Source of the DNA: an uncultured Prevotellaceae bacterium
GTDB taxonomy: Bacteria > Bacteroidota > Bacteroidia > Bacteroidales > Muribaculaceae
Direction of reading: 5' to 3'
DNA: 40,123 nt
NCBI GenBank assembly: GCA_900322135.1
Contig: ONYP01000028.1
Coordinates: 1-40,123, forward strand
The notes under the pieces are model-generated. The model was not told the origin of the DNA, did not search any database, and was given only the letters and a program-made list of their open reading frames with translations. Each line of letters begins with the position of its first letter. Position 1 is the first letter of the stretch. This document shows, one piece after another, positions 1-40,123 of this stretch. The translations under genes were made by a program, and so were the position numbers.

Positions 1-1
1 G

Positions 2-280
2 GGATTTGCCCAGGGCTTTGCCGTTGACGAGACCAAATCTCCTGAAGAGCAACAGCAGCAAGCCCAACTGATTGAGGGCCTCATTGGCGACAAGACCAAG
101 AAGATGATGGAGGAGAAGAAGGGTCTGAAGGATGTGCAGATTCTTGAGGAGACCCTCAGCGAGGACGGTAAGAAGGCTACATTGAAGGTGAAATTCATCT
201 ATGGTGACGGCACCGAGGAAGAAAACACTCAGGAAATGATTAAGCAAAACGACCAATGGAAAATGGTATTCAAGAAATAA
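2..280 (+). CDS. DUF4878-like protein, C-terminal part
   Basis: This is the last 92 codons of a gene that begins before the window; the open frame runs from base 2 to the TAA at 278-280. The visible part is rich in Lys, Glu and Gln. It ends in alternating strands with a motif like 'GDGTEEENTQEMIKQNDQWK', as in the DUF4878 (lumazine-binding / NTF2-like fold) lipoproteins common in Bacteroidales. In that family the N-terminus is usually a lipoprotein signal peptide, which cannot be seen here. The family has no assigned reaction. A strong hairpin follows at once, so the transcript ends here. The family call rests on the C-terminal pattern only. Confidence 0.6.
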   Translation, partial: GFAQGFAVDETKSPEEQQQQAQLIEGLIGDKTKKMMEEKKGLKDVQILEETLSEDGKKATLKVKFIYGDGTEEENTQEMIKQNDQWKMVFKK

Positions 281-297
281 CCGATACCAACACTGCT

Positions 298-337
298 AAC
301 AATAACAGGGCGGGCCCAAATGGGTCCGCCCTGATTG
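298..337. terminator. Bidirectional terminator hairpin
   Basis: A 12-bp stem (CAGGGCGGGCCC against GGGTCCGCCCTG, one G-T pair) with a 4-nt loop is flanked by a complementary AACAAT/ATTGTT extension. It lies between two converging genes, 18 bp after the DUF4878-like stop and 26 bp from the protease stop, and can serve both strands. Confidence 0.8.
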
Positions 338-363
338 TTATGTTGATTGGACGCGCTATGGCA

Positions 364-3222
364 TCAATCCATTCCCAGCACCTTGTTGATGAGTGCCGTC
401 ACATCGTTGATGTCGATGGTTCCGTTGCTGAAGACATCGGCACAAATCGGGCAGCAAAGCTCGGTGTTGTTGCCCAGCACCTGTGAGATGAGCCTGGTCA
501 CATCGTTGATGTCCACATTATTGTCGTGATTCACATCACCGGGCTGGTAGCCGTGGCCGTTCTCGAACAGGGTCACCATCTCGACATTGCTCCAGGGACT
601 CTCGGTACCGTCACTAAACAGGGCTTTCACCTTGTAGATGAAGGTGCCGCCAGCCTCCAGGTTGTTCACGGTGTAGAACTTGTCGGTGATGCCGCTGATC
701 AGGCGATAGGTGGCATCGCCCTGCTCGGTGGCGTTCAACTGCGCCGTAGTGAGGTCGCCGGCATAGATGTCGATGGCATGGATGGCGGTGTAACTGTCAC
801 CCGAGACAATCTTGACTTGGTCGTTGACATCACAGTCGAGTACAACCACCACATTATCAAAGTCGCTAGGCGGATTGATGGTGACCGTTTCCTTGCTGGT
901 CTTTACCTCGAAGGTCGACTGGCCATAGTAACTGTAGTAATAGGACGATGTGTTCAGTACCACGGTCACCTTGTCATAACCGTTCAGGTTATACATCGGG
1001 CTGATGAGAGAGCCACCGTATCCAGCAATCAGATAGCCGCTGTAGGCAAACATGTAGGAGGTGCATGACCAGCCAGCGGGCATGTAAACATCGGGATTAC
1101 CCGAGATGTCGATAAGGCTCTGACCGTCCTCGCTCAATCCGTCGGGCACACCGCTGAAATCGACCGTCTCCAACAGGGTCACCTCAGGCTTGACGCTTAC
1201 CTCCAGGGTGTAACTGTCGATGTTCTCGGCGGGTGTCTGGTCGGTCCAGTCGGCGCGGAACTTGGTCAGGTTGATGAACATTTCGTCGGCAGGCAGCATC
1301 GTGGGAGTGTAGCCCTCGATCAGGCCATGACCCGTGAGGTTGACCGTCACATCGGCACCGCCGGGGGTGCTCAAGGTTACCGTGGCCTGGTAATCTTGAA
1401 CGGCGGTGGGATTGAAGGTGGCGGTAACAAACATGCCATTGGCGGCATCGGCGCTGTTGATGACGGTGGGATTGATGGTGAATACGCCGTTCGGGTCATT
1501 CAGCGTGAGCGTCACATTGCCCGTCAGCGCTTGGCCGATGACCTTGAAGGTGCGGCTGTCGCTGTTGTTCACCATCACATTGCCAAAGTCGAGATCGTTG
1601 GTGGAAACCGAGATGACGGGATTGGTAGCGGCGCCCTTCATGTACCAGAAGCTGGCGCTGCCGTCGTTGTTGATGACCATTTCGGTCACAGGCTTGCCGA
1701 GGTAGCCGGCATTGCCGGTGATACTGCCGTTGGCCTTCATGTAGAGTTGGGTCGACGGAGTGGAATTGTCGGTCACCGCATTGTTGTTGCCCTGGGGCCA
1801 TAGGTCGGTGTTCTCGTCATAGTAGGAGAAATTGTTGTCGGCAGGCAGGTAGGTCACCAACTGGATGTCCTCGTTGTTGGGGTTGTCATACCACCAGCGC
1901 TCGGCGTCAAAGGTGATGTGGGTCACCAGGATGCCCTGGCCGTCGATATACTTGTCCCAGCCCTGCTTGCGGCGGTTCTCAAAGATGAAGTACTCGTTGG
2001 GATTCAGGTCGCTGACGATGCACACGGCCTTGTCGGTATTGGCATTCTTCTGGTTCCACACCGGCAGGGTGTAGTAGGTGCCGGGTTGCGGGGTGATGTA
2101 CTCTACCCAGCCCATGAACACCTTCTCGTAGGCCGAGTAACCCACCGGGGTGTAGGTGTCATCGTTATAGCAGCCGCTGCACATGATGTCCCAGTAGCCC
2201 ATGCCGTAGTGGCCGCCATAGCCCGTGTCATAGAAGTCGGGCAGACCCAGGCAGTGGCCGAACTCGTGGGCAAAGGTGCCGATGCCGTCGATAGTGGTGG
2301 TGTTGTCGTTGTTGCCGTGCAACTCATTGAATACGGCAAAGGTCTCCACATACGGATCGCCGCTCTTGGGACGGAAAGCACCGTTGCCGCCCTGGCCATA
2401 ATAGGAGGCCGACGACAGGTTCCAGTTGCAGGGCCAGATGGCCTCGGGGTGCGTTGTCGAGGCCTGTGCCTCGCCCACACCGGCATAGATGACGATGACC
2501 ACATCACAGTAGTCGTCGTTGTTGGTATCAAATGGCTTGAACGACACGCCGTCGGCAGCAGCCATCTGGCAGGCCTCGGTCACAAACGAGCCGAGCCCCT
2601 GATCGTTGCTGTCGCCTGAGTGGCCGCCGTAATACTCGCGGTTGTGCGACAGCGTATAGATGCCAAAGACATCAAACTCAGGCTCATAGATACCATTGGA
2701 CTGGTCGCGGAAGTACTGGCCGACGCTCTTGTCGCCCGAGAGCATGGCTTGGATGATCTGCTCGCGCGTGTTGTTGAACCTCTTGTCCTGGAACTCCACC
2801 AGGATGATGGGAATGTGGCGCTGGCCATAGGCGGGAACGCCCGATTCCTCATTGCTGCCGCCCACGCCGAACATAGTCTGCTTTCTGGACAGGCGGTGCG
2901 GCTTGATTTCCTTCTTCAGGTTGCCGCGCTGCATGTTGATAAAGGCGGACTCGGTCGAGGTGCGCTGGCCCACCTCATGGGCGCGCATGGTCGACAGTCC
3001 CGTCAACGACGAGTAGTAATAGTAGTCACCATCGCTGCCACGCTCCACGGCAAGGCCGTCCTGGGTGAGGATGGTGCCGGTGAAGGCGTTACCCACGGTC
3101 TGTACCTGCAAGGTCGTGCCGTCGCTCTGGGTCACTGTCTGCCAACCCGGCTTGGCGGGCATGGCCACGGCTGCAATCGCGCAGCCCAGAAAAAGTAAAG
3201 AAAGTAATAGGCTCTTTTTCAT
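364..3222 (-). CDS. Secreted M6-family metalloprotease with dockerin-like C-terminus
   Basis: A 952-residue protein with a classical signal peptide (about residues 1-20, ending near AVA). The catalytic region (about 130-545) carries the zinc motif HEFGHCLGLPD at 319-329, the HExxHxxGxxD form of the M6 (immune inhibitor A-like) peptidases: two His ligands, catalytic Glu320 and Asp329 as expected third ligand. An ASPM/SPD-2/Hydin-like Ig domain follows (about 560-655), then a beta-rich region (about 665-885). The tail (about 890-952) has two dockerin-type calcium loops (DVNHDNNVDINDV; DVFSNGTIDINDV) separated by a short Cys-rich insert with a CPIC motif. The second loop is degenerate. No type IX secretion C-terminal domain is evident, so the final location is uncertain (periplasm, surface or secreted). 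The role is probably protein degradation for nutrition; the substrate is unknown. A canonical promoter lies 30 bp upstream. Confidence 0.88.
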   Translation of the reverse strand: MKKSLLLSLLFLGCAIAAVAMPAKPGWQTVTQSDGTTLQVQTVGNAFTGTILTQDGLAVERGSDGDYYYYSSLTGLSTMRAHEVGQRTSTESAFINMQRGNLKKEIKPHRLSRKQTMFGVGGSNEESGVPAYGQRHIPIILVEFQDKRFNNTREQIIQAMLSGDKSVGQYFRDQSNGIYEPEFDVFGIYTLSHNREYYGGHSGDSNDQGLGSFVTEACQMAAADGVSFKPFDTNNDDYCDVVIVIYAGVGEAQASTTHPEAIWPCNWNLSSASYYGQGGNGAFRPKSGDPYVETFAVFNELHGNNDNTTTIDGIGTFAHEFGHCLGLPDFYDTGYGGHYGMGYWDIMCSGCYNDDTYTPVGYSAYEKVFMGWVEYITPQPGTYYTLPVWNQKNANTDKAVCIVSDLNPNEYFIFENRRKQGWDKYIDGQGILVTHITFDAERWWYDNPNNEDIQLVTYLPADNNFSYYDENTDLWPQGNNNAVTDNSTPSTQLYMKANGSITGNAGYLGKPVTEMVINNDGSASFWYMKGAATNPVISVSTNDLDFGNVMVNNSDSRTFKVIGQALTGNVTLTLNDPNGVFTINPTVINSADAANGMFVTATFNPTAVQDYQATVTLSTPGGADVTVNLTGHGLIEGYTPTMLPADEMFINLTKFRADWTDQTPAENIDSYTLEVSVKPEVTLLETVDFSGVPDGLSEDGQSLIDISGNPDVYMPAGWSCTSYMFAYSGYLIAGYGGSLISPMYNLNGYDKVTVVLNTSSYYYSYYGQSTFEVKTSKETVTINPPSDFDNVVVVLDCDVNDQVKIVSGDSYTAIHAIDIYAGDLTTAQLNATEQGDATYRLISGITDKFYTVNNLEAGGTFIYKVKALFSDGTESPWSNVEMVTLFENGHGYQPGDVNHDNNVDINDVTRLISQVLGNNTELCCPICADVFSNGTIDINDVTALINKVLGMD

Positions 3223-3251
3223 CTGGATAAATTTTTATTGAAACTTTTTTG

Positions 3252-3283
3252 CAAAGATAGTTCAAGCCAAGAGGAGTGCCAAA
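3252..3283 (-). promoter_or_regulatory. Promoter of the M6 protease gene
   Basis: On the minus strand a -33 TTTG (3280-3283) and a -7 TATCTTTG (3252-3259) are separated by 20 bp, an exact fit to the Bacteroidetes housekeeping promoter. The predicted start of transcription is about 25 bases before the ATG. Confidence 0.75.
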
Positions 3284-3316
3284 TAATTTGCCACTTCTTT
3301 TTTAAAAACTGAAACT

Positions 3317-3353
3317 GACCGCTATTGTAGAAAAGCAAAACGGCCGCTATTGT
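3317..3353. promoter_or_regulatory. Direct repeat upstream of the protease promoter, possible operator
   Basis: Two copies of a 12-mer G(A/G)CCGCTATTGT lie at 3317-3328 and 3342-3353, 25 bp apart start to start. They sit 34 and 59 bp upstream of the -33 element of the M6 protease promoter. The arrangement (same orientation, fixed spacing, just upstream of a promoter) suggests an activator binding as a tandem dimer. The regulator is unknown. Confidence 0.35.
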
Positions 3354-3540
3354 CCAGATTAATTATAATCGACTGATTATCAGCTTGTGTTTCATGGTCA
3401 CTTATCATCTCAACAATTTAGTCAACTTGGCAGCGGCACTCTTTTTTCAGGAAACGATATAGATGCTGGACCTGGCCGATTCCATTTTTTGGACGGAAAA
3501 TCAAACCAGTTGAACGAACTGACACAGGCCTAACAAAACA

Positions 3541-3595
3541 TGTCTTGTCCTGAAACAAGCTGATACGATAGCCAACATCATTTCAGGACAAGACA
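3541..3595. repeat. Perfect 15-bp inverted repeat downstream of rdgB
   Basis: TGTCTTGTCCTGAAA and its exact reverse complement flank a 25-bp spacer. On the minus strand it follows rdgB by 36 bp and is followed by a T-rich run (TGTTTTGTTA), so it could act as a terminator. The long loop is atypical for one, and it could equally be a protein-binding palindrome. Confidence 0.5.
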
Positions 3596-3631
3596 GTAGT
3601 TGCTGAACCGAATAGACAGTTGCTGAATTGC

Positions 3632-4219
3632 TTAGTCGGCAGGGATGGAGAGGTAGGCAACGAGGCGCGCAACGGCGCGGCCACGGTGGCTGATGCGGTT
3701 CTTGTCCTCGGGCGACATCTGGGCAAAGGTGCTGCCGTCACCCTCCAGAGGCTGGAAGATGCTGTCGTAACCGAATCCTCCCGTGCCGTGTCGCTCGGTG
3801 AGGATGATGCCCTCGACCTTACCCTCAAACATGTGCATCTCGTCGCCCTGCAACAGGGCGATGGCGGTGCGGAAACGGGCGGTGCGGTTGTCGATTCCAT
3901 CGAGTTTTTTCAGCACTTTATCGATGTTGGCCTCGCTATCATGGCCCGGTCCGGCATAGCGTGCCGAGAGCACACCGGGCTCGCCGCCCAGGGCATCAAT
4001 CTCCAGTCCCGTGTCGTCGCTGAAGCAGTCATAGCCGTAATGCTCCTTGACATAACGAGCCTTTAAACGGGCATTTTCTTCGATGAAATCGGCCGTTTCG
4101 GGGATATCCTCGTGGCAGCCTATATCGGCCAGACCAAGCACTTCATACAGGTCGCCAATCATCTGGCGGAGTTCCTGCAACTTGTGGACATTATTGGTAG
4201 CAAAAACTATCTTCTTCAT
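3632..4219 (-). CDS. rdgB: Non-canonical purine NTP pyrophosphatase (RdgB/HAM1 family)
   Basis: A 195-residue cytoplasmic enzyme that hydrolyses dITP, ITP and XTP to the monophosphates plus pyrophosphate, keeping deaminated purines out of nucleic acids. Family motifs seen: the N-terminal strand and nucleotide loop MKKIVFATNNVHK, the metal/phosphate motif SDDTGLEIDAL followed by GGEPGVLSARYAG, GTGGFGYDSIF in the second half, and the C-terminal SHRGRAV. The start at 4219 was chosen over an upstream in-frame ATG at 4249 because the family begins directly with the first beta strand; the ten extra residues would be unrelated. The length is normal. It lies downstream of leuS on the same strand, separated by a large palindrome that may end leuS transcription. 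A loose -7-like TAGTGTTTG at about 4251-4259 could give it its own promoter. Confidence 0.93.
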   Translation of the reverse strand: MKKIVFATNNVHKLQELRQMIGDLYEVLGLADIGCHEDIPETADFIEENARLKARYVKEHYGYDCFSDDTGLEIDALGGEPGVLSARYAGPGHDSEANIDKVLKKLDGIDNRTARFRTAIALLQGDEMHMFEGKVEGIILTERHGTGGFGYDSIFQPLEGDGSTFAQMSPEDKNRISHRGRAVARLVAYLSIPAD

Positions 4220-4277
4220 ATCATAAAATGAAAAACAAAAAGACAACAAACACTATGAAATCCGCACTCCTTATTAT

Positions 4278-4356
4278 AAAGACAACTTAGACAACTCTTA
4301 CAACTAATTAATCATCTTATTGATATTCAGTTGTTGAAGTTGTCTAAGTTGTCTTT
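4278..4356. repeat. Palindromic element built from 9-bp repeats (leuS-rdgB spacer)
   Basis: A perfect 19-bp inverted repeat (4278-4296 against 4338-4356) encloses about 41 bp. Each arm is a tandem 9-bp array: GACAACTTA, GACAACTCT, TACAACTAA on the left and AGTTGTTGA, AGTTGTCTA, AGTTGTCTT on the right. It begins 8 bp after the leuS stop and could be a terminator or a dispersed mobile palindrome. A close relative lies at 19098-19162. Confidence 0.7.
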
Positions 4357-4364
4357 AAATCATG

Positions 4365-7136
4365 TTACACGACGATGTTGACGAGTTTGCCCTTGACAAA
4401 GATAACCTTCCTAGGCTCTTTGCCAGCGAGCCAGCGCTCAGCACCGGCGTCGGCCAGTGCAAGGCGCTTCACCTCTTCTTCATCGGCATCGGCAGGCACC
4501 TCGATGGTGTAACGGGTCTTGCCGTTGAATGAAACAGCATACTTCACCAGCGACTCCTTGAGGTAGTCCTCGTTCCAAGTGGGCCACTGGGCATCACACA
4601 CGGTGGTATCATGACCCAGCACATGCCACAATTCCTCGGCAATGTGCGGCGCAAACGGGGCCAACATCACTACCAGTGGCTCATAAACCTCGCGTGAGCG
4701 ACACTTCATGCTGGTCAACTCGTTGACACAGATCATAAAGGCTGCCACCGATGTGTTGTAACTGAAAATTTCAATGTCGCCTGTCACCTTCTTGATGAGT
4801 TTGTGTACCGATTTCAAAGCCTGTTCACTGGCTTTCTCATCGGTAATCAGCAGTTCGTCACCCTTGTAGAACAGTGACCACAGGCGCTTGAAGAAGCGGT
4901 GCACACCATCAATACCGTGGGTATCCCACGGCTTGCTGGCCTCGACGGGACCCAGGAACATCTCATACATGCGCAAAGTGTCGGCGCCATATTTTTCCAC
5001 GATAACATCGGGATTGACGACATTGAACATCGACTTGGACATCTTTTCTACCGCATTACCGCAAATGTACTTACCGTTCTCGAGGATGAACTCGGCATCC
5101 TTGAACTCGGGTCGCCACTGGCGGAATTTCTCGATGTCAAGGGTATCAAGTTCCACGATGTTGACATCGACATGGATGGGCGTCACATCGTACTGGTCCT
5201 TGAGATTGAGCGAGACGAAGGTGTTGGTGTCCTTGATGCGGTAAACGAAGTTGCTGCGGCCCTGGATCATACCCTGGTTGACGAGTTTGCGGAAAGGCTC
5301 TGCCTCGCACACATAGCCGTAGTCATAGAGGAACTTGTTCCAGAAGCGGCTGTAGATCAAGTGACCCGTGGCATGCTCGGTACCACCCACATAGAGGTCG
5401 ACCTGTCGCCAGTAATCATCGGCCTCGTGTGAGACGAGTGCCTCGTCGTTGTGCGGGTCCATGTAGCGCAGATAGTAGGCCGACGAGCCGGCAAAGCCCG
5501 GCATGGTGTTCAACTCCAGGGGGTAACCTTCCTCGGTCACCCAACCCTTGGCGCGACCCAGGGGCGGCTCGCCCGTCTCGGTGGGCAGGAACTTGTCCAC
5601 CTCGGGCAAGACGAGCGGCAACTTGCTCTCGTCGAGCGGCTGCGGCTGGTTGTTCTCGTCATAATAGATGGGGAACGGCTCGCCCCAGTAGCGCTGACGG
5701 CTGAAGATGGCATCGCGCAGGCGGTAGTTCACCTTGACATGTCCGATGCCTGCCTCCTCGATATACTGCTTGGTCTTGGCAATAGCCTCCTTGACAGTCA
5801 AGCCGTTGAGTTGCAGGCGCTCGTTGGACGAGTTGATCATGATGCCATCCTTGGCGTCAAAACTCTCCTCGCTGACATCGGCTCCCTCAATCAGCGGAAC
5901 GATGGGCAGATCAAAGTGCTTGGCAAAGGCATAGTCGCGGCTGTCGTGTGCCGGCACTGCCATGATGGCACCCGTGCCATAGCCTGCCAACACATAGTCA
6001 CTTATATATATAGGTATATTCTTTCCCGTGATGGGATTGACAGCATAACTGCCGGTGAACACGCCGCTCACCTTCTTCTCTATCATGCGTTCACGCTCGG
6101 TCTTATGCTTCACCTCATCGAGGTAGGCATCGACGGCGGCACGCTGGTCGGGTGTAACCACCTCATCGACATAGATGCTCTCGGGAGCCAATACCATAAA
6201 GGTGACGCCGAAGATGGTGTCGGCACGGGTGGTGAAAATCAGCAGACTCTTGTCGCTGTCGGCGATGGGGAAGGTCATCTCGGCACCCTCGCTGTAACCA
6301 ATCCAGTTGCGCTGCGTCTCCTTGATGGATTCGGTCCACTCGATCGTGTCAAGTTCGCGCAACAGGCGGCCGGCATAGGCCGACACACGCAGACACCACT
6401 GGCGCATCATCTTCTGCTCCACGGGATAGCCGCCACGCAGCGACAGACCCTCACTCACCTCATCGTTGGCTAGCACCGTACCCAGCTTGGGACACCAGTT
6501 CACCATCGTGTTGCCCAAATAGGCAACGCGGTAGTTCATGAGCACATTGTTGTGCTGCACCTGGGTCATAGCGTTCCACTCATCGGCAGTGAAAGTGTCG
6601 GTACTGGTAGTGTGGGCATTACAACCCTCGGTACCGTGCTGCTCAAAGTAAGCCACCAGTTCATCGATGGGACGCGCCTTGTCCAACCCAGTGTTGTAAT
6701 AGCTATTGAACATCTTCAAGAAGGCCCACTGTGTCCACTTGTAGTACTTGGGATCACAGGTACGCACCTCGCGGTCCCAGTCATAGCAGAAACCTATCTT
6801 GTCCAACTGCTCACGGTATCGTGCAATGTTCTTGTTGGTAGTGATTTCAGGGTGTTGACCCGTCTGGATAGCATATTGCTCAGCGGGCAGGCCATAGGCA
6901 TCATAACCCATGGGGTGCAACACATTGAAACCGCGCAGGCGCTTGTAGCGCGCAAAGATGTCGCTGGCAATGTATCCCAGCGGATGTCCCACATGCAGTC
7001 CTGCTCCCGAGGGATAAGGGAACATGTCGAGTACATAGAACTTGGGGCGGTTGTTGTCGATGTCGCACTTGTAGGTGTGATGCTCACGCCAATATTGTTG
7101 CCACTTTTTCTCTATTTCCTTAAAGTTATAATCCAT
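4365..7136 (-). CDS. leuS: Leucyl-tRNA synthetase
   Basis: A 923-residue class I aminoacyl-tRNA synthetase that charges tRNA-Leu in the cytoplasm. The HIGH-type signature is HVGH at 48-51, inside [17 protein letters not shown] is at 698-702. Between them lies the CP1 editing region, with an apparent [15 protein letters not shown] motif (threonine-rich/editing site type) that proofreads mischarged amino acids. The C-terminal anticodon-binding and tail regions are present, so the gene is intact and of the length usual in Bacteroidetes. It is on the same strand as the peroxidase and nadA upstream (64-bp gap with a 7-bp repeat array) and rdgB downstream, so co-transcription is possible. Confidence 0.97.
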
Positions 7137-7145
7137 TGTTTTGAA

Positions 7146-7187
7146 AGCTGTCAGCTATCAGCATTCAGCTGCTAGTCATTAGTATAT
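7146..7187. repeat. Period-7 intergenic array (peroxidase-leuS spacer)
   Basis: Six consecutive heptamers fit one register: AGCTGTC, AGCTATC, AGCATTC, AGCTGCT, AGTCATT, AGTATAT. It fills most of the 64-bp spacer between the peroxidase stop and the leuS start. Confidence 0.6.
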
Positions 7188-7200
7188 TATTGATTAATTA

Positions 7201-7809
7201 TCAGAGTAATTGCTTGATGGCTTCCTCGATGACCTTGATGTCGGTAGTGGGCTCATAGCGCTCAACGACATTTCCCTCGCGGTCGATGAGGAACTTGGTG
7301 AAATTCCACTTGATGTCGGGCTTGCTGGCATAGTCGGGGTCGGCTCTATAAAGCATATCGGCGAGCAATTCGCCAATTTCATGGTCCATGTCAAAGCCCT
7401 TGAAACCGCGTTGCGACTTCAAGAATGTGTAGAGCGGCGACTCGTTTTCACCATTGACTTCAATTTTCTTGAACTGCGGAAACTCGGTACCAAAGTTCAA
7501 TGTGCAGAACTGATGGATTTCCTCATCGGTGCCAGGAGCCTGCTCACCAAACTGGTTGCAGGGGAAGTCCAGAATTTCCAGACCCTTTTCACTATAGTTC
7601 TTATAGAGGTTTTCCAACTCCTCATATTGCGGAGTGAAGCCGCAACGAGTGGCCGTGTTGACAATGAGCAACACCTTGCCTTTATACTCACTTAACGACA
7701 CATCATTGCCGCGACGGTCCTTGACAGTGAAATCATATACATTCTGTGCCATAATGTTTAATACATTAAATATAATTAATAATGATAATAAACTGATTTT
7801 TTTCATCAT
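7201..7809 (-). CDS. Glutathione peroxidase family protein, probably exported
   Basis: A 202-residue thiol peroxidase of the GPx fold. The catalytic tetrad expected for the family is visible: Cys56 in NTATRCGFTP, Gln86 in FPCNQFG, and Trp168-Asn169 in KWNFTKFL. It is a cysteine rather than selenocysteine enzyme; such bacterial GPx proteins usually take electrons from thioredoxin and reduce peroxides. The first 20 residues (MMKKISLLSLLIIFNVLNIM) look like a signal peptide, implying a periplasmic enzyme. The alternative start is Met20 (MAQNVYDF), which would give a cytoplasmic protein of normal GPx length. The leader codons are unusually AT-rich, so the choice is open. It follows nadA by 26 bp on the same strand. 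Confidence 0.92.
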   Translation of the reverse strand: MMKKISLLSLLIIFNVLNIMAQNVYDFTVKDRRGNDVSLSEYKGKVLLIVNTATRCGFTPQYEELENLYKNYSEKGLEILDFPCNQFGEQAPGTDEEIHQFCTLNFGTEFPQFKKIEVNGENESPLYTFLKSQRGFKGFDMDHEIGELLADMLYRADPDYASKPDIKWNFTKFLIDREGNVVERYEPTTDIKVIEEAIKQLL

Positions 7810-7835
7810 ATATACCTGAAAATCGGAATTAACTA

Positions 7836-8822
7836 TTACTTGATGATTCCCAAGTCGCGCGAGATGTCGAGCATGCGCTGGATGGGCTTCACGGCACGCT
7901 CGGCAATTTTCTTGCTCACCTTGATTTCGGGTGCCATGAACTTGAGCGAGTTATACAGTTTCTCGAGGGTTATCAACTTCATGTATTCACACTCGTTGCA
8001 TGCACAGGTGCCGTCCTCGGGCGGAGCGGGAATGAAAGTTTTCTCGGGACAGCGGCGCTGCATCTCAAAGAGGATGCCGCTCTCGGTGCACACGATGAAC
8101 TCCTGGCTCTCGTTATCGACAGCATAGTTCAGCAAAGCCTGGGTAGAACCTACCTTGTCGGCAAGGATGCGCACGGGCTTGGGACACTCGGGGTGAACGA
8201 GCACCTTGGCATCGGGATGTTCACGCTTGAGTTCAGCCAGCTTGGCGGCACTGAATTTCTCGTGTACATGGCAAGCGCCATCCCACAGGAGCATTTCACG
8301 CCCGGTGATGCTGTTGATATAGTTGCCCAGGTTGCGGTCGGGACCGAAGATGATTTTCTCATCAGCGGGCAGGCTGCCCACGATTTCCTTGGCATTGGAG
8401 GAAGTCACCACTACATCGGTAACCGCCTTGACAGCGGCACTGGTGTTGACATAGCTGATAACCGTGTGGTCGGGGTGCTCGCCGACGAAACGCTCAAACT
8501 CATCGGCCGGGCAGCTGTCGGCCAGTGAACATCCAGCACTCAGGTCGGGGACGATGACCGTCTTGTCGGGGCATAGAATCTTGGCCGTCTCGCCCATAAA
8601 GTGCACACCGCACAGCACGATCACCGGTGCGTCGGTCTTGGCAGCCAGCTGTGCCAGTGCCAAACTGTCGCCGATGTAGTCGGCGAGCTGCTGTATCTCC
8701 TCACGCTGGTAATAATGAGCCATGATTACAGCGTTGCGCTCCTTTTTCAGGCGCAGTATTTCTTCACGCAGGTCGATGCCGTCCTCGATGGGCTCATCGA
8801 CATATCCTTTTTCAACATTCAT
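7836..8822 (-). CDS. nadA: Quinolinate synthase
   Basis: A 328-residue cytoplasmic [4Fe-4S] enzyme of de novo NAD synthesis that condenses iminoaspartate with dihydroxyacetone phosphate to quinolinate. Motifs seen: MAHYYQREEIQQLADYIGDSL with its substrate-binding His-Tyr, LCGVHFMGETAKIL (Cys71), WDGACHVHE (Cys184), HPECP (Cys213) and the C-terminal CACNEC cluster (Cys273, 275, 278). The three cluster ligands of the family are among these cysteines; I do not assign each one. nadB and nadC are not in the window. The leader back to the only promoter-like site is long (about 200 nt). Confidence 0.96.
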   Translation of the reverse strand: MNVEKGYVDEPIEDGIDLREEILRLKKERNAVIMAHYYQREEIQQLADYIGDSLALAQLAAKTDAPVIVLCGVHFMGETAKILCPDKTVIVPDLSAGCSLADSCPADEFERFVGEHPDHTVISYVNTSAAVKAVTDVVVTSSNAKEIVGSLPADEKIIFGPDRNLGNYINSITGREMLLWDGACHVHEKFSAAKLAELKREHPDAKVLVHPECPKPVRILADKVGSTQALLNYAVDNESQEFIVCTESGILFEMQRRCPEKTFIPAPPEDGTCACNECEYMKLITLEKLYNSLKFMAPEIKVSKKIAERAVKPIQRMLDISRDLGIIK

Positions 8823-9322
8823 ATTATATATTATTGGTTTTTTAATTTTTTAAAACTTTAAATTTAACTACAACTATTATGCCTGTTAATTGTGTTGAAA
8901 ACTTTTGGGGCGTCGATGCCCCGTTTGCAGTTATCAACCGATTATTAAAGTTATCTTGTGTTTATTGACAAGCCTAATGGCTGTACAATAGCACTTTCAC
9001 TACTTTATTAACAGGGTGTAAACAACCTGCAAAGTTAATAAATAATCCCCGATTTTTTTGTCAAAAGTTGATGAAAACCGTGTTTAAAGAGTAATTAAAT
9101 TTTAATGTTAACTTTTTTGGTGCTTTAGAAAAGAATGATAAGCACGATTGATTTGAATTTGTCAAGGATTTTTTATTGTTTTTTTTAAAACAGTTTTCAA
9201 CAGCAATTGACAGGGTTATTGACAAGTTGATTATTGCTCCGATTCATTTAGGGACAAATGTACAATAATGAGATGAGATAAATGTTGTACATTTGTGGTG
9301 AAATATCAACAAGTTTTGATCT
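8823..9322. other. AT-rich divergent intergenic region, nadA / RNA methyltransferase
   Basis: Five hundred bases without a gene. It contains a GGGGC/GCCCC hairpin (8907-8922) and a possible minus-strand promoter for nadA, -7 TAACTTTG at 9030-9037 with TTTG at 9062-9065 (a long 24-bp gap). It also has several sequences two mismatches from the DnaA-box consensus: TTATTGACA at 8962 and 9216, TTATTAACA at 9005, and TTTTCAACA at 9194 with its reverse complement at 8893. A palindromic promoter pair lies at 9254-9296. Confidence 0.5.
9254..9296. promoter_or_regulatory. Palindromic pair of -7 elements before the RNA methyltransferase
   Basis: A perfect 12-bp inverted repeat (ACAAATGTACAA, 9254-9265; TTGTACATTTGT, 9285-9296) places a TACATTTG -7 element on each strand (plus 9288-9295, minus 9255-9262). 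The plus-strand copy is 27 bp before the methyltransferase ATG and is the likely promoter. No good -33 TTTG is visible for either. Confidence 0.5.
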
Positions 9323-9859
9323 ATGGGACAGAAGAAGTCTATGCTGGAGCTGCACCGGGTGGGTGTAGAGGAATATAAAAAGGTGGAAAAACTGCCGGTG
9401 ACGGTGGTGCTTGACAATGTGCGCAGCGAGATGAACGTGGGTTCGGTGTTCCGCACAGCCGACGCTTTTCTCATGGAACGCATATTCTTGTGCGGCATCA
9501 CGCCGCAGCCGCCCAAGGCCGAAATCCACAAGACGGCTCTGGGTGCCGAGGAATCGGTCGCTTGGCAGTACTACCCCACTACACTCGCCGCTGTCGAACA
9601 ACTCAAGGCCGACGGCTACCTGGTGTGCAGCATCGAACAGGTGCACGACAGCGTGAGTCTTGAAAACTTTGTTATCGATAGCGGACAAAAACTGGCTATT
9701 GTACTAGGCAACGAGGTGAAAGGAGTGTCCCAGGAAGTGGTGGATGCCAGTGACCTGTGTGTTGAGGTGCCCCAGCATGGCACCAAACACTCCCTTAACA
9801 TATCATGCTGCGCTGCTATCGTGATGTGGCATGTTTATCAGTTAGAAGTTAGGAGTTAG
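9323..9859 (+). CDS. TrmH/SpoU-family RNA 2'-O-methyltransferase
   Basis: A 178-residue SPOUT enzyme that methylates a ribose 2'-OH in tRNA or rRNA using S-adenosylmethionine bound in a trefoil knot. The three SpoU motifs are in order: NVRSEMNVGSVFRTADAF (motif 1, about 32-49, with the catalytic-type Arg), LAIVLGNEVKGVSQEV (motif 2) and VPQHGTKHSLNISCCAAI (motif 3). It is a compact family member with no extra RNA-binding domain, so the exact target base cannot be stated. The gene stands alone and divergent to nadA. Its last codons and TAG stop lie inside a period-7 repeat array, so the C-terminal residues EVRS come from repeat sequence. Confidence 0.92.
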   Translation: MGQKKSMLELHRVGVEEYKKVEKLPVTVVLDNVRSEMNVGSVFRTADAFLMERIFLCGITPQPPKAEIHKTALGAEESVAWQYYPTTLAAVEQLKADGYLVCSIEQVHDSVSLENFVIDSGQKLAIVLGNEVKGVSQEVVDASDLCVEVPQHGTKHSLNISCCAAIVMWHVYQLEVRS

Positions 9860-9875
9860 AAGTTAGGAGTGATAG
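9841..9875. repeat. Period-7 array at the methyltransferase stop codon
   Basis: Five heptamers in register: GTTAGAA, GTTAGGA, GTTAGAA, GTTAGGA, GTGATAG. The TAG at 9857-9859 inside the third unit is the stop codon of the upstream gene. Confidence 0.75.
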
Positions 9876-10327
9876 ATCAGTCAGGAAAAAAGTTATTAAC
9901 AAGGGCTGAAATGTCGAAAAAAGGGCCTTTTATTATGATTCATCTTGAAAAATGTCGCCAAAAATTGTTAAATCAAGATTGTTAAATGGTGTTGTTTTTA
10001 ACATTTTGATTTGATTGATACTAATTTATTCAAAGTATAGAGATTTGAGCATTAATTCATCTGTCATTCAATCAATTATATGATAAAAGGTAATGATTTT
10101 CTTATTTTTTTACAAAATATTTACAAACCGCTCAAAAAGATAGAAAACAAGGGCATTTAGTTAAAATCTTCCATTTATATTGCCCGTTTCACATTTTTTG
10201 ACTAGTTTTGCATACTTGTAAAATATCGATAGCGGCTACCGAATAGTACCATCGAGACCTTACAAAACTAATGATAAAGAAACACATTTTTTAACTAATT
10301 GTATTAATTAATAAACATCACTATTTT
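9876..10327 (+). other. Upstream region of the first SusC operon
   Basis: About 450 AT-rich bases with no gene. The near end holds the SusC promoter (10180-10210) and a leader of about 110 nt. I see no start codon with coding character and no recognisable riboswitch. Confidence 0.6.
10180..10210 (+). promoter_or_regulatory. Promoter of SusC operon 1
   Basis: A -7 TAGTTTTG (10203-10210) lies 20 bp after an imperfect -33 (aTTG, ending at 10182). The sequence just after the -7, GCATACTTG, recurs in modified form after the -7 of the other two SusC promoters, supporting the assignment. Confidence 0.55.
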
Positions 10328-13300
10328 ATGAAGAAGCTATTTCTGCTGCTGATAGCCATTTGTGCTATCTCTCTGGGCATGAGTGCCCAACAAGTAGTGA
10401 GGGGACAAGTGACCGACGCCAACGGTGAGCCGCTGATTGGTGCCACGGTACAGCCCATTGGCGGAGGAAACGGCGCGGCCACCGACATCAACGGTGAGTT
10501 CTCGCTGAGTCTTCCCTACAATGTGAAGACCCTCAAGGTTTCGTATGTGGGTTACAAGACCCAAGAATTACCTGTTCAGCCCAACATGGCCATTACCCTG
10601 ACCGATAATGGTACTGTTCTGGACGATGTGATGGTAGTTGCCTACGGTACTGCTAAGAAGACATCGTATACCGGTTCGGCTGAGGCTGTGTCCAACAAGA
10701 AACTGGAGTTGCGTCCTGTTACCGACGCTACCAAGGCCCTCGAGGGTAACGTAGCCGGTCTGCAGGTAACCAGCGCTTCAGGTCAGCCTGGTTCATCGCC
10801 CAACATTCAGATCCGTGGTTACGGCTCGATCAACGCTTACAGCACCCCGTTGTATGTAGTTGATGGTGCGCCCTTCGATGGCAACCTGAGTTCGATCAAC
10901 CCGTCTGATATCGAGTCGATGACCGTCCTGAAGGATGCAAGTGCAGCCGCTCTGTATGGTGCCCGTGGTGCTAACGGTGTCGTAATGATTACCACCAAGA
11001 AGGGTGTTGAAGGCCGCAGCAATGTGATGTGGCGTTCGACCTTCGGTTGGTCATCGCGTGCTACCAAGCGTTATCAGCATGTTGACCAGAAGGAGTTTGT
11101 ACAGTTGGTTTACGAGGCCCTGCGCAACGAGGCTCTCGACAATGGCAACAGTTGGACCGCTGCCGAGAATATCGCCCGCGCCAGCCTGAGCAGCCAACTC
11201 GGTGGCGAGCAGTACAATCCCTTCAAGAACTACACTTGGGAAACCCTTATTGACCCCGCTACCGGTCAAGTTCGTGCCGATGCCCAGAGCGCATGGGACG
11301 AGGACTGGTATGACAGCATAATCCGCAACAACGCCTTCCGTCACGAGCACCAGTTGCAGGTGACCGGTGGTAGCGAGCATGCACAGTACATGATGTCGTT
11401 GGGTTACCTGAACGAGGACGGTATCCTGAAGACCACCAACTATGAGCGTTACACCGGCCGTGCCAACATCACCAGCCAGATCACTGATTGGTTGGGCGCC
11501 AACATCAATGTTTCGTTGGCTCACGCCATGCAGAACTTCAATGACTATGACGGTACCAGCACCAGTAACCCCTGGTACACCGCACAGTTCATCAACCCGC
11601 TGCTGCCCGTTTACCTGAAGGACATCAACGGTAACACTGTTAATGATGCCGAAGGCAATGTACAGTATGACTGGGGTGAGGCCACTCCTTACGGCACCCG
11701 TCCCGGCTCGATGACCGACTTCTCGTCACTGGGTATGCTGATGCTCGATAAGGCATGGGCTAAGCGCGATGTTGCCGGTCTGCGCACCGGCCTCGTGCTG
11801 GGTAGCGACCTGGCCAAGTACGGCTGGCGTCAGGGCATCAAGTTGGCTGTGAACTTCAGCATGGACTATGTGAACCGCAACAACACCAAATATATGAACT
11901 CTCAGCACGGTAACCAGGCTAGCGCCGGTGGTCTGCTTGAGAAGTACAATCGCCGCACCCAGAGTTACACCTTCAACCAGTTGTTGACTTGGGACCGCAG
12001 TTTCGGTGACCACACCATCGGCCTGTTGCTGGGTCATGAGTGGTATGCCTATGAGTACAGCTATCTGGTAGCTGGCAAGACCAACCTCGTTGACGGTATC
12101 TACGAGTTGCGTCCCGCCACCACCCTGCTGGAGGCTGACTCCTACAGCGACAAGTACCGCATCGACTCCTACCTGGGTCGTATCAACTATAACTTCGCCG
12201 GTCGCTACTTCCTGAGCGGTTCGCTGCGTCAGGACAAGTCGTCGCGCTTCCACCCCGACCACAACAAGGGTACCTTCTGGAGTGTCGGTGCCAACTGGCG
12301 TGTATCAGGTGAGAAGTTCATGCAGAACGTGGGTTGGGTAAACAACCTGTCTGTAAAGGCCAGCTATGGTGAGCAGGGTAACGATATGCTCCAGACCTAC
12401 TACGCTTGGCAGTCACTCTATGACCTGTCTTACAGCAATGCTACCAACATTGGTGCTTTGATTTCTTCGCTCGAGAACCAGAAGGTATCTTGGGAGAAGA
12501 GCCAGAACTTCAATGCAGGCTTTGACGCTATCCTGTTCAACCACCGCTTGCAGTTGAACGTTGACTTCTACAACCGTCTGACCAAGAACATGCTGCTCAA
12601 CCGTCCCATGGCATTGTCGACCGGTTTCACCGGCTTCATGGACAATGTGGGCGACATGCGCAACCGTGGTGTCGAGGGTTCGATCCGCATCACCCCCGTC
12701 CGCACTGCCGACTTTGAGTGGAACATCACCGCAATGGCTACCCACAACAAGAACAAAGTCATCAAGTTGACCGATGAGGCTCCCGAGTTGATCAGCGGCG
12801 TTCGCGTGATCAAGGAAGGTATGCCCATCTACACCTATTATATGCCTAAGAGCGCTGGTGTTGACCCGTCGAACGGTCACTCACTGTACTGGGCTTATGA
12901 GAAGGACGATGACGGTAACATGGTTCCTGGCAGTGAGTACATCACCGATAGCTACTCCCTTGCTAACACCTGCAAGTACTACCAGGGTAGCCGTCAGCCG
13001 GACATCTTTGGTTCTCTTGGAACTGACTTCTCTTGGAAGGGTCTGACCCTGAGCGTGCTGACTACCTATTCACTGGGTGGTAAGGTATTTGACGGCCTGT
13101 ACCAGAGCGATATGAACCTGTGGTACCTGAGCTCGACCTGGAACAAGAACATGATGCGCCGTTGGCAGAAGCCCGGTGACGTGACCGACGTTCCCCGCTC
13201 GACCATCGCCGAGTCGATTGCTAACACCGACCGTTTCCTGATCGATGCTAGTTACTTCGCTATCAAGAACATCACCCTGGCCTATGCTCTGCCCGCATCG

Positions 13301-14023
13301 TGGGTTAACAAGATTGGTATGACCGGTGCCCGTATCTTCGGTTCGGTTGATAACCTGGCCCTGTGGACACACCTCGACGGTATGGATCCCCAGTACAACT
13401 TCTCTGGTGGTACCGACTATGACTACAGCCCCAACAAGACCTACACCGTAGGTATCGAGTTGAACTTCGGTAAGAGCTACGCAGCTGCCGCTCCCGCTGC
13501 CAATGTCAATCTGCTGAACAGCCAGATCAATGACCTGCGCGCTCAGCTGGCCGACGCTCAGGGTGCCGCTGCCGACGCTAACAGCCGTCTTGCTCAGCTG
13601 CAGGGTGACCTGGATGCCGCTAACCGCGCACTGGCCAACTGCCGCAACGACCTGAACGCTGCCAAGAATGTTGCTCCCAAGGTGGTAGACAACAGCAAGC
13701 AGTACATGAACATCCTGGTTCACTTCCCCAAGAGTGGTACCGCTATCACCGCTGACCAGCGTGCCAATGTAGAGCGCGTTGCTGCTTACCTGAAGAGCCA
13801 TCCCGAGGCTACCTGCGTGATCAAGGGTTATGCTTCTCCCGAGGGTAAGGAAGATGTGAACATCAAGCTCGCTAACGGCCGTGCCGCCAGCGTGAAGGAT
13901 ATGCTCGTCAAGAAGTATGGTATCGCAGCCAACCGCATCAACGCCGCTGGCCAGGGTATCAGCAACATGTTTGACGAATTGAGCTGGAACCGTGTTTCGA
14001 TTTGCGAAATCATTGTTAAGTAA
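10328..14023 (+). CDS. SusC/RagA TonB-dependent transporter with coiled-coil and OmpA-like C-terminus (SusC-1)
   Basis: A 1231-residue outer-membrane importer. In order: signal peptide (1-20, before QQVVRGQVTD); a carboxypeptidase-regulatory-like domain (about 22-105); a TonB-box-like stretch (LDDVMVVAYG); the plug with SusC signatures (LYVVDGAPF, DIESMTVLKDASAAALYG, GANGVVMITTKKG); and a 22-strand-type barrel ending near residue 1050 (TYTVGIELNFG). A normal SusC stops there. This one continues with an Ala-rich linker, a heptad-patterned helix (about 1060-1112: LLNSQINDLRAQLADAQG onward, with one Cys) and an OmpA-like domain (about 1122-1231: MNILVHFP, GYASPEG, GRAASVKDML, WNRVSICEI). The extension should be periplasmic and bind or approach peptidoglycan. 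The codon use (GGT, AAG, CTG, CGT) suggests high expression. Its SusD partner follows in 54 bp. The substrate is unknown. Confidence 0.93.
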   Translation: MKKLFLLLIAICAISLGMSAQQVVRGQVTDANGEPLIGATVQPIGGGNGAATDINGEFSLSLPYNVKTLKVSYVGYKTQELPVQPNMAITLTDNGTVLDDVMVVAYGTAKKTSYTGSAEAVSNKKLELRPVTDATKALEGNVAGLQVTSASGQPGSSPNIQIRGYGSINAYSTPLYVVDGAPFDGNLSSINPSDIESMTVLKDASAAALYGARGANGVVMITTKKGVEGRSNVMWRSTFGWSSRATKRYQHVDQKEFVQLVYEALRNEALDNGNSWTAAENIARASLSSQLGGEQYNPFKNYTWETLIDPATGQVRADAQSAWDEDWYDSIIRNNAFRHEHQLQVTGGSEHAQYMMSLGYLNEDGILKTTNYERYTGRANITSQITDWLGANINVSLAHAMQNFNDYDGTSTSNPWYTAQFINPLLPVYLKDINGNTVNDAEGNVQYDWGEATPYGTRPGSMTDFSSLGMLMLDKAWAKRDVAGLRTGLVLGSDLAKYGWRQGIKLAVNFSMDYVNRNNTKYMNSQHGNQASAGGLLEKYNRRTQSYTFNQLLTWDRSFGDHTIGLLLGHEWYAYEYSYLVAGKTNLVDGIYELRPATTLLEADSYSDKYRIDSYLGRINYNFAGRYFLSGSLRQDKSSRFHPDHNKGTFWSVGANWRVSGEKFMQNVGWVNNLSVKASYGEQGNDMLQTYYAWQSLYDLSYSNATNIGALISSLENQKVSWEKSQNFNAGFDAILFNHRLQLNVDFYNRLTKNMLLNRPMALSTGFTGFMDNVGDMRNRGVEGSIRITPVRTADFEWNITAMATHNKNKVIKLTDEAPELISGVRVIKEGMPIYTYYMPKSAGVDPSNGHSLYWAYEKDDDGNMVPGSEYITDSYSLANTCKYYQGSRQPDIFGSLGTDFSWKGLTLSVLTTYSLGGKVFDGLYQSDMNLWYLSSTWNKNMMRRWQKPGDVTDVPRSTIAESIANTDRFLIDASYFAIKNITLAYALPASWVNKIGMTGARIFGSVDNLALWTHLDGMDPQYNFSGGTDYDYSPNKTYTVGIELNFGKSYAAAAPAANVNLLNSQINDLRAQLADAQGAAADANSRLAQLQGDLDAANRALANCRNDLNAAKNVAPKVVDNSKQYMNILVHFPKSGTAITADQRANVERVAAYLKSHPEATCVIKGYASPEGKEDVNIKLANGRAASVKDMLVKKYGIAANRINAAGQGISNMFDELSWNRVSICEIIVK

Positions 14024-14077
14024 TCCCGAGACAAGGTTTAGATATTATATTCATCATTATTTAATAAGGATATAAAC

Positions 14078-15625
14078 ATGAAAAAGATATTTAAATATTT
14101 GTTGATTGGACTGTTTGGTGTGGCTTGCCTGACCTCCTGCGACAGCGAATTGCTGGAGACCCAGCCCACCGACTCCATGTCGGGAGCAACCTTCATGAGC
14201 GACGCCACCAAGGCGTTGATCCCCCTGAACGGTATCTACCGCTCGATGTACACCGCCGGCTGGTCGACCACCGGCAATACCCACCAGTGCTTCGGTATCA
14301 GTGCCTATAACCTGATGGCCGAGGTAATGGGTGACGACTTCATCATGGGTGCCCAGGGTTCGGGCTGGTTCTGGTTTGACGCAGCCTATAATGTAAAGGG
14401 CCGTTTCACCTCCAGCTCCTGGCGCAGCTATGACCTGTGGATGGCCTACTACACCTGGATTGCCAATGCCAACTACATCATCGCCGCCGAGGAGACCATG
14501 GAAGGCTCTGAGGCCGATGTAGCCTATGTGATTGGTCAGGCTTATGCTATCCGTGCCTACAGTTACTTCATGCTGGCACAGACCTTTGCCCGTAACTACA
14601 ACTTCAGCAACGATCCTTGTGTGCCCATCTATAATGAGCCCACCATGACCACCACTACTGGTCAGCCTCGTGCAACTGTAAGTGAGGTTTATGCTCAGAT
14701 TGACAGCGACATTGACAAGGCCCTCACGCTGCTGGCCAAGTCGCCCGCTCAGCGTCATCCCAGCCACATGAGCTATGCTGTGGCTCTGGGTATCAAGTCC
14801 CGTATCTGCCTCGTTGAGGAGAAGTGGGATGCTGCCCTCGATGCTGCCAAGAATGCTATTGCCGTCAGTGGCAAGAAGATTCAGACTGTTGATGCCAGCG
14901 CATTTGCTCCCAACAAGGCCAACTTCATCAACTCTGTTGGCCAGGGTAATGTAATGTGGGGTGCTCAGATCGTGAGCGACCAGGCTGGTATGTATGCTTC
15001 GTTGATGACCCACATGAGCGGTACCGCTCCTTACGGTGAGCGTGCTCCCAAGCAGATCTCGGCATGGCTTTACAGCAAGATGAAATCCACCGACACCCGT
15101 CGTGCATGGTGGAATCCTGCTGAGAACTACCTGCAGAAGAAGTTTGAGTTCTCCAACGAGCAGACCTGGGAAGGTGACTACATCTGGATGCGTGTTGAGG
15201 AGATGTACCTCAATGCCGCCGAGGCTGCTTGCCACAAGGGTGACGACGCTACTGCCAAGCAGTACCTGATGGCTCTGATGGAGAAGCGTGATGCTAGTTA
15301 CTCGACCGAGAAGAGTGGTCACGAACTGGCAACTATCACTACCAATGAAACCGGTTCGCTGCTTGAGGAAATCCTCATCCAGCGCCGTATCGAGCTGTGG
15401 GGCGAGGATGGCCGTATCTACACCATCCGCCGCTTGCACCAGGGTTTTGTTCGTCCCGAGTCTTACGGTTGGCCCAGCGGCCTGCTGCTGCTCACCCATA
15501 CTCAGGCCATGCAGGATCCCGCCAGCTACCTGTGGGTACTCACGATTCCTCAGGCCGAGTTTGACGGCAATATCAACATGGATGTTGCTAAGGACCAGAA
15601 CCCCGTTGGTGACTATCCTGAGTAA
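14078..15625 (+). CDS. SusD/RagB-family substrate-binding lipoprotein (SusD-1)
   Basis: A 515-residue lipoprotein forming the extracellular lid of SusC-1. The signal peptide ends in the lipobox LTSC (acylated Cys21), followed by DSE, an acidic surface-export signal typical of Bacteroidetes. SusD-type TPR helices are visible (AYVIGQAYAIRAYSYFMLAQTF; EMYLNAAEAACHKGDDATAKQYL), as is the C-terminal region ILIQRRIELWGEDGRIYTIRR. It is translated from an ATG after an AAGGA-like stretch (14065-14070) 54 bp beyond SusC-1, so it is co-transcribed. No carbohydrate-active enzyme follows, so the ligand cannot be inferred. Confidence 0.93.
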   Translation: MKKIFKYLLIGLFGVACLTSCDSELLETQPTDSMSGATFMSDATKALIPLNGIYRSMYTAGWSTTGNTHQCFGISAYNLMAEVMGDDFIMGAQGSGWFWFDAAYNVKGRFTSSSWRSYDLWMAYYTWIANANYIIAAEETMEGSEADVAYVIGQAYAIRAYSYFMLAQTFARNYNFSNDPCVPIYNEPTMTTTTGQPRATVSEVYAQIDSDIDKALTLLAKSPAQRHPSHMSYAVALGIKSRICLVEEKWDAALDAAKNAIAVSGKKIQTVDASAFAPNKANFINSVGQGNVMWGAQIVSDQAGMYASLMTHMSGTAPYGERAPKQISAWLYSKMKSTDTRRAWWNPAENYLQKKFEFSNEQTWEGDYIWMRVEEMYLNAAEAACHKGDDATAKQYLMALMEKRDASYSTEKSGHELATITTNETGSLLEEILIQRRIELWGEDGRIYTIRRLHQGFVRPESYGWPSGLLLLTHTQAMQDPASYLWVLTIPQAEFDGNINMDVAKDQNPVGDYPE

Positions 15626-15658
15626 AGAATGTTTAATCTCATTAACTAATTGAATATT

Positions 15659-16462
15659 ATGAAATTAGGTAAATATATTTTAGGATTGGCACTCGTTGCT
15701 GCTTGCTTGACCAGCTGCGATACCGACAATATCGGTGCCATCTATGAGCCCAAGGTGGAGAACATCAGTTTCATGGTGGAAGAACAGAGCGCGCTGACCA
15801 AGGATGCTTCTATCGAGGTGCCTGTTGCCATCAGCCGTGCTATGACCGATGCTGCTTATACGGCCAGTATCACCTTGGAGAATGCAACTCCCGGAATGTC
15901 TCTGAAGAGCAATCAAGTGACCTTTGCCCCGAAGGAGGGTATTGCCTATGCCACTGTTGTGGTAAGCAATATGGAGCCTGGAAATCTGTACACAGGTACA
16001 ATTAATCTGTCTGCCGCTGACGCAGCAACAGGTAACACCGAGTTTGGTGAGCAGATCACCTCAACCACCGTTAAGGTTCATTGTGACTACAACTGGGTTG
16101 ATGCTGGTATGTGCCACTTCATTGACTACAACTGGGAAGATGGCTGGGAGGCCGATGTTCCTGTAATCAATGCTGAGCGCACCAACATCTATCGCATCGT
16201 TGATCCTTGTCAGGTAATCTATGGTGATGCCAACGGTACCTACTTTGAGTTCCGACTCAACCAGGATGGCAGCATCACTGTTCCCGAGGGCTATTGGAAC
16301 CTCAATTACTGGGGATACAAGTGCTACTATGACAGTGATCCCGAAGGCTATGGTGACTACTGCTACGTTGTTCAAGATGGTCACACCTACAACGTGAACC
16401 ACCTGCTCGTGAACGGTAGCAACATGTACATTGGTCGCTTCGTGTTCACCTATCCGCTGTAA
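15659..16462 (+). CDS. Surface lipoprotein of the SusCD-1 operon, function unknown
   Basis: A 267-residue lipoprotein with lipobox LTSC (Cys20) followed by DTDN. A start at the TTG at 15650 would add three residues; the ATG at 15659 gives a standard lipoprotein signal (MKLGKYILGLALVAACLTSC) and is preferred. Residues about 35-130 have the pattern of a Calx-beta/DUF1735-like beta sandwich (conserved ...SIEVPVAISRA... and ...VTFAPKEG...). The second half is rich in Tyr, Trp and Asp and unassigned. As the third gene of a SusCD operon it occupies the place of SusE/SusF-type surface glycan-binding proteins, so a binding role at the cell surface is the likeliest inference. A strong terminator follows. 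Confidence 0.75.
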   Translation: MKLGKYILGLALVAACLTSCDTDNIGAIYEPKVENISFMVEEQSALTKDASIEVPVAISRAMTDAAYTASITLENATPGMSLKSNQVTFAPKEGIAYATVVVSNMEPGNLYTGTINLSAADAATGNTEFGEQITSTTVKVHCDYNWVDAGMCHFIDYNWEDGWEADVPVINAERTNIYRIVDPCQVIYGDANGTYFEFRLNQDGSITVPEGYWNLNYWGYKCYYDSDPEGYGDYCYVVQDGHTYNVNHLLVNGSNMYIGRFVFTYPL

Positions 16463-16502
16463 TCAGCAGATAAGTTCTTAAACAGAACATAATCCACATC
16501 GC

Positions 16503-16538
16503 AAGGGTGGGCGCTCCCTCGAGGAGTCGCCCACCCTT
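16503..16538 (+). terminator. Terminator of SusCD operon 1
   Basis: An 11-bp perfect stem AAGGGTGGGCG / CGCCCACCCTT with an inner CTCC/GGAG stem is followed by a T-rich tail (CGTCTATTTT). It lies 40 bp after the last gene of the operon. Confidence 0.85.
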
Positions 16539-16545
16539 CGTCTAT

Positions 16546-16576
16546 TTTGGAGATTTGAAGGAAAATCGTATCTTTG
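16546..16576 (+). promoter_or_regulatory. Promoter of the MscS-type channel gene
   Basis: A -33 TTTG (16546-16549), a 19-bp spacer and a -7 TATCTTTG (16569-16576) form a canonical Bacteroidetes promoter 17 bp before the ATG at 16594. The position fixes the start codon, since the longer reading frame would begin inside the preceding terminator. Confidence 0.75.
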
Positions 16577-16593
16577 CCGCCACAATTCCAATC

Positions 16594-19032
16594 ATGAAAA
16601 CGATGAAGAAAATATTATTGATGCTGCTAGTGCTGGCAACGGTATTGCCTGCCGGCGCGGTGCTCAAGGAGGGCAGCATGGAGCAGACGCTGAGCGTGCT
16701 GTGTGAAGAACTCACCCAGACCCACCAGGAGCAGAAGGAGCGTGCGGCACGTTTTGAGCAGCGCAACAAGCAGTTCCAGAAGAGTATTGCCAAGGACCTG
16801 GAACTGTGCAACAACATCGAGTTGATGCTCTATAGCCAGAAGGACCAGAACGTCTTTGACCTCGCCTATGCCTGCGGACAGGCCACTTCGCTCTACGACC
16901 GCCTGTCGCGCACACGTTCGTTCAAGCAGTTCGAGCAGCAGCAGGATGAACAGATCGCGCAATATGAGAACCTGGTGCGCGCGCTCTGCAACATCCCCGA
17001 CCGCCAACTCACCACGCCCCAGATGCGGGCCACCCGCGACAGTTGCATCAACCTGGCCAAGGTTATCGAGAGCGACATCCGCAAGGCGCGCGCGACGTTG
17101 AAGGACAACCACGAGCAGCGGCAGTTTGTCGCCGACAAGGCCAAGAAACTCAACGACTATGCAATGGACATGTATGAACGCATCCGCCAGAGCGTGTTTG
17201 TCAACGGCGGGCAGAGTTTTTTTAAGATTTTGAGCCGTTTTGACTATTATTGGAAATCCAGCAAGGATGACTTCTCGGAGAAGTATCTGCCGGCACGCAA
17301 GACGCGCAGCGAGTGGCGTGGCGGCATTATCGGTTTCCTGTTCATCTTCATGGCCATCTATATCCTGGGAGCCCTGCTGCTGAGCTGGCTCATCATACGG
17401 TTTGCCGTGCCCAAGCGGTTTATCACGCCATCCTTCCGCAAGAAGCGGTCTTGCATTGTCATGTGTGCCGCGGCAGCGGTGTTTGGCATTGCCACATTGA
17501 TTATCAGCAATGTGTTGACCGACCAGAATTTCATGATTATGGCCACCATGCTCTTGAGCGAGTATGCCTGGCTCATCGCCGTCATCATGCTGTCGATTAT
17601 CATCCGCATGGACGGCAACGCGGTCAAGAGCGGCACCAAACTCTATGTGCCCGTGCTGGTCATCGGGTTTGTCGTTTTCTTTTTCCGCATCGTGTTCTTG
17701 CCCAGCACCATCGTCAATCTGGTCTTCCCTATCCTGCTGCTGGGATGCACCATCTGGCAATGGATTGTCAACCGTCGCCACAGCAGCGATGTTCCTCGCA
17801 GCGATGTGTTCTACTCGTGGATTTCGTTAATCGTGCTGGCTGTGTCCTGTGTGATGTCGTGGATGGGCTACACGCTCATGAGCGTTCAGGTGCTCATCTG
17901 GTGGATCATGTTGCTGACGATGATTCAGACCATCACGGTCATCTATGACCTGCTGCACTCCTACGAGAACAAGTACATCCTTGCCGATGCCGATGTGAGA
18001 CGCACATGGTTCTATGACGCGGTCTACAAGATGATTATCCCCATCGCCGCTACCCTGAGCGTTGCCCTCTCGATTTACTGGGCCGCCCAGGTGTTTGACC
18101 TCACGCAGTGGTGCGAGCGCATCTTCCGCTACAAGTTTGTCGACCAGCCGGGTCTCATCGTGCTGTCGCTCGACCGGCTGCTGTTCTGCGTGGCTCTGGC
18201 ATTTGTGTTCCACTACATCATCTACCTGTTTATCCAGGGTTACCAGTTGTGGAAGCAGAACCGTGCCGAGTCGCGTGCCATCTCGCTCTATGAGCGTGAG
18301 AATGATGTTGCCGATGATGAGCAGATCGACATCGAGACCGTCATCCAGGACGACCCGAACGCCAAGGCCAAGGTCAAGGCCGCATCCAAGGCCGTGACCT
18401 TGTCGATGAACATCATCAAGTACATCGGCTGGGGCATCTACATCTACCTCGTGCTCGTGACGCTCCATGTCAGCCGCACGGGCCTCTCGACCGGTATCGG
18501 TTTCGCCATGAAGGACACGCTGGAGAACCTGTTCTATGGCCTGTCGCTGATGAATGGCCGTGTCAAGATTGGTGATGTCATCGAGTGTGACGGCGTGCGC
18601 GGCAAGGTCAGCAACATCAACTACCAGAGCACGCTGGTCGAGACCGTCGACGGCTCGGTCATCGCCTTCCTCAACAGCCAGCTGTTTACCAAGAATTTCA
18701 AGAACATGACCCGCAACCACGGCTACGAGATGGCAAAGATTTCAGTCGGCGTGGCCTATGGCAGCAAAATCGATGCCGTGCGCGAGATGATTATCGAACG
18801 CATCAGCCATCTCGACTGCTATGACCCCAAGAAGGGTGTGCAGGTGCTGTTCCAGAACTTCGGCGAGAGCAGCGTTGACTTGCTGGTTGTCGTGTGGGTG
18901 CGCGTGTCGTCACAGGTGGCCGACATCGCCCGCATCAAGGAGAACATCTACAGCGTGCTCAATGAGAACGGCATCGAGATACCCTTCCCGCAGAGCGACA
19001 TCCACATCCGCACCGCCATCCCTCAACCGTAA
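16594..19032 (+). CDS. Large mechanosensitive ion channel, MscS family
   Basis: An 812-residue inner-membrane protein. The order is: signal peptide (about 1-20), a Gln/Glu/Lys-rich periplasmic coiled-coil region (about 25-235), a membrane block starting with GGIIGFLFIFMAIYILGALL at about 243 and containing roughly eight further helices, a cytoplasmic linker rich in Asp/Glu (about 565-600), and the MscS pore and beta domain (about 605-812: GIGFAMKDTLENLFYGLSL, then VKIGDVIECDGVRGKVSNI). The layout resembles the MscK/YbdG-like large MscS proteins, which open under membrane tension to release solutes on osmotic downshift. The frame is open 87 bases further upstream, but that part overlaps the terminator and promoter, so the start at 16594 is chosen. 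It is a single gene, convergent with the next. Confidence 0.92.
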   Translation: MKTMKKILLMLLVLATVLPAGAVLKEGSMEQTLSVLCEELTQTHQEQKERAARFEQRNKQFQKSIAKDLELCNNIELMLYSQKDQNVFDLAYACGQATSLYDRLSRTRSFKQFEQQQDEQIAQYENLVRALCNIPDRQLTTPQMRATRDSCINLAKVIESDIRKARATLKDNHEQRQFVADKAKKLNDYAMDMYERIRQSVFVNGGQSFFKILSRFDYYWKSSKDDFSEKYLPARKTRSEWRGGIIGFLFIFMAIYILGALLLSWLIIRFAVPKRFITPSFRKKRSCIVMCAAAAVFGIATLIISNVLTDQNFMIMATMLLSEYAWLIAVIMLSIIIRMDGNAVKSGTKLYVPVLVIGFVVFFFRIVFLPSTIVNLVFPILLLGCTIWQWIVNRRHSSDVPRSDVFYSWISLIVLAVSCVMSWMGYTLMSVQVLIWWIMLLTMIQTITVIYDLLHSYENKYILADADVRRTWFYDAVYKMIIPIAATLSVALSIYWAAQVFDLTQWCERIFRYKFVDQPGLIVLSLDRLLFCVALAFVFHYIIYLFIQGYQLWKQNRAESRAISLYERENDVADDEQIDIETVIQDDPNAKAKVKAASKAVTLSMNIIKYIGWGIYIYLVLVTLHVSRTGLSTGIGFAMKDTLENLFYGLSLMNGRVKIGDVIECDGVRGKVSNINYQSTLVETVDGSVIAFLNSQLFTKNFKNMTRNHGYEMAKISVGVAYGSKIDAVREMIIERISHLDCYDPKKGVQVLFQNFGESSVDLLVVVWVRVSSQVADIARIKENIYSVLNENGIEIPFPQSDIHIRTAIPQP

Positions 19033-19048
19033 GACAACAAACCGGAAA

Positions 19049-19209
19049 ACAACAAGTACAATAAAACAATCTTTTATTCTGGTAACGGATTAGTAAAAAC
19101 AACTATAACAACTTGAACAACAATAAATTAAGAAGTTGTTTTGAGTTGTTATAGTTGTCTTTATTCAATACTCGGTGACGGATGGAATTGTACTTATTGT
19201 ACTTGTTGT
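19049..19209. repeat. Nested inverted repeats between convergent genes, 9-bp array family
   Basis: The outer arms are a perfect 16-bp inverted repeat, ACAACAAGTACAATAA (19049-19064) against 19194-19209. The inner arms are a perfect 15-bp inverted repeat, ACAACTATAACAACT (19099-19113) against 19144-19158, built of 9-bp units (AACAACTAT, AACAACTTG, AACAACAAT). It fills the gap between the MscS gene and the convergent lipoprotein gene and may terminate both. The inner part resembles the leuS-rdgB palindrome. Confidence 0.7.
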
Positions 19210-19235
19210 CTTCCCTTTTAAAACGGGTTGTCGTT

Positions 19236-20003
19236 TTATTTGTAGAAGGTGATCCAGTTGGTGCAGTAGCGTGATTTTTCGGCCACGGGATGGATCTCGT
19301 GCACCTGGCCAGCCTCGTCGCGCCACCAGGAGTGGTTCCAGCCAGCGCCCATGTCCATGTACAGGGCGTGGCGTGGTGAGAACTGCTCCAGCATCGACAC
19401 AAATTTCTCATAGCTCACCTCGTCGCGGCTGTCGACGATGCACAGGCGACGGTCTTTCTCGCACAAGGCGCGGTAGTGGGTGATCTTGTCGTCATATTTC
19501 TCGCGCCACAGCGGGCGTATGGTCTCGCCATCGTGGATGATGATGGCCTGGCCGAATCCCATGCCGCCGGCTGCCGCCACGCTGTCGAGCAGTTCGCTGT
19601 ATTCACCGTTGATGAATTCCCATGTCGTGTCGCCGAACCAGGCAAAGGCACCGCTGTTGTCCTCGCACTTGGCACCCTTGTAGCGCTTGCCGGCACTCAC
19701 ATGGTCGCCGTCGATGTTGCTGTGGGCAAACTCATCGAGGATTTCGTGGGTAAAGGCCGCCTCGGCACAGAAGATGACGGAGGTGTCCTGCTGCGAGGGC
19801 ATCTGCTCGCACACGAGATCGATGCGGCTGAACTGGGGATAATAGACGATGAGCCCGTCGACGGTGGTATCGTCAACTATCACGGTTTGGCTAGCTGCGG
19901 TGGTGGTGTCGGTGTCCATTGTTTCCCTGGTGGCTTTGTTGGTGCATGAGCACATCAATAGTGCTGCCATTATGGTAATGAAATAGTGGAGAGTTCTTCT
20001 CAT
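19236..20003 (-). CDS. Conserved lipoprotein, possibly phosphodiester glycosidase-like
   Basis: A 255-residue protein with a lipoprotein signal peptide (MRRTLHYFITIMAALLMCSC, Cys20; a somewhat degenerate lipobox). The mature part has the motifs GDHVSAGKRYKG, GAFAWFGDTTWEF, GGMGFGQAIIIHDG, ALYMDMGAGWNHSWWRD and the C-terminal YCTNWITFYK. These resemble a Bacteroidetes family that I associate loosely with the phosphodiester glycosidase (NAGPA-like) fold; this is recall of pattern, not proof, and the catalytic residues are not assigned. It starts 21 bp after lgt on the same strand and is probably co-transcribed with it. Confidence 0.65.
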   Translation of the reverse strand: MRRTLHYFITIMAALLMCSCTNKATRETMDTDTTTAASQTVIVDDTTVDGLIVYYPQFSRIDLVCEQMPSQQDTSVIFCAEAAFTHEILDEFAHSNIDGDHVSAGKRYKGAKCEDNSGAFAWFGDTTWEFINGEYSELLDSVAAAGGMGFGQAIIIHDGETIRPLWREKYDDKITHYRALCEKDRRLCIVDSRDEVSYEKFVSMLEQFSPRHALYMDMGAGWNHSWWRDEAGQVHEIHPVAEKSRYCTNWITFYK

Positions 20004-20024
20004 GAGTGATAATGTATTAGGTTA

Positions 20025-20906
20025 TTATTTGTCGGTTTTCTCGTCAGCAAACTTATTGGGGTACTCCAGGGGCACGCGCGGGCGGCGCATAGCCCTGATG
20101 ATGAGGAAGATGCCCAGGATGATGAAGGGGATGCTCAGCACCTGGCCCTGGTCGATACCCCAGTCGGCACGCATGGCGATTTCCCAGTCTTCCTGCACAT
20201 TCTTGATGAACTCGATGAAGAAACGGGGCACAAAGATGCCCAGCATGAACACGCCCAGGATGAGCCCTTCACGCTCCTGAGCGCGCCAGCGCCAGTACAT
20301 GAGCATGCACACGGCAAAGATAATCAGGTAGCATGCGGCCTCATAGATTTGTGTTGGGTGGCTGGGAGCCGAGAATACAGGTTCGGCGCCCTGCATCCAT
20401 TGCCCTACATTGGTCACGAACCGGAAACCCCACGGCATCGTGGTCTCGCTGCCGTAAATCTCGTGGTTCATCAGGTTGCCGATGCGGATGAGCGCTGCGA
20501 CCAGTCCCACGGGCACTGCCAGGCGGTCTAGGGTCCACAGTATGGGCTTGTGGGTAACCAGGCGGCTGTAGAGCCAGACAGCGATGATGATGCCCAGAGT
20601 GCCGCCATGACTGGCGAGGCCTCCTTCCCATATTTTGGGTATATCGCCCAGGTGCTGGCTGTAGTAATCCCAGTCATAGAAGAAGACATGTCCCAGTCGT
20701 GCTCCGAGAATGGTGGCGAGGACGACATAGACGAACAGGCTGCCCACCCAACTCTCGCGAGCGCCCTCGTGGCGGAAGATGCGGCTAACAATCTCATAGC
20801 CCACGAGGAAGCCGATGGCAAACATCAGGCCGTACCAGCGCACGGTAATGCCACCCGCACTAAACAGTTCAGGGCTAGCGGTCCAAGTGATGGAATTGAG
20901 TATCAT
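20025..20906 (-). CDS. lgt: Prolipoprotein diacylglyceryl transferase
   Basis: A 293-residue inner-membrane enzyme that transfers diacylglycerol from phosphatidylglycerol to the lipobox cysteine, the first step in making the many lipoproteins seen here. The Lgt signature is present as ALIRIGNLMNHEIYG, with RWYGLMFAIGF near the start, ILGARLGHVFFY, HGGTLG and HPTQIYEA. Several hydrophobic helices span the length. An in-frame ATG 69 bases further upstream (20975) would add a polar stretch lying across the promoter, so the ATG at 20906 is chosen. It is divergent from obgE. Confidence 0.95.
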   Translation of the reverse strand: MILNSITWTASPELFSAGGITVRWYGLMFAIGFLVGYEIVSRIFRHEGARESWVGSLFVYVVLATILGARLGHVFFYDWDYYSQHLGDIPKIWEGGLASHGGTLGIIIAVWLYSRLVTHKPILWTLDRLAVPVGLVAALIRIGNLMNHEIYGSETTMPWGFRFVTNVGQWMQGAEPVFSAPSHPTQIYEAACYLIIFAVCMLMYWRWRAQEREGLILGVFMLGIFVPRFFIEFIKNVQEDWEIAMRADWGIDQGQVLSIPFIILGIFLIIRAMRRPRVPLEYPNKFADEKTDK

Positions 20907-20932
20907 AATCTTGTTGTTATCGTTTTGTGAGC

Positions 20933-20973
20933 GCAAATTTACATAGAATTCCGATAAATTTCTGTAAATTTGC
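20933..20973. promoter_or_regulatory. Divergent promoter palindrome, lgt / obgE
   Basis: A perfect 11-bp inverted repeat, GCAAATTTACA (20933-20943) and TGTAAATTTGC (20963-20973), puts a -7 TAAATTTG on each strand: minus 20934-20941 for lgt and plus 20965-20972 for obgE. Matching -33 TTTG elements are not clear. Confidence 0.55.
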
Positions 20974-21060
20974 ACCCAATAATTGTGCTAGCCAGCACAA
21001 AGGGGTGCTGGCCGCATCGGCCGATATGCCCCAGTTTTATTCAAAGCAATCGAGATACCT

Positions 21061-22284
21061 ATGGCAGAGAGCAATTTTATCGACTATGTGAAGATACTGT
21101 GCCGCAGCGGCAAGGGCGGCGCCGGTTCGGCACACCTGCACCGTGCTAAGTATGTCCCCAAGGGCGGTCCTGACGGCGGTGACGGTGGTCGTGGCGGCCA
21201 CATCTTCCTGAAGGGAAACCGCAACCTGTGGACGCTGATCCACCTGAAGTACCAGCGCCATGTGTTCGCTACCGACGGCCAGTCGGGCGGTGAGAACCAG
21301 TGCACGGGCAAGGACGGCGAGGACCGCACCATCGAGGTGCCTTGCGGCACGGCGGTGTATGATGCCGAGACGGGCCAGTTCCTGTGTGATGTTACCGAGG
21401 ACGGGCAGGTCGTGCGCCTGTTGCGCGGTGGCCGTGGCGGTCTGGGTAATCAGCACTTCAAGACGGCGACGCGCCAGACCCCGCGTTTTGCACAACCTGG
21501 CGAGAAAGGCGTGGAAAAGGCTGTCATCCTGGAACTTAAACTGCTTGCCGATGTGGGTCTTGTGGGCTTCCCCAATGCGGGTAAATCCACATTGTTGAGC
21601 GTCATCAGTGCTGCCAAGCCCAAGATTGCCAACTACCCCTTCACGACGCTGGAGCCTAACCTGGGCATTGTGTCCTACCGTGGGCAGCAGTCCTTTGTCA
21701 TGGCCGACATCCCCGGCATCATCGAGGGAGCCAGTGAGGGCCGCGGCCTGGGCCTGCGCTTCCTGCGCCACATCGAGCGCAACGCGGTGCTGCTGTTCAT
21801 GGTGCCAGCCGACAGCGACGATATCCGCAAGGAGTACGGCATCCTGTGCCATGAACTGGAAACTTTCAACCCTGACCTAGTGGAAAAACCGCGTGTGCTT
21901 GCCATCACCAAGTGTGACATGCTCGACGAGGAACTGATTGAGCAGATGCGCCCCGAGGTGCCTGATGATATCCCCTGTGTGTTTATCTCCAGTGTTGCTC
22001 AGATGGGACTTACTGAGCTGAAAGACCTGTTGTGGCGCACCATCAACGACGAGCGCAACCGCATTCCCGAGACGCCCACTCAACGCGACCTGGATGCACG
22101 CCATCGTGAGCAAGCCGAGGACAACTTCATCTTTGGCGCCGATGACCTCGATGACGAGGCACCCGATGCCGGCGGCAAGATGGTGGATTCGGGCGGCAAG
22201 CAATGGAGCGAGGAATACTGGGAAAGCGACTACGAGGATGAGAACAAGGACTTCCAGGTCGTGAGTGACCCGGATGAAGAATAA
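21061..22284 (+). CDS. obgE: GTPase Obg
   Basis: A 407-residue essential GTPase acting in late 50S ribosome assembly and growth control. The N-terminal glycine-rich Obg fold (1-160) has [16 protein letters not shown] and [14 protein letters not shown]. The GTPase domain has G1 GFPNAGKS (169-176), the switch region [11 protein letters not shown]3 DIPG (216-219) and G4 TKCD (283-286). The C-terminal tail (about 340-407) is short and very acidic (Asp/Glu-rich). All key motifs are intact. A hairpin terminator follows within 30 bp. Confidence 0.97.
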
Positions 22285-22309
22285 AAAGGCAACTGCCCTA
22301 TCATCCAAT

Positions 22310-22342
22310 AACAAAAAAGTGGCATGAGCCACTTTTTTTGTT
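22310..22342. terminator. Bidirectional terminator after obgE
   Basis: The stem AAAAAAGTGGC / GCCACTTTTTTT with loop ATGA has A and T runs that make it intrinsic on both strands. It lies between convergent obgE and the kinase gene. Confidence 0.9.
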
Positions 22343-22357
22343 ATCCCTAGCCGGTTG

Positions 22358-22393
22358 CACTAGATGCACTAGATTTTCTAGATGCTCTAGATG
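22358..22393. repeat. Period-9 CTAG-rich array
   Basis: Four 9-bp units in register: CACTAGATG, CACTAGATT, TTCTAGATG, CTCTAGATG. Each contains CTAG, usually a rare tetramer in bacterial DNA. It lies in the spacer downstream of both obgE and the kinase. Confidence 0.65.
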
Positions 22394-22414
22394 GCTGGTA
22401 TACAGTAGGTTATT

Positions 22415-23455
22415 TTATTTTCCCTCGTTGCTGAGGAGAAAGCGCCGCTTGGGAGCGATGGCGGCGAAGTCTTCCTGTGTGAGCGGGGCGATGCGGTCGA
22501 GAATGCAGGAGAGCCGTTTGGCAATCTTGAACTCTACGGGCTCACTCTCGGGCACTTCCTGCAGCAACTGTGATACGCGCGACTTGATGGCCGAGAATTC
22601 AAACACCATCGAGGTGTTGAACCAGGCATCGGCATGGCTTGCAAAGGGGAGGATCCAGAGGTTCTCGCCGCGCAAGACACCCGGCCACCATTGCAAGGTC
22701 TGCAATGCACTGGCACCACGGCTGTTATAGTCCCTGTAGATGCGGCGCAGCAGTCGGTTGTCATGCTCGTCGAGTCCAGCTTTCTCGCCATAATAGACCG
22801 TAGCCTGGGCGGTGACAAAGAGCCGGAATTTCTGTTCCTCAGGGATGTCGGGCACGAGCAGGGGATTGAGCGCGTGCAGTCCTTCAAGGAAAAGCAGGCT
22901 GTTGCTCTCGAGTTTGAGCGTGTTGCCCTGGTAGGTGCGCTCACCCTTGACATAGTCATAGGTGGGCATCGACACTTGGTCGCCAGCCAGCAGACTGGCC
23001 ACATCGCGTCCCAACTGCTTCAAATCCAGTCCATAGAATGATTCATAGTCGATATTACCATTGGGGTCGAGGGGACGCTTGTCCAGGTTAAGGAAATAGT
23101 TGTCGAGTGAAACGACGCAAGGCTGGATGCCATTGTCACGCAGCATGTGTGTGAGGAATCTCGATGTCGTGGTCTTACCCGAACAGGACGGGCCGGCTAC
23201 CAGAACCATGCGCATGCCTTCCTGGCGGAAACGGCGCGTGATTTCGGTCGTGATGCGCTCCAGGCGTCGGCTGTGCTGCACCTCGTCCTCGGCGATAAGG
23301 TCAGGAGCAAGACCTTTGGAAATCACCTCGTTAAAGAGAGCGATGCCGTTCAGTCCCTGTGACTCTAGTCGCCTGATGTCACCGCAGAACTCCTCCAGTG
23401 ACATTTTTTTGGTGCCTGCATTCTGTTGCTCCAGGTTTTCTAAGTAGTTAGTCAT
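22415..23455 (-). CDS. Uridine-kinase-like nucleoside kinase, short form
   Basis: A 346-residue P-loop kinase of the phosphoribulokinase/uridine kinase family, expected to phosphorylate a nucleoside such as uridine or cytidine with ATP or GTP. Walker A is GPSCSGKT (88-95). The substrate-binding LDNYFLN starts at 117, and DYESFYGLDL, MPTYDYVKG and FLEGLHALNPLL follow in the usual order. It resembles the C-terminal two thirds of the neighbouring kinase, including the segment before the P-loop, but lacks the TGS and ThrRS-like N-terminal domains. It is probably a tandem paralogue. A terminator lies between the two, so this gene probably has its own promoter. The substrate is not certain. Confidence 0.85.
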   Translation of the reverse strand: MTNYLENLEQQNAGTKKMSLEEFCGDIRRLESQGLNGIALFNEVISKGLAPDLIAEDEVQHSRRLERITTEITRRFRQEGMRMVLVAGPSCSGKTTTSRFLTHMLRDNGIQPCVVSLDNYFLNLDKRPLDPNGNIDYESFYGLDLKQLGRDVASLLAGDQVSMPTYDYVKGERTYQGNTLKLESNSLLFLEGLHALNPLLVPDIPEEQKFRLFVTAQATVYYGEKAGLDEHDNRLLRRIYRDYNSRGASALQTLQWWPGVLRGENLWILPFASHADAWFNTSMVFEFSAIKSRVSQLLQEVPESEPVEFKIAKRLSCILDRIAPLTQEDFAAIAPKRRFLLSNEGK

Positions 23456-23503
23456 TGTTGTTATGTGTTGAGTAATAAAATTCTGTTTTTATTATAAAAG
23501 AAT

Positions 23504-23534
23504 TGGGCCCTATTGCACACTGCAATAGGGCCCA
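23504..23534 (-). terminator. Terminator between the two kinase genes
   Basis: A perfect 14-bp stem TGGGCCCTATTGCA / TGCAATAGGGCCCA with a 3-nt loop begins 10 bp after the stop of the upstream (broken) kinase gene, with a T-rich stretch after it on the minus strand. Confidence 0.85.
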
Positions 23535-23543
23535 GTTGATTCG

Positions 23544-25186
23544 TTAGTAGTGGAAACTGCTGCCTCCCAGGAATTCGCGCAGCAGGCTCGTGCTGGGGAT
23601 ATCTTTCACATCCAGGGGCTCGAAGTAACTCAAGAATTTTATCAGTCGAGTTGCCACAGCATATTCGGGGGCGCTGCTGGGAACCTGCTGCAGGACCGGC
23701 AGCGCGTAGTTTTTCATCGCCGCCAGTTCAAAGAGCAGCGAAGAATTGAACATGGCATCGGCATTCTCGTGGAAAGGCATGATCCATTTGTCCTCGCCGC
23801 GTCGCACGCTGGCCCATCGCTGGATGGTCTGCTGTGCGTTGCTGCCGCGGTACTGGTGGTCGCGGATGATGCGGCGCAGCAGCCGGTTGTCATAGGTGCC
23901 GATCCAGTTGTGGTCATCGATGTTCAGTGTGGTCAATGCCGAGACAAACACGCGGAACTTCTGCTCATCGGGAATCTGGCGCGTCAGTTCGGGATTCAGC
24001 CCGTGGATGCCCTCCATGAGCAGGATGTCGCCCTGTTCCAGTTTCAGGGTGTTGCCCAGATACTCGCGTTGGCCCTTCTTGAAGTTGTAGGTGGGCATAG
24101 CCACCTCCTTGCCCGCCAGCAGGTCGGTAACATCTTTGTTAAACTGTTCAAGGTCAAGCGAGTAGAGTGACTCGTAGTCGTAGTCACCGGTTTCGTCGCG
24201 CGGCGTGCGGTCGCGGTTCACGAAGTAGTTGTCGAGTTCAGGCGCTTTGACGAAGTTGTCTTGCCGCTTGATGACGGTCCCGCAATGAGCACCACGCGTG
24301 CCCCACCCTCGTGGTAGCGGCGTGTGATTTCATCGGCAATCTGGATGAAATGCTTGTTGTGCAGCGCTTCAACGACATTGATCAACAATGGCGCATAGCC
24401 GCCCTTGATGGCGCGGTTGAGTTCGCCTACATCACCTAGACGGATGATTTTGTTGAAGTTGATATAGTCGGTAAACGCTTGGAACAGTTTAGGTTGCGGC
24501 TCCCATTGTGCGACCTTGTCGAGTTGCTTGCGGTCGGGGCCGAGCAGGAGCATTCCCCGCTCGTAGGGTACCAGGTCAAACACCTTGAGCATACCTGTCG
24601 AAGCCACCAGCGGTCCGTAGAAACTGTCGATGATATCGCCCAGTTTGTAGTATACCGTGTAGAGTTGGTTGATGCTTTCCAGCAGTCGCACCTTGTCCTT
24701 CAGCCCCTGCTTGCGGAACATCTCGATGACATCGGTCGTCAAGCGCTCGCGGCGCACAAACGGGATATCGTCAGCGATGATTTCTTCCATGCGCTGCTTG
24801 AGTTGTGCGATGATTTCGGGCGTGAGAAAATCCTCCTCATGCTTGATCTGGCAATAATGTCCGTTGCTGATGCTGTGCTGGATACACAGGCGCTTGCCGG
24901 GATACAGGTCGTTTAGGGCTTTGTAGAGGACCATGCACAGTGACCGTGTCAGCACGCGGTAGCCCGCGTTGGAAGTGATGTCGAGAAACTCAATGTGTTT
25001 AGGTGAAAAGACGGGGTAATGCAGGTCTTCTACTTTGTTGTTTACCAGCACACAAACGGCTTCACCCTTCAGGCTCAAGCGGCCCTTGATGGTGTCATAG
25101 AGTTCGTATAGCGTGTCACCGCCATCGATGTCTATATACTCGTTGGTGTTCTTGCAGAATACCTTGAGTTCATCGTTCCTTTTCAT
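23544..25186 (-). pseudogene. TGS-domain nucleoside kinase, disrupted by an internal deletion
   Basis: Two overlapping frames together encode one long-form nucleoside kinase of about 550 residues. Frame one (24218-25186) has an N-terminal TGS-like domain (about 1-60), a ThrRS-editing-like domain with IQHSISNGHYC, a linker, and Walker A GPSSSGKTT at about 302-310. It then reads SSKRL and runs out of frame. Frame two (23544-24221) resumes with LDNYFVNRDRTP and continues through the kinase domain to the end. Between SSKRL and LDNYF the intact paralogue next door has 15 residues; here only two bases (24237-24238) remain, so about 46 bases are missing and the frame shifts. The missing segment includes a helix and strand of the kinase core, so slippage alone would not restore a normal protein. 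It is either a true pseudogene or an assembly error. Confidence 0.85.
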
Positions 25187-25207
25187 AGTCGCTGAAAATT
25201 ATAGCCG

Positions 25208-25215
25208 CAAAGGTA
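25208..25215 (-). promoter_or_regulatory. Possible -7 element of the long kinase gene
   Basis: TACCTTTG on the minus strand, 21 bp before the ATG at 25186, fits TAnnTTTG. No -33 TTTG is seen at the right distance. Confidence 0.45.
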
Positions 25216-25389
25216 AAAAAAAAAACATGAAATCCCGTGGTTTTTGATGAAGAATATGCTGTTATTGCCTCAAAATGCCATGAAATGGAGATAATATCGT
25301 TGCATTGCCGCGCTATCGCTTGTGGCTGAAAAAGTCGATGAAATGGGCTTTTTTAGCCCAAAAAACGCAAGTGGTACCAATTATTTGCG

Positions 25390-25397
25390 TACCTTTA
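25390..25397 (+). promoter_or_regulatory. Possible -7 element of the MBL-fold gene
   Basis: TACCTTTA, one base off TAnnTTTG, 31 bp before the ATG at 25429. A partner -33 is not clear. Confidence 0.35.
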
Positions 25398-25428
25398 TCG
25401 CCCCAAATAACATAAATTCAGTGAATCG

Positions 25429-26187
25429 ATGAAAACAAAATTATTAGTTATGGCAATGATGATTATCGGTGCGTTGGGCGGTTGCGCAGCGCACAGTTCA
25501 GACAGCGTTGAAGAGGGTTGTGATGTGTTTGAGACCAAGGACGGAACGACAGTGAAGATGTACTGCATCAAGCACGGCAGCGTGCGCATGCAGGTGGGCG
25601 ACAAGTGGATCTATGTGGACCCGGTGACCACGGCAGTGAAGCCCGAGACCGACTATTCTACCCTACCCAAGGCCGATTACATCCTGGTGACGCACGAGCA
25701 CTTTGACCACCTGGACTCGGTGGCGATCAGCCAGTTGACCAAACAGGGTACCGTGCTCATCACCAATGCCCGCTGCCACGACCTGCTGGGCGGCAAGGGC
25801 GATGTGATGGCCAACGGTTACAGCCGCACCCTGGCCGAGGGCTGGACCGTGGACGCTGTGCCCGCCTATAACAACTCGCCCGATAAACTGCAGTTCCACC
25901 CCAAGGGCCGTGACAACGGCTTCGTGCTGACCGTTGAGGGCATGCGCATCTACATTGCCGGCGACACCGAGGACATCCCCGAGATGGCCGACATCAAGGA
26001 CATCGATGTGGCCTTCCTGCCCTGCAACCTGCCCTACACGATGACGCCCGAGCAGTGTGCCCATGCCGCCACGATGATCCAGCCCACCGTGCTTTTCCCC
26101 TACCATTATGGCCAGACCGACATCCAGCAAGTGGTGAAGCTCCTGGAGGGCAGCAACATCGATGTGCGCATCCGCGACTACCAGTGA
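25429..26187 (+). CDS. MBL-fold metal-dependent hydrolase, predicted lipoprotein
   Basis: A 252-residue protein with a lipoprotein-like signal (GALGGC, Cys19) and a metallo-beta-lactamase fold of the UlaG/YtkL-like type. The metal motif HEHFDHLD begins at His89 (THEHFDHLD), later ligand candidates are GDTEDIPEM and the C-terminal FPYHYGQTD. Family members hydrolyse varied phosphoesters or lactones, so the substrate is unknown. The predicted location outside the inner membrane is unusual for UlaG-like enzymes, which are cytoplasmic. It stands alone; the stop codon overlaps a period-7 array and a terminator follows. Confidence 0.85.
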   Translation: MKTKLLVMAMMIIGALGGCAAHSSDSVEEGCDVFETKDGTTVKMYCIKHGSVRMQVGDKWIYVDPVTTAVKPETDYSTLPKADYILVTHEHFDHLDSVAISQLTKQGTVLITNARCHDLLGGKGDVMANGYSRTLAEGWTVDAVPAYNNSPDKLQFHPKGRDNGFVLTVEGMRIYIAGDTEDIPEMADIKDIDVAFLPCNLPYTMTPEQCAHAATMIQPTVLFPYHYGQTDIQQVVKLLEGSNIDVRIRDYQ

Positions 26188-26214
26188 ATCAGGAGTCAGG
26201 AATCAGGAATTAAA
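26187..26214. repeat. Period-7 array after the MBL-fold gene
   Basis: Heptamers AATCAGG, AGTCAGG, AATCAGG, AATTAAA begin on the last base of the stop codon. Confidence 0.65.
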
Positions 26215-26217
26215 AGA

Positions 26218-26249
26218 CTGCCGCCGTGTCGTGAGTGACGCGGCGGCAG
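26218..26249 (+). terminator. Terminator of the MBL-fold gene
   Basis: Stem CTGCCGCCG / CGGCGGCAG with an inner GTC/GAC pair, followed by CCGTTTTGTTT. Confidence 0.8.
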
Positions 26250-26317
26250 CCGTTTTGTTTGCGGTAATCTTGAGGCGGGCAAACAGTCTTTAAACTTTAA
26301 CCACTAACCTCAAAACA

Positions 26318-26351
26318 TCACGGGCATCAAGCAACCGCTTGATGCCCGTGA
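26318..26351. terminator. Second strong hairpin between convergent genes
   Basis: A perfect 15-bp stem TCACGGGCATCAAGC / GCTTGATGCCCGTGA with loop AACC. On the minus strand it follows the SusD-2 terminator and is followed by TGTTTTG, so it may act as a backup terminator. Confidence 0.7.
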
Positions 26352-26365
26352 CTATCGTAGAGTTC

Positions 26366-26386
26366 TCTAAACCCTAAATTCTAAAT
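26366..26386. repeat. Period-7 array downstream of SusD-2
   Basis: Three heptamers in register, TCTAAAC, CCTAAAT, TCTAAAT, lie between the two hairpins. This is the shortest of the arrays and the weakest case. Confidence 0.45.
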
Positions 26387-26418
26387 TTCAAGAGTGCCAA
26401 GCGCTTGACACTCTTGAA
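26387..26418 (-). terminator. Terminator of the SusC-2/SusD-2 operon
   Basis: Arms TTCAAGAGTG / CACTCTTGAA enclose a self-complementary CAAGCGCTTG. It begins 7 bp after the SusD-2 stop on the minus strand. Confidence 0.7.
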
Positions 26419-26425
26419 TAAAGTT

Positions 26426-28141
26426 TTACCAACCGGGGTTCTGGCCAATCTCGGGATTCAGGTTGCGCTGATCGTCGGGAATGGGGAGCAGGTTGTACTT
26501 GGGATCCCATTTGCGGGGAGCACCGTTGTTGGAGCAGTTGATGTAACCGTCGGCATCAACATTGATTTCACCGAGGCTGATGGCATCAAATCCAGCAACA
26601 TAGGCACCACGGCACAGGTTGGGATTGTTGTCGGTGTCGAGCAGCGAGAGCTGGTTCCAGCGCAGCAGTGACCAGTAACGGTCGTTCATGCAGTACATCA
26701 TCTCGACGCGGCGCTCACGGCGAACCTCCCAAATGATGGGGCTAACACCCATGTTGTTGGCGGGATCGGCCTCAACACTGGTCATCAGGTGGGGCATGCT
26801 CACGCGGTCACGCAGCAGGTTGATGGACTTGTCGAGGTCGCTCTGGGTGATGTTACCCAGCTCGGCGCAAGCCTCGGCATAGTTCAGCAGGATCTCGGCA
26901 TACCAGAAGATGGGGGCGTCGGTCCAGTTACCATAGGTGCTCTGACGGTTGGTGTTGTCGATCAGGTTGGTATCAAACAGGAACACACCATAGCCCGTCG
27001 AAGCGGTCGACTGGGCACCACCGAAGCGGGCGTAACCACAACCGGGGAATTGGAGGATCTTGTCCACCTGGGCGCTCAGGCGCGGGTCGCGGTTGGCCAG
27101 CACATTGCTGATGTCGATGTGGGGAGCCTCGCCCAGACCCGAGTTGTCGTCGAGGACAACCACGGTACCGTGGTCAGTCTTGTTCAGGCTGGTGGTAGCC
27201 AGGGGCTTACCATCCTTGAACAGGTAGCTGTCGAAGGCGTCCTTGGTCATACCATTAACCTGTGTAGAACCGCAGGTGTAGTCGATAGTACCATGGGCAA
27301 AGGTGCTCTGGATGTACTTCTTGTACATGATCATCTCGGGGTTACCGGCCAGGTCAAGCGAGTTGAAGTTGGCCTGGTAGTTGCTGTTCAGGCTGAACTT
27401 GCCCGAGTTCATGATTTCCAAGCAAGCGTTCTTGGCCTCGTTGAGGTAACGGGCGGCACGCTCGTTGTTCTTGGTTACATACTTGCTGTAGTCGCCCTCA
27501 TAGAGGCAAACCTCGGCCTTCATGGCCAGGGCAACCCACTTGTTGAACGCGGTGCGGGAGTTGTCGTTGTCGGTGATGTTGGCGCAAGCGAAGTTCAAGT
27601 CCTCAAGCACCTTGTCCATCACATCGTTGCGGGGCTGACGGGGACCGTACAGGATCTCGGTGTCACTGGGATCGAGTTCCTTTTCCACCCAGTAGCAGTC
27701 ACCATAGTTGCGGACAACCTTGTAGTGCTGCCATGCACGGTACAGGCGGCCGATGCCCAGCCAGTTGGCCTTCTTGGCATCGCTCATAGAAGCGACATTG
27801 GGAACAGCAGCGATAAGGGTGTTGGCACGACGAATCTCCACATAGGGGGTGTTCCAAGCACCAGCGCTACCGGGAACATTCATATAGGTCCACTTGGTGA
27901 TACCGGTCGAGGCCTGGTCGTCGTTCAGCGTGTTGAAGTAGTAGTCACCGCTACCGCTACCGTACCCCGTGAAGGTGTTGTAGAAGTAGTTGGCGAACAA
28001 CTGAACATTGGTCTCACTGGTAAAATAGTTGTCCTTGGTAAACTGATCATAGGGTTCGGTGTCGAGGATATCATCGCACGAAACCAACGAGAGCATGAAA
28101 ACACCCAGGCCAGCCAGTATAATTGATTTGAAAAGTTTCAT
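26426..28141 (-). CDS. SusD/RagB-family lipoprotein (SusD-2)
   Basis: A 571-residue surface lipoprotein partner of SusC-2. The signal peptide MKLFKSIILAGLGVFMLSLV is followed by SC (acylated Cys22) and DDILDTEP, an acidic export signal. RagB/SusD helices are visible: LGIGRLYRAWQHYKVVRNYGD, and a C-terminal YAEILLNYAEACAELG, then IIWEVRRERRVEMM. It ends in the standard SusD tail (YNLLPIPDDQRNLNPEIGQNPGW). It lies 56 bp after SusC-2. The first 27 bases of the gene are identical to SusD-3, although the mature proteins belong to different SusD subfamilies. The ligand is unknown. Confidence 0.94.
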   Translation of the reverse strand: MKLFKSIILAGLGVFMLSLVSCDDILDTEPYDQFTKDNYFTSETNVQLFANYFYNTFTGYGSGSGDYYFNTLNDDQASTGITKWTYMNVPGSAGAWNTPYVEIRRANTLIAAVPNVASMSDAKKANWLGIGRLYRAWQHYKVVRNYGDCYWVEKELDPSDTEILYGPRQPRNDVMDKVLEDLNFACANITDNDNSRTAFNKWVALAMKAEVCLYEGDYSKYVTKNNERAARYLNEAKNACLEIMNSGKFSLNSNYQANFNSLDLAGNPEMIMYKKYIQSTFAHGTIDYTCGSTQVNGMTKDAFDSYLFKDGKPLATTSLNKTDHGTVVVLDDNSGLGEAPHIDISNVLANRDPRLSAQVDKILQFPGCGYARFGGAQSTASTGYGVFLFDTNLIDNTNRQSTYGNWTDAPIFWYAEILLNYAEACAELGNITQSDLDKSINLLRDRVSMPHLMTSVEADPANNMGVSPIIWEVRRERRVEMMYCMNDRYWSLLRWNQLSLLDTDNNPNLCRGAYVAGFDAISLGEINVDADGYINCSNNGAPRKWDPKYNLLPIPDDQRNLNPEIGQNPGW

Positions 28142-28353
28142 AATTATATCTGTTTTTATTAGTTTCTAGTTTTTAGTTTCTAGTCCCTAGTTGATAATTA
28201 CTTCACGATGATCTCACAGATGGAAACGCGGTTCCAGCTCAGTTCATCAAACATGTTGCTGATGCCCTGGCCCTTGGCGTTGATGCGCTTGGCATCGATA
28301 CCATACTTCTTGACGAGCATATCCTTCACGCTGGCGGCACGGCCGTTAGCGAG
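28102..28353. repeat. Left arm of the 250-bp inverted repeat around the divergent SusC pair
   Basis: This segment covers the end of the SusC-2 OmpA module, the SusC-SusD spacer and the SusD-2 signal-peptide codons. It matches 36027-36275 in inverted orientation. It contains a 58-bp perfect block (28296-28353) and a 57-bp perfect block (28115-28171). The spacer differs by one 3-bp indel and one substitution. Confidence 0.85.
28160..28194. repeat. Period-7 array in the SusC-2/SusD-2 spacer
   Basis: Five heptamers: TAGTTTC, TAGTTTT, TAGTTTC, TAGTCCC, TAGTTGA. It starts 3 bp from the SusC-2 stop codon and is nearly the same as the array after SusC-3. Confidence 0.75.
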
Positions 28354-31300
28354 GTCGATGTTGTGGTCGGCAGGACCGTCCTTGGAGGCATAACCGTTGA
28401 TGGTGCAGGTAGCCTCGGGATGGCTCTTCATGTAAGCGGCGATGCGCTCCACATTGGGCTGCTGGTCGGTACCGACGGCGGTCTTGTTCACGGGGAAGTG
28501 AACGAGGATGGTCATGTACTGCAGCGACTTGTCGATCATGTTGCCCTTGCTCTTCTGGCAGTCGTTCAGGTCTCGCTGGAGCTGAGCGTTGCGGTTGTTG
28601 GCAGCGTTGAGCTGGTTCTGCAGTTCGGCCAGACGGTTGTTGTAGTTGTTCTCGGCATCGGCGAGCTGTGCGCGCAGGTCATTGATCTGAGCGTTCAGGG
28701 CGCTATTGTCAACATTGCCGGCAACGGCGGTGCGGCTGTTGCTGCCGAAGGTCAGCTGCAGACCCACACTGTAGGTGCGCATGATGGGATCGGTACGGCC
28801 CCAAACGGCGTTACCATAGCTACCCACACCGGTGTTGATCTCGGGATCGAGACCGGTACCGTTGCTGTGGTTGATGATGTCGAACAGGTTGTCGGTCGAA
28901 GCGTAGATGCGCAGTTTCTCGATGAGAGCCTTGCGGGTCAAGTGCTGAGGCAGCGTGTAACCCACGGTGATGTTCTTCATGCGCAGGTAGCTCATGTTCA
29001 CCAGATACTTGGTCTGGGGATAGAAGTTGAACTTACCCAGATCGAGGATGTCGCTCGAAGCGGTACCACGGCCAGCGCCACCAGCCCACATGCGGGGGAA
29101 CTCGGCGCCCTGGTCGATAATGCCGTTGGCATAGTCGGCCTCGGTAACATAGTCAGTCTGGTTGGTGTAGATAGCGTCAGCACCACGCATGAACGGCATG
29201 ACGAATGCAGACTGGGTCCACATGTCGCGCTTGCCCACGCCCTGCAGGTAGAAGTCAACATCGAAGCCCTTCCAGGCAGCGCCCAGACGCAGCGAGTACT
29301 GATAGCGCGGGGTGAAGTTACCGATGCGCTTCAGGTCACCGTGGTCCTCGGGAGTACCCTTACCCCAGTCGATGACGCCGTCACCGTTCAGGTCCTTGAA
29401 CTTGATGTCACCAGGGCCGTAAACGAAGCCGTTGGACTGCAGCTTGGTCTGGCTAGCAACACCGTTGGCATAGGTGCCGTCGGCGTTGAAGTCGTTGAAG
29501 TCGAAGTAGCGGTCGGTCTCGAAGCCCCAGATCTCGCCATACTCCTTGCCGGAGTAGTTGGTGTTGATCATGTTGTTGCTGTCCCAAGTGGTGACCTTGG
29601 TCTTGTAGTCATTGACGATGGCAGTAACATAGAAGTCAACAGCACCGATGCGGTTGCGGTAGTCAACAGCGAGTTCCCAACCACGGGTGCGCATCGAACC
29701 TGCGTTCTCCCATGCGGCGCTAGCACCCAGTACTGAAGGCATAGCCTTACCGGGAGCGAGCATGTCCTTGGTGTCACGCTGATACCAGTCGGCGGTCACA
29801 TTCAGGTGGCCGTTGAAGAAGGCCAGGTCAAGACCGACATTGGTGGTGTGGATCTTCTCCCAAGTCAGAGACTCGGAAACCAGTTTGGGAGCCGAGAAGT
29901 AGTCATACTTGGAGTTGCCGTTGCCGATCCAGTTCACAGCGTTGGTCTGCTTGGCCATGGTCTCGAGGAACATGTTGGAACCGATTTCCTGGTTACCGAT
30001 CACACCATAAGATGCACGGATCTTGGCATTGCTGATGGCGTCCTTGATGGGCTCCCAGAACTTCATCTCGCTGATGCGCCAGCCGATAGATGCCGAGGGG
30101 AAGAATGCCCACTGATCCTTCTTGGGGAACTTGCTCGAACCGTCGTAGCGGCCGTTCAACTCGAGCAGGAAGATGCCCTTGTAGTCATAGTTGATGCGGC
30201 CGAAGAAGCCTGCCGAACCCCAGTGGGTGTGGGCGTGGCTGTAGCTGTAGTCCTCGTTGGTGAGTGCCAGCTCAGGCATGTTGAGGTCCTGAATGCCGTG
30301 ACGCTCGTAGTAGAGGTACTCATACTCATACTTGTCCACATTGGCACCCAACTTCAGGTTGAAGTTGTGGGCGTCGTTGATGGAGCGGTGCCAGTCGAAG
30401 TAACCGTTAGCCACATGGTTGTAACGGTTGCTGCGGTCGGTCTCGATGAAGGTCGAGCCGGTGATGTCCACGGGACCCTGGGGGTTCAGACCCCAAGTGT
30501 TGTAAACAACCGAGGGGAGACCGACGCCCTTGTAGCGGGTGTTACGCTGGATAAAGGTGTAGTCGGCATTGAAGCTCAGACCGTAACCGAAGTCAATCTT
30601 GGCGAATGCGCCCAGACTCAGGTTGTTCATCTTGTAGTAGCAATCACCACCGGTGTTGCGGCCACCGATCATGGTGCGGGCGTCATACTGCTTGCCGTCG
30701 TTAGGATCTACAAAGTAGCCGTAGGGGCCGAAGAACGAACCCCAGCGCCACAGGTACTGGTAGGTACCGGCACCGCGCTTGTAGGGGGTCTCATAGGTAC
30801 GATCAACATAGCTGATACGGGTGCCGACCTCCAACCAGTCGGTAGCACGAACCGACACATTGGAAGTAACATTGTACTTGCGGAACTTGTCGGGGTTGAA
30901 GTTCATCAGCGACTGCTTCTGGTTGTAACCAACCGAGGTGTAGAAGTTGATGCGGCCCGAGTTACCGGTTACACTCAGGGTGTGGCTCTGGCTGGGAGCG
31001 TGGTTGTTGAACATGATGCCGGGCACATCCCAGTTGGCATAGTAACCGTTCTCATCATAGTCGTCACCATAGACCATCTGACGATATTTGTCCTTGATGT
31101 CGCCATGCTTCTTGATCCAGTTGTTGATACCGTTCTGGAAGGCCTCGCTGTCCATGTACATACCGAAGAGCTCCGATGCAACGCCCATGCGGTGGTTCAC
31201 ATCGTTCAGTGCGCTCACCTGGGTGGGAACATTGGGATAGTCGGGCAAGGTGGTTGCCTGGCTCCAAGCGAAGTTGTTGTTGTAACTTACCCTCACATTG

Positions 31301-32040
31301 TCCTTGACATGGGCGGTCCTGGTGGTAATCAGAACAACGCCAAAGGCTGCACGGGTACCGTAGATCGAGGTCGAAGCAGCATCCTTCAAGACGCTGATGT
31401 TCTCGATGTCGGCGGGGTTCAGGTCACCCAGCGACTCAACGGGCACACCGTCAACGATGTACAACGGTGTGGAAACACCGCTGTTGGACAGGGTACCGAT
31501 ACCACGGATGACGATTGACGGGTCGGCGCTGATGTCACCGTTGGCGTTCAAAATCGTCAAGCCGGGGACGGTTCCCTGCAGCGACTTGCGGACATCGGTC
31601 TCGGACTTGGAACCGAGCACCTTGTCCACATCCACGGTGCTCACAGCACCGGTCAGGTTGGCCTTGCGCTGCGTACCGTAACCCACGACAACGACCTCGT
31701 CGAGCTTGGCGTTATCCTCGGCAAGGATGACGCGCATGCCGTTGCTGGCACGCAACTCCTGGGTTTTGTAGCCGATGAAGGAAACCTGCAACTTGGCGTT
31801 AGGGCTTGCCTTGAACGAGAAGTTACCGTCCACATCGGTTGTTGTGCCGCGGGTCGTTCCTACTTCGACAATGCTGGCGCCGATGACGGGTTCACCCTGT
31901 TCATCGACAACGCGGCCTGTCACAATGCTGGTGGCGGAGTTAGCCGACACCTGGGGCGCGGGTGCTGCCTGGGCCTGACTACTATAGCCAGTGCCGCAGA
32001 GCATTAACAGTGCGCCCAAAAGAGCTAAATGTCTTTTCAT
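28198..32040 (-). CDS. SusC/RagA TonB-dependent transporter with coiled-coil and OmpA-like C-terminus (SusC-2)
   Basis: A 1280-residue outer-membrane importer. The ATG at 32040 is preferred to the in-frame GTG at 32046 because it gives MKRHLALLGALLMLCG, a normal signal peptide. A carboxypeptidase-regulatory-like domain follows (TGRVVDEQGEPVIGASIVEV), then a TonB-box region (LDEVVVVGYGTQRKANLTGA), a plug with LYIVDGVPVESLGDLNPAD and TSIYGTRAAFGVVLITTR, and a barrel ending near TYSVGLQLTFG. Beyond it are a coiled coil (about 1108-1160, SALNAQINDLRAQLADAE onward, one Cys) and an OmpA-like domain (about 1170-1280; MTILVHFP, GYASKDG, GRAASVKDML, WNRVSICEI). The SusC class is the standard RagA type and pairs with SusD-2. 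It shares its promoter region with SusC-3. Confidence 0.93.
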   Translation of the reverse strand: MKRHLALLGALLMLCGTGYSSQAQAAPAPQVSANSATSIVTGRVVDEQGEPVIGASIVEVGTTRGTTTDVDGNFSFKASPNAKLQVSFIGYKTQELRASNGMRVILAEDNAKLDEVVVVGYGTQRKANLTGAVSTVDVDKVLGSKSETDVRKSLQGTVPGLTILNANGDISADPSIVIRGIGTLSNSGVSTPLYIVDGVPVESLGDLNPADIENISVLKDAASTSIYGTRAAFGVVLITTRTAHVKDNVRVSYNNNFAWSQATTLPDYPNVPTQVSALNDVNHRMGVASELFGMYMDSEAFQNGINNWIKKHGDIKDKYRQMVYGDDYDENGYYANWDVPGIMFNNHAPSQSHTLSVTGNSGRINFYTSVGYNQKQSLMNFNPDKFRKYNVTSNVSVRATDWLEVGTRISYVDRTYETPYKRGAGTYQYLWRWGSFFGPYGYFVDPNDGKQYDARTMIGGRNTGGDCYYKMNNLSLGAFAKIDFGYGLSFNADYTFIQRNTRYKGVGLPSVVYNTWGLNPQGPVDITGSTFIETDRSNRYNHVANGYFDWHRSINDAHNFNLKLGANVDKYEYEYLYYERHGIQDLNMPELALTNEDYSYSHAHTHWGSAGFFGRINYDYKGIFLLELNGRYDGSSKFPKKDQWAFFPSASIGWRISEMKFWEPIKDAISNAKIRASYGVIGNQEIGSNMFLETMAKQTNAVNWIGNGNSKYDYFSAPKLVSESLTWEKIHTTNVGLDLAFFNGHLNVTADWYQRDTKDMLAPGKAMPSVLGASAAWENAGSMRTRGWELAVDYRNRIGAVDFYVTAIVNDYKTKVTTWDSNNMINTNYSGKEYGEIWGFETDRYFDFNDFNADGTYANGVASQTKLQSNGFVYGPGDIKFKDLNGDGVIDWGKGTPEDHGDLKRIGNFTPRYQYSLRLGAAWKGFDVDFYLQGVGKRDMWTQSAFVMPFMRGADAIYTNQTDYVTEADYANGIIDQGAEFPRMWAGGAGRGTASSDILDLGKFNFYPQTKYLVNMSYLRMKNITVGYTLPQHLTRKALIEKLRIYASTDNLFDIINHSNGTGLDPEINTGVGSYGNAVWGRTDPIMRTYSVGLQLTFGSNSRTAVAGNVDNSALNAQINDLRAQLADAENNYNNRLAELQNQLNAANNRNAQLQRDLNDCQKSKGNMIDKSLQYMTILVHFPVNKTAVGTDQQPNVERIAAYMKSHPEATCTINGYASKDGPADHNIDLANGRAASVKDMLVKKYGIDAKRINAKGQGISNMFDELSWNRVSICEIIVK

Positions 32041-32145
32041 AAGCACGATTGATAAATTGTTAATATTGTTAGTTAATTCAGTTTATACTTGACTTGTTTT
32101 GCCGCAATGCGCATGTAACGCATCTTATAATTTTTTAACAAAGTG

Positions 32146-32177
32146 CAAAATTCTATATTTTTTTTGAAATAGCCAAA
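32146..32177 (-). promoter_or_regulatory. Promoter of SusC-2
   Basis: On the minus strand a -33 TTTG (32174-32177), a 20-bp spacer and an imperfect -7 GAATTTTG (32146-32153) are followed by CACTTTG, similar to the sequence after the SusC-1 -7 element. Confidence 0.5.
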
Positions 32178-32298
32178 AAAACGGAGCCATTTTACAAATA
32201 CAAATGTTAAAAACTACAAAAAATCGTACATAATCCCAAAATAGATGTCTTCAAACTACTGTTTTCGGTTATTTGAATAGATTTTTTTCCTTAATTTT

Positions 32299-32329
32299 TT
32301 TGTCATGTGAATTTTTGTTTGCAAATTTG
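32299..32329 (+). promoter_or_regulatory. Promoter of SusC-3
   Basis: A -33 TTTG (32299-32302), a 19-bp spacer and an imperfect -7 CAAATTTG (32322-32329) are followed by CCTACTTG. The SusC-1 promoter has GCATACTTG in the same place. Confidence 0.5.
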
Positions 32330-32469
32330 CCTACTTGATTGTCGATTTTCGGCATCTTTAGGCAATGATATCTAAGAACCATGTGAACCATTGAATGTTT
32401 AGAACTTAGAGACAAAAATTATGATAGTCATTTAATTTCAAATTTTTAAAAATTTAAAAGTAAGTGCGT

Positions 32470-35400
32470 ATGAAAAAACAATTAGCACTGTTGGCCGCGC
32501 TGGCAATTGCCTGCGGAGCACCGGCTGGGATGACATCGCTTCCCAGCACGGGTTTCACAGCCCAGGCCCAGGCCAACAAAGTCTCTGGCGTCATACGCGA
32601 CGCCCAAGGTGAGCCCCTCATCGGCGCGACCGTCAAGGTCAAGGGTACCAACCGCGGTACCGCTACCGATGTAGACGGCAGGTATTCAATCGTCGCCAAC
32701 CGTGGTGATGTGCTCGTTGTGTCCTACATTGGCAGCAAACCCATGGAGGTTACCGTGGGCAGCGGTGCCATGGACATCAACATGCAGGCCAATGACCAAG
32801 TCCTCGACGAGGTTGTTGTAACCGCACTCGGTATCCGCAAGGACAAGAAGTCGCTGGGTTATGCAGTCGACGACCTGAAGGCTGAGGAGCTGATGCGCAA
32901 CAAGAGCGCTAACGCCATCAACTCGCTGTCAGGTAAGATTGCTGGTGTGAACATCACCCAGTCGTCGGGTGCCGCCGGTTCTGGTGCCCAGATCATCCTG
33001 CGTGGTGGTACCTCGGTTGCTGAGAATCGCGACAGCCAGCCGCTGTTCGTTGTGGATGGTGTCATCTACGACAACTCGGCAGGTATTGTGGGTAACTCGG
33101 CATTCGACGGTATGATGAACAGCGCCACCACCTCTTCCAACCGTGTGATGGATATCAACCCCGAGGATATCGAGAGCATGTCGATTCTGAAAGGCCCGGC
33201 CGCATCGGCGCTTTACGGTTCGCGTGCTGCCAACGGTGTTGTGATGATCACCACCAAGAAAGGTAAGGAAGGCCACACCGAGATCAGCTTCTCGGGTAAG
33301 ATGATTGCCTCGATGGTGAAGGACCTGCCCAAGACCCAGAAGGAGTTTGTTCGCGGTTACATGACCGACATGTACAACGACGCTGGCCAGTGGACCGGTC
33401 TTGAGATCAAGGACGACAGTTACAACTCATGGGGTCCCAAGGCTAATGTTCCCTTCTATGACAACCTGAAGAACTTCTTCGAGACGGGTATCATCTGGGA
33501 CACCAACTTGAGCGTTAGCGGTGGTACCAAGAACAACAACTTCTTCCTGAGCGGTTCATTCTACGATCAGGACGGTATCGTTCCCACCACGGGCTACACC
33601 AAGACGACCTTCCGCTTCAACGGTGAGCAGAAGGTGGGCAAGTTCACCTTCGGCGCCAACGCCGCTTACAGTGATGCCCGCACCGTGAAGACCCTGACTG
33701 GTGCCGCTCTGTACGGTTCCAGTGGTACTGGTGCCCTCTATGCAGCCTACAACTGGGCTCCCAGCGATGACATGCGCCACTATCTCAACGAGGATGGCAC
33801 TCGCTATCGCATGTTCGGTGACCAGTTCCAGCCCTGGGACGAGCGCGACAACCCCTACTGGATTGTCAACAAGAACAAGATGACCGATGACACCGAGCGT
33901 GGGATCTGTTCGACTGGTGGTGGCTGAGCTACCGCATGGGTGTCGACAGTTACACCACCCAGAGCCACAACGAGATCGCTCCTGGCGGTGCCATCAAGCA
34001 GATTTGGCAGCGCGGTATGTTGAGCGACAACATGTACAAGTATCGCTACCTGAGCAACAACCTGATGTCGAACTGGAACAAGCAGTTCGGTGACTTTAAC
34101 ATCAACTTGATGTTGGGTGGTTCTACTGACTACACCAAGACCCGTCGCGACTATGAGTCGGCTTGGAACTTTGGTGTTGCCAACTTCTTCAGTTATGAGA
34201 ATGCCAGCGATGCCGACAAGAAGTTCTCGCATGGCAGCAGCAAGAAGCGCATGGTATCGGCCTTCGGTGAGTTCCGCATCGACTGGCGCAACGCCATCTT
34301 CCTGACCGTTACCGGCCGTAACGACTGGGATTCGACCCTGCCCAAGGACAACTGGAGTTACTTCTATCCCAGCGTGAGCGGCGCTATCGCCTTCACCGAG
34401 CTCTTCCGTGAGAACCTGCCCGAATGGTTCTCGTTCGGTAAGATCCGTGCCAGCTGGGCCGAGGTAGGTAAGGGTACCAACCCCTATGTTACCAACACTT
34501 ATCTGTGGCCTGTAGGCACCTATCTGGAGGGTATGGTTGGTCTGGGTAACACCTGGACCCGCGGTAACCCCTATCTGAAGCCCGAGCGCACCCGTTCGAC
34601 CGAGGTTGGTCTGGAGTTGCGCTTCATCCAGAACCGCTTGAAATTTGATGTTGCTTACTATACCAACAACTCGTTTGACCTGATTCTGCAACCCCGTGGT
34701 CCCCAGTCTACCGGTTACATCTTCTGCTCGGTTAACTCTGGTGATGTTTACAACAAGGGTCTTGAGATCAGCCTGAGTGGTACTCCCATCCAGCATGAGA
34801 ACTTCATCTGGGAAACCGGTATCAATGTCTATGGCAACCGTGGCACCGTGGGTGACCTGGTTAACGGTATCGATGTTATGTACCTGACCGATGTACAGTA
34901 TGGTGGCGCCAAGGCTGCCAGCTACAACCATGGCAACTTCATGGGTATCGACGGTACCAAGTGGAACCGCAACAGCGAGGGTAAGCTCATCCTTGACAAG
35001 AACGGCTTCCCCACCACCGACAGCAAGGCCTATGAGGTCGGCGACCGTGAGGCCAAGTGGCAGGGTGGTTTCAACAACACCTTCACTTTCTTCAAGAACT
35101 GGACCTTCAACATGTTGTGGGAGTTCCGCTGGGGCGGCGATGTCTTCAACGGCACCAAGTATGCCATGTCGATGAGCGGCGTGAGCGAGCTCAGCGGCGA
35201 CTGGCGCAACCAGACCCTGACTATCGAGGGTGTTGATGGCGACGGCAACCCCGTTTCCAACACCTGGGAGGCTGGTAAGAACTATGTCTTCAACGGCAAC
35301 GAGACCAGTGGCTACAACATCATCAAGAGCTACTATACCGGTGCTTACAACTACGAGGTTCGCAATTGGATCACCTATGTGAAGAGCCTGCGTCTGCGCA

Positions 35401-36182
35401 CCATCTCGCTGACCTATGATGTTCCCCGCAGCTTCCTGGCCCGCACCAAGTACATCAAGCGTGCTGCCATCACGGCTGCTGCCAACAATCTGGTACTGTT
35501 CACCAACTACGACGGTGATCCCGAGGTAGCTGCTTCGGGTGCCGGTATCGGTGGTTCGTCTTCGGTAGGTTTCGACTACTGCGGTGTTCCCGCTACCCGT
35601 TCCTACTCTGTAGGTATTAACCTCGTCTTCGGTACTGACGATGCAGCACCTGCTCGCGTGAACACTGCTGAGCTCGACCTGCTCAACGGTCAGATCAACG
35701 ACCTGCGCAACCAGCTTGCTAACGCTAATAACGCCAACAACGCCCGCATTGCACAGCTCGAGAACGACTTGGCTGCTGCCAACCGCGCCTTGGCTAACTG
35801 CAAGAGCGACCTGAATGCTGCCAAGAATGTTGCTCCCAAGGTGGTAGACAACAGCAAGCAGTACATGAATGTGCTCGTTCACTTCCCCGTGAACAAGACC
35901 GGCGTTACCGCTGACCAGCGTCCCAATGTTGAGCGCATTGCCGCTTACATGAAGAGCCATCCCGAGGCAACCTGTGAGATCAAGGGTTACGCTTCGCCCG
36001 AGGGTAACCAGGAGAACAACATCAAGCTCGCTAACGGCCGTGCCGCCAGCGTGAAGGATATGCTCGTCAAGAAGTATGGTATCGCTGCCAACCGCATCAA
36101 GGCTGAAGGCCAGGGTATCAGCAACATGTTTGACGAACTGAGTTGGAACCGTGTTTCGATTTGCGAAATCATCGTGAAGTAA
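32470..36182 (+). pseudogene. SusC/RagA transporter with coiled-coil and OmpA-like C-terminus (SusC-3), frameshifted
   Basis: The ATG at 32470 (not the upstream GTG at 32464) gives the signal peptide MKKQLALLAALAIACGAPAG. A regulatory-like domain (VSGVIRDAQGEPLIGATVKV), a TonB-box region (LDEVVVTALGIRKDKKSLGY, the subtype that usually pairs with SusD-like_2 proteins) and a plug (FVVDGVIYD; ALYGSRAANGVVMITTKKG) follow. The frame is lost after MTDDTER: it reads GICSTGGG and stops at 33927. The second frame resumes at about 33903 (DLFDWWWLSYRMG) and runs through the barrel, a coiled coil (LLNGQINDLRNQLANANN onward) and the OmpA-like domain (GYASPEG) to 36182. About 9-11 codons expected between TER and DLFDW are absent, with 3n+1 bases missing, so this is a small deletion rather than a single-base slip. 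It may be real decay or an assembly fault. Confidence 0.88.
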
Positions 36183-36275
36183 TTAACTAGGGACTAGAAA
36201 CTAAGAACTAGAAACTAATAAAAACAGATATAATTATGAAACTTTTCAAATCAATTATACTGTGTGGCCTGGGTG
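36027..36275. repeat. Right arm of the 250-bp inverted repeat around the divergent SusC pair
   Basis: Counterpart of 28102-28353. Perfect blocks at 36027-36084 (58 bp, OmpA module) and 36206-36262 (57 bp, spacer plus the first 27 bases of SusD-3). The region between the arms holds both complete SusC transmembrane parts. Confidence 0.85.
36185..36219. repeat. Period-7 array in the SusC-3/SusD-3 spacer
   Basis: Five heptamers: AACTAGG, GACTAGA, AACTAAG, AACTAGA, AACTAAT, beginning 2 bp after the SusC-3 stop codon. Confidence 0.75.
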
Positions 36276-38116
36276 CTGCGATGTTGTCGCTGACCTCTTG
36301 TAACGACTGGCTTGATGTGAATGTTGACCCCGATAGCCCTTCGGCCGAGTCCACGACCTATGACCAGCGTTTGGCGCACATTCAATTCTATACCAATAGT
36401 GGTCTGCAGTTCGGTGCATGGCGTACCACTATGGCCATGGGTGACTGGACCCGTAACAACGGTGGCGGTAACTACTGGCATGTGTCCTATTGGTATCCCG
36501 TTGACGGTCAGGTGACCACGGTTTATCAGTGGTGGTTCGTTGGTGCTTATGCCAATGTGCCTGATATGATCAAGAAGGCTGAAGAGGCCGAGAACTGGCA
36601 GTTTGCCGGTGCCGGCTATCTGATTAAGGCCTACGGCTTTATGGCCATGACCGACCTCTATGGTGAGATGCCTTACACCCAGGCAGCCGCCGAGCCCGCT
36701 ACTCCCGAGTATGACACCGGTAAGACGATCTATCTGGGTTGCTTGGAGACCATCGACAAGGCCATTGAGTGCCTCGAGAAGGGTCAGAGTCAGGATCCCA
36801 GCCTGCCCACGCTGGCAGCCGGTGACTGGTGGAACAAAGGTGACCTGAACAAGTGGATCAAACTCGCATATCTGCTTAAGGCCCGCTGGATCAACAAGTT
36901 GAACAAGAAGGGTGCCGGTAGTTACAAGGATGGTAAGTATGATGCCGACGAAATCCTGCGCTGCCTTGACAAGGCCATGCAGAGCAATGCCGACAACACC
37001 ATCGTCAACCACACCGACGACAACGGTGCAACCCACGATAACCTCGGTTGGGATGAGCCCGTTGACTACTCGCCCCTGTTCTCGGTTAGCGGTATGAACT
37101 CCGGTTACATGGCCACCAAGATGCTCTATGACAACCTGACCAACTTTGCTGGTAAGGGCGTTGAGGATCCCCGTGCTGACCACATCCTGCCCTGGGCTTA
37201 CAGCCCCAACAGGAGTGAGAATGGTATCGATGCCAATGGCGTGAAGTGGAATGGTCACTGGCGCCGCACGCTCGGCGTTGACATGTCCAGTGAGATCAAC
37301 AGCCAGGGTGGCCCCCTGCGCGCTATGTTCAACACCGAGACCAACAGTTGGTACATTAACAGTGCCAATGAGGCTCGTCTGGGTGATACCGTCTATATCG
37401 AGGGTACCAGCGACTGTAAGGGTTACTTTGCTAATCCCAGCATCCTGTACTGCCGCGCCGGTAGCGGTAAGTTTGAGTCGGCTGAGTCAGGTACATTCTA
37501 CACCCGCGTAAGTTCGCCCACCTACATCGGTACCTATGCCGAGTGCTGCTTCATCAAGGCCGAGACCCTCTTCAAGAAGGGTGACAAGGCTGGTGCTTAC
37601 GCTGCCTACAAGGCTGGTGTGAAGGCTAGTTGCGAGTTGATGAACGAGAAACTGAGGACATGGATTGCCGAGGATGCTAGTCTCGCCGACTGCCCGTCGT
37701 TCACCCCGATGACTGCCGAGGCTATCGACAACTTCGTGAACAACGGTATCGGCACCCAGGCTGAGTTGACCCTGGGTCACATCCTCATGCAGAAGCGTAT
37801 CGCCCTCATGTTCTCCTATGAGATCTGGAACGATATGCGCCGCTATGACTTCGATCCCAACATCTTCTTCGGTTGGTCGATCCCCGCTTACCACTACAAG
37901 GTGGCTGCCGCTATGCTGGCCATCCCCGAGGGCAAGCAGTATCGTCGCTGGCGTCAGTGCTCACACGAGTACAACTACAACAGCAAGAACCTGCAGGCCA
38001 TCGGTGCTCAGGTTCCCGGCGCCCGCATGACCGACGGTGAGGGCAAGGAAGTGATGTGGAACCGTCAGGATGACGCTTGGACCATCCCCGTTTGGTGGGA
38101 CAGCGACCAGGAGTAA
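36236..38116 (+). CDS. SusD-like_2-family lipoprotein (SusD-3)
   Basis: A 626-residue surface lipoprotein. The signal peptide is almost the same as that of SusD-2 (MKLFKSIILCGLGAAMLSLT, then SC, Cys22), but the mature protein is of the SusD-like_2 type: NDWLDVNVDPDSPS at the start, AGYLIKAYGFMAMTDLYGEMPYTQA, ILPWAYSPNRS, and a C-terminal MQKRIALMFSYEIWNDMRRYDF with IPEGKQYRRWRQC. This subfamily goes with SusC proteins carrying the TALGIRKDKK motif, which matches SusC-3, so the pairing looks original despite the shared signal peptide. If SusC-3 is truly broken, this lipoprotein has lost its transporter. A strong terminator follows. Confidence 0.92.
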   Translation: MKLFKSIILCGLGAAMLSLTSCNDWLDVNVDPDSPSAESTTYDQRLAHIQFYTNSGLQFGAWRTTMAMGDWTRNNGGGNYWHVSYWYPVDGQVTTVYQWWFVGAYANVPDMIKKAEEAENWQFAGAGYLIKAYGFMAMTDLYGEMPYTQAAAEPATPEYDTGKTIYLGCLETIDKAIECLEKGQSQDPSLPTLAAGDWWNKGDLNKWIKLAYLLKARWINKLNKKGAGSYKDGKYDADEILRCLDKAMQSNADNTIVNHTDDNGATHDNLGWDEPVDYSPLFSVSGMNSGYMATKMLYDNLTNFAGKGVEDPRADHILPWAYSPNRSENGIDANGVKWNGHWRRTLGVDMSSEINSQGGPLRAMFNTETNSWYINSANEARLGDTVYIEGTSDCKGYFANPSILYCRAGSGKFESAESGTFYTRVSSPTYIGTYAECCFIKAETLFKKGDKAGAYAAYKAGVKASCELMNEKLRTWIAEDASLADCPSFTPMTAEAIDNFVNNGIGTQAELTLGHILMQKRIALMFSYEIWNDMRRYDFDPNIFFGWSIPAYHYKVAAAMLAIPEGKQYRRWRQCSHEYNYNSKNLQAIGAQVPGARMTDGEGKEVMWNRQDDAWTIPVWWDSDQE

Positions 38117-38134
38117 TCCCCTACCCTATCCAAT

Positions 38135-38175
38135 AAAAACGACCGCCGAGGCTCACAGCCCCGGCGGCGTTTTTA
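38135..38175 (+). terminator. Terminator of the SusC-3/SusD-3 operon
   Basis: Long stem AAAAACG..CGCCG..GGCT against AGCC.CGGCGGCGTTTTT with loop CAC and a terminal T run, 18 bp after the SusD-3 stop. Confidence 0.9.
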
Positions 38176-38180
38176 TTTTA

Positions 38181-38215
38181 GTTAGAAGTTAGGAGTTAGG
38201 GGTTAGGAGTTGGCC
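38181..38215. repeat. Period-7 array after SusD-3
   Basis: Heptamers GTTAGAA, GTTAGGA, GTTAGGG, GTTAGGA, GTTGGCC. The units are the same as in the array at 9841. Confidence 0.75.
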
Positions 38216-38242
38216 ATGCTGAATCCAATCTGTTGTTTTGAA

Positions 38243-38382
38243 TCGACCTGGCGGTCGAGAAATCAATCAAAATAAAACCAAATATGATAAATTTCCCGTG
38301 CGCAACACGATTACATGTTGTGTGATTCTTTCGCAGGGTTATCTTTTTTATTTTTGTTCGATTTCTCGTGCGAAGCACGATC
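38243..38382. repeat. Compound palindromic intergenic element
   Basis: A TCGACC/GGTCGA palindrome (38243-38258) leads into an imperfect inverted repeat: CGAGAAATC plus an A-rich run (38256-38277) against a T-rich run plus GATTTCTCG (ending 38368). Inside lie CGTGCGCAACACG and TGTTGTG; just outside is CGTGCGAAGCACG (38367-38379). It sits between convergent SusD-3 and the glycosyltransferase. It encodes nothing visible and could be a terminator group or a small non-autonomous element. Confidence 0.45.
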
Positions 38383-38399
38383 CTTAGTTCCTGGCGCGA

Positions 38400-39557
38400 T
38401 TACTCGGTGGGCGGGATGTCGATGTCGACGACGGGAGCTGTTTGCAGCAGGCTGTGGTATAGGTCGGTCATCTTCTTGTAGAAGGCGGGATAATCCAGGT
38501 TTTCCTCAAAATCGCGCTGTGCCTGGGTTCCCATGCGGGAACGCGCGGCGTTGTCGTTGATCAGCTGGTTGATGGCAACGGTGAGCGCTTGCTCGTCGCC
38601 CGGCGGCACGAGGATGCCGTTCACGCCGTCATGGACATATTCGGGTTGGGCTCCGTTGTTACTGCAGATGTGGGCCTTGCCTGCCATCATATACTCCAAG
38701 TTGCTGATACCCAGTGCCTCGGGTTGGATTGACGGGAGCACGCCGAAGTCGGCTTGGCGCAGGTATTCCAGGATGTTTTCCCTGAATCCCAGCAGCGACA
38801 CATTGTGGACAAGTCCGTTGGCAACGATGAAACCCTTGATTTTTGCCTTGTATTTTGGCTCTCCGTCGCCGATGAGTGCCAGATGGTACTTGGCCTTATC
38901 CACATGGGTTAACGCGCTCAGAAGCGAGTCTAGGCCTTTTTCCGGGGTCAGTTTGCCATGGTACATGATGAGTGCCTGGTGGCTGTCGAGATTCAGCTCG
39001 CGGCGCAGGTCGGGCACCTCGGTGCCGATGTGGCTGTCGCACACGCTGTCGCGCAGCACCACGCCACGGTCGGCATACTGCTTTTTGGCCTTGCCCAGGA
39101 AGGCTTCACGAGCCATCTCGGAGGAGAAGACGAAGCAGTCGATGGCCTTGTACAGCTTGGTGTACATGTAATTCTTCTTGGGTTTATAGACACCATGGAC
39201 GCTCACTACCACACGGGTGTTGCGGTTCTCGCTGATGCGACGGGCCATCACGGCCATGAAGGCATCCTTGAAGCTGTGGACATGGATGATGTTTTGCCCC
39301 TTGCGCAGCAGTCGTGCAAATCGCACGGGCGAATCGATGTCGGTCACACCCTTGAGCGGCAGGATGGAAATGGGAATCTCCAAGCGGCGGTATTGCTTGA
39401 GCACGACGGGATGCTTGCGGCACACGACCTCGACATAGAAGTCAGGATCGTTGCGCAGGCGTTCCACCAGGTCATAGGTATATTGCTCGGCACCTGTCCA
39501 GTGCTTGTTGGAGACGATATGGAATACATTAATCATACAGAGGCGATTTTTCTTCAT
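38400..39557 (-). CDS. GT4-family glycosyltransferase
   Basis: A 385-residue retaining glycosyltransferase with the GT-B fold, probably adding a sugar to a surface glycan or lipid-linked precursor in the cytoplasm. The N-terminal half opens with VFHIVSNKHWTGAEQYTYDL, the acceptor-side start of GT4 enzymes. The second half has YHGKLTPEKGLDSLLSAL and LIGDGE, then LPSIQPEALGISNLEYMMAGK, the E-x7-E-type donor-binding motif, followed by NGILVPPGDEQAL. The frame is open to 39629, but the ATG at 39557 fits the family start better; the ATG at 39536 (MINVFHIV) is an equally good choice. No other glycan genes are beside it, so donor and acceptor are unknown. Confidence 0.9.
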   Translation of the reverse strand: MKKNRLCMINVFHIVSNKHWTGAEQYTYDLVERLRNDPDFYVEVVCRKHPVVLKQYRRLEIPISILPLKGVTDIDSPVRFARLLRKGQNIIHVHSFKDAFMAVMARRISENRNTRVVVSVHGVYKPKKNYMYTKLYKAIDCFVFSSEMAREAFLGKAKKQYADRGVVLRDSVCDSHIGTEVPDLRRELNLDSHQALIMYHGKLTPEKGLDSLLSALTHVDKAKYHLALIGDGEPKYKAKIKGFIVANGLVHNVSLLGFRENILEYLRQADFGVLPSIQPEALGISNLEYMMAGKAHICSNNGAQPEYVHDGVNGILVPPGDEQALTVAINQLINDNAARSRMGTQAQRDFEENLDYPAFYKKMTDLYHSLLQTAPVVDIDIPPTE

Positions 39558-39915
39558 TGTGGCACCACGCGGTGCCATCTGAGCCACGAAGATACATATT
39601 TTTTTGCTCATGGGCAAGAAACACGGCAAAATACTTCTCTCCTCTCCCCTGCCCTATCTTATTGGCGATAAGGCAAAATATTCGATGAAACCGGCATTTT
39701 TTACCCAAAATCAGCCACTTCCTTCCTAATGTAGCTGATTGTCTGATACCGTGCTATCGCACAGGTGATATCCATTTAAAAGAATCATTTGTTCCCATCA
39801 GTGCAGTGAGAAGCGGTTGAGGGTGTGACTACCGAAAATAGTAAGGCACGGCATGAGAAGATGCCGTGCCTTGTCGTTGTGGTTGACGAGGAGGGGTCGT
39901 CTCTCCCCCACCCGA
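39558..39915. other. Intergenic region upstream of the glycosyltransferase gene
   Basis: No gene is seen. A possible minus-strand -7 TATCTTCG lies at 39587-39594, 30 bp before the glycosyltransferase start. A stretch at 39683-39708 resembles one at 25337-25362. The far end holds the terminator at 39843-39872. Confidence 0.5.
39843..39872 (-). terminator. Terminator of the SPFH-domain gene
   Basis: A perfect 12-bp stem AAGGCACGGCAT / ATGCCGTGCCTT with a 6-nt loop, 43 bp after the stop codon of the minus-strand gene to its right. Confidence 0.75.
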
Positions 39916-40123
39916 TTATTCCTTCTTGTCGCTGCTGAAGAGGTCCTTGATGCCGCCGATGGAGCCGAGCAGGTTGGTTGCCTCATAGGGCAGGTAGACC
40001 GTCTTGGTCTTGTCGCCGCTTGCCACGGTGTCGAGCATCTGGATGTACTTCTGAGCCAGCAGGTAGTTGGCGGGATTGGTGCTCTGCCCTACTGCCTGGG
40101 TAATCTTGTCGATGGCGATAGCC
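39916..40123 (-). CDS. SPFH/Band 7 (stomatin-like) protein, C-terminal part
   Basis: The last 69 codons of a minus-strand gene that starts beyond the window; the TAA is at 39916-39918. The visible sequence (AIDKITQAVGQSTNPANYLL, then QKYIQMLDTVASGDKTKTV, YLPYEATNLLGSIGGIKDLF) is the typical end of the stomatin/HflC/QmcA-like SPFH proteins, which form oligomeric rings on the inner membrane and work with membrane proteases. An NfeD-like partner gene would be expected nearby, but only sequence outside the window could show it. Confidence 0.85.
   Translation of the reverse strand, partial: AIAIDKITQAVGQSTNPANYLLAQKYIQMLDTVASGDKTKTVYLPYEATNLLGSIGGIKDLFSSDKKE

Follow-up and report, generated by a model that had tools for sequence, protein, structure and literature searches.

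The window, the 40,123-nucleotide stretch of DNA that we analysed (contig ONYP01000028.1 of assembly GCA_900322135.1, from an uncultured Prevotellaceae bacterium assigned to the Muribaculaceae by GTDB), carries three SusC genes, each adjoined by a gene of the SusD family (Table 1). A CarbopepD_reg_2 domain at the N-terminus and a TonB plug were found in all three SusC proteins by Pfam, and SusC1 and SusC2 scored 811.8 and 814.7 bits, respectively, against TIGR04056 (cut-off 368.25). SusC3 is interrupted at about 33.89-33.93 kb, where a frameshift and the loss of a short stretch leave two ORFs; because the gene is split, its pieces (352 and 255 bits) both fall under the cut-off. The SusC3 counterpart in relative L108 is a single ORF. 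An earlier, sequence-only reading of this DNA had placed SusC3 at 32470-36182. Its tail had been read correctly, but the gene is not one ORF, being divided into 32464-33927 and 33936-36182. SusC2, which had been placed at 28198-32040, is a real gene, but it lies on the minus strand (32046..28198), and position 32040 belongs to an ATG two codons after the GTG start. The 270-residue putative lipoprotein downstream of the first SusCD pair was without a match in Pfam or NCBIfam.

Table 1. Positions of the SusC and SusD genes and associated features in the window
Feature	Position	Strand	Basis or remark
SusC1	10328..14023	+	one intact ORF, 1231 aa
SusC1 CarbopepD_reg_2, plug and barrel	10328-13471	+	Pfam; TIGR04056 residues 23-1047
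SusC1 tail, 183 aa (linker, coiled coil, OmpA-like domain)	13472..14020	+	Pfam, predicted model
SusC1 tail, coiled coil	about 13496-13669	+	
SusC1 tail, OmpA Pfam match	13724-13966	+	
SusD partner of SusC1	14078..15625	+	PF14322, PF07980
Putative lipoprotein, 270 aa, downstream of SusCD-1	15650..16462	+	ORF
SusD partner of SusC2	26426..28141	-	PF07980, PF14322
SusC2 with tail	28198..32046	-	ORF of 1282 aa from GTG; Pfam; TIGR04056
SusC2 tail	28201-28749	-	OmpA Pfam match about 28255-28497
SusC3 5' piece	32464..33927	+	frame breaks near 33.9 kb
SusC3 3' piece, rest of barrel and tail	33936..36182	+	tail 35631-36179, OmpA match 35883-36128
SusD partner of SusC3, SusD-like_2 type	36236..38116	+	PF12771, PF12741

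The three proteins share CarbopepD_reg_2, plug, barrel and an adjoining SusD with the known SusC/RagA importers (TIGR04056; RagA, BT1763), and the best PDB fold matches of the SusC part were RagAB and the levan utilisome. A SusC usually, though not by definition, ends at the last barrel strand, as the untailed homologues do, whereas all three window SusCs add about 183 residues. The proposal that these residues form a coiled coil and an OmpA-like domain was borne out. The tails scored 47.7, 46.7 and 48.6 bits against PF00691 (Pfam cut-off 27.2), and in SusC1, between tail residues 15 and 64, the hydrophobic residues (Ala and Cys included) recur, by eye, in alternating steps of 3 and 4. Structure prediction, suggested earlier as a check, agreed with this: AlphaFold2 gave a single helix over residues 9-66 of the SusC1 tail (block means 90-96 over residues 11-60) and an alpha/beta OmpA fold beyond it (mean pLDDT of the tail model, 80.7). 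A Foldseek search with the predicted model matched an OprF domain at E 3e-10; the best fold matches were the peptidoglycan-binding domains of OprF and A. baumannii OmpA, and 1r1m was also among the matches. The tail begins directly past the last barrel strand, as had been supposed. In the full-length model of SusC1, which is of low confidence (mean pLDDT 63.9), this strand ends near residue 1050, and the chain of untailed homologues finishes with the corresponding strand; a tail on the periplasmic side is therefore the natural reading.

The window's genome is a draft of 145 contigs (82.55% complete) in which the tailed SusCs, 3 of about 12 SusC genes (two others are cut by contig ends), are a minority. 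Its draft state and the frameshift in SusC3 might suggest an assembly or annotation artefact arising from chimeric contigs, an objection that the sequence-only reading had itself raised. By score, however, 38 of the 101 genomes searched from the genus bear the tail, the fusion is present in separately deposited MAGs, and the tails vary by type and species, a recurrence that excludes an artefact in practice. One genome (G016) carries four tails inside about 30 kb. Beyond the genus, we searched for tails akin to the query, a design that a fusion to an unrelated OmpA domain would escape. The family search covered 397 genomes, with matches listed down to about E 1e-41; in the 36 genomes of other genera with the most matches, the longest open frame among the matches listed was 526 residues. 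Searches of the order (393 genomes, E<=1e-30) and the phylum (395 genomes, E<=1e-12), in which 8 first-look candidates were scored in most genomes, gave the fusion in the window's genome only among the candidates scored. A literature search found no description of a SusC with an OmpA tail.

The nearest relative of the SusC tail is the major OmpA of Bacteroidales (about 380-440 residues), which likewise combines a coil with an OmpA domain and shares the motifs GYAS...RA and, nearly throughout, WNRVSIC. There, the tail sits on a small N-terminal domain, which we take to be an 8-strand barrel, instead of on a SusC. The standalone OmpA of the window's own genome (C75, 414 residues), a gene of the donor type, is 63% identical across the tail. 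In a tree of tails, from which seven tails from short ORFs were left out, 68 SusC tails formed a single group (99/96). Next to it lay the standalone OmpA of genomes that bear the tail, and these two together with the OmpA of G073 grouped at 100/97. The standalone locus L240 was dropped because of a wrong ORF pick. The tail derives from the clade's own ompA lineage, of which it represents the 3' end. This origin, like the transfer among SusC lineages described below, had been missed by the sequence-only reading, which was right about the coil and OmpA fold after the barrel. Its further suggestion that the fusions might take over the role of OmpA was not supported, since a standalone-type OmpA match was also listed in 36 of the 38 tail-bearing genomes (the listing had none for G029 and G060).

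The barrels of the SusC types are about 22-40% identical over their aligned parts, and, measured against the SusC1 tail, identity is 66% for the tail of SusC2 and 78% for that of SusC3; tails this similar on such divergent barrels form a pattern far beyond chance. The tail is carried by at least four SusC lineages, and probably by five, that diverge from one another. All four main types (C1 to C4) have untailed homologues that end at the last barrel strand in fusionless genomes of the same genus, the best being 68% (C1), 73% (C2), 79% (C3) and 71% (C4) identical. A single clade of tailed barrels was rejected (p-AU 1.1e-28; row L106_TC4 and ten long-branch untailed rows excluded), and the tail was therefore probably captured once and later spread as a cassette. 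Descent of all tailed proteins from one ancient tailed SusC was discarded on the same result and because the tails nest within the OmpA of the genus. Individual loci show exchange as well: L093 joins a C2 barrel to a tail of another type, and C3 and C4 tails from the same contig pair in the tree (L096 with L113, L100 with L110). An untailed C3 (L246) nests within the tailed C3 in the barrel tree, so loss of the tail may be tolerated.

We compared the conservation of tail and barrel among orthologues. The amino acid identity of the OmpA domain was 0.957 versus 0.884 for the barrel in C1 (n=15), at similar 4-fold identity (0.776 versus 0.736), and 0.926 versus 0.895 in C2 (n=11). The OmpA domain is under purifying selection. 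The coil was conserved little or no better than the barrel (0.900 versus 0.884 in C1; 0.814 versus 0.895 in C2). Between each other, the three OmpA domains of the window share 71-80% of the compared 4-fold sites (25/35, 33/41, 29/38), a level like that of between-species orthologues (0.78; barrel paralogues, 47-66%), which points to conversion of the domain part or to its recent spread; the three coils do not reach this level (7/19, 13/27 and 6/15). Such orthologue-like values would also fit a tail that did no docking and was a hitch-hiker, or an aid to expression or biogenesis (for example, mRNA stability, chaperone or BAM recognition), spread and homogenised by recombination between neighbouring genes. 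We regard this explanation as improbable, given that the OmpA domain is more strongly constrained at the protein level than the barrel although the two resemble each other in synonymous divergence, and that the tail is found on four or five lineages in many species.

The exchanged tract may extend past the tail. We compared spacers, defined as the 110 bases after the SusC stop, and those of SusC2 and SusC3 in the window are 0.89 identical. Over C2/C3 pairs in general, the median likeness of tailed spacers (0.60, n=5) was not above that of untailed ones (0.65, n=8); one other tailed pair reached 0.73, and shuffling gave a mean of 0.563 and a highest value of 0.66. For C2/C4 pairs, the medians were 0.80 (0.55-0.95, n=7) for tailed versus 0.61 (0.44-0.69, n=6) for untailed loci. 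The leader of the adjoining SusD contained the motif KSIIL in 18/18 tailed C2 and 11/11 called tailed C4 loci, versus 0/17 called untailed C2 and 0/7 untailed C4 loci; among tailed C3 loci it was absent in 3/12. For six typed tailed loci, four of them C4 and one each C2 and C1, this survey had no row, and the leader was uncalled at 2 tailed C4 loci and at 3 C2, 1 C3 and 2 C1 loci without the tail. In the window, the leader of SusC2's SusD partner is similar to that of SusD3 (leader comparison and DNA alignment). The case for a longer tract thus rests on the C2/C4 spacers and the SusD leaders, and the leader apparently travelled with the tail in two lineages.

In A. baumannii OmpA, Asp271 and Arg286 hold diaminopimelate (PMC5974059). 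The Arg of this pair was kept and the Asp replaced by Ser in all 111 domains aligned (72 SusC tails and 39 standalone OmpAs); the swap is also visible when 5u1h, 3td3 and 2kgw are aligned. By eye, the Asp is kept in five other OmpA-domain proteins of the window's genome. Given the Ser in 111/111, binding of peptidoglycan by this class of domain stays only plausible. The same replacement would agree with co-assembly without wall binding, in which a shared coil forms mixed oligomers of tailed SusCs and OmpA and the OmpA domain serves for protein contacts only. The heptad coil of the SusC tail, the similar stretch in OmpA and the retention of alike tails on very different barrels point in this direction. 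A 2005 paper reportedly titled on an OmpA trimer is cited by the paper on P. gingivalis OmpA. The latter describes that OmpA as a predicted heterotrimer (PMC5300881), as co-assembly would have it. Nevertheless, we consider this model rather unlikely: the most conserved part of the tail is the OmpA domain, not the coil, and differing coil spans do not favour one common coil (65 in 18/19 C1, 62 in most other measured tails and 54-58 in OmpA from genomes that bear the tail; no value for 14 of 72 tails).

We prefer the reading, with a probability of roughly 0.55, that a captured ompA 3' end, spread among SusC genes, acts as a periplasmic docking module. A ruminant-gut Muribaculaceae clade would have fused the 3' part of its native major ompA (coiled coil and OmpA C-terminal domain) to one SusC gene, and recombination would have carried the cassette to at least three further SusC genes, often neighbours. 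The docking target that we infer is the site occupied by the tail of OmpA itself, on the cell wall and/or in a coiled-coil assembly of OmpA; the SusC tail would bring SusCD importers there. The likely physiological benefit, inferred in the same way, would be that importers are kept from drifting or from loss in vesicles and are held within TonB's reach through the wall. A bolder version, which we put forward tentatively, is a mixed wall-facing array of OmpA and various SusCD importers, in which the transferable ompA-derived cassette would serve as one address tag across nutrients and recombination would keep the tags matched.

There are partial precedents for such a module. RmpM of Neisseria, whose OmpA-fold domain is linked to TonB-dependent transporters (1r1m was among the fold matches of the tail), is a separate protein that binds these transporters in trans and is a precedent for promoting larger transporter complexes or uptake (PMC8497027). 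Here, in contrast, the OmpA domain is covalently fused in cis, to SusC. By analogy, the best reading of the tail would be a docking module common with OmpA, a fused counterpart of RmpM, which may work like RmpM rather than being RmpM. TpgA (NCBIfam NF047726), an OmpA-domain protein named for partnering trimeric autotransporter adhesins, is likewise a separate protein and has another client; its model matched SusC1 weakly (37.8 bits, far under the cut-off of 350). Docking of the kind that we favour would bear on how TonB gains access to importers through the wall and on whether importers stay fixed. Since homologous barrels with and without the tail occur within one genus in four or five lineages, the effects of tethering are directly testable by natural comparison, be it on mobility, vesicle loss, clustering or uptake. 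The tail is also a case of a C-terminal module exchanged between distantly related outer-membrane barrels.

All three SusC proteins in the window's three SusC/SusD pairs carry the OmpA-like tail claimed in the sequence-only reading. In a Pfam profile search, SusC1, SusC2 and SusC3 each matched CarbopepD_reg_2 and the plug and then, after the barrel, PF00691 (OmpA) over the cut-off. The TIGR04056 match of SusC1 ends at residue 1047 and the tail starts directly after it. Structure prediction of this tail, a check that the sequence-only reading had proposed, showed a linker and a long helix (tail residues 9-66), followed by an OmpA fold; the top Foldseek matches were the peptidoglycan-binding domains of OprF and A. 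baumannii OmpA. A model of full-length SusC1 (mean pLDDT 63.9), whose best structure matches were RagA and other SusCs, has the same order of last strand, helix and OmpA domain. Since both ends of a SusC are periplasmic, the tail would be on the periplasmic side. The earlier coordinates of SusC2 (28198-32040) were right but lacked the strand, and the interval 32470-36182 does contain a tail-bearing SusC, though not as a single ORF. The two pieces of SusC3 are 96 and 95% identical to an intact relative, with about 20 residues unmatched in between. The frameshift and short loss, in the barrel region (33890-33936), are not found in relatives and could mean either that SusC3 is a true pseudogene or that the draft assembly is wrong here.

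SusC genes and other genes of the window
Feature	Coordinates	Strand	Remarks
SusC1	10328-14023	+	1231 aa, intact ORF
SusC2	32046-28198	-	ORF
SusC3	32464-36182	+	ORF split by frameshift near 33.9 kb
Putative lipoprotein after SusD1	15650-16462	+	no Pfam or NCBIfam match
M6-family metallopeptidase, secreted-type	364-3222	-	C-terminal dockerin-type match (PF05547, PF00404)
Two adjoining kinase-like genes	22415-25186	-	
First kinase-like gene	22415-23455	-	phosphoribulokinase/uridine kinase domain
Similar gene upstream of it	24218-25186 and 23544-24221	-	appears split (by eye)

The tally of SusC genes with and without a tail, also proposed earlier, came to three tailed among about 12 loci in the window's genome, two more being cut by contig ends. 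PF00691 matched nine times in this genome, eight times above the cut-off; three matches were the SusC tails and one was a standalone OmpA of 414 aa (C75, locus L061), which is 63% identical to the SusC1 tail over coil and domain. A tail search of 101 genomes of the genus gave a match in 95. The best score per genome left a clear gap between 38 genomes with a SusC-type tail (at least 213 bits) and 57 with the standalone type only (at most 171 bits), as counted from the complete genome table and the matches listed. Among the matches listed, 36 of the 38 also had a standalone-type match (none for G029 and G060). The named relatives (73 loci kept) are MAGs. Ruminant organs appear in several of their titles, and depositors labelled these MAGs as Muribaculaceae, Prevotellaceae, Bacteroidales or Porphyromonadaceae. 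Outside the genus, no SusC-tail fusion was seen in 36 chosen genomes, in 393 genomes of the order searched at 1e-30 or in 395 genomes of the phylum searched at 1e-12. The tailed SusC is, as far as searched, a real, clade-restricted variant of SusC, better documented and odder in history than the sequence-only reading supposed.

A tree built from 107 tails (68 from SusC, 39 from standalone OmpA; 147 columns; many forks unresolved) placed the SusC tails in a single clade (support 99/96). Their sister group was OmpA from 17 tail-bearing genomes and from G073, which lacks a SusC-type tail (joint support 100/97), and both nested within the OmpA of the genus. The tail thus derives from the clade's own ompA, by a single capture to the extent that this tree resolves it.

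Tailed SusCs have four main barrel types, C1 (SusC1), C2 (SusC2), C3 (SusC3) and C4 (not in the window), about 22-40% identical over aligned parts. Full-length untailed homologues of all four are present in same-genus genomes without the fusion: C1 at 63-68% identity, plus more distant ones; C2 at 70-73% for the main group; C3 at 64-79%; C4 at 67-71%. Where ends were inspected, untailed chains stop within the last strand ('...VNF/LNF' in C1; '...DF/DL/DI' or '...TF' in C2; '...NLTF' in 12 of 12 C3; '...SVTF' in 7 of 7 C4). Starred branches of the barrel tree force six trait changes, and a single tailed barrel clade was rejected (p-AU 1.1e-28; 16 tailed vs 37 untailed rows, leaving out L106_TC4 and ten long-branch untailed rows). 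That the tails form one clade but the barrels do not indicates movement of the tail between SusC genes. A second tailed C2 group (L130, L139, L140, L141), about 46-51% identical to SusC2 and with SusD starts that diverge after the leader, is probably a fifth tailed lineage; untailed C2 homologues at about 50-53% are closer to it in the barrel tree. One untailed C3-type SusC (L246, genome G063) nests amid tailed C3 barrels, either by loss of the tail or by barrel transfer.

Traces of exchange were seen at several loci. In L093, a C2 barrel is followed by a C1/C3/C4-type tail, and C3 and C4 tails of the same contig pair in the tail tree (L096/L113; L100/L110 within a group of three). Over a 60-base tail stretch, SusC1 and SusC3 are identical and SusC2 is 97% identical. 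The C2/C3 DNA similarity in the window extends beyond the stop into the SusD leader (0.89 over 110 bases). The leader motif KSIIL was present in 18/18 tailed C2 and 11/11 called tailed C4 vs 0/17 called untailed C2 and 0/7 untailed C4; for C3, it was found in 9/12 tailed and 2/10 called untailed loci, with close variants in two more of the latter. This distribution suggests that a cassette moved from C3 to C2 and C4 along with the spacer (110 bases after the SusC stop) and leader codons. Median C2/C4 spacer identity (0.80 tailed vs 0.61 untailed) supports joint spacer transfer, whereas the C2/C3 median (0.60 vs 0.65) does not. No leader exchange at C1 was seen in the SusD leader comparison.

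Among C1 orthologues (n=15), amino acid identity was 0.957 in the OmpA domain vs 0.884 in the barrel, with 4-fold-site identities of 0.776 vs 0.736; for C2 (n=11) the values were 0.926 vs 0.895 and 0.779 vs 0.762. Higher conservation at similar 4-fold-site identity argues that the OmpA domain is probably functional on SusC. Coil identity, 0.900 (C1) and 0.814 (C2), was not clearly above that of the barrel.

The sequence-only reading had proposed that these importers are moored to peptidoglycan. In A. baumannii OmpA, an Asp/Arg pair is reported to bind diaminopimelate (PMC5974059). The equivalent pair is Ser/Arg in 111 of 111 sequences, which leaves mooring plausible but unproven. The OmpAs of other families that were inspected also have Ser, so the change predates the fusion; Asp is retained in five other OmpA-domain proteins of the window's genome (by eye). 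An acidic residue two positions on, usual in these motifs, may replace the missing Asp, but this is a guess. We infer that the tail would dock importers where OmpA's tail docks, and fusion in cis would set a 1:1 ratio and limit the effect to selected importers. In the leading alternative, the coil would drive assembly of the tailed SusCs with OmpA or with one another, and the wall would not be touched. Judged by titles and abstract starts, with most subscription journals and preprints outside the coverage, literature searches for SusC or TonB receptors with OmpA domains turned up no description of this architecture. As a working model, RmpM comes nearest. According to PMC8497027 (which cites Prinz and Tommassen 2000), this OmpA-domain protein forms complexes with TonB-dependent transporters, and its mutation lowers growth on lactoferrin iron.
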